NCBI GenBank assembly: GCA_030680795.1
Contig: JAUXUL010000002.1
Location: forward strand, 1 to 47,122
Direction: 5' to 3'
Origin: Anaerolineales bacterium
Lineage (GTDB): Bacteria; Chloroflexota; Anaerolineae; Anaerolineales; Villigracilaceae
DNA length: 47,122 nucleotides
Shown here: piece after piece, positions 1 to 47,122 of the stretch
How positions within the stretch are numbered: the first letter of the stretch is position 1
Layout: every line of letters starts with the position of its first letter
Position numbers and translations under genes: made by a program
Notes under the pieces: generated by a model
Databases searched by the model: none
Told to the model about the DNA's origin: nothing
The model's input: the letters and a program-made list of their open reading frames with translations, nothing else

Positions 1-1
1 A

Positions 2-1522
2 GGCATCACCCGCGCCATTGCACAGATCATGCTCTCCGACCTGTGCTTTATGATCTACCTGACGGATGACAATAACCAGTTGGTCATCGCCGGCGGATAT
101 GACCTGATCCGTGAGGAAAATTTGGAAGGCGGTTCGCTAAATAAGGAATCCATTCCCATGCTGGCAAATTCGTTACAGCGCGGACGTCCATTGCGAATGC
201 CTGCCAGCAGTACCTCTGCTGATATTAAGGGACTGGGAGATATTCTCGGCTTAACTAATCCCGGTCATATATTGAGCGTACCAATCATGACCTCGGAAAA
301 AAAATCAATGGGCGGCGTGCTTTTGCTTTCCCCATATTCAGACCGAACATGGACTGCGGAAGATCAGGAATACCTTTCGAATATAACCACTCTGCTCGTT
401 CCCATTATCAAACGAAGCCAGAAAGCAAATAAACTTGAAACGCAAAGCGACCAGGCGCGCGCGCAGGTAAAAGAGCTGGAAAACCGCGTGAAGGAACTTG
501 CCAAACAACTAGAAAAGTCCCGCTCAGAGATGAAAAAAAGCGACGCCCAGGAAATGTCTTCCCTGCAGGCCTCACAGGAAGAATCACAACGCATCATTAA
601 GCAGTTACAACTTGAGATTGCGGAATTAATTTCAGGAAAAGATCTGCCTTCTTCATCATCACAAGTAGAGATGGAGAAGGAACAAAAAGAGTCCATGAAG
701 GAATTGGCACTGTTAAAAAACCAACTCGCCGAAGCCAGCCTGAAAACGCAAGAGATGAAAAAAGACCACGCTGAGGTGAAGAGCCCGGAACAGGCTGAGA
801 TGATCGCGTCCATCACACAGGATTTGCGCCAGCCATTATCTTCGATCGTTGGATATACCGAGCTGCTCCTGGGCGAATCAGTGGGAAAACTAGGCGCACT
901 GCAAAGAAAGTTCGTGGAACGCATCAAGTTGTCCACGGAACGCCTCCGCAGTATGACAGATGATATGATCCAGATCACCACTCTGGCAACCGAGTTGAAC
1001 GATCTCAAGCCCGAATCTGTGGACTTGAACTTGATCATTGATGATGCCATGTCCCACACTAGTACACCGGTGCGCGAAAAAAATATTTCCATGCACCTTG
1101 AACTTCCGAAAACGCTTGCGCCCATTCAGGCAGACCGGGAAGCGCTTCAACAGATATTGATCCATTTACTGCAAAATGCAGGGGCGGCAACTCCGTTCGA
1201 AGGCACGATCAGGCTCAAGGTCCAGAAGCAAACCAAAAATGGTCTGGAGTTCATCCTGTTTCAGGTGGCGGATAGCGGCGGAGGGATTGCATCCAAAGAT
1301 CTACCGCGCGTCTTCACCCGTTTTAATCACGCAGACAATGATCTCATCCAGGGTGTCGGTGATACTGGCGCGGGTTTATCGATCGCCAAAACTCTGACAG
1401 AGGCGCAGCATGGGCGTATCTGGGTGGAAAGCGAGCAAGGGGTTGGCACCACAATCAGCGCGCTATTGCCCATTGCCGGTCAAAAAGTATCCGAAAAGAA
1501 AAGAAAAAAAGGTAAAAATTAA
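2..1522 (+). CDS. GAF / degenerate histidine-kinase-like protein, 5' end cut by window
   Basis: The frame is open to the window edge, so the gene begins upstream; the first ATG seen (29) is inside a GAF-like sensor domain. Numbering from that ATG: GAF-like domain about 1-128, long charged coiled coil about 135-255, HisKA-like helices about 258-325, HATPase_c domain about 370-485 with an N-box (HLLQNAG), G1 (ADSGGGI) and G2 (GDTGAGLSIA). The H-box reads TQDLRQPL, so the phospho-accepting His is Gln264. By family knowledge such a protein can bind ATP but cannot autophosphorylate in the usual way; it may act as a regulatory pseudokinase or phosphatase-like partner. The stop overlaps the next start (TAATG), implying translational coupling with the LysM gene. 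The domain assignment is firm; the function is inferred. Confidence 0.85.
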   Translation, partial: GITRAIAQIMLSDLCFMIYLTDDNNQLVIAGGYDLIREENLEGGSLNKESIPMLANSLQRGRPLRMPASSTSADIKGLGDILGLTNPGHILSVPIMTSEKKSMGGVLLLSPYSDRTWTAEDQEYLSNITTLLVPIIKRSQKANKLETQSDQARAQVKELENRVKELAKQLEKSRSEMKKSDAQEMSSLQASQEESQRIIKQLQLEIAELISGKDLPSSSSQVEMEKEQKESMKELALLKNQLAEASLKTQEMKKDHAEVKSPEQAEMIASITQDLRQPLSSIVGYTELLLGESVGKLGALQRKFVERIKLSTERLRSMTDDMIQITTLATELNDLKPESVDLNLIIDDAMSHTSTPVREKNISMHLELPKTLAPIQADREALQQILIHLLQNAGAATPFEGTIRLKVQKQTKNGLEFILFQVADSGGGIASKDLPRVFTRFNHADNDLIQGVGDTGAGLSIAKTLTEAQHGRIWVESEQGVGTTISALLPIAGQKVSEKKRKKGKN

Positions 1523-2259
1523 TGCGGAGACCCCGAGATTTTGGGTATACGCTGATTGTCGCTTTGATCTCGATCGGATTGGTGATCGGGGCATTGTCCA
1601 TTTCACTTGTGGAGTTCCTACCAGAGACGGCTCCCGCTTCGACCGATTATCTGCTTCCATCTCCCGTACCTGTTACCGCCACCTCCACCATACCGTCAAC
1701 TTTTACGCCCCTGCCAGGGTCGGAATTTTCGACATTAACAGCCAATCCAATATTTACCAATATCGTTATGCCAAGTTCATGCCCGCCTCCTCAAGGCTGG
1801 GGACAAATTTTTATTCAAGGCAGTGATACGATTGACAGCATCGCCGCACGTTACCGCATCAACAGGGATGAATTGAAAACTTCCAATTGCCTATCGAGCG
1901 ATCACCTCGTCACAGGCACTATCCTGTATGTGCCGCCAGCGCCAAGGAATACACCGGTTGTATGTTTTCAAGGCGCGGCTGGATGGGTTAAAACCTATGT
2001 TGTAAAATCTGGTGATACTCTCTACGCAATTGCATCAAATCATTACACAACCGCAGGTATATTACAAAACGTCAACTGCAGAAAAGGCGATCTTATTTAC
2101 CCAGGCGAACCACTCTGGGTTCCAAATGTAGCCACGCGCACGCCATATCCAACTCCATTGCCCGGCAATACGGTCACACCTTATCCCACCAATCCATTGA
2201 CTCAAACAGCCCTGCCTTTTACAGCCACAATAGTACCAATTAATACACCCACCCCCTGA
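1522..2259 (+). CDS. Membrane-anchored protein with two LysM domains
   Basis: This 245-residue protein has one N-terminal hydrophobic segment (about 9-31) that acts as a signal anchor. A Pro/Thr/Ser-rich linker follows, then two LysM motifs at about 96-138 and 158-201 (the second contains VVKSGDTLYAIA), and a Thr/Pro-rich tail to the C-terminus. LysM domains bind N-acetylglucosamine-containing glycans such as peptidoglycan, so the protein probably sits outside the membrane attached to the wall. Several cysteines (87, 123, 148, 186) could pair in the exported domain. It overlaps the upstream kinase-like gene by one base and precedes an LCP protein, forming an envelope-related group. No enzymatic domain is visible, so a structural or docking role is the safest reading. 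Confidence 0.85.
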   Translation: MRRPRDFGYTLIVALISIGLVIGALSISLVEFLPETAPASTDYLLPSPVPVTATSTIPSTFTPLPGSEFSTLTANPIFTNIVMPSSCPPPQGWGQIFIQGSDTIDSIAARYRINRDELKTSNCLSSDHLVTGTILYVPPAPRNTPVVCFQGAAGWVKTYVVKSGDTLYAIASNHYTTAGILQNVNCRKGDLIYPGEPLWVPNVATRTPYPTPLPGNTVTPYPTNPLTQTALPFTATIVPINTPTP

Positions 2260-2306
2260 AAACAGGTTCACTCCGCGCGGTTATCCCTATGAACTCGACA
2301 AAATAA

Positions 2307-3818
2307 ATGAAGGCATATTCTCGCTATCTACTTTTTGTCATTCTTGCCGTTTTAATATCAGCATGCGTGGAATCACCATCAGCGCCTGAACAGGCGCTTT
2401 TGCCATTTATGCTGATCACATCCGCGCCGAACGCAACCGCCACTCCCACTCCATTTCAACCGTCCCTTTTCACGCCGACACAGCCTGCGCTTTATGCGTT
2501 TGACTCTAATGCACCTGCGCCTCAATTCAATCTTCCATCCGAGACGCCGTCGCCCACCCCTGTGCCCCCGATCGAATTGACAGCGACCATCAGTATCGAT
2601 CAACTTTTCCCCACCCAAGCTGCTCCACCTGCGCAGGCTCCGGCCATCAACCCCACCGCCCTGCCACCGCTCACAGATAACGAGACCATCAACTTCCTGC
2701 TCATCGGCTCAGATAAACGCCCCGGCTCATCTTACCGAACCGATACGCTCGTCATTGCCATCCTCTGGCCCAAAGAGGGACAGGTCTCACTGATCTCCAT
2801 CCCGCGCGACTTGTGGATCTACATCCCCACGGTTGGTATGCAGCGCATCAACACCGCCTATCAAAGCGGGGAGGTGTACGGCGGCTACCCCGGCGGCGGA
2901 GCGGGTCTCTTGAAAGAAAGCATTGCATACAACCTCGGTATCCGCATTGACCATACTGCCATGGTCGAATTTGACGGCTTTCGCCGCATCGTGGATACCC
3001 TCGGCGGAGTTGATCTGCCTGTCTCATGTGCCTTCACCGACTGGCGATTAATTGACCCGTCCTATGACCAAAATAACGAGAATAATTGGTGGCTTTATAC
3101 GGTCGGCCCAGGCCAGGTGCACATGGATGGCGACCTTGCGCTTTGGTACGCCCGCTCGCGCTCAAAATCCAACGACTTTGACAGAGGCCGCCGCCAGCAG
3201 GAAGTACTGCGTACCATCTTCCAAAAGGCCTTGCAAACAAATACCTTCAGCAAAATTCCACAACTATACAATGACCTGGCCAGCACCGTTGTTACAGACC
3301 TCGGTCTCGCTGATATGCTGCGCATGGCTCCGTTTGCGGTCAACTTCACAAACGCAAATATTCGCGGCTATTACATCCGCCCGCCCTACGTCAGTTCATG
3401 GACAACCCCTGGCGGAGCGTCTGTCCTTTTGCCCAATCAAGCCGAACTCGAACAAATGCTGATCGAAGCTACAACCCTATCAACCTATGCAGTTACCCGC
3501 CAAACCATTACTGTCGAAGTACAAAACGGCGCCCGCTTCGACACCCTCGATGCTCTCGCTTCATCTCGCCTAAATTTTGCAGGCTATCAAACCATAATTG
3601 GGAGCGCCGACCGCCGCGACTATACATCTTCCGTCATTGTGGATTTCACACCCGGGCAGGATGCCACTCAAAGACAGACGCTCATCTCCACCCTCGGATT
3701 GTATGCTTCGCAGGCAAATGTACTTTCTCTACCTGACGCAAATAACCCAGCGCAATACCGCGTCATCCTCGGTTCAGATTATGAACCATGTTTCCAGCCT
3801 GAAGACCTCTCTCATTAA
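2307..3818 (+). CDS. LytR-CpsA-Psr (LCP) family lipoprotein
   Basis: The 503-residue protein starts with a lipoprotein signal whose lipobox ends at Cys20 (ISAC). A Pro/Thr-rich spacer runs to about 120. The LCP domain (about 127-310) contains the family's phosphate-binding arginines and acidic residues: SDKRPGSSYRTDTL (136-149), SIPRDLW (164-170), YARSRSKSNDFDRGRRQ (281-297). A LytR_C-like domain occupies about 405-495. LCP enzymes transfer lipid-linked glycopolymers onto peptidoglycan or proteins outside the membrane. No strong Shine-Dalgarno sequence precedes the ATG at 2307; it is chosen because it gives a complete signal peptide. The gap of 47 bases after the LysM gene suggests co-transcription. 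Confidence 0.9.
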   Translation: MKAYSRYLLFVILAVLISACVESPSAPEQALLPFMLITSAPNATATPTPFQPSLFTPTQPALYAFDSNAPAPQFNLPSETPSPTPVPPIELTATISIDQLFPTQAAPPAQAPAINPTALPPLTDNETINFLLIGSDKRPGSSYRTDTLVIAILWPKEGQVSLISIPRDLWIYIPTVGMQRINTAYQSGEVYGGYPGGGAGLLKESIAYNLGIRIDHTAMVEFDGFRRIVDTLGGVDLPVSCAFTDWRLIDPSYDQNNENNWWLYTVGPGQVHMDGDLALWYARSRSKSNDFDRGRRQQEVLRTIFQKALQTNTFSKIPQLYNDLASTVVTDLGLADMLRMAPFAVNFTNANIRGYYIRPPYVSSWTTPGGASVLLPNQAELEQMLIEATTLSTYAVTRQTITVEVQNGARFDTLDALASSRLNFAGYQTIIGSADRRDYTSSVIVDFTPGQDATQRQTLISTLGLYASQANVLSLPDANNPAQYRVILGSDYEPCFQPEDLSH

Positions 3819-3980
3819 ACATGATCCGCAATAACAGGTAGATGGCCGCCTTGAACGATTTTTCCAGAAGAACCTGGTAAATATTTGTATCCTTTTTGAA
3901 CGGAAAGATGATACACTTTGATTTTATGGTACCGTGTCCTTGGGTGTTCGAACTGTTGAGTTTCACAACAGGAAACCTGA

Positions 3981-4241
3981 ATGTATATCGCGATCTCTCT
4001 CAGCAAACAACTATGCTCACAATCGAGAATATTGGGTTTCTTTGCCATACTTTTACTCGGAATTATCGTCTATATCACGGGGCATAAACTTTCTTTCTCA
4101 ATCTTCCATCTGATACCGATCTTCATTATCACCTGCCTTTCAGGGAGCAGTGCTGGAGCGCCCACTGGATGGGTGTCCCTACAGCCAAGGCTTGCCCCTG
4201 AACCAGGACGCCCAAGTCCTGCCTGCACACATCCACAATAA
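3981..4241 (+). pseudogene. Truncated membrane-sensor N-terminus (kinase/GGDEF type)
   Basis: The 86-codon frame begins with about 55 residues that look like the first two membrane helices of a bacterial sensor (LGFFAILLLGIIVYITGHKL, then SFSIFHLIPIF). The pattern of a helix, then TG-x-LSFSIFxLIPI, is typical of membrane-bound sensor kinases and diguanylate cyclases. From about 4140 the reading turns into a Pro/Gly-rich stretch without family character and stops at 4241, shortly before the poly-C tract. The remaining 3819-4317 gap shows no other gene. I read this as the surviving 5' end of a larger sensor gene; a genuine small membrane protein is the alternative. Confidence 0.45.
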
Positions 4242-4252
4242 AATTTTTTATA

Positions 4253-4269
4253 CCCCCCCCCCCCCCCCC
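4253..4269 (+). repeat. Poly-C tract, 17 bases
   Basis: Seventeen consecutive C residues lie about 50 bases upstream of the histidine kinase start at 4318. Long homopolymers change length by slippage and in some bacteria alter promoter spacing. They are also common errors or joining points in assemblies. Confidence 0.9.
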
Positions 4270-4317
4270 GAACATTTGTTCTAATTTTATACGAGCTTAT
4301 CAGCCTCGGAGTAATAA

Positions 4318-5519
<1,202 letters not shown>

Positions 5520-5523
<4 letters not shown>

Positions 5524-6284
5524 GCGCAAAAATCCTCGTCGTGGACGACAACCCCACCAATCTCAAGCTCGTCTCTGACGTGCTCGAGTTCGAGGGCTAC
5601 GATATCCTCAAGGCCGTGGACGCCGAGAAGGCGCAGGTCGTCCTTGCCGCCACCCTGCCCGACCTCATCCTCATGGACATCGCCCTGCCCGGCATGGACG
5701 GACTCACGCTCACGCGCAAACTCAAGGCCGAGGAGCGCACCCGCGGCATCCGTATCGTCGCGCTCACGGCCTTCGCCATGAAAGGCGACGACCAGAAGGC
5801 GTTCGACGCCGGTTGCGACGGCTACATCGCCAAGCCCATTGACACGCGCAAGCTGCCCGACCAGGTGGCCGAGTTTCTGGCTCGCGCAAGCGGTCAATCA
5901 CGTAGAAGCCGCATGAAAATCCTCGTCATCGAAGACCACGCTGTGGATCTCAAGCTCGCGGATCTCGTCCTGAGCACCGCCGGCTACGATGTCATCACGG
6001 CCGAGGCTGCCAAGCATTCCATTGCCGCCATCCAAAAAGACCGCCCGCAGCTCATCTTCCTCGACCTCGACCTGCCGGACATGGACGGCCTCACGCTGGC
6101 CCGCAAGCTCAAGGCCGACCCCGACACGCGCGACATCCACGTCGTTGCTGTCACCTGCTATCCCGAACAATATCCGAAGGCCACCGCCCTGGCTGCCGGG
6201 TGCGATGCCTACCTTATGAAGCCGATCAACACACGTGAACTTTCCGACCAACTCACCGCCGTCGCCGAAGGAGGCACCCCATGA
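5520..6284 (+). CDS. Double receiver-domain response regulator
   Basis: The 254-residue protein consists of two CheY-like receivers and nothing else. REC1 (about 4-122) has acidic pair Asp9-Asp10, phospho-acceptor Asp53 (LMDIALPGMDG), a conserved Thr (ALTAF) and a Lys (AKPID). REC2 (about 132-250) has its own Met-Lys-Ile start-like sequence at 5913, acidic residues Glu138-Asp139, phospho-acceptor Asp182 (LDLDLPDMDG) and Lys in MKPIN. It lies in a four-base overlap with the kinase before it and the HD-GYP gene after it, so it probably relays phosphate between them. The internal ATG at the REC2 border suggests that two stand-alone receiver genes became fused. Confidence 0.9.
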
Positions 6285-8224
6285 ACCTCCTCATCGTTGA
6301 CGACATCCCCACCGACCTGAAGCTGCTCTGCGTGCAGCTCGAAGCCGAAGGCCACGTAGTCTTCGTGGCCCATGACGGCGTGGACGCGCTCGCTCTGCTG
6401 GAGCGTCAGCGCGTGGACGTGGTCATCTCCGACGTCCTCATGCCGCGGATGGACGGCTACCGGCTCTGTCACGAAATCCGCAAGCACGCGCGCCTGCACG
6501 ACCTGCCCATCATTATCTACACGTTCACCTACACCTCGCCGGGCGATGAGAAGCTGGCGCTGGACGTGGGCGCGGACAAATACCTGAAGAAGCCCGCCTC
6601 CGTCGAAACCATCATCACTACGCTGCACGAAGTCATCGCCATGCCCCACGCCGCGTCGCGCCCCGAGGCGCTGCAGGAAATCGAAGTGCTCAAGGAATAC
6701 AGCGAGCGGCTGGTGTCCAAGCTGGCGGAGAAGAACAGCGAGTTGATAGCCTCAGAGGTCAAGTTTCGCTCCTTGGTTGAGCAATCCATCGTCGGCATTT
6801 ACATCGCTCAGGATGACCAGCTCGTTTACGTGAATCCATCGATGACGGAAATCTTCGGTTGGTCGGAGAAGGAGATGGCTTCACGGACGGTCTACGACTT
6901 CATCGTGCCGGAAGACCATGCATTGGTGCGCGAATACATCCGCAAGCGGATTTCCGGCGAGGTGCCGGGCGTCCACTATTCTCTGCGGATGCTCCACCAG
7001 TCTGGGGCCGTGTTGGAGATCGACCTTCACGGCAGCCGGACGGAGTACAACGGACGGCCCGCGATGATGGGGATGCTGCTGGATATCACTGACCGCAAGC
7101 GGGCGGAAGAAAGAATTCAACGCCAACTCGAGCATCTCACCGCCCTGAGCGCCATAGATCGAGTCATCACATCTAGTTTTGACTTACGCCTCATCTTTTC
7201 AGAGATTCTCAAGCATGTAACGACAGAACTTGGCATTGATGCGGCTGACATTCTGGTATTGAACTCCAGTTTGCAGATGTTGGAATTTAGCGCCGGGCGC
7301 GGCTTCCGCACCAAAGCCGCCGAAAAGGCGCAAGTCCGTTTGGGCGAGAGCCACGCCGGGCGCGTCGCACTGGAACGGCAACTCGTCAAAATCCTGAATC
7401 TGAAAGATCAACCTGACAATTTGCTTCTGAGCAAACGTCTGGCGGGCGAGGATTTTGTTTGCTACTACGGCGTACCGCTGATCGCCAAGGGACAGGTCAA
7501 GGGCGTGCTGGAAGTCTTCCATCGCACTGCGCTCGAACCCGACGCAGAATGGCTCGACTTTCTCAATGCACTCGCCGAGCAGACGGCGATTGCAATTGAT
7601 AATGCCACGCTGTTTGACCGTCTGCAACGCTCCAACTCGGAACTCGTCTTGGCTTACGACGCGACCATCGAGGGCTGGTCGCGCGCGCTCGACCTGCGTG
7701 ACAAGGAAACCGAAGGACACTCCCAACGTGTGACGGCGCTGACCTTGAAACTCGCCCGCGCATCCGGCATGACCGAAGCAGAATTGGTACACGTGCGGCA
7801 CGGCGCGCTCCTGCATGACATCGGCAAAATGGGCGTGCCAGATCACATTCTTCTCAAGCCAGGTTCGCTAACCGACGAAGAATGGGTTGCCATGCGTAAG
7901 CACCCACAATTGGCTTTTGAACTCCTTTCACCGATCGCGTATCTGCGAGATGCGCTTGACATCCCATATTGTCATCACGAAAAATGGGACGGCACGGGCT
8001 ATCCACGCGGGCTCAAGGGAGAGCAAATCCCGCTGTCCGCGCGCATCTTTGCCATCGTGGACGCGTGGGATGCGCTGCGCTCAGATCGTCCGTACCGCGT
8101 GGCGTGGTCGAGAGAAAAAGTGATCGAACACATCAAAGCCGGCAGCGGATCGCATTTTGATCCGCAAGTGGTGGATGCGTTTTTAGTGAATATGGAGGCT
8201 GTCTCGCAGAAAAAGAAAACTTAA
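6281..8224 (+). CDS. REC-PAS-GAF-HD-GYP cyclic-di-GMP phosphodiesterase
   Basis: Domains of this 647-residue protein in order: receiver (about 1-120, phospho-acceptor Asp51 in VVISDVLMPRMDG), PAS (about 155-275, ending ITDRKRAEE), GAF (about 290-440), HD-GYP (about 460-640). The HD motif is at His512-Asp513 (LLHDIGK), the paired histidines at 565-566, and GYP at 573-575 (WDGTGYPRG). HD-GYP proteins hydrolyse cyclic di-GMP, so phosphorylation by the upstream kinase could lower this messenger. The gene is the last of the operon and overlaps the double receiver by four bases. Base use changes from GC-rich in the receiver to typical local use by the GAF domain (about 7100), as if domains of different origin were joined. 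Confidence 0.92.
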   Translation: MNLLIVDDIPTDLKLLCVQLEAEGHVVFVAHDGVDALALLERQRVDVVISDVLMPRMDGYRLCHEIRKHARLHDLPIIIYTFTYTSPGDEKLALDVGADKYLKKPASVETIITTLHEVIAMPHAASRPEALQEIEVLKEYSERLVSKLAEKNSELIASEVKFRSLVEQSIVGIYIAQDDQLVYVNPSMTEIFGWSEKEMASRTVYDFIVPEDHALVREYIRKRISGEVPGVHYSLRMLHQSGAVLEIDLHGSRTEYNGRPAMMGMLLDITDRKRAEERIQRQLEHLTALSAIDRVITSSFDLRLIFSEILKHVTTELGIDAADILVLNSSLQMLEFSAGRGFRTKAAEKAQVRLGESHAGRVALERQLVKILNLKDQPDNLLLSKRLAGEDFVCYYGVPLIAKGQVKGVLEVFHRTALEPDAEWLDFLNALAEQTAIAIDNATLFDRLQRSNSELVLAYDATIEGWSRALDLRDKETEGHSQRVTALTLKLARASGMTEAELVHVRHGALLHDIGKMGVPDHILLKPGSLTDEEWVAMRKHPQLAFELLSPIAYLRDALDIPYCHHEKWDGTGYPRGLKGEQIPLSARIFAIVDAWDALRSDRPYRVAWSREKVIEHIKAGSGSHFDPQVVDAFLVNMEAVSQKKKT

Positions 8225-8383
8225 ATTCAAGTAATTAGGAATGCACTTTTTCCTCACCCCGAATATGACTCTTTTTCACGGCGGTGGCGGCCGGGCGGCG
8301 CTATGAGCTGGGAGGTTGAGCCTATTGGAAGCCTGTCGAAATGGTGAAGGCATTTCATCCTATCTACTTAATTTAGATAGAGT

Positions 8384-8508
8384 CAGGACTTTCGCTTGTC
8401 ATTCTGAGCGTCAGCGAAGAATCTCCGAGATTATCGTAGAGACCGTTCCCCTTCACTATCGTTCAGGGTCAGGGTGACATGAATAATCGAGGCTGAGCGA
8501 AAGTCCTG
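8384..8508. repeat. Intergenic palindromic repeat
   Basis: Perfect 13-bp inverted ends (CAGGACTTTCGCT at 8384-8396 and its complement at 8496-8508) enclose a second, imperfect inverted pair beginning TGTCATTCTGAG and ending TCAGGGTGACA. This is the architecture of a mobile REP/MITE-like intergenic element; no transposase is nearby. Confidence 0.7.
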
Positions 8509-8524
8509 AGAGTTTATTATCCAG

Positions 8525-8553
8525 TTGACAACCCCCGCCAGATTGGTTAAACT
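8525..8553 (+). promoter_or_regulatory. Sigma-70-type promoter of the recombinase-like gene
   Basis: TTGACA at 8525-8530, a 17-base spacer and TAAACT at 8548-8553, about 40 bases before the start codon. TATACG slightly downstream is an alternative -10. Confidence 0.6.
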
Positions 8554-8592
8554 ATACGAAAAGACTATGCGCTATCGCGTAAGGATAACCTA

Positions 8593-9492
8593 ATGGAAAA
8601 AACATCTGATTCCGCCCATATTTCAGCGAAGACCTTGCTTCCCGGCGCAATCAACGGCTGGGAAATGTTCCTCCACGACCAGGGACGATCCCCAAACACC
8701 ATCAAAGCCTTCCTGTCCGATGTCCGTCTGCTTAATAAATTCGCCGCGCCAGACCAGCCCATTGGCGGGATCACCACAGATGACATCAATCGCTTCTTTG
8801 CATGGATGGAAAAAGAACGCGGGATACCATGCAGCCCCAAAACCCTCTCTCGCCGAATCACCTCTGTAAAATCATTCTTCCGCTGGCTCCATCAGCATGG
8901 CACGCTGACGATTGACCCCGCAGAAAAAGTCCTGCAACGATCTGCCATCAGCCCCCTTCCTCAAGCCCTGACAGAAGAAGAGTATGAAGCCGTCGTTCTC
9001 GCCGCAGACCGACATCGCCGTGAGAAGAAACCAGATGCCCGCCCTTACACCCTGGTTCATCTCCTGCTGACCACAGCCATCAAAAAAAGCGAATGTCTCG
9101 GCATTCACATCAATCACATCGATCTCGACGCGCAGAATGGCGCGCATCTTTTTGTGCGCTATGCCAGCCCTGCCAATCGTTATAAGGAACGAAAGATAGA
9201 ACTGGAAGAGGATTGGAGCACTGCCTACAAGGAATACCTCGCTCAATACCAGCCTGTCGATCAGGTTTTTCCATGGTCGCCGCGCAGACTGGAATACCTG
9301 CTTGAAGATATTGGCGAAGAAGCAGGTCTTACCAAACACCTGTCCTTCGATATGTGCCGCTGGACATGCGCCCTGCGTGATTATCAATCAGGCATCGAGT
9401 CAGATAAGATCCGCCAAAAACTAGGCGTTTCCAAGATCCAATGGCGGGAATTATTCATAAAACTAAAACAACTTAATGGCGAAATAAAATAA
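8593..9492 (+). CDS. Tyrosine recombinase/integrase-like protein, probably inactive
   Basis: The 299-residue protein has the two-domain plan of XerC/D-type recombinases: an N-terminal core-binding domain (about 18-108, with SPNTIKAFLSDVRLL) and a C-terminal catalytic fold (about 125-290). The catalytic set is largely lost. The first Arg of the TGLR-x-SE motif is Lys164 (TTAIKKSE); the HxLRH box reads DMCRWT, keeping only Arg256; the LGH box reads LGV (277-279); and no Tyr stands at the nucleophile position near residue 288 (Phe). It may bind DNA without cleaving it. It has its own promoter and a strong terminator, so it looks expressed rather than decayed. An alternative is a recent pseudoenzyme left by an integrated element, but no attachment repeats were seen. 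Confidence 0.75.
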   Translation: MEKTSDSAHISAKTLLPGAINGWEMFLHDQGRSPNTIKAFLSDVRLLNKFAAPDQPIGGITTDDINRFFAWMEKERGIPCSPKTLSRRITSVKSFFRWLHQHGTLTIDPAEKVLQRSAISPLPQALTEEEYEAVVLAADRHRREKKPDARPYTLVHLLLTTAIKKSECLGIHINHIDLDAQNGAHLFVRYASPANRYKERKIELEEDWSTAYKEYLAQYQPVDQVFPWSPRRLEYLLEDIGEEAGLTKHLSFDMCRWTCALRDYQSGIESDKIRQKLGVSKIQWRELFIKLKQLNGEIK

Positions 9493-9498
9493 TAATAT

Positions 9499-9528
9499 CC
9501 CCGTCAAGTTTATTGACGGGGTTCTTCA
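9499..9528. terminator. Bidirectional intrinsic terminator
   Basis: A 9-bp perfect stem (CCCCGTCAA, loop GTTTA, TTGACGGGG) at 9499-9521 is followed by a T-rich run on both strands. It sits between two convergent genes, and the tilS stop codon (9510-9512) lies within the stem-loop. Confidence 0.85.
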
Positions 9529-10964
9529 TTTAATATTTTCTCAGGCGGGCGGGTTATTGAAAAATAAATAATATTCTGCGTTGACTCTGTCAACCGATAT
9601 ATATGCGACGGGCGATAGCCTGGCACCCATAGGATCTCTTCGCCTGCGCACAACAGCGGCCAGCCTTCACGTGCGCGCTGCGGAATTTTCTCATTTACAA
9701 AGATATCAGAAAGCTTCTGCGAATGACCATCCATGCCCAAGGGCCTAAAATGATCACCCTGACGACGAGTGCGCAGCTCGAATGACTCGGGTAAATTCTC
9801 CGCATCCAACCAGACTTGCAATTGGTCCTCGTTCCGTTCAGCCTGTTCCCAAGAAACCGGGAGGAGACTACGTTCGCAGTTCAACTTCCAACCACCAGCA
9901 AGGGCTACCTGCCCCGGAGGTGAGATGGTGATGGATGAACCGTTGGGCATTTGAGGCCAAAGGTTGTATGGCGGTTCTGCATCCAGCGTACAGATATAAA
10001 TTAATTCAGACTCGCGGAACATACGCAGGCCTGCTTTCAAATCCACGCGCGCGGAGCGGGCGCTTGAGTTGATCATATTCGCAGCGCGCTCAAGAACTGT
10101 AAAACTGATATCCACATCGGGACGAAGAGTCTGCATGGCATGTTTGACCAGGTTTCGTTGAAGTCCGAGTGAATATTTGGAAAGCAGGTCAAAGTCAAGG
10201 ATGATGACGTCTTCATCCATTGCAATGACTGTCTCTCTCCATGTATTCTCCAGAGTCTCGATCAAAAATGCGTAATCACCCTGCAACGATCGCGACATGC
10301 GCATAATTGCTTTTCGGAATTTTGGGTTGTAACTTTCCAGGTCAGGGATCAGCAGATGGCGGATGCGGTTGCGTTGAAAATGTAGAGAATCGTTACTTGA
10401 ATCATAAAGCGGTTGCAAACCATTGGCCGCACAATAAACAACTATTTCCTCCCGCCAAAGATCAAGCAACGGACGCACTATGGGAATTTCAGGATCAAAG
10501 GTCTTGATGATGGACCGGTAGGACATGCCCTTCAGTCCGGACATCCCGCTACCCCGCAAAAAGTGCATCAGCACAGTTTCCACCTGATCGTCTGCCGTAT
10601 GACCGACTGCCACGGCCTGGGCATTTCGTTGGCGGGCAAGGTCAAACAGAAAGCGGTAGCGCAGAGCCCGCGCGGCTTCTTCAATGGACATCTTATTTTC
10701 GTCCGCATGACTGCGAACATCAGCGCCATCCATGATACAGTCCAGTAAGAGTCTGGCGGCGGTCTCCTCCACCATGCGGGCCTCCTTGCTGGATTCAGGT
10801 CGAAGCTGGTGATCGAAATGTGCCACAACCACGGGATAACCTGCCCGGCGCAATGTTTCCATAAGACATAAGCTATCGGGTCCCCCGGAAACTCCCACAA
10901 TGATAGGGCGGTCCTTCACAAGACCGCATTCGTTTTTTAAGATTTCTTCAATATTTTCTGGCAT
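9510..10964 (-). CDS. tilS: tRNA(Ile)-lysidine synthase
   Basis: The 484-residue protein has the N-type ATP pyrophosphatase P-loop SGGPDS at 26-31, followed by AHFDHQLRPES and a second signature GHTADDQVETVLMHFLRG. The C-terminal third (about 370-470) resembles the TilS substrate-binding domain, with LRTRRQGDHFRPLGM. TilS attaches lysine to cytidine 34 of the AUA-reading tRNA-Ile in the cytoplasm, changing its codon and charging identity; it is normally essential. Length fits the family. It runs convergent to the recombinase-like gene, and its last codons form part of the shared terminator stem. It is followed upstream by the epimerase gene with a 15-base gap, so they may be co-transcribed. 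Confidence 0.93.
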   Translation of the reverse strand: MPENIEEILKNECGLVKDRPIIVGVSGGPDSLCLMETLRRAGYPVVVAHFDHQLRPESSKEARMVEETAARLLLDCIMDGADVRSHADENKMSIEEAARALRYRFLFDLARQRNAQAVAVGHTADDQVETVLMHFLRGSGMSGLKGMSYRSIIKTFDPEIPIVRPLLDLWREEIVVYCAANGLQPLYDSSNDSLHFQRNRIRHLLIPDLESYNPKFRKAIMRMSRSLQGDYAFLIETLENTWRETVIAMDEDVIILDFDLLSKYSLGLQRNLVKHAMQTLRPDVDISFTVLERAANMINSSARSARVDLKAGLRMFRESELIYICTLDAEPPYNLWPQMPNGSSITISPPGQVALAGGWKLNCERSLLPVSWEQAERNEDQLQVWLDAENLPESFELRTRRQGDHFRPLGMDGHSQKLSDIFVNEKIPQRAREGWPLLCAGEEILWVPGYRPSHIYRLTESTQNIIYFSITRPPEKILNEEPRQ

Positions 10965-10979
10965 ACCAGTATTTTATGC

Positions 10980-11387
10980 TCAAGCAATTTGATATAACTC
11001 AACCAAGACCCCGCCCGTAGACTCGGGGTGAATGAAAGCATATTTTTTTCCATCGGCTGCGGTGCGAGGCTCTTCGTTTATAAGCCGAACATTTTTAGCT
11101 TTCAGGTGTGACATCATCCCTAAAATATCATCCACCTCAAGGCAGAGATGATGCATGCCAGGCCCGCTTTTGGCGAGATATTTGGCTATGCCTGAGTCAT
11201 CCGTCGTCGGCATGACCAATTCCACTTCAGCGCTGGCGATGGGCAAAAATGCGACCTGCGATTTTTCGGCAGGAACATCGCGCAGTTCATGAAGTTCGAT
11301 CCCCAACGCATCCCGCCAAAATGAAAGTGATTTTTGCAAATCATCCACAACTACGGCGACGTGATTAATGGCAGTGATCTTGGGCAT
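10980..11387 (-). CDS. mce: Methylmalonyl-CoA epimerase (VOC family)
   Basis: The 135-residue protein has two beta-alpha-beta VOC halves. Candidate metal ligands are His9 (INHVAVVV), His in GMHHLCLEV and Glu in LVELYQIA. The enzyme interconverts the R and S forms of methylmalonyl-CoA in the propionate/succinate route. The longer open frame reaches 11531, but the start at 11387 is chosen because GGAG stands just upstream and because the family begins at this point; the extra residues overlap the next gene's coding region. Related VOC proteins of other function (glyoxalase-like) cannot be fully excluded, though length and motif order fit the epimerase best. Confidence 0.85.
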   Translation of the reverse strand: MPKITAINHVAVVVDDLQKSLSFWRDALGIELHELRDVPAEKSQVAFLPIASAEVELVMPTTDDSGIAKYLAKSGPGMHHLCLEVDDILGMMSHLKAKNVRLINEEPRTAADGKKYAFIHPESTGGVLVELYQIA

Positions 11388-11427
11388 GAATTCTCCGTTC
11401 GTGATGTTGAAATTTATAGCATTGATT

Positions 11428-12072
11428 TTACTCCAGTATCCTGGTCGCAATCGGCAAAGCCAGCTTCGCCCACTCGGCGTACATTTTTCCGGAGGGGTGC
11501 AATCCATCAGCAGCGACCAAAGCTGGATCATTCACAGTCTGGCGTGAAACAGGGGTCACATCCACATAATGGACACGCACTTTTTGAGATTCTTCCAGGT
11601 TGATCAAATTAAAGGCATCAATATCATTTGCGATCTTTTCACGGTCCCTGCCTGAGGCAAACGGCGTGACGCCCCAGTCTGGAATGGAGAGAACAATGAC
11701 ATGCCCAGGCCTTCCACCGGAATATTGAATGGCTTGCTCCAGTAATAATCTGAATTCTTCGCGATACTCGTTTATGTCATATCCGCGATATTGATTGTTC
11801 ACGCCAATTAATAAAGAAACCAGATCATACTCCCCTTGCGGTTGGTTTGACGGAATTCCCTCCCAGAGTTCGCTTGTCGTCCAGCCGGAGCGGGCAATGA
11901 TGGTGACCTCCACGCCCCCCACGGTCCCCCAAAATTGGGGGGAAGATTTTATTAGCGCAGCCAGTTGATTGGGCCAGCGCTCGTATTCAGGGACACTTTC
12001 ACCGATTGTATAAGAATCGCCTAGGGCAAGAAAACGAATGGTTTGAGACGATGGAACAGGTAAAGTCACAGT
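11428..12072 (-). CDS. SGNH/GDSL-type esterase or lipase
   Basis: This is an SGNH hydrolase of about 214 residues. Block I is FLALGDSYTIGE (nucleophile Ser19), block III is the unusual LIGVNNQYRG, and block V is DGLHPSG with the catalytic Asp and His. Substrates of this family are acyl esters or acetylated sugars; which one applies here is not readable. The start is uncertain. A GTG at 12072 is preceded by GGAGGT and starts the recognisable domain, whereas an ATG at 12120 would add 16 residues without family character and overlap the stop of the MATE gene. The protein lacks a clear signal peptide with the GTG start. It is downstream of the MATE exporter and probably coupled to it. Confidence 0.82.
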   Translation of the reverse strand, partial: TVTLPVPSSQTIRFLALGDSYTIGESVPEYERWPNQLAALIKSSPQFWGTVGGVEVTIIARSGWTTSELWEGIPSNQPQGEYDLVSLLIGVNNQYRGYDINEYREEFRLLLEQAIQYSGGRPGHVIVLSIPDWGVTPFASGRDREKIANDIDAFNLINLEESQKVRVHYVDVTPVSRQTVNDPALVAADGLHPSGKMYAEWAKLALPIATRILE

Positions 12073-12112
12073 ACCTCCGTAATAGACGGGAAAAAATAAA
12101 GCAACATTAACT

Positions 12113-13471
12113 CTACACATTCACCAGATCGTGGATCCACTTGCGCGAGCGGAAGCGCCACGCACTGACAAAGGCTTTGGCAACTTCTTCGAGGGCAACC
12201 ATCAGATAAACATAATACACAGGCAAGTACAATACAAAAGCACCAATGTAAGCCGCTGGTACGCCAATCAACCAGATGGAGCAGATTTCCATCAGGAGGG
12301 CAAAGCGCGTGTCGCCGCCCGCGCGTAATGCGCCGATAAATGTCGAAAAGTTGAACATGCGGATCCACAAGATGCACGCCATCATCAACATCAACATGCG
12401 GACATTGTTCACACCGCTGGGGGATAGATCGTACAAACTGACGACAAAATCCCGCAATAACAAGACCAAAACTCCCACCGCCCATGCGGACAGCACACTA
12501 AGAATAATGACGCGGCGCACAGTTTCGTAGGCTTCCTCCTTTTTACCTGCGCCAATCCGATTGCCCACCATCACTGCACAGGCATTGCCAAGTCCCATAA
12601 AAACGACGAAACCAAGTTCCTCGATCGTCGCGTTGATATTGACCGCGGCGATGGAATCCGTGCCGATGTGGGCATAAATGGCGTTATAGGACGTAATACC
12701 CACAGACCAGAAAAATTCATTGGCCAGCGCAGGAAGTGTTGTCCGCAGGACTCGCGCAAAGAAAGAGATATCGAAGGCGAAGAATGTCAACGGGTTGGCG
12801 GCTAGGGGAGTCTTCTGGGTGTAGACAAGGCTAAGAAGCAGGATCAGTTCCAGGGCCCAACCCGAGGCGGTGCCTATCGCGGCTCCTTCGACTCCAAGCG
12901 CAGGAAATATCCCAATCCCGAAGATCAGCATATAGCCAAGAATCGTCTTAAAGATCAAGGCAATGATGGTTGCGATGACAGTGATCTTGATCAGTTGAAT
13001 ACTTCGCAGGGTGGCAATATACGAGGTGGCCAGCGCAACGGGGATATATGAAAAACCAACGATACGGAGATAGCGCGAGCCGATCTCGATCACTTCAGGG
13101 TCGTTCGTGTAAAAACCGAGCACAACTTGCGGCATCAACGTCGCGGCAAGTGTGAAGATCAGCGCAATGATGGAGGTGGTCAATATGCTCATCCCCAGCA
13201 CTTTGCGAATGGGATCAACATCATGCCTACCCCAGAATTGAGCGGTGAAAATTGCCATTCCGCTGGTTGTGCCAAATAATAAAAGAATAAAAACGAAAAA
13301 TACCTGGTTGGATAAACCAAGCGCAGCAATGGAAGCTTCACCCAGCTGCCCAACCATGATGACGTCAATCATGTTGAGCGAGGCGTTAACGAGCTGTTGA
13401 AATGAAATGGGAACCGCGATCACCAGCAATTCACGTAAAAAGGCGCGGTCCCGCAAGAAGGACAGGTTCAT
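12113..13471 (-). CDS. MATE family multidrug/cation exporter
   Basis: The 452-residue polytopic protein has about 12 hydrophobic segments arranged as two similar halves. MATE-type sequences are present in the first half (PISFQQLVNASLNMIDVIMV, then LGEASIAALGLSNQVFF) and the second half (GLGNACAVMVGNRIGAGKKEE). Members export drugs or metabolites in exchange for protons or sodium ions. Length and topology are normal and no break is visible. The substrate cannot be inferred; its neighbours (esterase, glycosyltransferase) offer no clear clue. Confidence 0.92.
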   Translation of the reverse strand: MNLSFLRDRAFLRELLVIAVPISFQQLVNASLNMIDVIMVGQLGEASIAALGLSNQVFFVFILLLFGTTSGMAIFTAQFWGRHDVDPIRKVLGMSILTTSIIALIFTLAATLMPQVVLGFYTNDPEVIEIGSRYLRIVGFSYIPVALATSYIATLRSIQLIKITVIATIIALIFKTILGYMLIFGIGIFPALGVEGAAIGTASGWALELILLLSLVYTQKTPLAANPLTFFAFDISFFARVLRTTLPALANEFFWSVGITSYNAIYAHIGTDSIAAVNINATIEELGFVVFMGLGNACAVMVGNRIGAGKKEEAYETVRRVIILSVLSAWAVGVLVLLLRDFVVSLYDLSPSGVNNVRMLMLMMACILWIRMFNFSTFIGALRAGGDTRFALLMEICSIWLIGVPAAYIGAFVLYLPVYYVYLMVALEEVAKAFVSAWRFRSRKWIHDLVNV

Positions 13472-13548
13472 AGGAAAGAATTAATTACCAAGCACTTGCG
13501 TACTGGGCAAGTGTGAGGAATGAAAGAAGAAAGACGACAGTTATTAAT

Positions 13549-13580
13549 AGACGGCGATTCCTTTCAGGTGACCGCCGTCT
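13549..13580 (-). terminator. Probable hairpin terminator
   Basis: AGACGGCG (13549-13556) pairs perfectly with CGCCGTCT (13573-13580) between the glycosyltransferase stop and the MATE start. The following tract on the minus strand is AT-rich but not a pure T run, so termination strength is uncertain. Confidence 0.45.
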
Positions 13581-13603
13581 GTTTACTAATTACTGATTAC
13601 TGC

Positions 13604-14536
13604 TCACTGATCTTCAGGTGCTTCCCTTACAATATACAAGGGTCTGCCTTTGGCTTCGTCATATAGGCGCCCGATATATTCGCCGAGTATGCCCAGCGAG
13701 ATCAACTGCACGCCGCCGAGGAACAGGACCGCGATCAAAGTAGTTGCCTGGCCAAAGAAAGCGCCCGACCCCAAGATACGCATATAAATAACAATTGGAA
13801 TGGCAAGGATGGCAAGGCCAGCCGATACAAACCCGAAGAAGGTTGCCACCTGCAAAGGAAAATATGAGAAGCCTGTAATGGCATTTAAAGCCAGACGCAG
13901 CATTTTATTGAATGGATATTTCGTCACGCCTGCCACGCGCGCGACACGCTTGTATGTAACGCCGATCTGTTTGAAGCCAACCCAGGCAGACATGCCGCGG
14001 GGGAAGCGGTGACGCTCCTTCATCTGCTTAAGCACATTCACCACTTTACGGTCCATCAATCGGAAGTCGCCGGTATCCACAGGGATTTTCACGTCAGTGA
14101 TACGATAGATTAGGCGATAAAAGAGGGAAGCCGTCCATACCTTGAACCAGGATTCGCCTTCGCGCACTCCCCGCACGGCATAAACAACTTCGTAGCCTTC
14201 CTTCCACTTCTTGACAAGTTCAAGAATGGTTTCCGGCGGGTCTTGTAAATCCGCATCTATGATGATGACCGCATCGCCGCGCGCATAATCCCAGCCGGCG
14301 GTAATGGCAACTTGATGCCCGAAGTTACGGGCAAAGATCACAGGACGAACGGTTTTATCCGCCCTGGCAAGTTGGCGGATTTTTTCAGTGGAGCCATCCG
14401 TCGAGCCATCATCCACTAGAATCAGCTCCCATGGCTCGCCCGTTGAATCCATCACTTCCTTAACACGCCTTACCAATTCTGAAAGGTTGTCTATCTCATT
14501 GTAGATAGGTGCAATGATGGTGTAGGTAACATTCAT
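13604..14536 (-). CDS. Family 2 glycosyltransferase with two C-terminal membrane helices
   Basis: The 310-residue enzyme has an N-terminal GT-A fold: IIAPIYNEIDNLSELV, ILVDDGSTDGS, IIIDADLQDP for the metal/nucleotide site, and DTGDFRLMDRKV. Two hydrophobic helices follow at about 230-255 and 265-290. This plan matches the polyprenyl-phosphate glycosyltransferases (DPM1/GtrB/ArnC-like), which load a sugar onto undecaprenyl phosphate at the inner face of the membrane. Length is typical. The start overlaps the stop of the upstream AI-2E-type gene by four bases, so the two are translated together with thrC above. The exact sugar is not readable. Confidence 0.9.
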   Translation of the reverse strand: MNVTYTIIAPIYNEIDNLSELVRRVKEVMDSTGEPWELILVDDGSTDGSTEKIRQLARADKTVRPVIFARNFGHQVAITAGWDYARGDAVIIIDADLQDPPETILELVKKWKEGYEVVYAVRGVREGESWFKVWTASLFYRLIYRITDVKIPVDTGDFRLMDRKVVNVLKQMKERHRFPRGMSAWVGFKQIGVTYKRVARVAGVTKYPFNKMLRLALNAITGFSYFPLQVATFFGFVSAGLAILAIPIVIYMRILGSGAFFGQATTLIAVLFLGGVQLISLGILGEYIGRLYDEAKGRPLYIVREAPEDQ

Positions 14537-15702
14537 AAACCATTGGTCCGTTTCTTTTGCGCCGGACTGGAGTGACGAGGCAATGGATTTATACTATCCG
14601 GGGTAGCTACAAATTGCTTACTGATATCATCGGTAATGGGCGGCAATCCTAATACACGGCGGTGTAAATATTCCAGGATCACGATTACAGATGCAAGCAC
14701 TGGCACAACCAGCAACGCGCCCATGATGCCTTCAAGTATCGTCGCGATCATTATGACAATAAATATCAATGCTTCGTTCATGTGCAGGCTGCGTCCTATG
14801 ACATAAGGACGGAGCCAAAAATTCTTTAAATTTATCAGTATCAGATAAACAATAAAAACGATCCCTGCCACCCAATAATTGGGAAGTGGTATCCAGCTTG
14901 AACCTTCCAATAATGCCACGCCCACAGCAAGAGCAGCGGCTAGAAATGGACCCACATCAGGCACCAACGTAAACAATCCGGCGACTACGCCCAGTACCAA
15001 TGCGCCGGGAATCCCCATGATCAGCCAGGCAATCGTAAATACTAATCCAACGATGATCATTAGGACAATTTGCCCGCGCAGATAGGCCATCCACACACGG
15101 CGGAGACGATTGAATAATTCACGCACATCATCATGGTATTCAAGCGGAGCAAGCCGAATTATTCCCTCACGCATTCGAGGCCATTCAGCCATAAACACAT
15201 GCACACTTACAAGGATCACCAAAGACCATAGGATGCTGACAGATGTCGTTTCGAGCAAAGCCAGCGCTTCCTCAGGCAATGGAGTTAAAACAGCATCCTG
15301 CACATGGGACAAACTCTCACCAAGCTGCTCAAAATGAAAAACCATTCCACCAAACTGAACCGGGTTTGAAAGGGTCGTACTGATTTCCTGCGAGAGCGCC
15401 AGCAAATCCTGGGCAACTATTTTTATTTCATCAAAAAAGATCGGGGTCAATGCTGCCGGGACGCCCACCAAAAATATCAGCGCAGAAAAATAAACGATAT
15501 TCACAGCCGCAGTGCGCGACAACTTTGTTTTCGCACTTAAGTACTCAACAGCCGGACTGATCAAATAGGCAACAAACGCCGCAATCACCAGCGCCTTGAC
15601 TGCTTCACGCGCGTAGATCAACAACGCCACCAGTGAAGCAAACACGATGATGGCAATCAGATATCGAAAAGACAAACTCCAGGTATTGGTGTTTTTTTTC
15701 AT
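14533..15702 (-). CDS. AI-2E family transporter (PerM/YdiK-like)
   Basis: The 389-residue protein has about eight membrane segments, with a large loop after the third and a conserved core GIPGALVLGVVAGLFTLVPD followed by VGPFLAAA. This is the signature of the AI-2E/PerM exporter superfamily. Members move small solutes, sodium or signalling molecules; the AI-2 role holds only for some. The C-terminal tail is basic and cytoplasmic. Overlaps of four bases at each end tie it to threonine synthase upstream and the glycosyltransferase downstream, so this is a compact three-gene operon without an obvious shared pathway. Confidence 0.88.
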   Translation of the reverse strand: MKKNTNTWSLSFRYLIAIIVFASLVALLIYAREAVKALVIAAFVAYLISPAVEYLSAKTKLSRTAAVNIVYFSALIFLVGVPAALTPIFFDEIKIVAQDLLALSQEISTTLSNPVQFGGMVFHFEQLGESLSHVQDAVLTPLPEEALALLETTSVSILWSLVILVSVHVFMAEWPRMREGIIRLAPLEYHDDVRELFNRLRRVWMAYLRGQIVLMIIVGLVFTIAWLIMGIPGALVLGVVAGLFTLVPDVGPFLAAALAVGVALLEGSSWIPLPNYWVAGIVFIVYLILINLKNFWLRPYVIGRSLHMNEALIFIVIMIATILEGIMGALLVVPVLASVIVILEYLHRRVLGLPPITDDISKQFVATPDSINPLPRHSSPAQKKRTNGL

Positions 15703-16967
15703 AGTAATCTCTTTATCGCCTGCAATGTTGGTTCAATAATGGGAGCCGCACCAACAGCCTGCATCGCCGCGCGGATATCCTTCAATCCGCTGCCGGTATT
15801 CAATACCAGGATCGGATCGTCGCTTCCTACGACACCCGAGCTTGTTGCTTTGACCAGACCGGCATAGGCCGTCGCCCCGGCCGGTTCGGCAAAGACTCCC
15901 ATCTTCCCAAGCTCTGCAATGGACTTGATAATCTCCTCGTCTGAAACTGTAAGATACGTCCCATTTGTCTCTTTTGCCGCCCGTACTGCACGAACGCCGT
16001 CACGCGGCAAATCCACCGATATGCTGTCTGCTATTGTCTTTGAAGAGACGGGCGTAATGTTTTCTGTATTTGCATGAAAAGCATTTGCAATCGCGGCAGA
16101 ACCTTCAGCTTGCACACCGATAATTCTCGGCATATTGGGAATCCAGCCTAATGCTAATAAGTCTTTGAAGCCTTTGTGAATGCCGGAGATGATATTACCA
16201 TCTCCCACCGAAACAAAAATATTCAGCGGCGGATGATCGTTCAACTGACTGTCTTTTTTGTGCCACCCGCGACGCGCCTTGATCCACCATTCCCAGATTT
16301 CAAAGGCGGCGGTCTTCTTCCCCTCCGCAGTGAATGGATTGTAGCCAGTATTGCGGCAATACCACCCAAATTCCTGAGAGGCATGGATTGTGAGATCAAA
16401 TGCCTCGTCATACGTGCCATCCACCAAAATGACCCTCGCCCCAAAGATGAGCAATTGCGCCACCTTCGCCTGCGGAGCAGATTTGGGCGCGAAAATGATC
16501 GCCTTCTGCCCAATCGCCGCAGACATGCCCGCCAGCGCAGCGCCTGCATTGCCCGTGGAAGCCGTGACAACCACCTCCGCTTTGATTTCGCGCGCGCGAG
16601 TCACAACGACTGCGCTGGCCCTATCTTTGAAGGACGCTGTGGGATTACGAGACTCATCCTTGAGCCAGAGATGCTTGAGGTTAAGTTTTTCTTCCAATCG
16701 TGCTAGGGCAAACACCGGAGTCCAGCCTGCGGCGTGTAAGGGAGTGGAATCTCCTTCGGGCTCGTCCACCGGTAAAAGCGGCAGGTATCTCCAAAGCGAA
16801 GATTCCGTCCGCGAGGTGATGTCTTCAGGCTGGAATTTTTTCCTGATGGAGTCATAATCAAGAATGACGTCCAAATTCCCTCCATCCTTCGGGCAGGTAT
16901 AGGTGACCTGTCCTTGCAGGTATTCTGCGCCGCAGAGTGAACATTTGTAGCCAGGGAAGTTTTTCAT
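15699..16967 (-). CDS. thrC: Threonine synthase
   Basis: The 422-residue PLP enzyme of fold type II has its Schiff-base lysine at Lys114 (NPTASFKDRAS). Other motifs are STGNAGAALAGMSA, the phosphate-binding SVGDGNIISGIHKG and the C-terminal LNTGSG. An N-terminal zinc-ribbon-like segment carries Cys9, Cys12 and Cys25, but Asp28 stands at the place where a fourth Cys is usual. It converts O-phosphohomoserine to threonine. Related cysteate synthases look alike, but the length and the ribbon are typical of threonine synthases of this type. It is the first gene of the operon with the AI-2E and glycosyltransferase genes. Confidence 0.88.
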   Translation of the reverse strand: MKNFPGYKCSLCGAEYLQGQVTYTCPKDGGNLDVILDYDSIRKKFQPEDITSRTESSLWRYLPLLPVDEPEGDSTPLHAAGWTPVFALARLEEKLNLKHLWLKDESRNPTASFKDRASAVVVTRAREIKAEVVVTASTGNAGAALAGMSAAIGQKAIIFAPKSAPQAKVAQLLIFGARVILVDGTYDEAFDLTIHASQEFGWYCRNTGYNPFTAEGKKTAAFEIWEWWIKARRGWHKKDSQLNDHPPLNIFVSVGDGNIISGIHKGFKDLLALGWIPNMPRIIGVQAEGSAAIANAFHANTENITPVSSKTIADSISVDLPRDGVRAVRAAKETNGTYLTVSDEEIIKSIAELGKMGVFAEPAGATAYAGLVKATSSGVVGSDDPILVLNTGSGLKDIRAAMQAVGAAPIIEPTLQAIKRLL

Positions 16968-17072
16968 AATGCAGTAATTTTACACGATATATACAAAGAC
17001 CTCGAAGTTCTTAATGAATTCGGATGTCTAGGATAGGTCACTTAATCTCGAGCATTGGAAAACTTATAATTT

Positions 17073-19868
17073 CTATTTCTCTTCTTCTCTTTCCCAAATC
17101 GTCTTGGCAATCAACTCCTGATCCACAGGAGTTCTATCGATCCGCACACCGACGGCGTTATAAATCGCATTCGTGATGGCGGGCGTGGTTGGGATACTGC
17201 ATATCTCCCCCACTCCCTTCGCGCCGTAGGGGCCTTCAGCGGTGGGATGCTCAACAATGATGGCGGTAATCTCTGGCGTGAGCATAATTCCAGGCACGCG
17301 ATAACGAGCCAGATGATCGGTGACCACGTTGCCATTATCCATGATGAATTCTTCGGTGAGGGCGTTGCCGAGGCCCATCATCACGCCGCCTTCGACTTGT
17401 CCCTGTAGGCCAAGCGGATTAACTGCCATGCCCACATCGTTCGCGGCGATGACTTTCAAAACGCGGACTTCGCCCGTCTGCGTATTGACCTCCACTTCGG
17501 CGGCTTGCACACCAAAGGAGAAGGCGAAGTGCATGTCACCGCCTGTACCGAGGGGACGCGTCTTGGGCGCTTCGTATTCGTAAAGCGCGCGCGGTTGTTG
17601 TCCCATGGCTTTCATTTCTTTGGCGACTTCCGCGTACGACATTGAATGTCCATTTGCATGGACAAATCCATTTTTATATTTAATTTGCTCAGGCTTGACA
17701 TCATACTTTTCAGCGAGCATGGCCGTGATTGCATTACGTAATGTCTTGGCCGCATAACGAGAAGCGTTACCTGTCACATAGGTTTGTCGTGAGGCAGTTG
17801 TGGGACCGCCATTGGGAGTTAAGTCTGTGTCCATGACAAGCACGCGGACTTTATCAGGCCCGACCGCCATTTCTTCGGCAACTATCATGCGCATGACAGA
17901 GACAAGTCCCTGCCCCATTTCGGCGGAGGAGCTTCGCACTTCAAACATGCCATCGTCATACAACTCAACTTCCGCGCCGGATATATCGGGTGCGCCGCCG
18001 CCGAGGCCTGTGTTCTTGTAAGCCGAGGCAAAGCCCCAGGCGCGGACCAAATTCGGTTGAGCAGAATCAATTGTCGGCTTGAAAGGATGCGGGTTTGACC
18101 TCCGCATTTCCGCGTCCACTTTATCAATACATTCAATCAAGCCGACTGACTCGCGCAATTCCTGTCCCGTATTGGTGATGCTTCCAACATGCAGGGCGTT
18201 CATGCGGCGCAGTTCAACGGGTTCGATGTTTAATTTTTCGGCAAGCATATCCATCATGGACTCAACCGCAAAGGCAGATTGCGTAACGCCAAAGCCACGG
18301 AACGCGCCCGCGGGGGGGTTATTGGTGTACATGGCGTAACAATCGGCCCGCACGTGCGGCACATCATACGGGCCAGCCGAATGCGTGGTGGCGCGGGTCA
18401 TCACCTTTTCGCCAAGCGAGGCATACGCGCCCGTATCACCATACAGTTCGGTATCCACCGCAACGAGGCGTCCATTCTTCATCGCGCCGATCTTGACGCG
18501 GATCTGCGTAGCGTGCCGTTTGGGATGCACAAGCAAACTTTCGTGACGATCAAATAATAATTTCACAGGGCGCTGAGTCACATTCGCCAGCATCGCAACA
18601 TGGATTTGTCCCATCACATCTTCCTTGCCACCGAAGCCGCCACCCATCAGTTGCCCGACGATGCGCACGCGCGACTCCTCCCAGCCCATCACACGCGCCA
18701 CCTGTGTCCGATCCTGATACGGGATTTGCGAGCCGACATAAATTTCCATGCGGCCATCGGGCTTCGGCACAGCGATGCTGCATTCAGGTTCAAGAAACGC
18801 ATGGTCGGTGATCGGCGTGTGAAAAGTATGTTCGAGAATGACATCCGCTTTCGCAAAGCCGACGTCCAAATCGCCCTTGCGGACTTTAATATGCTTGAGC
18901 AAATTCCCATTTGGATGAAGTTGCGGCTGGCCTGCCTGACGCGCTTGGACTGGATTTGTGATCACAGGCTGGAGGTCGAACTCCGCTTCGATCAACGCCG
19001 ACGCCTGCTCGGCGATCTGTTGGGTCTCCGCCGCGATGATCGCGAGCGTATCCCCCACGTATCTGACCCGTTCCCCGATACCGACAATGGTCGGCCAATC
19101 GTAAATGACCAGTCCATGATTGTGTTCGCCAGGGATGTCTTCGGCGGTTAAAACCGCCGTTACGCCAGACAATGCTTTTGCTTTTGAAATATCGAGCTTC
19201 TTTAATATGCCATGTGGAATCATCGCGCGGCGCGCCTTGGCATATAACATGCCATCGAACAAAAGGTCATCTGTATAAATTGCATCGCCAGTAACCTTCT
19301 CCACTGCGTCAGGTCTTAGGTGTGTGCGACCAACGACATCATGATTGTGAATTGAATCAGGGATATGCGGCTGTGGGATGGGTTTCCCTGTCCGCAAGGA
19401 ATGTGCGGCGGCGATAATAGCATTCTCAATTGTGGGATAACCCGCACAACGACAAAGCGTATCCTTCAACGCAAAGCGGATATCCTCCGAATTCGGATTC
19501 GGGTTGCGCTTGAGCAATGCATATGCAGTCATAATTTGTCCAGGGATACAGAATCCGCATTGGACTGCGCCATGTTCAACGAAGGCTTCTTGCAACGGAT
19601 GCAACTTCATCTCTTCATGGATGCGTTCAGCCAAACCTTCGATGGTCGTGATCTGCTTTCCACCCGCGCGCTCGGCGGGGTAGATGCACGAGACAATAGG
19701 CTCACCGTCCACAAGCACGGTACACGCGCCGCACTCCGCTTCTCCACAACCAATCTTTGTGCCAGTCAGGCGCAGTCTTTCGCGAAGGAGGGTGGAGAGA
19801 GTCTCTCCCGCAATGGGTTCGAGGGTATGTTTGATGCCGTTAACTGAAATAGAGATTTGATTATTCAT
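17073..19868 (-). CDS. Fused Fe-S / molybdopterin hydroxylase, xanthine dehydrogenase family (XdhD-like)
   Basis: The 931-residue protein fuses two [2Fe-2S] domains to the large Mo-cofactor part. The plant-type cluster uses Cys41, Cys46, Cys49 and Cys61; the second cluster uses Cys104, Cys107, Cys139 and Cys141. From about residue 185 the Mo subunit follows, with GGGFGGKED, AFRGFGVTQ, a GQG motif and the catalytic Glu in KGVGEICS near the C-terminus. The fused plan without FAD equals E. coli XdhD and the aldehyde oxidoreductase Mop. The FAD subunit gene directly upstream and the purine-gene context favour a purine hydroxylase (hypoxanthine/xanthine) over an aldehyde oxidase. Whether the Mo site carries selenium cannot be read from sequence. 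Confidence 0.88.
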   Translation of the reverse strand: MNNQISISVNGIKHTLEPIAGETLSTLLRERLRLTGTKIGCGEAECGACTVLVDGEPIVSCIYPAERAGGKQITTIEGLAERIHEEMKLHPLQEAFVEHGAVQCGFCIPGQIMTAYALLKRNPNPNSEDIRFALKDTLCRCAGYPTIENAIIAAAHSLRTGKPIPQPHIPDSIHNHDVVGRTHLRPDAVEKVTGDAIYTDDLLFDGMLYAKARRAMIPHGILKKLDISKAKALSGVTAVLTAEDIPGEHNHGLVIYDWPTIVGIGERVRYVGDTLAIIAAETQQIAEQASALIEAEFDLQPVITNPVQARQAGQPQLHPNGNLLKHIKVRKGDLDVGFAKADVILEHTFHTPITDHAFLEPECSIAVPKPDGRMEIYVGSQIPYQDRTQVARVMGWEESRVRIVGQLMGGGFGGKEDVMGQIHVAMLANVTQRPVKLLFDRHESLLVHPKRHATQIRVKIGAMKNGRLVAVDTELYGDTGAYASLGEKVMTRATTHSAGPYDVPHVRADCYAMYTNNPPAGAFRGFGVTQSAFAVESMMDMLAEKLNIEPVELRRMNALHVGSITNTGQELRESVGLIECIDKVDAEMRRSNPHPFKPTIDSAQPNLVRAWGFASAYKNTGLGGGAPDISGAEVELYDDGMFEVRSSSAEMGQGLVSVMRMIVAEEMAVGPDKVRVLVMDTDLTPNGGPTTASRQTYVTGNASRYAAKTLRNAITAMLAEKYDVKPEQIKYKNGFVHANGHSMSYAEVAKEMKAMGQQPRALYEYEAPKTRPLGTGGDMHFAFSFGVQAAEVEVNTQTGEVRVLKVIAANDVGMAVNPLGLQGQVEGGVMMGLGNALTEEFIMDNGNVVTDHLARYRVPGIMLTPEITAIIVEHPTAEGPYGAKGVGEICSIPTTPAITNAIYNAVGVRIDRTPVDQELIAKTIWEREEEK

Positions 19869-19953
19869 AATTTATTTCCTAAAGTCCTCGGTGGTCGAGT
19901 AGCAACAAACGAAGTGAGGAATGTATCGAAACCAGCAGAGATTACATGAAGTA

Positions 19954-20826
19954 TTATTTTGCTCTTTGCCACGCGGTTTCGAGCGTATCTTTGAACAGCC
20001 CTTCGACCAAATGGCGGCGATAATCCGCGCTGGCGCGGCGGGGACTAGAGCGGAATCCGATTTGGGCAAGCACGGCGTCCAAACCAGCATTGATTGTTTC
20101 TTCATTCATGGGTTTGCCTGTCATTAATTTTTCAGCTTCTGTTGCGCGCCATGGAGTGGGTGCGCCTGGACCAACGGCGATGCGGATTTGTTTAACAGTA
20201 TCGTCCGCGCTTTCGAGCCAGATGGCGAGGTTGATGATCGGCAATGCCACTCCCTGCGGGCGCATAATGCGTTTGAAGCAGGAGGCTTGGCCGAGTTTGG
20301 AAAGTGGCAAGTAGAAACCAACGAGTAATTCCTCGCCATGTTTCAGGGAAGATTTTCCGGGGCCGAGGAATAATTCATTGAGGGGGACTCGGCGAATGCC
20401 ATATAAGCCTGCAATCTCGGCTTCAGCGTTTAGGGCGAGCAATGCTATCGTTCCGTCTGCGGCGGGGAGCGCGTGAGCGACATTGCCTCCGAGAGTGGCC
20501 ACGTTACGGACTTGCGGGCCGGCGATCAACTCACAGGCTTCGGTCAAGGCTTGGGCATGTGCACCCGCTAAACGGTCAGAAACGATGCGGCTGACTGGGA
20601 CGGAGGCACCGACGAAGAGTTCATCCCCTCTTAATTCGAGCACGGTCATCTCTGCTATGGAAGTCACATCCACGAGGGTGTGGATGGGCGAATGCCGGCC
20701 TTGTGCGAGGTCGAGCATTAAATCAGTACCGCCCGCGATGGGAAGCGCGGGTCCGCGTGATTCGGCAAAAGCCTTTAATGCTTGTGACAGGGTGGCAGGG
20801 CGAATAAATTCTTGCCATAGGTTCAT
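19954..20826 (-). CDS. FAD-binding subunit of molybdenum hydroxylase (XdhB/YgfM-like)
   Basis: This 290-residue protein has the vanillyl-alcohol-oxidase-type FAD fold of CoxM/XdhB proteins: AGGTDLMLDL near the start, GPQVRNVATLGGNVAHALPAAD in the middle for the isoalloxazine, and a C-terminal CO-dehydrogenase flavoprotein domain. It would pass electrons from the Fe-S clusters of the adjacent 931-residue subunit to NAD+ or another acceptor. The frame extends upstream to 20901, but the ATG at 20826 begins at the conserved LWQEFIRPATLSQAL and has GAGG nine bases before it. The gap to the hydroxylase gene is 85 bases. Confidence 0.88.
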   Translation of the reverse strand: MNLWQEFIRPATLSQALKAFAESRGPALPIAGGTDLMLDLAQGRHSPIHTLVDVTSIAEMTVLELRGDELFVGASVPVSRIVSDRLAGAHAQALTEACELIAGPQVRNVATLGGNVAHALPAADGTIALLALNAEAEIAGLYGIRRVPLNELFLGPGKSSLKHGEELLVGFYLPLSKLGQASCFKRIMRPQGVALPIINLAIWLESADDTVKQIRIAVGPGAPTPWRATEAEKLMTGKPMNEETINAGLDAVLAQIGFRSSPRRASADYRRHLVEGLFKDTLETAWQRAK

Positions 20827-20946
20827 AGGTGGTGTCCTCTTTATTGCTAGACGGCGGCACTTTTCGATGGGTTTGCCCAACGCCGCTGATGCACTCCGCA
20901 AACAGCGACCACCGAACCGATGGAATAAGATTGTACTACTTTAAGG

Positions 20947-21375
20947 TCAGGCAGGGGTTTTTTCTTCGGGATGAACACCTGCCATTAACAAGCCAAGCCT
21001 TTCGCGCGTTGCATCCTGACGGGCAAGAATATCCATGATCCTGCCTTCGTAAATCACAGCAACGCGATCTGAAAGGGCAAAGATTTCATCAAGGTCTTCA
21101 GAGATGAGCATGACGGCCGCGCCTCTTTTTCGCTGAGCGAGCAATTGTTCGCGGACATATTCAGTCGCGCGGATGTCAAGCCCGCGAGTTGGTTGCGCGG
21201 CAATGATGGCGCGCGGATTCCTGGAAATCTCGCGCGCAAGAACTATTTTTTGTATATTGCCGCCAGAGAGATTTTTTGCAAACGATTTGTGCGAAGCTAT
21301 TGCCGCATTCTTTTATGTGGTACACAACGGTCGATCAGCTTTTTTGAAATGGATTGTTTTGCTTGGTCCAGACGA
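20947..21375 (-). pseudogene. Remnant of an ABC sugar/nucleoside ATPase, C-terminal part
   Basis: On the minus strand the last 120 or so codons of a BMP-type ABC ATPase survive: KNLSGGNIQKIVLAREISR, then QPTRGLDI, then MLISEDLDEIFALSDRVAV, ending at 20947. Upstream of KSFAKNLSGG a stop (21313-21315) closes the frame. Another frame keeps a few plausible residues (QSISKKLIDR) up to about 21375, consistent with a frameshift. About three quarters of a normal 510-residue protein is missing, including both Walker A sites. It abuts the end of an intact permease gene and precedes the FAD-subunit gene. Confidence 0.8.
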
Positions 21376-21389
21376 GGCTGATTTCCATT

Positions 21390-22334
21390 CTATTCACGAA
21401 CATAAGGGGTTCCAAGGGCGATAGGCGCGCCGGCGCGCCGACGGCCAAGAAAGACAGCGATCACGGTCATGATATATGGCATTGCCAGGAACAATTGGAA
21501 AGGCAGCTTGATGCCCAGCGCCTGGACTTGCATTTGCAACGCATCGATAAACCCAAAGAAGAGGGCGGCCCACAGGATCCTGCCCGGCTTCCAATCGCCA
21601 AAGATAACTATGGCAATTGCCAGCCAGCCGCGCCCCGCAGTAATATCGGCGACAAATACGCCCGCTGAGCCAAGGGTAATCACGCTGCCAGCCAACCCGG
21701 CCATCAGACCCCCGAAAAGCACAGCCGATACGCGATACAGCGTGATACTGATCCCTTTCATGTCCACCGCGCGTGGGTTTTCTCCGATGGTACGCAAGAT
21801 CAAACCGCTTTTTGTCCGATACAGGTAAAACCAGATGATGAGAACCATGAAAAGGGCTATGTACGCCATTGCATGATGCGAGAAGAGCAACTCGCCCAAG
21901 ACAGGGATCTGGGATAAATAAGGAATTTTCAAGGCGGAAAACGGCACCAAATTTGGCGTGCCTTGCGAGCCGACATCGGGAAAGACCGTACGGTAAATGA
22001 AAAAAGTTAATCCTGCCGCGAAGATATTTACAGTCAGGCTGCTCACTGTTTGGTCAACCTGAAAAACGATCGCCAGCAACGCGAAGATGACGCTGATCAA
22101 CATCCCAGCGAGGGCGGCGGAAACAACGCCGAGCCAGAGGGATTCACTGAAATACCCCACTAAAAAGCCGGCCAGAGCCCCGGTGAGCATCATACCTTCC
22201 ACGCTTAGGTTCAATACACCAGAACGCTCCACAATCAGTTCTCCCAAAGCAGCAAATAAAACAATCGTTCCCATGCGCACGGCGCTGGCAAAGATACTGA
22301 TGAGCATGTCCGCTTGTAAAAATTCATTGAACAT
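21390..22334 (-). CDS. ABC transporter permease, BMP/nucleoside type, second permease (system A)
   Basis: This is a polytopic inner-membrane permease of about 314 residues, BPD_transp_2 family. It has a SGVLNLSVEGMMLTGALAGF motif at about 35-55, LRTIGENPRAVDMKGI in the cytoplasmic loop, and GRGWLAIAIVIFGDWKPGRI near the end. It forms a heterodimeric channel with the permease encoded upstream; the two genes overlap by 11 bases. The start at 22334 is chosen for GGAG eight bases upstream and for alignment with its paralogue at 27975-28943; the longer frame lies inside the neighbouring gene. The expected substrate class is nucleosides or bases. Confidence 0.9.
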   Translation of the reverse strand: MFNEFLQADMLISIFASAVRMGTIVLFAALGELIVERSGVLNLSVEGMMLTGALAGFLVGYFSESLWLGVVSAALAGMLISVIFALLAIVFQVDQTVSSLTVNIFAAGLTFFIYRTVFPDVGSQGTPNLVPFSALKIPYLSQIPVLGELLFSHHAMAYIALFMVLIIWFYLYRTKSGLILRTIGENPRAVDMKGISITLYRVSAVLFGGLMAGLAGSVITLGSAGVFVADITAGRGWLAIAIVIFGDWKPGRILWAALFFGFIDALQMQVQALGIKLPFQLFLAMPYIMTVIAVFLGRRRAGAPIALGTPYVRE

Positions 22335-23430
22335 CTTCGACTCTCCTGATCCGGTATTTAAACACCTCTTCCCATACCAGCAACATGATGATGACAAATC
22401 CCATGATGGCAGTGATCAATTCGCGAGGAACATTGGAGTGAATGATCATGGCTGAGGAGCCGTTATGCAACGCCCCAAAGAAAATTGCCGCTGGCGCTAC
22501 GCCGAGAGGGTGCAAACGTCCCAGCAATGCGATGAGAATGCCAGTGAAACCGAAACTTACCGAGAACCCATATACCAAGCGATGATGAACGCCCAGCAAT
22601 TCGATTCCACCAGCCAGGCCGGAAATGGCCCCACTGAGAACCATCACGATCAAGCTGATCCTTTGAATATTGATGCCTTTGAAGCGCGCCGCAGTGGGAT
22701 TACTGCCTGTAGCGCGGATCTTATATCCCAGTTTCATGTGCCAGAGCAGGTAATAGATCAAAGCCGCCAGCAACAGCGCAATGAGGAAGCCGCTATGCAA
22801 CCGCGTCTCAAAAAGGAGTGGCAGGTTGGTGGTCTCCGGAAAGCGTATGGTGTTGTAATAGTGGCTGCCCGCTTCCTGCCAAATTCCGCCCAGCAGGTAA
22901 GTGGTCAAGTACAGGGTAATATAATTGAGCATTACCGTAACGATGATCTCATTGACGTTGTACCTGGATTTCAGAACACCGGGGATGGCGCCAGCCAACG
23001 CACCGAATATGGCGGATACAACCAGAAGCAACGGAACAAAAATCCACGCTGGCAAGCCTGTGTCTTTGAGCAATAATACAGCCCAGGTAACCCCAAGCGC
23101 GCCGGTGTAGAGTTGCCCTTCCTGTCCAATGTTCCAGACTTTCGCCCGAAATGCCACCACTGTCGCCAGTCCGGTGATGAAGATCGGTGTCGCTTTTATC
23201 AACGTATCAATCACAGCATTTTTTGTGCCAAACGAGCCTTTGACAATCGCCCACAGCACAGTCCCGGCATCCGCGCCGATCAAGGAAATGACCCAAAAAG
23301 TGATTCCAAACGAACAGATCAGAGCTACCAATATCGAGAGTAGGCTGGCAAAGATGCCGCTTTCCTTCCGTTTTTCGAGGCGGTAATGAAATTTTGGAAT
23401 AACGGATCGAGTGGATTTAGCTGTGCTCAT
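22324..23430 (-). CDS. ABC transporter permease, BMP/nucleoside type, first permease (system A)
   Basis: The 368-residue membrane protein has a cytoplasmic basic N-terminus, about nine hydrophobic segments and the family motifs KATPIFITGLATVVAFRA, VWNIGQEGQLYTGA and KSRYNVNEIIVTVMLNYI. The start at 23430 follows GGAGG; the frame above it overlaps the ATPase gene and lacks family character. Start and stop overlap its neighbours (14 and 11 bases), so the ATPase and both permeases are translated as one block. It pairs with the 21390-22334 permease. Confidence 0.9.
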   Translation of the reverse strand: MSTAKSTRSVIPKFHYRLEKRKESGIFASLLSILVALICSFGITFWVISLIGADAGTVLWAIVKGSFGTKNAVIDTLIKATPIFITGLATVVAFRAKVWNIGQEGQLYTGALGVTWAVLLLKDTGLPAWIFVPLLLVVSAIFGALAGAIPGVLKSRYNVNEIIVTVMLNYITLYLTTYLLGGIWQEAGSHYYNTIRFPETTNLPLLFETRLHSGFLIALLLAALIYYLLWHMKLGYKIRATGSNPTAARFKGINIQRISLIVMVLSGAISGLAGGIELLGVHHRLVYGFSVSFGFTGILIALLGRLHPLGVAPAAIFFGALHNGSSAMIIHSNVPRELITAIMGFVIIMLLVWEEVFKYRIRRVEDVQ

Positions 23431-24979
23431 GTTCCTCCAAACCGGCCATATAGAGGCCGATTGTTTCCCTGTCAACTTCGTGAACATCAAACACCCCCAT
23501 GATCCTTCCGTTGTAAATCACGGCAATACGATCAGAGATGTTAAAGATTTCGTCCAGGTCTTCGGATATCATCAGTATGCCGGCTCCATTGCGCAACAAT
23601 TCAAGAAACCGGCTGTATACATAGTAAGTTGCGCCGATATCCAATCCCCTGGAAGGCGAACTGGCAACCATGACTTTGATTGGTTTGGAGACTTCCCGCG
23701 CCAAAATCACTTTTTGCAGGTTGCCGCCTGACAATTGCCCGACCGGTTGAAGCGGACCTGTGGTCTTAATCTCGAATTGTTGGATTGCTTGACTGGCAAA
23801 AGATTTGATCGCCTTCCAGTTCAGGCTGACGCCCCTGGAATAAGAAGGGCTATCCTGTAAACCAAGTATCAAATTTTCCTGGACAGTGAATTCTTCAATC
23901 AGACCCTGCCGCAGACGATCCTGCGGAACGCTTGCCAAACCCAGGCTGGCAATTGCTTCCGGATTGTGCGTTGACTCTTTTAGGATTTCCACCCCCGCGA
24001 AACGGATCTTGCCCTTTTCCGCTTTGCGAACCCCGACCAGGGTCTCAAACAGTTCCGCCTGCCCATTTCCGCTCACCCCTGCAAGCCCCAAAATCTCACC
24101 CTGCCGAACATTCAAGGAAACATCTTGCAATGCAAGAGAGCCGTTATCCCGCAACACCGTCAAGCCTTTAATCTCCAGCGCTGGGGGACCAAAATCAATT
24201 TTTTCCTTGTGAACATTGAAATCGAAATCGCGCCCTACAAGCAGGCGGGCGAGGGAAGCCTTGGTGTTGCCTCGTGTGGGAACCGTATCAACGACTTTTC
24301 CCTTGCGGAGGATGGTCACTTCATTCGAGATATTCATCACCTCATGCAGTTTATGAGTAATCAGAATCACCGAGATGCCATCTATAACCATTTTCCCAAT
24401 AATGGAAAACAGGCTTTGCACTTCCTGGGGAGTAAGAACCGCGGTTGGCTCATCCAGCAGGAGCAAATCAACGCTCACATACAGCGCTTTGAGAATTTCG
24501 ACCCATTGTTGCTGACCCACTGAGAGCTGCGCCACTGGCGTATCCAAATCAAGAACAATTCCATACTGTTCGCAAAGGGCCTGGATTTTCTTCTTCTCTG
24601 CCTGAAGATTAAGCAACGCCCCGGTTGATTCCTCGCCCACAATAATATTTTCCACGGCATTCATTGGATCAGCAAGCACAAAATGCTGGTGCACCATTCC
24701 GATTCCCATGCGGATGGCATCGCGCGGGGAAGAAAAGGCGACTTCCCGCCCTTTGAAATAGATCCTGCCTGCGTCGGGCCTGGAGGCCCCATAAATACAC
24801 TTCGCCAGCGTGGATTTACCAGCGCCATTTTCACCCAGTAAGCAATGAACATGTCCCTGTTTGACTGAAAAAGACACCTGATCGTTTGCCACCAACGAGC
24901 CAAAGGTTTTAGTCAGGTGTTCCACCGCTAGGATCGGCGGCGCCTCATTTCGCGGAGTAACCACTACATTATCCGTCAT
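23417..24979 (-). CDS. ABC transporter ATPase, tandem-domain BMP/nucleoside type (system A)
   Basis: This is a tandem ATPase of about 520 residues. The first half has a full Walker A (GENGAGKST, about 49-57), signature LSVGQQQ and Walker B LLLDEPTAVL. The second half has a degenerate P-loop region (GVSGNGQAELFE), signature LSGGNLQK and SSPSRGLDIG in place of a normal Walker B/D-loop. Such asymmetry is standard for sugar and nucleoside importers. The ATG at 24979 has GGAGG at good spacing, better than a TTG two codons upstream. It energises the two permeases just downstream and works with the lipoprotein encoded at 25057-26154. Confidence 0.9.
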   Translation of the reverse strand: MTDNVVVTPRNEAPPILAVEHLTKTFGSLVANDQVSFSVKQGHVHCLLGENGAGKSTLAKCIYGASRPDAGRIYFKGREVAFSSPRDAIRMGIGMVHQHFVLADPMNAVENIIVGEESTGALLNLQAEKKKIQALCEQYGIVLDLDTPVAQLSVGQQQWVEILKALYVSVDLLLLDEPTAVLTPQEVQSLFSIIGKMVIDGISVILITHKLHEVMNISNEVTILRKGKVVDTVPTRGNTKASLARLLVGRDFDFNVHKEKIDFGPPALEIKGLTVLRDNGSLALQDVSLNVRQGEILGLAGVSGNGQAELFETLVGVRKAEKGKIRFAGVEILKESTHNPEAIASLGLASVPQDRLRQGLIEEFTVQENLILGLQDSPSYSRGVSLNWKAIKSFASQAIQQFEIKTTGPLQPVGQLSGGNLQKVILAREVSKPIKVMVASSPSRGLDIGATYYVYSRFLELLRNGAGILMISEDLDEIFNISDRIAVIYNGRIMGVFDVHEVDRETIGLYMAGLEEHEHS

Positions 24980-25056
24980 GTGCAAACGCCTCCATCACGC
25001 AAGGTTTTAGAAAGTGGGCGGAGATGATTTTCCCCGCCCACTGGAACGAAACGAAC

Positions 25057-26154
25057 TTACTCGATAGTAACTTCTTCCAAATTCAAGGGGATGACCAGTG
25101 TGCCATCCAAAATTTGCTTCTTGACTTCCTCGAACTTGGCAATCACTTCTGGCGGCAGTGTTTGTTCAAAGCCATATAAAGGCGCCAAACCTGAACCACC
25201 GTCTTTCATCAGGAAGTAAATCGGCTTGTCAGCGGGAGCATTATAGGCTGTGCCATTGACCACGTGATCGTACCAGGCTTCGATGACAAACTTCACATCA
25301 GGATCCCAGAATACGAGAGGGCTGGTGATGATCGTGTCAGGCGCCATCTCGTGGATATCCGACTGGTTGCCAAAGGCCAGAACGCCCTTATCGCGAGCCG
25401 CCTCGAAGGCGCCGTAACGCTCGGAGAAGATCAAATCCGCGCCCGCTGCAATCTGCGCTAGGGCGGTTTCCTTGGCTTTCACCGGATCCCACCAGGATTC
25501 GATGTAGGAACTCTTGAACTGCACTTCTGGATTCACCGATTTGGCGCCTTCCATGAAGGCGTTGAGTTGGTGATTCACACTGGCATAGGGGAAGCCGGCA
25601 ACCATGCCCAGAATATTGCTCTTGGTCATCATGCCCGCGATGACGCCGCTCAGGTAGGACGGTTCATGGGCGTACATCTGGACAAAATATGTGTTGCCGC
25701 CTACTGGAAAGTAGTTCGAGGCGGAAACCCCGAAGATCTGTTCCGGGTACTGTTGGCGCAGGTTGTCCACTGGATCCGTACCAGCAGAAGCATCGTGCAG
25801 CCAGATGATATCGAATTCGCCGGTGTCAATAACATCCCGAACGAATTTTTCGTAATCATCAATCGGCACTTTTTCGAACCATTTGTACTCGATTGCCAGA
25901 CCCTGAGGGGAATCTTGCTTCACCCGTTCAACTGCCTGAACCATGGCCTGGGACCATGGTTCATCCAATGGGCCGGTGGCGAAGAAGGCAATTTTGACCG
26001 TGGTCGGCGCGACGCTGGCGGGCGCTTCAGTTACCGCAGATTGGGCAGGCGCTTCTGTCGCCGTCGGTTCCGCCGGAGCTGGCTGGCACGCCCCTAGAAA
26101 CAGCCCTAGTACAACGAATATCGTCATGGCAGTTAAAAATCGTTTCATTTTCAT
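25057..26154 (-). CDS. BMP family substrate-binding lipoprotein (system A)
   Basis: The protein of about 365 residues has a lipoprotein signal with lipobox LGAC (Cys23), an Ala/Pro/Thr linker and a BMP/PnrA-like periplasmic-binding fold: VKIAFFATGPLDEPWSQAM near residue 50, then WLHDASAGTDPVDNL, and AHEPSYLSGVIAGMMTKSN. Members bind nucleosides, bases or related compounds outside the membrane. The start at 26154 is preferred because AAGGAG lies nine bases upstream of it, inside the slightly longer frame that begins at 26178. It is followed by the ATPase and two permeases and preceded by a deaminase gene, suggesting import of a deaminase substrate. Confidence 0.9.
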   Translation of the reverse strand: MKMKRFLTAMTIFVVLGLFLGACQPAPAEPTATEAPAQSAVTEAPASVAPTTVKIAFFATGPLDEPWSQAMVQAVERVKQDSPQGLAIEYKWFEKVPIDDYEKFVRDVIDTGEFDIIWLHDASAGTDPVDNLRQQYPEQIFGVSASNYFPVGGNTYFVQMYAHEPSYLSGVIAGMMTKSNILGMVAGFPYASVNHQLNAFMEGAKSVNPEVQFKSSYIESWWDPVKAKETALAQIAAGADLIFSERYGAFEAARDKGVLAFGNQSDIHEMAPDTIITSPLVFWDPDVKFVIEAWYDHVVNGTAYNAPADKPIYFLMKDGGSGLAPLYGFEQTLPPEVIAKFEEVKKQILDGTLVIPLNLEEVTIE

Positions 26155-26243
26155 TTTTTTGATCTCCTTAGTTTTCATAATTGGTTACTGATGACTCGTG
26201 AACGGGATTTAGGCTAACAGGATTCAGAAGCGGTACCTCCTTT

Positions 26244-27521
26244 CTACTGTGGGACAATTTCGGAAAACGTCTGGCGAACTTCAGTTTGGACGAGAACCTT
26301 GCCAGCTCGCATTACGAGCGTAGGTGAGGGATGGAGCCGGAGGGCGTCCAGCTCGGATTGAACGGGCAAGAGCAGGAGATGAGCCGGGTTGCCCACCTTG
26401 AGGCCGTAATCCTGGATGCCAAACGACCTGGCAGCGCTGTACCCGGGCATCTCAAATGCCTTGCGGATTAAATGCGGTGTGGTCAGATAACCAGCATGGG
26501 CCGCAAAGAGGGCTGCATCCAATGGATTCATACTGCCAAAGGGATAGAACATATTATTCATATCGTCATGACCGCAGGCAACATTGACACCGGCCTTTAT
26601 CAGCCGATCAAGAGGTGGAACACCGCGCCGAACCGGGGGTTGATCTTCGCGTCCCTGGAGAAAAAGGTTGGTCAGCGGGTTGGTAACGATGGTTATCTGG
26701 GCGGCAATAACCTTGGGAATGATCCTCTGGAATGTTGCCTCATCCCAGGCAGCCATGGCGCAGCAGTGGCTGGCGCTGACTCTACCTTGATAATTTTCAG
26801 CAATGGTCTTATCTGCCAGCAGTTCCAATGATCTCCAGTAGGGGTCATCAATCTCATCGACATGCATATCGATGCTGGTATTATATTTCTTGGCGATGTT
26901 GAAGATAATTTCGATCTGTTTTGCAGCGTCATCTAGGTCTTTTTCGATGTGAGGAATGCCTCCAACCAGGTCGGCTCCGTTTTCCATCGCCTGATACATC
27001 AAGTCAACGGTTTCTGAGCTGCGCGCCATGCCAAGTTGGGGAAAGGCAATGATGCCAATATCCACAATCCCACTGAATTTTCGTTTCACTGCTACAACGC
27101 CCTGCAACATCTTCAGTTTGGAGTCCGGGTCGATATCCACATGGCCACGAAACCATAACACGCCATTTGAAAGTGCTTGACGCACTGCCTGACTGGCTTT
27201 GTCGATCAGGTCGTCTAGTTGGCGATCCTTTTTGACGCGCGCATATATATCAATGGCTTCGAACAGCGTACCGCTTTGATTAATGAGGTCTGCCGTTTGA
27301 TCAGATGGCCAGAGCAGAGGGTTATCGAGGTGAAAATGAGGTTCAAAGAAGGGCGGTATAGCCAGCTGTCCTCGTGCTTGGATCGCCACGTGCCCCGGGC
27401 TGAGTTCGTCCGTGCTTATTTCAACAATCTTATCCCCCGAGATACCGATGTCCACAAATCCAGCGGGATCATCTACCGCCAATGCTCTGTCCAACAAAGC
27501 CCGATGTATGGTTACATCCAT
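26244..27521 (-). CDS. codA: Cytosine deaminase-like amidohydrolase (CodA family)
   Basis: The 425-residue enzyme (E. coli CodA has 427) keeps the metal and catalytic residues of the CodA family: His62 and His64 (EPHFHLD), His220 and Glu223 (MHVDE), His252 (SHCCAM) and the Asp of GHDDMNN near 319. CodA hydrolyses cytosine to uracil and ammonia; E. coli CodA also deaminates isoguanine to xanthine, which would fit this purine locus. A strong GGGAGA precedes the ATG. It is directly upstream of the BMP transporter and is the first intact gene after the operator at 27769. Its exact substrate (cytosine, isoguanine or another base) needs an assay. Confidence 0.85.
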   Translation of the reverse strand: MDVTIHRALLDRALAVDDPAGFVDIGISGDKIVEISTDELSPGHVAIQARGQLAIPPFFEPHFHLDNPLLWPSDQTADLINQSGTLFEAIDIYARVKKDRQLDDLIDKASQAVRQALSNGVLWFRGHVDIDPDSKLKMLQGVVAVKRKFSGIVDIGIIAFPQLGMARSSETVDLMYQAMENGADLVGGIPHIEKDLDDAAKQIEIIFNIAKKYNTSIDMHVDEIDDPYWRSLELLADKTIAENYQGRVSASHCCAMAAWDEATFQRIIPKVIAAQITIVTNPLTNLFLQGREDQPPVRRGVPPLDRLIKAGVNVACGHDDMNNMFYPFGSMNPLDAALFAAHAGYLTTPHLIRKAFEMPGYSAARSFGIQDYGLKVGNPAHLLLLPVQSELDALRLHPSPTLVMRAGKVLVQTEVRQTFSEIVPQ

Positions 27522-27583
27522 TTTTTGTCTCCCAATTGATAATACCGTCTACCATCAATGAAAATGCAGACAACTTATTCTTT

Positions 27584-27718
27584 TCATTGCAAACTTGAAT
27601 TGACCTTCAAGAAAAACAACATGACTGCGCCGATAAGCAAAGCTGCGATTGCCGCAAAGACGGGCAGAAATCCATCGATCAGGCGAGATATCCATTCGCT
27701 ATGAAGAAATTTTTTCAT
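27584..27718 (-). pseudogene. 44-codon N-terminal remnant of an ABC permease
   Basis: The frame encodes MKKFLHSEWISRLIDGF, then a single hydrophobic helix (LPVFAAIAALLIGAVMLFFL) and stops after KVNSSLQ. This is how BMP-type ABC permeases begin: a short cytoplasmic head, first helix, then a V-N-P/S motif. No further permease sequence follows in any frame. It stands directly behind the promoter and operator of the codA operon, so it may still be translated as a leader peptide. A genuine small membrane protein is less likely. Confidence 0.6.
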
Positions 27719-27745
27719 GGGCAGCCACTTGTCTCCTGTTGTAAC

Positions 27746-27779
27746 AGTATACTGAAAGCGCCCAAAAGTTGTCAGACAA
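27746..27779 (-). promoter_or_regulatory. Promoter with overlapping operator, codA/transporter/xdh operon
   Basis: On the minus strand a -35 CTGACA (27770-27775), an 18-base spacer and a -10 TATACT (27746-27751) are visible. The palindrome TTGTCTGACAA (27769-27779) covers the -35, as expected for a repressor site. The same 11-mer occurs at 44341-44351. Confidence 0.6.
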
Positions 27780-27974
27780 TTTGTAATAGGAATAGCATGA
27801 TATTTATCCAGAATCTCGAGCCGATTTACGAATGCCTATCCACCCGACAGGGCTGAGGTGAGCAGTACTATGACAATAAGGGTATTAAACATGAATACAG
27901 ACGTGCACTACAATAACCAGTGTTTTGTGCGTCAGGAAGAAGGCTGAATAAATCTTTAGTAATCAAGAACATAA
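27780..27974. other. Gap between transporter system B and the codA operon
   Basis: Together with the promoter and permease remnant this belongs to the 452-base gap 27522-27974. I see no open frame with family character and no clear terminator for the upstream permease gene. Confidence 0.5.
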
Positions 27975-28943
27975 CTATAGGCCACGTTCGCCGCGCACAT
28001 AAGGATTGCCCAACGCGGCAGGTGCGCCGATGCGTTTCCGCAGGGCTTCACGCGAGCCGATCACCAGGACAACAACAGTGAAAAGATAGGGCAACATTTG
28101 CAGAAAGAACCCAAGATATGGATTGTAATAAAAAGGGTTGGCAAAGCCGAACAAAACGAGCGGCCCTTGAATATCCAGAATGAGGCGGCGGAGAGCGCCG
28201 AAAGCGTACGCGCCGATTGCCGCGCGGAATGGATCCCATTGAGCGAAGATGACCAAACCGATGGCGATCCAACCCTGCCCGCCAGTGGTTAGCTCGCTGA
28301 ACCATCCTGGTGAAACTGCCAGGCTGATCGTCGCGCCCGCCAACCCAGCCATCATCCCACCCACAAAAACATAAAAATAACGCATACGAAAAACGTTGAT
28401 ACCCAACGCGTCTGCGGCGGATGGATATTCACCTACCGCGCGCAAATGCAAACCCGGACGCGTACGATTTATGTAATACCATGACAAGGGAACAAGTAGA
28501 TAGCCAACGTAAACGAGTACGCTTTGATTGGTGAAAAAGATTTTTCCAATGATCGGGATTAGGGTAAGCAGTGGGATCGAAAAATTTGGCAGGAGCGAAA
28601 CTGTCCCAGCCTTGCTCAAGCCCTCGCCTAACACGAGGCTGATGCCTGCTCCCAAAAAAGTGAGCGCAAGCCCGCTGACAACTTGATCTGCCTGCAAAGT
28701 GATCACAATGAAAGCATGGATCTGGCTGATGAGTCCCGCAAAAATCATAGCCACCAAAACACCGAGCCACGGATTGCCAGTTGCGATGGTAGTGCTAAAT
28801 GCGCTCATTGCGCCAATCAGCATCATACCTTCAACACCTAGGTTCAGAACACCGGATCGTTCAGCAAATAGCTCACCAATGGTTGCGAACAGCAATACCG
28901 TTCCGCTTGCAATCCCTGCCTGTAAAATAATCGTATAGTCCAT
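27975..28943 (-). CDS. ABC transporter permease, BMP/nucleoside type, second permease (system B)
   Basis: The 322-residue polytopic permease is a paralogue of the 21390-22334 gene: FAERSGVLNLGVEGMMLIGAMSAFS at about 28-52, LRAVGEYPSAADALGI in the cytoplasmic loop, and GQGWIAIGLVIFAQWDPFRA. It begins two bases after the stop of the first permease gene. It forms the channel of the second BMP-type importer with the 28946-30070 product. Differences throughout indicate an old duplication or separate acquisition rather than a recent copy. Confidence 0.9.
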   Translation of the reverse strand: MDYTIILQAGIASGTVLLFATIGELFAERSGVLNLGVEGMMLIGAMSAFSTTIATGNPWLGVLVAMIFAGLISQIHAFIVITLQADQVVSGLALTFLGAGISLVLGEGLSKAGTVSLLPNFSIPLLTLIPIIGKIFFTNQSVLVYVGYLLVPLSWYYINRTRPGLHLRAVGEYPSAADALGINVFRMRYFYVFVGGMMAGLAGATISLAVSPGWFSELTTGGQGWIAIGLVIFAQWDPFRAAIGAYAFGALRRLILDIQGPLVLFGFANPFYYNPYLGFFLQMLPYLFTVVVLVIGSREALRKRIGAPAALGNPYVRGERGL

Positions 28944-28945
28944 GA

Positions 28946-30070
28946 TTATTCCTCCACGCGTTCAATGACGACGCGATAACGAAGCAGGAAGTCGCTGGCA
29001 ATAAGGCAGACCAGAATGATTCCCTGTATCATCTTGGGCACACCAGAGGGTTGAATTTCACGGCCGGCAAGGATCAAAGCCCCAAATAATATGGAAACGA
29101 ATATGATCGCCAGTGGATTCAACTTTGCCAACCAGGCAACGATGATGCCAGTAAAGCCATACCCGGCGGCAACTGGGGCAGTTTGCAAACGATGGACAAC
29201 ACCCCCAACTTCAGACATACCGCCCAAGCCCGCCAGTGCGCCGGAGAGCATCATCACCCAAATCGTGTTTCGCGTAATATTAATACCTGCATATTGCGCC
29301 GCATTCGGGTTATCACCGATCAAACGAATCTCATAGCCCCAGCGGCTGCGAAAGATAATGAACCATAAAATGATCGCGGCCACGATGCCAATGACCAGAC
29401 CCAGATGTGTGGTAAGTCCGCGAAAAATCGGGAAAGCCTTGGCATAATCCGACAAACGCGGCAACCACGCGCCGTCGGGGAACTTGGGCGACATTTGGAA
29501 ACCACCTTCCGTCCATACGCCAAAGATCCAAAAGTTTACCCATGCCACTGCCACATAATTCAACATCAATGTGCTGATGATCTCATTCACATTAAACTTT
29601 GCTTTTAGATAGCCCGGAATGAATCCCCAGATAGCCCCCGCGGCCATGCCCGCTATCATCATTACCGGAATAAATATCCAGCGCGAGGTCTCAGCGGGCA
29701 GCACAGGCGCAAGCACAATGGCGCTCGCGCCGAATGCGCCCATAATGAACTGCCCCTCTGCGCCGATATTCCACAACTTCATACGGAACGCAACCGAACA
29801 AGCCAGAGCAGCCAATATGATCGGCGTTGCTTTAACGATCGTATCTGAAAGCACGCCAATATCGCCGAATGAAGCCTTTGCAATATGTAGATAGGAACGG
29901 ATCGGATCACCACCAGCGAATGAAATTAAGACGCCTCCCAAGATCAAGGCGACAATGATCGCGCCAAACGATACCGCGGCGGGGTACCATGCAGGCGGTT
30001 CGCTCAAACGCGGTTCAATTCGAAAACGGAAGGGTGCGCGTCTCTTATTTAAAGTTGTCGGCTCAGTCAT
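28946..30070 (-). CDS. ABC transporter permease, BMP/nucleoside type, first permease (system B)
   Basis: The 374-residue membrane protein has about nine hydrophobic segments and the family motifs VKATPIILAALACSVAFRMK, LWNIGAEGQFIMGAFGA, AKFNVNEIISTLMLNY and GDNPNAAQYAGI. It corresponds to the system A gene at 22324-23430. The start overlaps the end of the ATPase gene by eight bases. The partner permease follows after two bases. Substrate class as for system A: nucleosides or nucleobases by family. Confidence 0.9.
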   Translation of the reverse strand: MTEPTTLNKRRAPFRFRIEPRLSEPPAWYPAAVSFGAIIVALILGGVLISFAGGDPIRSYLHIAKASFGDIGVLSDTIVKATPIILAALACSVAFRMKLWNIGAEGQFIMGAFGASAIVLAPVLPAETSRWIFIPVMMIAGMAAGAIWGFIPGYLKAKFNVNEIISTLMLNYVAVAWVNFWIFGVWTEGGFQMSPKFPDGAWLPRLSDYAKAFPIFRGLTTHLGLVIGIVAAIILWFIIFRSRWGYEIRLIGDNPNAAQYAGINITRNTIWVMMLSGALAGLGGMSEVGGVVHRLQTAPVAAGYGFTGIIVAWLAKLNPLAIIFVSILFGALILAGREIQPSGVPKMIQGIILVCLIASDFLLRYRVVIERVEE

Positions 30071-31688
30071 GTGCGGCGACTCCTTCTTTTTGGATTTGAT
30101 CGAGCGGAGTGCCCGTCATCATTTGACCAATCGTATCCACCAAACCCTTCGACAGGCTCAGGGCGGCGCCTTCATCTGGTTCATCGTCCCCAATCATTAC
30201 CTCCCCCATGATTTTTCCTTCATAGATCACGTAAACGCGGTCACAGAGTGAAAGTAATTCTTCCAACTCTTCAGATACAAGCAGTACCGCCGCGCCAGCC
30301 TCCCGTTGAGCCAGCAGCAAACGGTGGACTCCTTCGATCGCGCCAACATCCAGCCCACGGGTCGGTTGAACCGCAACCATAAAAGCGGGCAATCCTGAAA
30401 TCTCGCGCGCCAAAATCACACGTTGAAGATTTCCTCCGGAAAGCAATCGAACGGGGGTGGAAACTGTGGGAACGATAATGTCGTAAGCCAGCTTGAGTTC
30501 ATTGGCATGTTTCGTAGCTGCCTTCATATCCAACAAACCATTTTTTGAGATCGGCGGCTTGCGGAAATTCTTCATAATGACATTGTCCGTCACACTAAGG
30601 TTAGGCGCGCTGCCTACATGGGTGCGATCTTCAGGGACATAAGCCATGCCATGTTGAATGCCGAATAATGTATTGCGATTGCTAATTTTATCCCCATTGA
30701 GCAGAACTTGTCCCTGTGCGCATCTTCGCATGCCTGAAATAACTTGCGAAAGTTCGCTTTGCCCATTGCCCGCCACGCCTGCTACGCCAACGATTTCACC
30801 CGCGCGCACGTTTAAGGAGATACCGCGCAACGCGGGCAATCCTTTATCACTTTCAGCATGTACATCAGTAACTTCCAGCACAACATCTTGCGGCCTGCCG
30901 GGTTTTTTATCAAGCGCAAAAATTACATCACGCCCCACCATCAAGCGGGCTAACTCCTGACGAGAAACTCCTTTTGAAGGGACGCCTGAAGCAGTAGCAA
31001 TACCGCGCCGCAACACACTGACACGGTCTGCAATGACACTGACTTCCTGAAGCTTGTGGCTGATAAAAATGACCGATTTCCCCTGGGCGATCATGGCTCG
31101 CAAAGTTACAAACAAACCTTCGATCTCTTGTGGCGCAAGCACTGCAGTCGGCTCGTCCATGATAAGCACATCAACACCACGATAAAGCATTTTTAGAATT
31201 TCAACACGTTGTTGTTCCCCCACCGATAATTGCCAGATCTTTGCACGCGGATCCACTTTTAAGCCGAAGCGTTCACCCAATTCAGCGATTTTGGTATTGT
31301 AATCAGGTAAACGCATAATGAAGCGCGGATCATCAAGCCCAAGCAAAATATTTTCAGTGACTGTTTGTGATGGCACCAGCATAAAATGCTGATGCACCAT
31401 GCCAATACCGGCCTTGATCGCATCACGCGGCGAGGAGAAGGCCTTCGGCTCGCCCTTAACCAAAATCGTGCCGGCTTCCTGGCGGTATAAGCCAGCCAGC
31501 ACATTCATTAGAGTACTTTTGCCAGCGCCATTCTCTCCAAGCAAACCATGGATCTCGCCATGCAATAATTCAAAATCAACATGGTCATTTGCCAGCACGC
31601 CGGGAAAGCGCTTGACAATTCCGCGCATTTCAACAACGAGCGGCGCTTGCGGAGGTGAACTGGGCATTGAGGAGGTTTGATTGATCAC
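30063..31688 (-). CDS. ABC transporter ATPase, tandem-domain BMP/nucleoside type (system B)
   Basis: This is a tandem ATPase of about 541 residues with Walker A GENGAGKST, signature LSVGEQQRV and Walker B LIMDEPTAVL in the first half, and LSGGNLQRVILARE and QPTRGLDVG in the second. A GTG at 31688 is the preferred start because AGGAG lies seven bases upstream; the ATG at 31667 has no ribosome site and the longer frame to 31787 runs into untranslated sequence. Near the C-terminus the peptide AALSLSKGL interrupts the usual end of the protein. It is encoded by a REP-type repeat (30145-30164), apparently inserted in frame. The catalytic parts are untouched, so the protein should work. Confidence 0.88.
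   Translation of the reverse strand: MINQTSSMPSSPPQAPLVVEMRGIVKRFPGVLANDHVDFELLHGEIHGLLGENGAGKSTLMNVLAGLYRQEAGTILVKGEPKAFSSPRDAIKAGIGMVHQHFMLVPSQTVTENILLGLDDPRFIMRLPDYNTKIAELGERFGLKVDPRAKIWQLSVGEQQRVEILKMLYRGVDVLIMDEPTAVLAPQEIEGLFVTLRAMIAQGKSVIFISHKLQEVSVIADRVSVLRRGIATASGVPSKGVSRQELARLMVGRDVIFALDKKPGRPQDVVLEVTDVHAESDKGLPALRGISLNVRAGEIVGVAGVAGNGQSELSQVISGMRRCAQGQVLLNGDKISNRNTLFGIQHGMAYVPEDRTHVGSAPNLSVTDNVIMKNFRKPPISKNGLLDMKAATKHANELKLAYDIIVPTVSTPVRLLSGGNLQRVILAREISGLPAFMVAVQPTRGLDVGAIEGVHRLLLAQREAGAAVLLVSEELEELLSLCDRVYVIYEGKIMGEVMIGDDEPDEGAALSLSKGLVDTIGQMMTGTPLDQIQKEGVAAHD
30145..30164. repeat. REP-type repeat inside the system B ATPase gene
   Basis: The 20-base sequence beginning CCCTTCGACAGG and ending CTCAGGGC is a common bacterial intergenic REP core. 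Here it lies in frame within the last 40 codons of the ATPase gene. Confidence 0.7.
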
Positions 31689-31843
31689 CGGATTACTCCT
31701 GCAAAAAACTCTGGAGTCAGGCTGCTTGCCGCCTGACATGTCCATCAGCACCCACAGGGCAAGTGAACTGACGGACTCCAGAATCATTATTTACAAAGAG
31801 GGCCAGAACCCTGAGAGTCCTGGCCCATTTATCAGTTAGACGG

Positions 31844-33112
31844 TTATTCGGGCAGTTCGGCGGTAATGCCTTCAGCCCACCACTTCATACAGACATCAAC
31901 ACTGCATGGCAGACCAAATTCAGGGAAGGCGTCAAGATCAACCTGCTCCAGGCTTTGACCAGCAGGCAGAACTACGTTGCCTTTGTTGTCATTGATCGGG
32001 CCGGAGAATACATCAAAGCGGGTGAACGTCCCAGCCTGCATCTGCGCAAGGATATCGCGGACTTCCTGAATAACGGCAGGATCAAGATCAGCGAGGCCCG
32101 GGGTCAATTCCTCGCCTTCCATGAAACCATACAGGCCTAGCGCGCCAGTATCAGAATCGAAGTAATCGTAACCTGGAACATAGGTGCCGGCGATGATGCC
32201 TTCTGTAATACGGGCATATTCAGAACCCCAGAGCCAATAGGGAGCGGTGAGACAGGCATCCACTTTGCAGGAACCGTACCAGTCATAGGTTACGCCATAT
32301 TTGCCTTTTTCCTGGGCAACATCGGCAACAGCCGGGGTATCCGCACCAGTGAAGACAACGTAAGCGCCAGCGTCAAACAAGGAGGCGGCGGCTTCCTTTT
32401 CGATGATGGGGTCATGCCAGGTGTTGATCCAGCGAATATCCATTGTGCATTCAGGGCAGGTCTTGCGCATGCCCAAAGCAATGGCATTCCCCAAACGAAT
32501 TTCTTCGGGGATCGGGAAGGTTGCCATGTAGCCGAGTTTGGTCTCACCATCCTGCTTGGCGCGCGCACCAGCCAGCATCCCAGCCAGATACTTCATATTT
32601 TCCATGGCGCCCATCAGGTTGCCAAAATTTTCGAAATTGGCTTTGATGCCGGTGAGGTGAATAAACACCGTATCTGGGAACTCACCCGCAACGGTTTCCA
32701 TCGGGTCCATATAACCGAAGGATGTGCCGAAGATCAAGTCGAAGCCCTTGCGTGATAGACTGCGGAACACCTGCTCGGAATCAGCGCCTTCGGGTACGTT
32801 TTCAATATAAGCAACGTTTGTATTGGGTACATTCTCTTCGACGTAGAGCAAGCCTTCATAATGGGCTTGTGACCAACCGCCATCATCATGTGGTCCGATC
32901 AAAACCATGGCGACGTTAAACTTACCTGCTTCAACTTCAGGAATTTGGAAACCACCTGAATCCGCAGGCGCTTCGGTTGCAACAGGAGCTTCTGTAGCTA
33001 CGGGCGCATCTGGTGCAGGGGCTTGTGTAGCCTCGGGAGCGCCGCCACAAGCAGACAGGACGAGCATGAGTACCAACGCAAACATTGCGAGGCGGGAAAG
33101 GTTTTTACGCAT
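31844..33112 (-). CDS. BMP family substrate-binding lipoprotein (system B)
   Basis: The protein of about 422 residues has a lipobox LSAC (Cys22), an Ala/Pro/Thr linker, then a BMP fold: FNVAMVLIGPHDDGGWSQAH, FGTSFGYMDPMETVAGEFPD, and AGMLAGARAKQDGETKLGYM. It is longer than the system A protein, with extra cysteines (in TCPECTMD and CKVDACL). AAGGAG stands before the ATG at 33112; the longer frame to 33157 is not needed. It is the first gene of the system B operon, preceded by possible operators at 33191-33213. By family it binds a nucleoside or related ligand; the two lipoproteins differ enough to suggest different ligands. Confidence 0.9.
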   Translation of the reverse strand: MRKNLSRLAMFALVLMLVLSACGGAPEATQAPAPDAPVATEAPVATEAPADSGGFQIPEVEAGKFNVAMVLIGPHDDGGWSQAHYEGLLYVEENVPNTNVAYIENVPEGADSEQVFRSLSRKGFDLIFGTSFGYMDPMETVAGEFPDTVFIHLTGIKANFENFGNLMGAMENMKYLAGMLAGARAKQDGETKLGYMATFPIPEEIRLGNAIALGMRKTCPECTMDIRWINTWHDPIIEKEAAASLFDAGAYVVFTGADTPAVADVAQEKGKYGVTYDWYGSCKVDACLTAPYWLWGSEYARITEGIIAGTYVPGYDYFDSDTGALGLYGFMEGEELTPGLADLDPAVIQEVRDILAQMQAGTFTRFDVFSGPINDNKGNVVLPAGQSLEQVDLDAFPEFGLPCSVDVCMKWWAEGITAELPE

Positions 33113-33190
33113 TTTTCTTCTCCTTATAAAATATGTGTTTTGCGACGAAACTAGCAAGATCTAATTGTTCTTTCGACCTCCTTTCAAGCT

Positions 33191-33213
33191 GTCTAAACAG
33201 TTGCATTTGCAAC
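33191..33213. promoter_or_regulatory. Candidate operators upstream of system B
   Basis: GTCTAAAC (33191-33198, inside CTGTCTAAACAG) matches the GT-N-TA-N-AC pattern known for HutC-type GntR regulators. It is followed at once by the inverted repeat GTTGCA-TT-TGCAAC (33200-33213). Confidence 0.45.
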
Positions 33214-33237
33214 AACTATTTTTGTGCAGAAAGATAT

Positions 33238-33265
33238 ATTATAAACTTCTAAGGCGTACACTCAA
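33238..33265 (-). promoter_or_regulatory. Candidate promoter of system B operon
   Basis: On the minus strand TTGAGT (33260-33265), a 16-base spacer and TATAAT (33238-33243). The -35 lies over the last codons of the upstream gene, and the candidate operators lie 25-50 bases downstream of the -10. Confidence 0.45.
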
Positions 33266-35264
33266 AATTATTTTGTACTTCATTCAGAGTGACATTCCGC
33301 TCCGGGGTACTTTGTGTCTGGCGCTCAATGCGATCCCACAATTTGCAGAGAAGCGGGCCTACATAATTTTTTGATACTCTATATGAAGTTATTGACAATT
33401 CTACCGCTTTTTTCCAATCTCCAACATGAGCATAGCCTTCAATAAAAACGAATCGTTCAACGGGGTCATTGGGACGATCATCGAGCGCAAATGCGGTTTC
33501 GCCAAATGCTGCGACCTGTTCCCAATCCCCTTTTTGACGCGCCAACTCAGCCTGTCCGAAATAATAACACCAATCATGCTGCGGGTCGCTTCCATATAGC
33601 TGACCTGGGAGCTGCGCCTGCCGGTCAAACAGAATCACACTCTGATTGGAAATTCTTGCAACATCCCTAAGCGCGGGAGGCAGAAGGCGATTCGTTTCTT
33701 CAACTTCAGGATCAACGACCCGGAAACAAGCGGGCGGCTCGTAATCAATAACTAGAATATTGGAGGTATTCCCATAAAAGGTTGGGCCAATATAATACAA
33801 CTGATGCGCCTGACCGGGTTCCACACTTGGCAGTGTTTTTCCAACCCGAATGGAGGCGAAATACAACATAAGATTCATCTCACCGGGCGGGCTGTAGATC
33901 CAGTTCAGGGGGCCGGTTAATGAATTATCTGAATAGTAGGTAAAAGGCAGATCATTGGAAAGCAGGATCGTTCCTTTTTCCAGTCCTGGAATTCGCCATG
34001 TCATTTGCCAGAACAGGTCCTGTTGGGTGGCCCAATCGCGGCGGAATATATCTTCGAGGCGGAAATGTCTGCTGACGGCAAAGCCAACCAGCAAAGCCAC
34101 CAGAATCATTTGCGCCCGCTGGTTTTTTATCAACGCAATCAGGCTCGCCAGTAACAGACTCGCTCCCAGCATGAAAGGTAGCATGAAGCGGTCTATTGAG
34201 AAGTTCAACTGCGGAACGATACCGATCACCCAAACCGACATGCCTGATAATCCCCAGAGAACCAAGCCAATAAATCCAGCCTGCTTTGAAAAATCGCGAT
34301 CATCGGCCTCGTTGGTAACAAACTTGAACAGGAATATTCCAACGAGGAAAATGACCGAGAATAACTGAATCAACATCAAGGTAAGCGTGAGCGGTCCCAA
34401 TCCAGTTATGCCAATGGTTAGAAGCGGAACCAACCAGACCTCAAAAACAGTCCGCCACAAACTGAGGGCAACGTTATTTATTAACAGCATTAATCCGGCG
34501 AGGAAATCATCACGAAAGGCATCCAGCAAAATGTATTTATAACTGGCGTTCTGGAAAGTAAAGAAGAACATGCGCCAAAATGAGATCCCCAAAAATATCA
34601 ACAAGTATGGCAAAAAGTACAGTGCGGCTTTTTGCATACGATTTTTATTTATACCTGGTAGCATCTGCCAGAAGAGAAAAATCCGCGCGAACTCGAGGAA
34701 ATAAAAATATTCCATCGTAAGGAGGTTGACTGCGGCGAGTAACCAGGATGCCCCAAATAAAACCACGCGCCGTTTTTCATCCTTCAACGCCAGCAGTGAA
34801 AGGTACATGGAAAGCAGATAGCACAACAGCACAATGTAAAAATGGCTGTACATCATGGCGATGAAGTGTTGTCCCATACCGGGGTAAACAAGGAAAAGTA
34901 AACTTGCCCAAAACGCGGGTTTGGAATGCGCGGGCCACAGGACGCGTAATATTGCCCAGAACAAAAGCGCAGTCGTCCAACGCAAAACAAGTGCCAGTAA
35001 CTGCCAAGCCCAGGGATTGGGTCCAAGGACTGGCAAGGTTAGCTGATAGATCATGCCCCAGAAGGGGCGACTGGTGGAGAAAGTTTTTGTTAAAACATCA
35101 GGTCCAAGACGAAAATAGATCCATGCCCAGGGAAATTCATCCCAGTAAAAGCCGCGCTGCCAGAAGAACAATCCGTAAGTCAGCGCAGCGATTAACAACA
35201 TGAACCAACCCGCGCTGCGGGTTGTAAACTTCAAATTGTTGAATCGCTCAATCCAATTTTTCAT
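33249..35264 (-). CDS. Large polytopic membrane protein of unknown function, TPR-like tail
   Basis: The 671-residue protein has about ten to twelve membrane helices in its first 420 residues, starting after a short basic head. A soluble region follows at about 430-560. The C-terminal portion (about 570-660) has helical pairs that look like tetratricopeptide repeats (ELARQKGDWEQVAAFGETAF, then EGYAHVGDWKKAVELS). The layout recalls membrane glycosyltransferases of the GT-C type and O-antigen-ligase-like proteins, but I see no secure catalytic motif. It is on the same strand as the transporter operon. Function unknown. Confidence 0.75.
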   Translation of the reverse strand: MKNWIERFNNLKFTTRSAGWFMLLIAALTYGLFFWQRGFYWDEFPWAWIYFRLGPDVLTKTFSTSRPFWGMIYQLTLPVLGPNPWAWQLLALVLRWTTALLFWAILRVLWPAHSKPAFWASLLFLVYPGMGQHFIAMMYSHFYIVLLCYLLSMYLSLLALKDEKRRVVLFGASWLLAAVNLLTMEYFYFLEFARIFLFWQMLPGINKNRMQKAALYFLPYLLIFLGISFWRMFFFTFQNASYKYILLDAFRDDFLAGLMLLINNVALSLWRTVFEVWLVPLLTIGITGLGPLTLTLMLIQLFSVIFLVGIFLFKFVTNEADDRDFSKQAGFIGLVLWGLSGMSVWVIGIVPQLNFSIDRFMLPFMLGASLLLASLIALIKNQRAQMILVALLVGFAVSRHFRLEDIFRRDWATQQDLFWQMTWRIPGLEKGTILLSNDLPFTYYSDNSLTGPLNWIYSPPGEMNLMLYFASIRVGKTLPSVEPGQAHQLYYIGPTFYGNTSNILVIDYEPPACFRVVDPEVEETNRLLPPALRDVARISNQSVILFDRQAQLPGQLYGSDPQHDWCYYFGQAELARQKGDWEQVAAFGETAFALDDRPNDPVERFVFIEGYAHVGDWKKAVELSITSYRVSKNYVGPLLCKLWDRIERQTQSTPERNVTLNEVQNNFECTP

Positions 35265-35322
35265 CTGATCTACTTAAATCAAGTTACCGATTTTGTATAT
35301 AACGTTCCTCGTCGCCGAAAAA

Positions 35323-35396
35323 CCCTCACCCTGCCCTCTCCCAAGGGGAGAGGGGAAGTCGTCCCTGTGAACAATCACGTCAAACGGGGTGAGGGG
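35323..35396. repeat. Nested palindromic intergenic repeat
   Basis: Outer arms CCCTCACCC (35323-35331) and GGGTGAGGG (35387-35395) enclose an inner hairpin CCCTCTCCC-AAG-GGGAGAGGG (35334-35354). A related sequence lies inside the ssnA-like gene near 43201-43233. Confidence 0.75.
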
Positions 35397-35468
35397 AATT
35401 TTATTCAACACGGCGCCAATGAACACCTCAAATCCTTTACTATTCGACCGCTCCGTGAAACTACAATA

Positions 35469-36425
35469 CTATCTAACTATCCGCGTGCCTGTTTCGCCTT
35501 TGAGCGCGCGTCCGATATTTTCAGGGCTGGTGATAAGAGCTTGCTTGCCGCCGTTTTCAAGATACCAGATCGCAGCCTCAATCTTCGGCGCCATCGAGCC
35601 TTTGGCAAAATGAGTGCCTTCAGCCAGATAGGCTTTAGCTTCGGCGACAGTCATATTGTCCAGCCATTTCTGTTCGGGTTTGCCGAAGTGAATGGCGACT
35701 TTTTCGACAGCCGTGGAAATCAGGAATAAATCGGCTTTGATGAGGCGCGCCAGCAAACTGGAAGCAAAGTCTTTATCAATCACGGCCGCCACACCCTTGT
35801 ATTCATGGTCGCTGAGGTCAATAACCGGGATGCCGCCGCCGCCAACTGTGATCACAACTGCGCCCGCTTTAATAAGGGCTTCCACTGCTGCAAGCTCTAC
35901 GACCTCCATTGGAAGAGGCGAAGCGACCACGCGCCGCCAGCCGCGGCCCGCATCCTCTACCACGCTCCAGCCCAAGTCTTTTTCACGGCGTTTGGCTTCA
36001 GTCTCATCCATGAATGAACCGATCGGCTTGGAGGGGCTTTTGAAAGCGACGTCGTTTTTATCCACCAGCACCTGGGTAACAACGGTGGCGACGGATTTCC
36101 TGATGCCGCGGCGATAAAGCTCGTTGTGCAGGGTCTGCTGCAAGGCATAGCCAATGGCGCCCTGACTATCCGCCCCGCAAACATCCAGCGGGACTTCGTG
36201 CATGCCCTCCACTTTAGCCGCGATTTCCGAGCGCCTTAGAATGAAGCCTACCTGCGGCCCATTCCCGTGACCAATCGCTACATTCCAGCCGGATTCGATC
36301 ATGTCTGCTATGTGAAAGGTGGTCTCTTTGGCGGCCTGATACTGATCTTCAACAGTTTTTTGTTTCTCGTTTTTGATCAACGAGTTGCCGCCAATTGCGA
36401 TGACTGCTAGTTTGTTGTTAGTCAT
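35469..36425 (-). CDS. arcC: Carbamate kinase (ArcC/YqeA-like)
   Basis: The 318-residue amino-acid-kinase-fold protein has the carbamate kinase motifs AIGGNSLI at the start, AIGHGNGPQVG, VVITVGGGGIPV, VIDKDFASSLLA and GSMAPKIEAAIWY near the end. It makes ATP from carbamoyl phosphate and ADP, releasing ammonia and carbon dioxide. Downstream of two carbamoyltransferase genes on the same strand, it is the probable energy-yielding last step of purine-derived ureido-compound breakdown, as yqeA is in the E. coli ygeW cluster. Length is normal and no residue is obviously missing. Confidence 0.92.
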   Translation of the reverse strand: MTNNKLAVIAIGGNSLIKNEKQKTVEDQYQAAKETTFHIADMIESGWNVAIGHGNGPQVGFILRRSEIAAKVEGMHEVPLDVCGADSQGAIGYALQQTLHNELYRRGIRKSVATVVTQVLVDKNDVAFKSPSKPIGSFMDETEAKRREKDLGWSVVEDAGRGWRRVVASPLPMEVVELAAVEALIKAGAVVITVGGGGIPVIDLSDHEYKGVAAVIDKDFASSLLARLIKADLFLISTAVEKVAIHFGKPEQKWLDNMTVAEAKAYLAEGTHFAKGSMAPKIEAAIWYLENGGKQALITSPENIGRALKGETGTRIVR

Positions 36426-36434
36426 ATAGTCTCC

Positions 36435-36498
36435 TAGTCTTATAGTTAGGTAGTCTTAAAGTCAGGTAGTCTTATAGTCAGGTAGTCTTATAGTCGGG
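36435..36498. repeat. Four 16-bp direct repeats
   Basis: Units TAGTCTTATAGTTAGG, with one to three changes, start at 36435, 36451, 36467 and 36483. Inverted copies of the core (GACTACCTGAC) follow near 36548, so the gap between the carbamate kinase and YgeW-like genes can fold back on itself. Confidence 0.8.
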
Positions 36499-36561
36499 TA
36501 GTCTGCTAAACATTCGACCGCCTGACTACTCGACTATGTAACTATTCGACTACCTGACCAA

Positions 36562-37551
36562 CTACGCCATCGTAAGCGCCATCACGGCCTTCTGCGCATG
36601 CAGGCGATTCTCGGCTTCGTCAAAGACTACGGATTGCGGGCCATCCAGGACACTGCTGGTAACTTCAACATCGCGGTCGGCGGGCAAGGGATGCATGTAG
36701 ATGGCGTCCTTGTGGGCAACTTTCAACTTGGCATCATCCATGATCCAGTTCTTGTACAGATCCTGTAGTTTCTTGCCTTCAACCTTATCATTTGTAGTCA
36801 ACAGCGGACCCCAGGATTTGGCGTAGATGACATCCGCACCCTTGCAGGCTTCGGTCATGCCGTCTTTTGAATCAATGATCTCAAACTTAGCGCCGGCGAT
36901 CTTGGCTTGCTCTTTGGCCTGGTTGACAATATCAGGCATCAACGAAAATTCAGGCGGGTAAGCAAGGGTTACATCCATGCCAAAGCGCGGCATTTGCAAA
37001 ATCAAAGACTGAGGCACAGAGATTGGCTTTAGATATGAAGCCGCATACGCCCATGAAACAACGATCTTCTTCTTGCGCAAATCCTTGCCCTTCTTTTCCA
37101 TGATGGTCATGAGGTCAGCCAGACACTGGAAGGGATGGTATATGTCGCATTGCATGTTGAGGACAGGCGCGCGGCTGGATTTGGCGACATCATTTAAATA
37201 TTTATTACCGTCGCCATAATCGCAGTGACGGATGGCAATACCATCGAAATAGCGGCCGAAGATCTCGCCTATTTCTACGGGTGTGTCGCCGTGTGAAATT
37301 TGGGTGGTATTTGAATCGATAAATGCACCATGTCCACCGAGTTGCGCCATGCCCGCTTCGAACGATCCACGGGTGCGCGTGGATGAGAAGAAGAACAGCA
37401 TCGCCAGCGCCTTATCACGCAGATATGGATGCGGTTCACCGAGTGCGCGTTTGCGCTTCAGATCCCACGCCACTTCCAAAACAGTTTCGACTTCCTCTTT
37501 TGTGAAGTCGAGGTCGCCGATGAAATCACGTCCACGAAAGTTTGTTTGCAT
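36562..37551 (-). CDS. ygeW: Knotted carbamoyltransferase, YgeW-like
   Basis: The 329-residue protein has the carbamoyl-phosphate signature FFFSSTRTRGSFE, a HPFQCLADLMT motif, and WAYAASYLKPISVPQ followed by RFGMDVTLAYPPE. The latter closely resembles E. coli YgeW (WAYSPSYGKPLSVPQ), whose chain forms a knot. YKSW-type VIYAKSWGP and MHPLPADRDVEV are also present. It is shorter than E. coli YgeW (396). The start at 37551 follows AAGGAG; the longer frame lies in repeat DNA. YgeW family enzymes are linked to phosphorolysis of ureido acids from purines, giving carbamoyl phosphate for the carbamate kinase encoded downstream. Its natural substrate is inferred. Confidence 0.85.
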   Translation of the reverse strand: MQTNFRGRDFIGDLDFTKEEVETVLEVAWDLKRKRALGEPHPYLRDKALAMLFFFSSTRTRGSFEAGMAQLGGHGAFIDSNTTQISHGDTPVEIGEIFGRYFDGIAIRHCDYGDGNKYLNDVAKSSRAPVLNMQCDIYHPFQCLADLMTIMEKKGKDLRKKKIVVSWAYAASYLKPISVPQSLILQMPRFGMDVTLAYPPEFSLMPDIVNQAKEQAKIAGAKFEIIDSKDGMTEACKGADVIYAKSWGPLLTTNDKVEGKKLQDLYKNWIMDDAKLKVAHKDAIYMHPLPADRDVEVTSSVLDGPQSVVFDEAENRLHAQKAVMALTMA

Positions 37552-37571
37552 TGTTTCTCCTTGTTTAATTT

Positions 37572-37627
37572 GTAAACAAGTAAACAGGTACACACGTATA
37601 CAGGTTCACACGTGTTTACTTGTTTAC
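37572..37627. repeat. 15-bp inverted repeat between carbamoyltransferase genes
   Basis: GTAAACAAGTAAACA (37572-37586) and its exact complement (37613-37627) enclose a 26-base centre containing further short repeats. The tail up to 37670 repeats the GACTACTCGACTA type core seen near 36530. Confidence 0.8.
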
Positions 37628-37667
37628 CTGTCTACTTGACTACTCGACTAACCGACTGCCAAACTAC

Positions 37668-38621
37668 CTACTCCGTTGCGCCTAACACCAACGCCAGCAA
37701 AGCCATTCGCATCACTACGCCGTTGAAGGCTTCCTGCCAATAGCGCGACCAGCGTGTAATATCCACGTCAACAGGGATTTCGTCCATTCGTGGGAGCGAG
37801 TGGAGCAGGATCGCGTCTGATTTGGCTTTCGTCTCCAGCAGTTCACGCGTGATCTTGTAATTCGCGGGCGTCAGGTTGAGTTCGCCGCTGCGCTCATCGC
37901 GAGACTTTGTGTAATCGGGCTGTACCACTGGTTCAACCAGGATCACATCGGCTTCTGCAATGGCTTTCTCAACATGATCCATTTCCTTGAAATTCACGCT
38001 GAACTGCTTGAGTTCCTTCTTGAATTCATCGGTGAGTCCCATATCAGGCGGAGAGACAAAGGTAATCGGACAATCAAACTGACTCAAAGCATAACCGAGC
38101 GAGTGCATCGTTCGCATGCGCATGTCGCCGACCGCCAGCCATTTGAGACCATCAATGCGGCCTTTCTCACGCAGCACGGTGTACAGGTCTGTGAGAATTT
38201 GCGTCGGGTGCTCGCCCCAGCCATCACCGCCGTTGATGATGGGAACACTCGCCCACTTCGCGGCTTCATGCGGCGCGCCTTGCTGAAAGTGGCGCATCAC
38301 GATCACATCGCCATAAAACTCCAGCATCTTGACCGTATCCTTGATCGACTCCTGGTAGAAGTCACCGGCGCGAGTCATCTTGGCATCTGAAAATCCCGTG
38401 ACGTGACCGCCGAGGCGGTGCATGGCGGATTCATGAGCCAGACGCGTGCGCGTCGAGGGCTGATAAAAAGCCGTTACCAGCGTCTTTTCCTTAAGCATGT
38501 CCACGTTCTTTCTTGCGCGTGCGATGGGCTCCATTTTCTGAGCCACATCGAACACATGGAAGAATTCATTCCGCTCGAATTCCTTGAGCGACAAAATGTC
38601 GCGACCATTGAAACTACGCAT
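37668..38621 (-). CDS. Aspartate carbamoyltransferase-like enzyme
   Basis: The 317-residue protein belongs to the ATCase/OTCase family: PSTRTRLAHESAMHRLGG for carbamoyl phosphate, GDGWGEHPTQILTDLYTV and LLHSLPRMDEIPVDVD. It differs from a housekeeping PyrB in several places; for example STRTRLAHE replaces the usual STRTRLSFE. It has no regulatory-chain gene nearby. It starts the carbamoyltransferase pair-carbamate kinase group and has a strong AAGGAGGT ribosome site. It could be biosynthetic PyrB, but the context suggests a catabolic carbamoyltransferase that handles a second ureido compound. The product is a carbamoyltransferase with good confidence; the substrate is open. Confidence 0.8.
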   Translation of the reverse strand: MRSFNGRDILSLKEFERNEFFHVFDVAQKMEPIARARKNVDMLKEKTLVTAFYQPSTRTRLAHESAMHRLGGHVTGFSDAKMTRAGDFYQESIKDTVKMLEFYGDVIVMRHFQQGAPHEAAKWASVPIINGGDGWGEHPTQILTDLYTVLREKGRIDGLKWLAVGDMRMRTMHSLGYALSQFDCPITFVSPPDMGLTDEFKKELKQFSVNFKEMDHVEKAIAEADVILVEPVVQPDYTKSRDERSGELNLTPANYKITRELLETKAKSDAILLHSLPRMDEIPVDVDITRWSRYWQEAFNGVVMRMALLALVLGATE

Positions 38622-38710
38622 GACGAACCTCCTTAATAGTGATGAAGATGGTGGATGATAGTGGACTCCTGTAATTCTAAAGTGTGATTTTCGGCCTGAC
38701 TTATTCCGTT

Positions 38711-38737
38711 AAAAAATATGAGAAGGGGCAACCCTTC
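38711..38737 (-). terminator. Intrinsic terminator after the ygeY-like gene
   Basis: On the minus strand GAAGGG-TTGC-CCCTTC (38722-38737) is followed by a T-rich run (complement of 38711-38716), four bases after the stop codon at 38742. It separates the ade-gntR-ygeY unit from the carbamoyltransferase genes. Confidence 0.75.
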
Positions 38738-38741
38738 AAAC

Positions 38742-39965
38742 TCACTTTTGGCTTTGTTCGGACAACATTTTGGGGAGCAGGGCATAGAACTCCGTGGCGA
38801 GTACCACCTCGTCTAGTGACACATTTTCGTGGCGCATGTGTGCGGTTTTCTCGTCGCCAGGGCCGAAGCCGATGGACGGGATATTTGCCTTGCCGGCCCA
38901 ATAGGTGCCGTTGGTCGAGAAGTCCCACGTGCCCAGCATCCGCTTCTCGCCCCACAGCGCCTCGATAGTGCCCTGCCCAGCCTGCGCCAGCGGATGTGCG
39001 TCATCCAGCAACCAGGGCGGGTAGAACTTCGACACCGGAAAGACGAAGCCTGTGTAGGACGGTGCGTCGTAGAACAACTCTTCGACGTGGATTTCGTCCT
39101 GCAGATAGTCGGGGATCAGCCCCTTGATCTGCGCGATCACCGCGTCACGCGGCTCGCTCAAAGTGATACGGCGGTCGAGATAGATCGTGAACTGATCGGG
39201 CACAGCGTTGAGCGAAGCCGTGCGCGCCATGACGTCTGTCACCGCGATGGAGGGAAAGCCCTGCACCGGATGATAGCCCATCCCGAAGCGCATCCGACGA
39301 TCCAGCTCGCGGATTTGCGTGATGATCGCCATCATCTTGTACACGGCGTTGTCCCCCAGGTAGTGCGATGCCGCGTGCGCCGACCGGCCGGTGGCGGTGA
39401 TCTTCAACTCCACCCTTCCCTTATGCCCGCGATAGACCTGCATTTTAGTCGGCTCGCCGATGACCACGAAATCGGGTCGCACCTGGGGATCGGTCTCGAC
39501 GAAGGCGTTGGGTGCGATGCCATCGCACCACTCTTCCATGTTGCCGAAGTAGTAGGCAGTGTAGCCATCGAGCAGGCCCAGGTCGCGGGCGATGGCCAGT
39601 CCATGCACCATGCCGGGCGTGCTGCCTTTTTCATCGCACGCGCCGCGCGCATACAGGATGTCGGCTTCTACCTTGCCCACGAACGGATCCCAATCCCATT
39701 CACTGGGGTCGCCGACGCCCACGGTGTCAATGTGCGAGTCGAAGACGATCACCTTAGGCCCGTCGCCGATGCGACCGATGGTGTTGCCCATCTTGTCGAA
39801 GCGCGCCTCGTCGAAACCGAGCTTCCGCATCTCGGCCTGGATACGCTCGCCGACATCTTTAAGTTGACCGTCCATACTGGGAATGGCAACAATATCACGT
39901 AAAAATTGAATAATATTCTCATGATTGTCCTGTACTTTTTTCTTTATGTCGTTCACTTTAGTCAT
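38742..39965 (-). CDS. ygeY: YgeY-like M20 family metallohydrolase
   Basis: The 407-residue M20 peptidase/deacylase has metal ligands in FDSHIDTVG (His78), ARGACDEKGS (Asp111), EEWCDG (Glu144-Glu145), GEPT and the C-terminal AHMRHE. The region NMEEWCDGIAPNAF and the whole-length match the YgeY family, annotated as selenium-metabolism-linked hydrolase and linked to purine-derived ureido compounds in E. coli. GAGGTG precedes the ATG. It is last in the operon with gntR, ending at a terminator. The coding sequence from about 38800 to 39870 is visibly GC-richer than its neighbours, which points to a different origin. Confidence 0.85.
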   Translation of the reverse strand: MTKVNDIKKKVQDNHENIIQFLRDIVAIPSMDGQLKDVGERIQAEMRKLGFDEARFDKMGNTIGRIGDGPKVIVFDSHIDTVGVGDPSEWDWDPFVGKVEADILYARGACDEKGSTPGMVHGLAIARDLGLLDGYTAYYFGNMEEWCDGIAPNAFVETDPQVRPDFVVIGEPTKMQVYRGHKGRVELKITATGRSAHAASHYLGDNAVYKMMAIITQIRELDRRMRFGMGYHPVQGFPSIAVTDVMARTASLNAVPDQFTIYLDRRITLSEPRDAVIAQIKGLIPDYLQDEIHVEELFYDAPSYTGFVFPVSKFYPPWLLDDAHPLAQAGQGTIEALWGEKRMLGTWDFSTNGTYWAGKANIPSIGFGPGDEKTAHMRHENVSLDEVVLATEFYALLPKMLSEQSQK

Positions 39966-40019
39966 AAATACACCTCAAGAAATTAATATGGATGATTGCA
40001 ATGCACATTCAGTGTAAAA

Positions 40020-40736
40020 CTAGACTATTCCTACACGACGCACAATATGAAAATGAAAATACCCGGGAATAAAATAACTGAGGGAATAATCTACAACCTT
40101 GCCGCGATCATCGAATAACTGCGAATGGAAATGCAATAACACATCACCGCGCTGAATTTCTATTGCTTTCGCTACTTCTGCAGTTGCGCCAATGGCGCTG
40201 ACATTCGTGCGGGAAGTCTTCAAAGAATCGCCGCGATCCAACAAAAAGTCCAGGACAGACCCGTGGAAGTCGACAGGGAAATCATCCATATGCAGAACAT
40301 CCTCAGGCAATGTATCCTCAAGATAAGCCACAGGTCTATTATCAGTGTGGACCACGCGGCGCACACGAGTCAAATTTTCGCCCACTGGAACATCCAGCAT
40401 CTTCGCAAGTTCTTCATCGGCAGCGGTCGTTTCGATGTTCAAATCACTGACAGAGACCTCAAGCCCCAGGCGCTTTGCAATCGTTTCAAGGCTTTCAAGC
40501 ACTTCCAGACCGCTGTCCATCACCTGCGTCTTGCCGACGACGAAAGTTCCAGCACCCTGCCTGCGGCGAATGAGCCCCTGCGTTTCAAACGAACGCATGG
40601 CTTCGCGCAAAGTAGCGCGAGAAACGCCAAGTTGTTTTGCAAGGTTAGGTTCAGATGGAAGCTGCAGACCGGCCGGTGAACGGGAGATCAAAGCCGCCAG
40701 GTCGACCTGCAATCTTTGAAAAGGAAAATTAGCCAT
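40020..40736 (-). CDS. GntR family transcriptional regulator with UTRA domain
   Basis: The 238-residue protein has an N-terminal winged helix (LPSEPNLAKQLGVSRATLRE, then RSFETQGLIRRRQGAGTFVV, about 24-68) and a C-terminal UTRA effector domain (about 85-235) with VRRVVHTDNRPVAYLED. It is a HutC-type one-component regulator that senses a small molecule. It starts six bases after the adenine deaminase gene and is followed by the ygeY-like gene, so it probably controls this operon and perhaps the others. Two candidate operator types are in the window (TTGTCTGACAA and GT-N-TA-N-AC). The latter fits HutC-type proteins better; which one it binds is unknown. Confidence 0.88.
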   Translation of the reverse strand: MANFPFQRLQVDLAALISRSPAGLQLPSEPNLAKQLGVSRATLREAMRSFETQGLIRRRQGAGTFVVGKTQVMDSGLEVLESLETIAKRLGLEVSVSDLNIETTAADEELAKMLDVPVGENLTRVRRVVHTDNRPVAYLEDTLPEDVLHMDDFPVDFHGSVLDFLLDRGDSLKTSRTNVSAIGATAEVAKAIEIQRGDVLLHFHSQLFDDRGKVVDYSLSYFIPGYFHFHIVRRVGIV

Positions 40737-40742
40737 AGGTCC

Positions 40743-42533
40743 TCAATCCTCCAACACGGGCACAAAATCAAATTGGGATACATCCACAAGACCTTTATCA
40801 GAAATTCTCAATTCAGGAATCACCATCAAAGCCAGCATACTCAATTGCATGTTTGGGTTATTCAACGCACAACCGCAAGCCCTGAAACCAGCGAGCACTG
40901 TCCCGGCTTTCTTTGCAACCCGATCCGCACGCTCGTTCGACATCAAACCCGCGATCTGCAATTCCACCAGCCCGATCACTTTTCCATCTTTTACAACGAT
41001 CTGCCCGCCCCCGCATTTCGCCAGTTCATTTGCGGCAATCGCCATACATGCTTCATCCGTGCCAGCCACGATCATATGATGACTATCATGCGCCACCGTT
41101 GAACCAATGGCGCATTTTTCTTTAAAATTAAAACCGCTCACCAAACCAAGCGTCACCTTGCCGGTTGCGCGGTGCCTTTCCACCAGCGCAATTTTCGCGA
41201 GGTCACGCTTCACATCAGCTCTGACTTCCCCGTTTTCAACAGTGACCTTTTCTCTGAGATGACGTGTGGGCGCCTGATTTTCGATCACGCCGATCACATG
41301 CGCTTCAATACTTGATCCGTGGCCTGCTCTCGTCCGAAGGGCAAAATCCTGCGCTGTGAGATTTCTCTTCAAATGCACAGAATTGGTCACCCATTTGGGA
41401 TACTTCACCACAGGCAATTTGACCTGCCATTCACCATGCTCTGCAATGACCTGTCCTTTGGCAATAACCACATCAGCTGTAAATTTCATCAAATCACTGA
41501 CCAGCAAAACGTCCGCCCAGCGGCCAGGTGCGAGCATGCCCATCTCTTTCGTCAGACCAAAATGCTCGGCTGTATTGATCGTCATCATTTGAATTGCCGT
41601 CATCGGATTCAATCCTTCCGAAATTGCATGACTCAGAACACGATCCATGTGGCCATCCTGCGTGAGTGTTTCAGCATGTGAGTCATCGGTGCAGAGAATG
41701 AAGCGGCGCGAATCCAATTTCTTTTCGGTGATGGCTTTAACGCCAATAGCAACATCATGCCAGGCTGAACCATATCGCAACATCACCTTCATGCCCTGCC
41801 GGACGCGGGCAACCGCATCTTCAAGGCGTGTGCCTTCGTGATCGTCTTCCGCGCCGCCGGCCGCATATCCATGAAATGGAAGTCCGAGGTCCAGCGAGGC
41901 GTAATGCCCGCCAATCACCTTGCCCGCCGCATGGGTGGTGGTCATTTCATCCAGCATCTTTTTATCTCCCATGGATACGCCGCGGAAGTTCATCATCTCG
42001 CCCAAACCAATGATGCCTTTCCATTTCATGGCTTCAGCCACTTCCCTGGGTCCAATGGATGAACCCGGTGTTTCCAGCCCCGGAGCAGATGGAACACAGG
42101 AGGGCATCTGCACCCAGACATGGATGGGCTGTTTCCGGGCCTCATCCACCATCAACTTCACGCCTCTGAGGCCAAAGATGTTCGCGATCTCGTGCGGGTC
42201 AATAAACATGCCGGTCGTGCCGCGCACAGCCGCCGCGCGCACAAACTCGGTCACCGTGACCATGCCTGATTCAACATGCATGTGAGCGTCCAGCAGGCCA
42301 GGCACAAGAAAACGCCCATTGGTTTCGATAACTTGTGTTTTCTTTCCAATCGCATGGCTGGCATCAGGTCCCACATAAGCAATGTGACCTGACACAATGG
42401 CAATATCGGTATCAGGAATGATCTCACCCGATTGCACGCTGACCCATTTTCCGCCGCGAATGACGAGGTCGGCAGGCAGGCGTCCCATCGCAACTTCGAC
42501 GAGATTGCGTGTGAGTTTTGTAGATACAGACAT
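40743..42533 (-). CDS. ade: Adenine deaminase
   Basis: The 596-residue protein has the Ade plan: an amidohydrolase barrel with LDAHMHVESGM, DPHEIANIFG, GHYASLDLGL and CTDDSHAE, then a C-terminal domain with TVAHDSHHMIVAGTDE and AFRACGCALNNPN. The enzyme converts adenine to hypoxanthine and ammonia with two metal ions. An ATG at 42533 has GGAG five bases upstream and is favoured over a GTG two codons earlier. It links adenine to the molybdenum hydroxylase encoded in the same region. It follows a small membrane protein gene and precedes gntR. Confidence 0.93.
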   Translation of the reverse strand: MSVSTKLTRNLVEVAMGRLPADLVIRGGKWVSVQSGEIIPDTDIAIVSGHIAYVGPDASHAIGKKTQVIETNGRFLVPGLLDAHMHVESGMVTVTEFVRAAAVRGTTGMFIDPHEIANIFGLRGVKLMVDEARKQPIHVWVQMPSCVPSAPGLETPGSSIGPREVAEAMKWKGIIGLGEMMNFRGVSMGDKKMLDEMTTTHAAGKVIGGHYASLDLGLPFHGYAAGGAEDDHEGTRLEDAVARVRQGMKVMLRYGSAWHDVAIGVKAITEKKLDSRRFILCTDDSHAETLTQDGHMDRVLSHAISEGLNPMTAIQMMTINTAEHFGLTKEMGMLAPGRWADVLLVSDLMKFTADVVIAKGQVIAEHGEWQVKLPVVKYPKWVTNSVHLKRNLTAQDFALRTRAGHGSSIEAHVIGVIENQAPTRHLREKVTVENGEVRADVKRDLAKIALVERHRATGKVTLGLVSGFNFKEKCAIGSTVAHDSHHMIVAGTDEACMAIAANELAKCGGGQIVVKDGKVIGLVELQIAGLMSNERADRVAKKAGTVLAGFRACGCALNNPNMQLSMLALMVIPELRISDKGLVDVSQFDFVPVLED

Positions 42534-42578
42534 AAGCACTCCGTTGAACGTTTGAACGTTGACAAGTTTATAGTTCGG

Positions 42579-42884
42579 CTATCGAATAGATTGAGTCAGA
42601 ACGAGAAAGCCGATCCAGCCGCTGATAAGAAGGATAGGGACCATCAAGGCAAGGGCCAACGCAGTTTTACCTTTCGAAACGGCATACGCGGAGCCAAAGG
42701 AGAAGAGTGGCAGGATAAACGAAAAAGAAAAATAGAAGCCGAGGTACCACGCGGGAGCCAGATAGAGCACGGCGCCAACCAGTGATAATATCGGGTGCTT
42801 TAACAGGATGCCTGCCAACGCCAACCCCAGTGACGCAATGATTGCTGGCCAGCCAAAGATGATAGGAACCAGGAAATCGGTCAT
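42579..42884 (-). CDS. Small integral membrane protein, unknown
   Basis: The 101-residue protein is almost entirely hydrophobic, with about four membrane helices and a short charged linker (SKGKTALAL). It begins one base after the ssnA-like stop and precedes the adenine deaminase, so it belongs to the purine operon. I do not recognise a family; a permease accessory or stress protein is possible, but nothing in the sequence shows a role. Confidence 0.65.
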   Translation of the reverse strand: MTDFLVPIIFGWPAIIASLGLALAGILLKHPILSLVGAVLYLAPAWYLGFYFSFSFILPLFSFGSAYAVSKGKTALALALMVPILLISGWIGFLVLTQSIR

Positions 42885-42885
42885 G

Positions 42886-44289
42886 TTATCCTGCCAATAA
42901 CCTTCGCGCGGCTTGATTATGTTTCTCTACCAACCTGCCTTCGTCAACTGTCACCAGTTTACCTTCCATCACAATGAACTTTCCATTCACAACAGTGTAA
43001 TCTACATTTACAGCCTGACCAAAAACAACCGCCGCGACAGGGTCATGCATGCCTGCGAAGCCGAGTTGATTTAAATTGACAGCGAAGAAGTCGGCGCATT
43101 TGCCGCCTTCCAAACTTCCAATATCCTTGCGCCCCAACACTGCTGCTCCCCCGCGGGTACCGAGGTGAAGGGCTTCCCTCGCAGTCATGAGTTTGCGATT
43201 ACCCTGACCCTGCCCTTTGTCACCAGGAGAGGGTGTAGCGGAGAAGCCTGTGATGCCTTCTTTGAGACGTGAAAGCAGCATGGCGCTGCGGACTTCGGCC
43301 AGCAGATGCGAACCATCATTTGATGCTGAGCCATCCACGCCGAGGCCAACGTTGACGCCAGCTTTGCGATATTCTTTAATCGGTGCGATGCCAGAGGCGA
43401 GTCGCATATTGGAGGTGGGACAGTGTGCCACGCCACAGTTATGTTTAGCAAAGACTTTTATCTCTTCGTCGTTGACCCAGACCGCGTGCGCGAACCAGAC
43501 ATCGTCGCCGACCCAGTCCACTTCTTGCATGTATCCGACGGGGCGATGACCGAACATCTGCATACAAAATTTTTCTTCGTCTTCAGTTTCAGCGAGATGG
43601 GTATGCAGATGCACACCATATTCACGCGCAAGTTTCGCGGATTGTTTCATTAAGTCCGATGTGACGCTGAACGGCGAACACGGCGCGAGCACGATCTGAG
43701 TCATCGCGCTAAGTTTGGGATCGTGATATTTTTCGATGAGACGCTGTGAATCTTTGAGGATGTTGTCTTCGGTATCCACGACTGAATCGGGTGGGAGTCC
43801 GCCTTTGGATTCGCCGAGGCTCATCGAGCCGCGCGAGGCTTGCAGGCGGAGTCCGATCTCGGAAGCCGCAGCAATTTCATCGTCCAGTTTTGATCCGTTT
43901 GGAAAAAGGTAGAGATGATCCGCTGCGGTGGTACATCCCGAAAGAGCCAGTTCGGCTAGTGCGGTCTGAGTCGAAATAAAAATATCGTCGGGAGTGAGGC
44001 GCGCCCAAATGGGATAAAGAGTTTTGAGCCAGTTGAAAAGATTGGCGTCCTGGGCGGCAGGCACGGCGCGCGTCAGGGTTTGATAAAAATGATGATGGGT
44101 GTTGACCAGCCCAGGCAAAACGATGTGACCTTTGAGATCGAGGACTTCATCGGCTGTTTGAGGAAGATCAGCGGTCAACCCGACCTGTCCAATGATTCCC
44201 TCTCGAATAAAAAGACCACCCTCGGGAATCTCCCGTTGATGGTCGTCCATGGTGACGATGTATGTGTTTTTAATGAGGAGGGTAGACAT
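42886..44289 (-). CDS. 8-oxoguanine deaminase / SsnA-like amidohydrolase
   Basis: The 467-residue amidohydrolase has LPGLVNTHHHFYQTLTRA (His65-67), a HTHLAETEDEE metal site, and AHCPTSNMRLASG followed by VGLGVDGSASND. This set is typical of 8-oxoguanine deaminases and also near SsnA and chlorohydrolases. It would deaminate guanine-type bases, giving urate from 8-oxoguanine or xanthine from guanine. About 16-20 extra residues (ITGFSATPSPGDKGQGQGN) sit between SRLKEG and LMTAREALHLGTRGGA, encoded by an intergenic-type repeat. The insertion lies in a loop, so activity may survive. It is the first gene of the operon driven from 44356-44384. No clear ribosome site precedes the ATG at 44289. Confidence 0.85.
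   Translation of the reverse strand: MSTLLIKNTYIVTMDDHQREIPEGGLFIREGIIGQVGLTADLPQTADEVLDLKGHIVLPGLVNTHHHFYQTLTRAVPAAQDANLFNWLKTLYPIWARLTPDDIFISTQTALAELALSGCTTAADHLYLFPNGSKLDDEIAAASEIGLRLQASRGSMSLGESKGGLPPDSVVDTEDNILKDSQRLIEKYHDPKLSAMTQIVLAPCSPFSVTSDLMKQSAKLAREYGVHLHTHLAETEDEEKFCMQMFGHRPVGYMQEVDWVGDDVWFAHAVWVNDEEIKVFAKHNCGVAHCPTSNMRLASGIAPIKEYRKAGVNVGLGVDGSASNDGSHLLAEVRSAMLLSRLKEGITGFSATPSPGDKGQGQGNRKLMTAREALHLGTRGGAAVLGRKDIGSLEGGKCADFFAVNLNQLGFAGMHDPVAAVVFGQAVNVDYTVVNGKFIVMEGKLVTVDEGRLVEKHNQAARRLLAG
43201..43233. repeat. Intergenic-type repeat inside the ssnA-like gene
   Basis: The plus strand here (ACCCTGACCCTGCCCT ... GGAGAGGG) resembles the repeat at 35322-35354 (ACCCTCACCCTGCCCT ... GGAGAGGG). 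It is in frame and coincides with the extra loop in the protein. Confidence 0.65.
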
Positions 44290-44337
44290 GAGGTAATTGA
44301 TAATTAAAGACTGGTGATTGGAGACTAGAGACTGAGT

Positions 44338-44384
44338 GAGTTGTCTGACAACTCTAGTTTAGCAAAAAAGGGGAAGGATGTCAA
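44338..44384 (-). promoter_or_regulatory. Promoter with operator, ssnA-ade-gntR-ygeY operon
   Basis: On the minus strand TTGACA (44379-44384), a 17-base spacer and TAAACT (44356-44361) form a near-consensus promoter. Immediately downstream the perfect 17-bp palindrome GAGTTGTCTGACAACTC (44338-44354) covers the expected start point. Its core equals the site at 27769-27779. Confidence 0.75.
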
Positions 44385-44445
44385 ATGGAGGCAGAATATA
44401 TTCTCCCCTTCAGTTAAGGACTAAGAACAAACCCACGATCAGGGA

Positions 44446-44922
44446 TCATTTTTTTGGTTTCTTGAATCTCGCTCTTTTGAAACTTGCGGGAGCATTAGGC
44501 AAATCGATACCAGCAATTTTACAGAGGTAAGCAAACAACGCCCCTTGATATTCTGCCGTATCTTCAACATATCCCTCCCTTACAAAAAACTTGACCAAAG
44601 ATTCTTGATTTATTCGACCCACAGGGATTTGATCAAATACGGTCTTATATGCCTGCCGAATTTGACTCTCTAGAGTCGGTTGGAATTCATATCGAAGTTT
44701 TTGAAATACTTCTGTTGGCGCACCGGCTTCATTCAAGATACCCAGAAATTTCAAGGATTGCACAGTGAGGGACTCTTTACTGGGTGCAATAGCTAAATTC
44801 TTAAGGGTCGATACATTAATGGCGCTTGGATTCCAGTTTTGCTCTTCCCGAATTAACTTAAAGACTTCTTCTATCGCCGATGGTCTTCCAGATGGATATT
44901 TACCTCGTAGCTGTTTGGACAT
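44446..44922 (-). CDS. DUF5343-like protein
   Basis: The 158-residue protein has no signal or membrane segment. Its layout (NVSTLKNLAIAPS, then VQSLKFLGILNEAGAPTEVF, then LRYEFQPTLESQIRQAYKTV) fits the DUF5343 family, which looks like a winged-helix-containing protein of unknown role. The C-terminus is strongly basic (RARFKKPKK), suggesting nucleic-acid contact. GAGGAG precedes the ATG. It is the last of four AT-rich genes in one direction and starts nine bases after the previous stop. Function unknown. Confidence 0.75.
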   Translation of the reverse strand: MSKQLRGKYPSGRPSAIEEVFKLIREEQNWNPSAINVSTLKNLAIAPSKESLTVQSLKFLGILNEAGAPTEVFQKLRYEFQPTLESQIRQAYKTVFDQIPVGRINQESLVKFFVREGYVEDTAEYQGALFAYLCKIAGIDLPNAPASFKRARFKKPKK

Positions 44923-44931
44923 TTCTCCTCC

Positions 44932-45705
44932 TTACTTGATAGCTTGAAACTTCATTTGCACATAATTTTCGACCCAAGCAATTCCTTTTGAAGTCAAAAA
45001 AATATTTTCCCCTTTCAAATACACTTTTCCTTCATCGTGCAACTTCGAAATTAAATTATCTCGAAACAATGTGGAATTTTTATATCTAACTGCTCGCCGC
45101 AAAGTAGACAAGTCAATAGCCTTAGGATATTGATGGTAAAGAGTCACCAAAATTCTATCGCCCGCATCAATAAGATGTGTTTCAAGAAAAACTAAATCTC
45201 CATCGATTTCATCTATAAGCGGAATTTCTTTAACGCTAAGCCCATCAATTATTCCTTGCACAACTTTTGGATCCAATGATGCTTCTCCCCTTATTAGTTC
45301 AGACAGCACCCATTTGGCTAATACCAATGTTAATCTACCATCCATCTCATCCACATTTACAACGCTCGCAAGATGAGCTACGTTTCGCCTATTCCTTATA
45401 TCCAGCAATAATTCCACGCTTTTCAGAACAAGAAATCTTAATTCATCAGGCATATTCGCATTATTACGTACTTGATTAACAATGCTTTGTCTTTGAAGTT
45501 GAATTCCTATTGGCGTAAAGTTGCCTCCAGATTCCTTCCATTCAAGGTATCGGAGCACAGCTTCGGCAAACCTTGCACAACTTAATTCAAGCGGATTCCA
45601 ATCACGCTTTGCAAAGCGCATTTCAATTTCCGAAAATTCGGTTTCAAGGGCTTGCAAAATAGGATCGGGCAAATTTCCAAGATAAGGAGATAACAATGAT
45701 GTCAT
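44932..45705 (-). CDS. Putative HEPN-like protein with C-terminal winged helix
   Basis: The 257-residue protein is mainly helical. In the middle, LLDIRNRRNVAHLASV contains Arg104-Asn105 and His111, the R-N-x(4-6)-H signature of HEPN ribonucleases and of abortive-infection C-terminal domains. The last 60 residues (LSTLRRAVRYKNSTLFRDNL, then KVYLKGENIFLTSKG) look like a winged helix. HEPN proteins often act as toxins or effectors in antiviral systems. The gene overlaps the upstream winged-helix gene by four bases. The motif is clear; the domain call and any RNase activity are inferred, and an unrelated helical protein remains possible. Confidence 0.7.
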   Translation of the reverse strand: MTSLLSPYLGNLPDPILQALETEFSEIEMRFAKRDWNPLELSCARFAEAVLRYLEWKESGGNFTPIGIQLQRQSIVNQVRNNANMPDELRFLVLKSVELLLDIRNRRNVAHLASVVNVDEMDGRLTLVLAKWVLSELIRGEASLDPKVVQGIIDGLSVKEIPLIDEIDGDLVFLETHLIDAGDRILVTLYHQYPKAIDLSTLRRAVRYKNSTLFRDNLISKLHDEGKVYLKGENIFLTSKGIAWVENYVQMKFQAIK

Positions 45706-46073
45706 TGATTACCTTCCTTAACACCATCAAGAATATTACTTAGAAACTTATCTGCATAGAATGGAATAAATTTCCATTCGCCTCTTGAAGGAGATGCCAC
45801 ATATCTTTCCTTTCTAAGTTCCGCCAATCGTGCGTTAACTATCTTTATATCAATCCCAGTAAGTTGTGCTATAGCTTGATTTTGTCTACTTATCATTGGT
45901 ATATAAAATGGGTACTTGACATCACCAATTTCACCAAGATGACTCTCTAGAATGAGGTTACCCGCTGAGTCTATCTTGAAAATTGTTCCTGCTTTGTCTG
46001 CTATTCTTCTAAGAATTTCATCTCCTGCTATAAAGAGACCATCGAGATTAGTGTTTTGATTATTAGTTTCCAT
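45702..46073 (-). CDS. Winged-helix protein, paralogue B
   Basis: The 123-residue protein has an N-terminal segment (IADKAGTIFKIDSAGNLIL) followed by a helix-turn-helix (IAQLTGIDIKIVNARLAELRKERYV, about 70-94). The same plan is in the neighbour at 46119-46511, so the pair arose by duplication. The ribosome site TTAGGAGGG precedes the ATG. It is cotranslated with the HEPN-like gene through an ATGA overlap. It is probably a DNA-binding or adaptor protein; no family name was recognised. Confidence 0.75.
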   Translation of the reverse strand: METNNQNTNLDGLFIAGDEILRRIADKAGTIFKIDSAGNLILESHLGEIGDVKYPFYIPMISRQNQAIAQLTGIDIKIVNARLAELRKERYVASPSRGEWKFIPFYADKFLSNILDGVKEGNQ

Positions 46074-46118
46074 TTTTTCACCCTCCTAAGGTGAAGAACT
46101 GCACATGATGCACTTTTC

Positions 46119-46511
46119 CTAATTCTGAATTCTTGAAATGATTTTTTCTAGAATTTTTTCTACCCCATGGATAATGACTTGATGTGATCCTACCTTTTCC
46201 TGCTGCGCTACTCCTTGATCTCTTAATTCAGCTATTCGGGCACCGACAGACATGGAAGATACACCTAACTTTTCTGCTATCGCGGAATTACTTATTGTTG
46301 GATTTTCAACTAAATCAATTTTCGCCGCTAAATGTTGAGCCAACAAGACTATAGATATTTTCTCCTTATCATTTAACTTATCTTGTGGAAACATCCAAAC
46401 AATATTTCCTTTTTTATCTAACTTAAATACACTGCTCGCTTTTTCAACAAGTCGGGTAAATATTGAGTCTTCATCAATCATGATTTTTTTAGCAATTTCA
46501 GATTTCTCCAT
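46119..46511 (-). CDS. Winged-helix protein, paralogue A (first gene of AT-rich module)
   Basis: The 130-residue protein carries VEKASSVFKLDKKGNIVWMF in its first half and a helix-turn-helix (NSAIAEKLGVSSMSVGARI, then AELRDQGVA) at about 75-105, matching paralogue B. An ATG at 46517 is available, but AAAGGA touches it directly; the second ATG at 46511 has the proper six-base spacing and is preferred. As the first gene, lying behind an array of near-identical short repeats that overlap the promoter, it is a good candidate for an autoregulator. Confidence 0.75.
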   Translation of the reverse strand: MEKSEIAKKIMIDEDSIFTRLVEKASSVFKLDKKGNIVWMFPQDKLNDKEKISIVLLAQHLAAKIDLVENPTISNSAIAEKLGVSSMSVGARIAELRDQGVAQQEKVGSHQVIIHGVEKILEKIISRIQN

Positions 46512-46521
46512 TTTCATTCCT

Positions 46522-46574
46522 TTACGTAATTTTACTTATTTTACGTATTTTACCATAATTACGTAAAGAGTCAA
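46522..46574 (-). promoter_or_regulatory. Promoter with iteron-like 9-bp repeat array
   Basis: On the minus strand a -35 TTGACT (46569-46574), a 16-base spacer and a -10 TAAAAT (46547-46552). Five copies of a TTAC-G-TA type unit start at 46522, 46532, 46541, 46550 and 46559, at 9-10 base spacing; two are perfect TTACGTAA palindromes. The array covers the -10 and spacer. Confidence 0.7.
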
Positions 46575-46607
46575 GGGCCTTGATCCTGTATGTAGGGATG
46601 GCAGTTT

Positions 46608-46633
46608 GGGTGGGGCTCTTCGTTTCCCCGCCC
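46608..46633. other. GC-rich hairpin between divergent genes
   Basis: GGGTGGGG (46608-46615) can pair with CCCCGCCC (46626-46633, one G-T pair). A T7 run follows only 30 bases later, so it is a weak terminator candidate at best. Confidence 0.35.
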
Positions 46634-46743
46634 ATCCTCCCCTAAATTCCAAAGTGCGGTTTTTTTGAGGATGCCCCGTCTGTGGACGGAATGTGTGTTA
46701 AACTGAAGCAGTACTTAGTAATTGGATCTCTGTCGTACCACCT

Positions 46744-46797
46744 TGACCGCCGACCCACTTATAAGGTTGCGGTCATTTTTATTTCCAGCCGTGCTGG
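46744..46797 (+). promoter_or_regulatory. Structured 5' leader of the RRM gene
   Basis: TGACCGC (46744-46750) pairs perfectly with GCGGTCA (46769-46775), with inner ACC/GGT pairs possible, followed at once by TTTTTATTT. A second hairpin CCAGC-CGT-GCTGG (46785-46797) ends just before the ribosome site AGGAAG. The first element resembles an intrinsic terminator placed before a gene, as in attenuators. Confidence 0.5.
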
Positions 46798-46813
46798 AGA
46801 AGGAAGTAATAAA

Positions 46814-47068
46814 ATGGATATTCGAATTTATGTAGGAAACCTGAACAAGTCAACCACACAGGAAGAAATCAGTGCCTTGTTCGCAACCGCCGGAACCGTC
46901 ACTTCGGTGGAGCTTGTCATGGACAAGGTTTCTGGCCTGTCGAAAGGCTTCGCATTTGTGGCCATGCCCGATCAGGCTGAAGCAGATAAGGCCATCAGCA
47001 TGTTCAATGCCTATTCACTGGCAGGGAACGCGCTCAAGGTCAATGTCGCAAAACCAAAAGTCGGATAA
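46814..47068 (+). CDS. Small RNA-binding protein with one RRM domain
   Basis: The 84-residue protein is a single RNA-recognition motif: RNP2 IYVGNL at residues 5-10 and RNP1 KGFAFVAM near 49-56, with the usual beta-alpha-beta-beta-alpha-beta order. Such short RRM proteins are cold-induced RNA chaperones in cyanobacteria and other bacteria. The frame extends upstream to 46682, but that part lies in the structured leader; AAGGAAG before the ATG at 46814 and the family start support this choice. Confidence 0.92.
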   Translation: MDIRIYVGNLNKSTTQEEISALFATAGTVTSVELVMDKVSGLSKGFAFVAMPDQAEADKAISMFNAYSLAGNALKVNVAKPKVG

Positions 47069-47102
47069 GCGTAATACAAAATTAACATTGCAGCACAAAT
47101 CC

Positions 47103-47122
47103 TTCGTTCCGCTTGGAGCGAA
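47103..47122 (+). terminator. Hairpin after the RRM gene, cut by window end
   Basis: TTCGTTCC (47103-47110) pairs with GGAGCGAA (47115-47122) through one G-T pair. The T-run that would confirm a terminator lies beyond the window. Confidence 0.5.

Follow-up and report, generated by a model that had tools for sequence, protein, structure and literature searches.

Organisation of the locus

The DNA analysed here, referred to as the window, is a stretch of 47,122 nucleotides that makes up one entire contig of a fragmented Anaerolineales assembly (54 contigs). It was found to carry on the minus strand, between the broken ends of two ABC transporter genes, a cassette of five genes. The first, codA (26244-27521), encodes an amidohydrolase of the Amidohydro_3 family (Pfam) that is 68% identical to the codA product of another metagenome-assembled contig, L102; as its score against NCBIfam PRK07572 (1.5e-97, 327 bits) is under the curated cytosine deaminase cut-off of 438, it is named cytosine-deaminase-like only. 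It is followed by genes for a BMP/PnrA-type substrate-binding protein (25057-26178; Pfam Bmp, 4.8e-31), an ABC ATPase with two ABC_tran stretches (23417-24985), and two permeases, both BPD_transp_2. The listed open reading frame of permease 1 is 22324-23490, its true start being probably further in, and that of permease 2 is 21390-22397, with a probable true start at 22334. These four proteins form a full BMP-type ABC importer set, and the claim of the first-pass annotation that codA and a complete BMP-type system stand between two transporter stumps was thus borne out.

Downstream of the cassette, also on the minus strand, are genes for an XdhB-like FAD-binding subunit (19954-20823; FAD_binding_5 and CO_deh_flav_C), 76–80% identical to that of the related genome G001, and for a xanthine-dehydrogenase-type molybdenum hydroxylase (XDH) with fused 2Fe-2S domains (17073-19868; MoCoBD_1/2, Fer2 and Fer2_2). 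The XDH is 88% identical to that of G001, which is its sister in the XDH tree. Directly upstream of the locus lies a second complete BMP system, of type A, with the order BMP-ATPase-permease-permease (27975-33157, minus strand).

Remnants of an older transporter operon

Among relatives, FAD-XDH is preceded by a different, intact cassette with the order permease 1-permease 2-BMP-ATPase, here called the old cassette. It was present in 30 of 36 relatives' loci; 26 of these hold the four genes and FAD complete and in order, and the remaining four are truncated where a contig or a fetched segment ends. All 36 loci were chosen from among the best matches (the FAD protein matched 147 of 151 genomes and the permease stump 52 of 151); further matches, such as those in G042, in G045 and in most other genera of the family, are outside this set, and a 28% BMP match in G027 located outside the slot was not scored as an old cassette. 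Synteny was found on both sides, with XDH downstream, thrC beyond it in the four loci that show it, and the upstream cassette and gene 33249 upstream. In an rpoB tree (one short match, G017, left out; architecture labels on 30 of 38 rows) the sister of the window genome is G001, with support of 100/99, and G001 has the intact old cassette. With this genome among the 30 of 36 loci carrying it, the resident state is ancestral on the tree, by parsimony only because the tree is midpoint-rooted and built on one gene. Neither the stumps nor the new arrangement was found in any of the 36 loci, which agrees with the proposal that the middle of an earlier operon was swapped in the window.

The permease stump is a 44-codon open reading frame (27584-27718, minus strand), the homologous part of which (27599-27718, 40 codons) is 90% identical to the N-terminus of permease 1 (oP1) of G001, an intact protein whose gene occupies the equivalent place in the operon. 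Other permeases compared gave weak matches (best E 0.06). Since DNA homology to G001 ends at 27599, the last four codons are new sequence; the 44-codon permease start first described is therefore present as a reading frame, but its homology to ABC permeases covers 40 codons. The C-terminal stump of the old cassette's ATPase (20947-21281, minus strand) consists of 109 codons (20950-21276) and the native stop. Its protein sequence is 93.6% identical to the ATPase of G001 (oATP) versus 52%, 53% and 39% to three other ATPases compared, and its DNA is 94.4% identical to G001 across 502 bp running on into FAD. The last quarter of an ATPase had been placed at 20947-21375; it is indeed a C-terminal ATPase fragment, but the homology is narrower, extending from about 21281 to 20950 (21% of 520 aa), and 21282-21375 is non-ATPase-like and contains an in-frame stop.

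Neither stump had a Pfam match at E 0.001 when searched alone, so that their identification depends on the relatives. These supplied the intact operon, with the same neighbours, that had been anticipated, and the stumps align to its two ends. Both belong to the same transporter subfamily and are 90% and 94% identical to a single G001 cassette, as expected of the outer ends of one operon. The ancestor first envisaged, promoter-permease...ATPase-xdh, was right at its ends but overlooked the operon's own BMP gene between the permeases and the ATPase.

Polarised synonymous/nonsynonymous substitutions numbered 3/3 in the permease stump versus 4/1 in the intact G001 copy, and 5/3 versus 5/4 for the ATPase. 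The stumps thus changed like intact genes, which provides no independent sign of lost function, and no signal was found in their substitutions that could serve as a decay clock; as they are undecayed, the swap looks recent. Retention of the stumps for a function, the permease stump as a leader peptide or translation-coupled start and the ATPase stump as a spacer, would account for the former being open from start codon to stop as the first reading frame behind the promoter region, and for the latter being in frame up to its native stop. A selection signal is, however, inseparable from recency, such stumps are absent from all 36 relatives' loci, and retention for a function is considered improbable.

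The edges of the exchanged stretch are sharp, DNA identity to G001 dropping from 87–96% to nothing at 27599 and at 21281. For the left junction DNA (27522-27598, minus strand) homology to relatives was not found, and for the right junction DNA (21282-21389, minus strand) almost none was found, two relatives aligning up to about 15 bp further. Repeats at the edges, searched for in 20800-28100, were just short, chance-like ones apart from the ATPase similarity. A second genome with the same junctions was not found and the assembly is fragmented, so that the junctions depend on one assembly.

The 97 bp upstream of old permease 1 (27719-27815, minus strand) were retained, and together with 120 bp of the stump they align without gaps over 217 bp (27815-27599), at 87.6% identity with G001 and 86.2% with G052. 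They contain the operator TTGTCTGACAA at 27769-27779 and, as we infer from the sequence, would constitute the promoter, with TATACT as a putative -10 element. The view that promoter and oxidase genes were kept is consistent with this retained region and with the orthology of FAD-XDH to G001. Exact copies of the operator in the window are at 27769-27779 and 44341 only; at up to two mismatches there are 11, no more than expected by chance (mean 13). Of 28 relatives that have permease 1, six carry it within one mismatch, one of them exactly, and the other 22 are without it. In the left junction, TTGTCTG-CATTTT at 27561-27577 is similar, apart from one missing base, to the operator before codA of contig L102. 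The alignment of junction and L102 operator (TAAATTGTCTGACATTTT / TAAGTTGTCTG-CATTTT) was scored equally high by 5 of 1000 shuffles, and the segment might perhaps be an operator remnant.

Origin of the codA cassette and course of the exchange

The BMP protein of the block had no match above 31% in 56 other genomes of the genus (E<=1e-30), and its best other match in a class sample of 396 genomes, with five candidates scored per genome, was 40%. For codA, three genomes of the genus gave matches, of 32–34% (E<=1e-20). Of the cassettes found, those closest to the block are in three other metagenome-assembled genomes, L102, L104 and L103, with BMP identities of 77, 70 and 65%, respectively; the ATPase is 68–73% identical to those of L102-L104, and permeases 1 and 2 are 64–65% and 70–78% identical to those of L103 and L104. 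L102 has codA-BMP-ATPase in the same order, L103 has a divergent codA, and L104 displays BMP-ATPase-permease-permease. A direct donor was not found, the nearest cassettes being these three contigs, at 65–77% identity. Plasmid carriage was also considered and nothing close was detected, all plasmid matches being below 60% identity and those among the matches listed 37–39%. The 4-mer composition of the block is unremarkable (0.157, where 56 other windows average 0.166) and hence uninformative, and foreignness was judged from gene distribution alone.

Two explanations dispense with an exchange. In the first, the present cassette would be a rearranged or duplicated copy of resident cassettes. All of the cassettes are BMP-type paralogues, and over a stretch of 91 bp the ATPase stump and the present ATPase share 75% DNA identity. 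Yet the present proteins are 28–48% identical to the old ones and 29–43% to those of the upstream cassette, as against 90–94% between stumps and old cassette, and the gene order differs (BMP-ATPase-P1-P2 in the present and P1-P2-BMP-ATPase in the old cassette). The protein identities rule out a rearrangement of resident cassettes, and this origin has next to no probability. In the second, contigs of two organisms would have been joined during assembly, the codA cassette being no part of the operon. The 54 contigs and the single occurrence of the junctions leave room for such a chimera, and composition cannot discriminate; against it, two independent false joins would be needed to place a complete cassette, in the same orientation, exactly between the ends of one operon, and the flanks are syntenic on both sides. 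A chimera is thus rated as very improbable.

The middle of the old transporter was, with a high degree of confidence, replaced in place by a foreign codA cassette, that is, by gene displacement in situ. The flanking genes have orthologues in relatives, arranged in the same order, and the interior genes are non-orthologous (28–48%) and were not found in the genus. The ancestor would have had a promoter containing the operator TTGTCTGACAA, followed by permease 1-permease 2-BMP-ATPase-(RNA)-FAD-XDH. Once the lineage had separated from G001, the DNA reaching from permease codon 41 to about codon 411 of the ATPase would have been removed, and the foreign codA-BMP-ATPase-permease-permease now lies in the gap in the same orientation, possibly by a single double crossover or by insertion and deletion.

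The replacement may also have proceeded in two steps, the old middle being deleted first and the codA cassette entering the scar later. Absence of the old cassette is indeed frequent, with 6 of 36 loci lacking it and at least six presence changes on the rpoB tree, the window being counted as absent. In the six cassette-free genomes, however, only 56–96 nt separate the end of the upstream permease 2 match from the FAD match, which leaves no room for a stump, whereas the window keeps both stumps undecayed; any interval between loss and gain would thus have been short, and deletion first is regarded as rather unlikely. By either course of the replacement, the new cassette would now be driven by the old promoter, with the 44-codon stump as leader, and the cell would gain a codA-linked importer (perhaps for cytosine or another nucleobase, a putative substrate) under the old control while keeping FAD-XDH.

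The FAD-XDH leader and the fixed part of the locus

The leader of FAD-XDH contains a candidate riboswitch of about 70 nt (20852-20922, minus strand), delineated by conservation and covariation as a three-way-junction RNA. It is present in 33 of 35 FAD loci and, in a sample of 400 genomes from the order, in 175, and a DNA search of its own genome gave one true copy (the other six matches had E >=0.566). The alignment (A2) includes 28 of the 33 elements; G026, G032, G047 and G005 (long inserts) and G056 (core identical to G021) were left out. Genes downstream of the element belong to the purine/urate pathway, and SsnA operons that include F420 and luciferase-family genes are likewise preceded by it. 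The 20 sites used for gene context (19 of the 175 genomes with a match), like the 39 sites of the pairing test, were hand-picked for diversity. The 5' strand has two possible partners, the alternative being ACCACC directly before the FAD start codon. Its complementarity to the start region was greater for own than for re-dealt sites, with 9 of 39 sites at 5 bp or fewer and with relatedness uncontrolled. As conservation and covariation suggest, the RNA leader would switch translation by adopting either of two states, a closed aptamer or a helix hiding the start codon.

Rfam 15 gave no match in the window at gathering score. A permissive scan gave a chance-level match to M23 that overlaps the element (18.3 bits, gathering 41.2, E 0.95), and in four loci nothing matched at the element. 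Two matches of the RNA model outside the order (G574 and G620) were weak, with E of about 0.007–0.008 and GC of 0.73–0.74, and were taken as chance. In the portion of the open-licence literature covered by the search, an RNA motif of such description was not found. As riboswitches do, the element combines a conserved, covarying fold with a place ahead of genes of related function, and, judged by its sequence, it looks like an undescribed class of these.

FAD-XDH had been taken as part of the old operon; it need not be its mere tail, being preceded by its own conserved RNA leader and persisting without the cassette. As this leader sits just downstream of the exchanged stretch, FAD-XDH can survive swaps. 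The upstream slot varies as well: two cassette types occur there among relatives, with at least five changes on the rpoB tree, and G001 has type B, preceded by an upstream region and a signal peptide (33244-32967) that it shares with the window. The locus works as a docking site, with repeated exchange of the upstream cassette among relatives and six of them without the old one. As sister genomes have different cassettes in each of the two adjacent slots, the locus shows how the specificity of import can be exchanged with control and catabolic enzyme left in place. We lean, with moderate confidence, towards a joint reading in which exchangeable nucleobase/nucleoside importers dock between fixed promoter ends and an RNA-held FAD-XDH, and in which the RNA would be an undescribed riboswitch class of this order, sensing xanthine, urate or a similar compound of purine degradation and acting on the start codon in Mo-hydroxylase and SsnA-pathway genes.

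Operon gene displacement in situ is an established process, usually deduced from conflicting trees, and the swap adds a new case to it. A 2003 study reportedly described residents replaced by foreign genes within an operon, with flanks and control kept. The window shares these features and differs in that the exchange took in a whole cassette of five genes, with a different subfamily and gene order, and in that broken ends of old genes were left on both sides, so that the edges can be placed closely. Both broken ends, an intact sister operon and related cassettes together make edges, timing and regulatory inheritance directly readable. Compared with BMP/PnrA-type nucleoside ABC importers, the present system matches all component families (Pfam Bmp, ABC_tran and BPD_transp_2) and is distinguished by its junction to a cytosine-deaminase-like amidohydrolase, before FAD-XDH and with a putative substrate.

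Like the clusters for reductive uric acid degradation (PMC12507026, in the parts consulted), the window has genes for a YgeY-family hydrolase, carbamoyltransferase-family proteins, carbamate kinase, and adenine and 8-oxoguanine deaminase. The same paper reports for Chloroflexota operons of the SsnA/F420/luciferase-family type, like those behind the RNA element, and the word riboswitch does not occur in its main text. The NMT1 xanthine/urate riboswitch is described, in the sections consulted, as a two-stem motif of alpha-, beta- and gamma-Proteobacteria (PMC7373994), and both RNAs are linked to purine oxidation genes. Unlike NMT1, the RNA of the window is a three-way junction without an Rfam match at gathering score and is found mainly in the window's own order; it marks the fixed part of the locus and would be a testable new class of purine-pathway riboswitch.

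Layout of the locus and replacement of the old cassette

The locus lies on the minus strand, where a gene at 33249 comes first in transcription order, followed by an upstream BMP-type cassette in the order BMP-ATPase-permease 1-permease 2 (33157-27975) and a conserved 97-bp region with the operator TTGTCTGACAA (27815-27719). Downstream are a permease stump, codA, a complete BMP-ATPase-permease 1-permease 2 cassette (with codA, the block), an ATPase stump, an RNA element, and the genes for the FAD-binding subunit (FAD), a xanthine-dehydrogenase-type hydroxylase (XDH) and a threonine-synthase-like protein. Purine-degradation genes occupy 35469-44289 and encode a carbamate kinase, two carbamoyltransferase-family proteins, a YgeY-family hydrolase, a GntR regulator, an adenine deaminase and an 8-oxoguanine deaminase. 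A tyrosine recombinase (8593-9492, Pfam Phage_integrase) lies over 11 kb away from the swap, and no link between them was seen.

The first-pass annotation had taken the stumps for the ends of one earlier transporter operon. Both proved genuine, matching a permease over its first 40 residues and an ATPase over its last 109, and neither gave a Pfam match when taken alone; the ATPase stump had been extended about 95 bp too far upstream. They are parts of one old cassette, as seen from their identity (90.0% for permease 1 and 93.6% for the ATPase) to G001, the sister genome. The ATPase stump was at most 53% identical to three other ATPases compared. At the DNA level, the window and G001 share 87.6% identity across 217 bp to 27599, with no similarity beyond, and 94.4% identity on the ATPase side from 21281 running into FAD. 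As the alignments of two further relatives (G052 and G043) extend about 15 bp further into the block, the ATPase-side edge is placed within about 15 bp. Within the block, relatives' ATPases gave only short, weak DNA matches. Along FAD (19954-20823), identity to G001 DNA is about 90% in the 5' half and 64-78% at the 3' end, which may reflect recombination inside the gene.

Searches of 151 genomes gave some match to the FAD protein in 147 and to the permease stump in 52, and many of the latter fell on the N-terminus of a full-length permease encoded some 5 kb upstream from the FAD match (e.g. G001, G052, G043 and G083). A single locus was fetched from each of 36 relatives, 34 in the same genus and two, G083 and G085, in the same family, and these loci were labelled by comparison with the window and G001 proteins. 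The predicted intact operon was found, with the old cassette present in 30 of the 36 loci; permease 1-permease 2-BMP-ATPase and FAD were all in order at 26, the other four being cut by contig or fetch ends. The upstream cassette in these 30 was of type A, as in the window, in 13 and of type B in 14, the upstream part not being seen in three. The six genomes devoid of the old cassette (G022, G053, G027, G023, G031 and G008) have the upstream permease 2 and then FAD, with 56-96 nt between matches. None of the 36 loci held the codA cassette.

The rpoB tree placed the window's genome next to G001 (support 100/99), as did the XDH tree (SH-aLRT 96), while in the FAD tree this placement was not resolved. 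Since the sister G001 has the intact cassette, the simplest reading is that the swap occurred in the window's lineage. No frameshift was found in either stump, and stump changes since the split from G001 resemble those in the intact copy. The two sisters differ at both cassette slots, the upstream one being type A in the window (27975-33244) and type B in G001 (L063, 11340-16503), with 31% identity between the BMP proteins; across the upstream region, signal peptide and linker (33244-32967) the two genomes share 87% identity. On the rpoB tree with 30 labelled genomes, one-gene parsimony, with several forks unresolved, gave at least five changes between types A and B and at least six in presence of the old cassette, the window counted as absent. 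The locus appears to exchange cassettes, and the part retained at both slots is the 5' end, namely the upstream region and first codons. To the extent that a single assembly can show it, the swap is established, a clear new example of an already known process; the RNA element, a candidate, has the greater novelty.

Source of the codA block and its operators

Among 57 genomes of the genus, the block's BMP protein matched itself and proteins at 28-31% identity, such as the BMP of old cassettes, and the best other match among 396 genomes sampled from the class, with five candidates scored per genome, was 40%. Matches to codA did not exceed 34% in the genus and 36% at full length in the 151 relatives; a partial match in G122 (49% over 183 residues) adjoins a GntR-type regulator gene. 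One pattern scan of a species-genome collection disclosed three close relatives of the block. The first (L102, uncultured Chloroflexi LaPlata_bin-0303; BMP 77%, codA 68% and ATPase 73% identical) has the order codA-BMP-ATPase and then the contig end, the second (L103, Chloroflexi RBG_16_57_11) has a divergent codA and then BMP-ATPase-permease 1-permease 2, and the third (L104, labelled Rhodospirillales) has the latter four genes and one more ORF. Therefore, the block is a unit found elsewhere as a unit.

In L102, TTGTCTGACAT stands 31 nt before codA, and at the left junction in the window codA is preceded by a sequence much like it, one base shorter. If this is a remnant, it would suggest, tentatively, that the incoming cassette already had an operator of the same kind. 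No TTGTCTGACAT-like site within one mismatch was found in L103 or L104.

A second exact copy of TTGTCTGACAA is at 44341-44351, some 50 bp ahead of the gene for 8-oxoguanine deaminase (42886-44289). The two copies suggest a shared regulator, for which the UTRA-domain GntR at 40020-40736 is perhaps a candidate. A local GntR gene stands just before permease 1 in 18 of the 36 fetched loci (including L064, 5995-6726), and Pfam GntR and UTRA were checked on one of them. As none of the 18 has a TTGTCTGACAA-type site within one mismatch before permease 1, the local GntR and the operator seem to alternate.

A candidate riboswitch before the oxidase genes

A conserved 70-nt RNA element (20852-20922, minus strand) lies between the ATPase stop and FAD. 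It was found in 33 of 35 loci with FAD, window included, and is kept in all six genomes without the old cassette; the two lacking it (G036 and G041) are those with a complete cassette and FAD and no XDH match in the fetched stretch. The element is proposed as what keeps the oxidase (FAD-XDH) in place.

A free alignment of 28 copies fits a three-way junction, with 90.1% of all cells paired, and RNAalifold, unaided, gave the same junction. Covariation scored 0.146, a value not reached in any of 500 shuffles (0.082), and sliding the structure gave no more than 0.072. Seven pairs, six in helix P2 and one in helix P3, changed on both sides (a count reached in 5 of 500 shuffles), while the tally of further pair types says less (reached in 65 of 500). 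The outer pairs of P2 are frequently not formed (77.9% paired over the helix) and helix P1 is almost invariant. Single-sequence folds are of ordinary stability (z of -1.1 to -2.0 for three cores, one of which, L114, has a different predicted fold, and -0.15 for the window with the start region), so the structural case rests on conservation and covariation.

A first model (28 copies) gave hits in 20 of 400 genomes sampled from the phylum at E<=0.01, and a second (43 copies, its alignment fitted to the structure of the first) in 175 of 400 from the order, covering 70 of 130 genera, at E<=0.001, the E-values being rough. Among 20 sites chosen by hand, the genes that come next on the same strand were FAD-XDH (13), an SsnA and/or F420-gene operon (5) and an XDH paralogue (2). 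Three further sites (L205, L206 and L207) stand before SsnA, the L205 protein scoring above the SsnA cut-offs and the other two being 54-62% identical to it; in two of these, genes for F420 reductase, CofE, CofD, CofC and a luciferase-family protein come after SsnA. By eye, a hairpin and T-run resembling an intrinsic terminator follow the RNA in L205 (after 2097), L206 (after 2091) and L256 (after 503). These copies, in SsnA and XDH-paralogue contexts, may affect transcription as well.

When the start region is included, the window's element is predicted to fold differently, its 5' strand pairing with the ACCACC that precedes the start codon. At 39 sites, the longest Watson-Crick helix that the 5' strand can form with the following 60 nt averaged 6.67 bp, against 5.49 with sites re-dealt (maximum of 300: 6.18), which leaves relatedness uncontrolled, and 4.46 when the downstream DNA was shuffled (maximum of 100: 4.85); it was 5 bp or shorter at nine of the 39 sites, and 3-4 bp at three (L207, L246 and L256). 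At many sites the complement ends directly before an ATG and covaries with the 5' strand (GGCGG is matched by CCGCC or CGCC, GGTGG by CCACC). Thus both P1 and the start region are candidate partners of the 5' strand, an arrangement like that of a translational switch, and the element is considered a candidate riboswitch.

No Rfam match at gathering score occurs anywhere in the window. A permissive scan gave an M23 match overlapping the element (18.3 bits, gathering 41.2, E 0.95), and nothing at the element in four loci. The known xanthine/urate riboswitch NMT1 is a two-stem motif of Proteobacteria (PMC7373994), whereas the element described here forms a predicted three-way junction. As a guess, the ligand could be a purine-degradation compound. 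The genes found in company with the element (SsnA, F420 genes, XDH and purine deaminases) are those of the reductive uric acid pathway; Chloroflexota gene clusters of this pathway that include an F420-dependent enzyme of the luciferase family have been described (PMC12507026).
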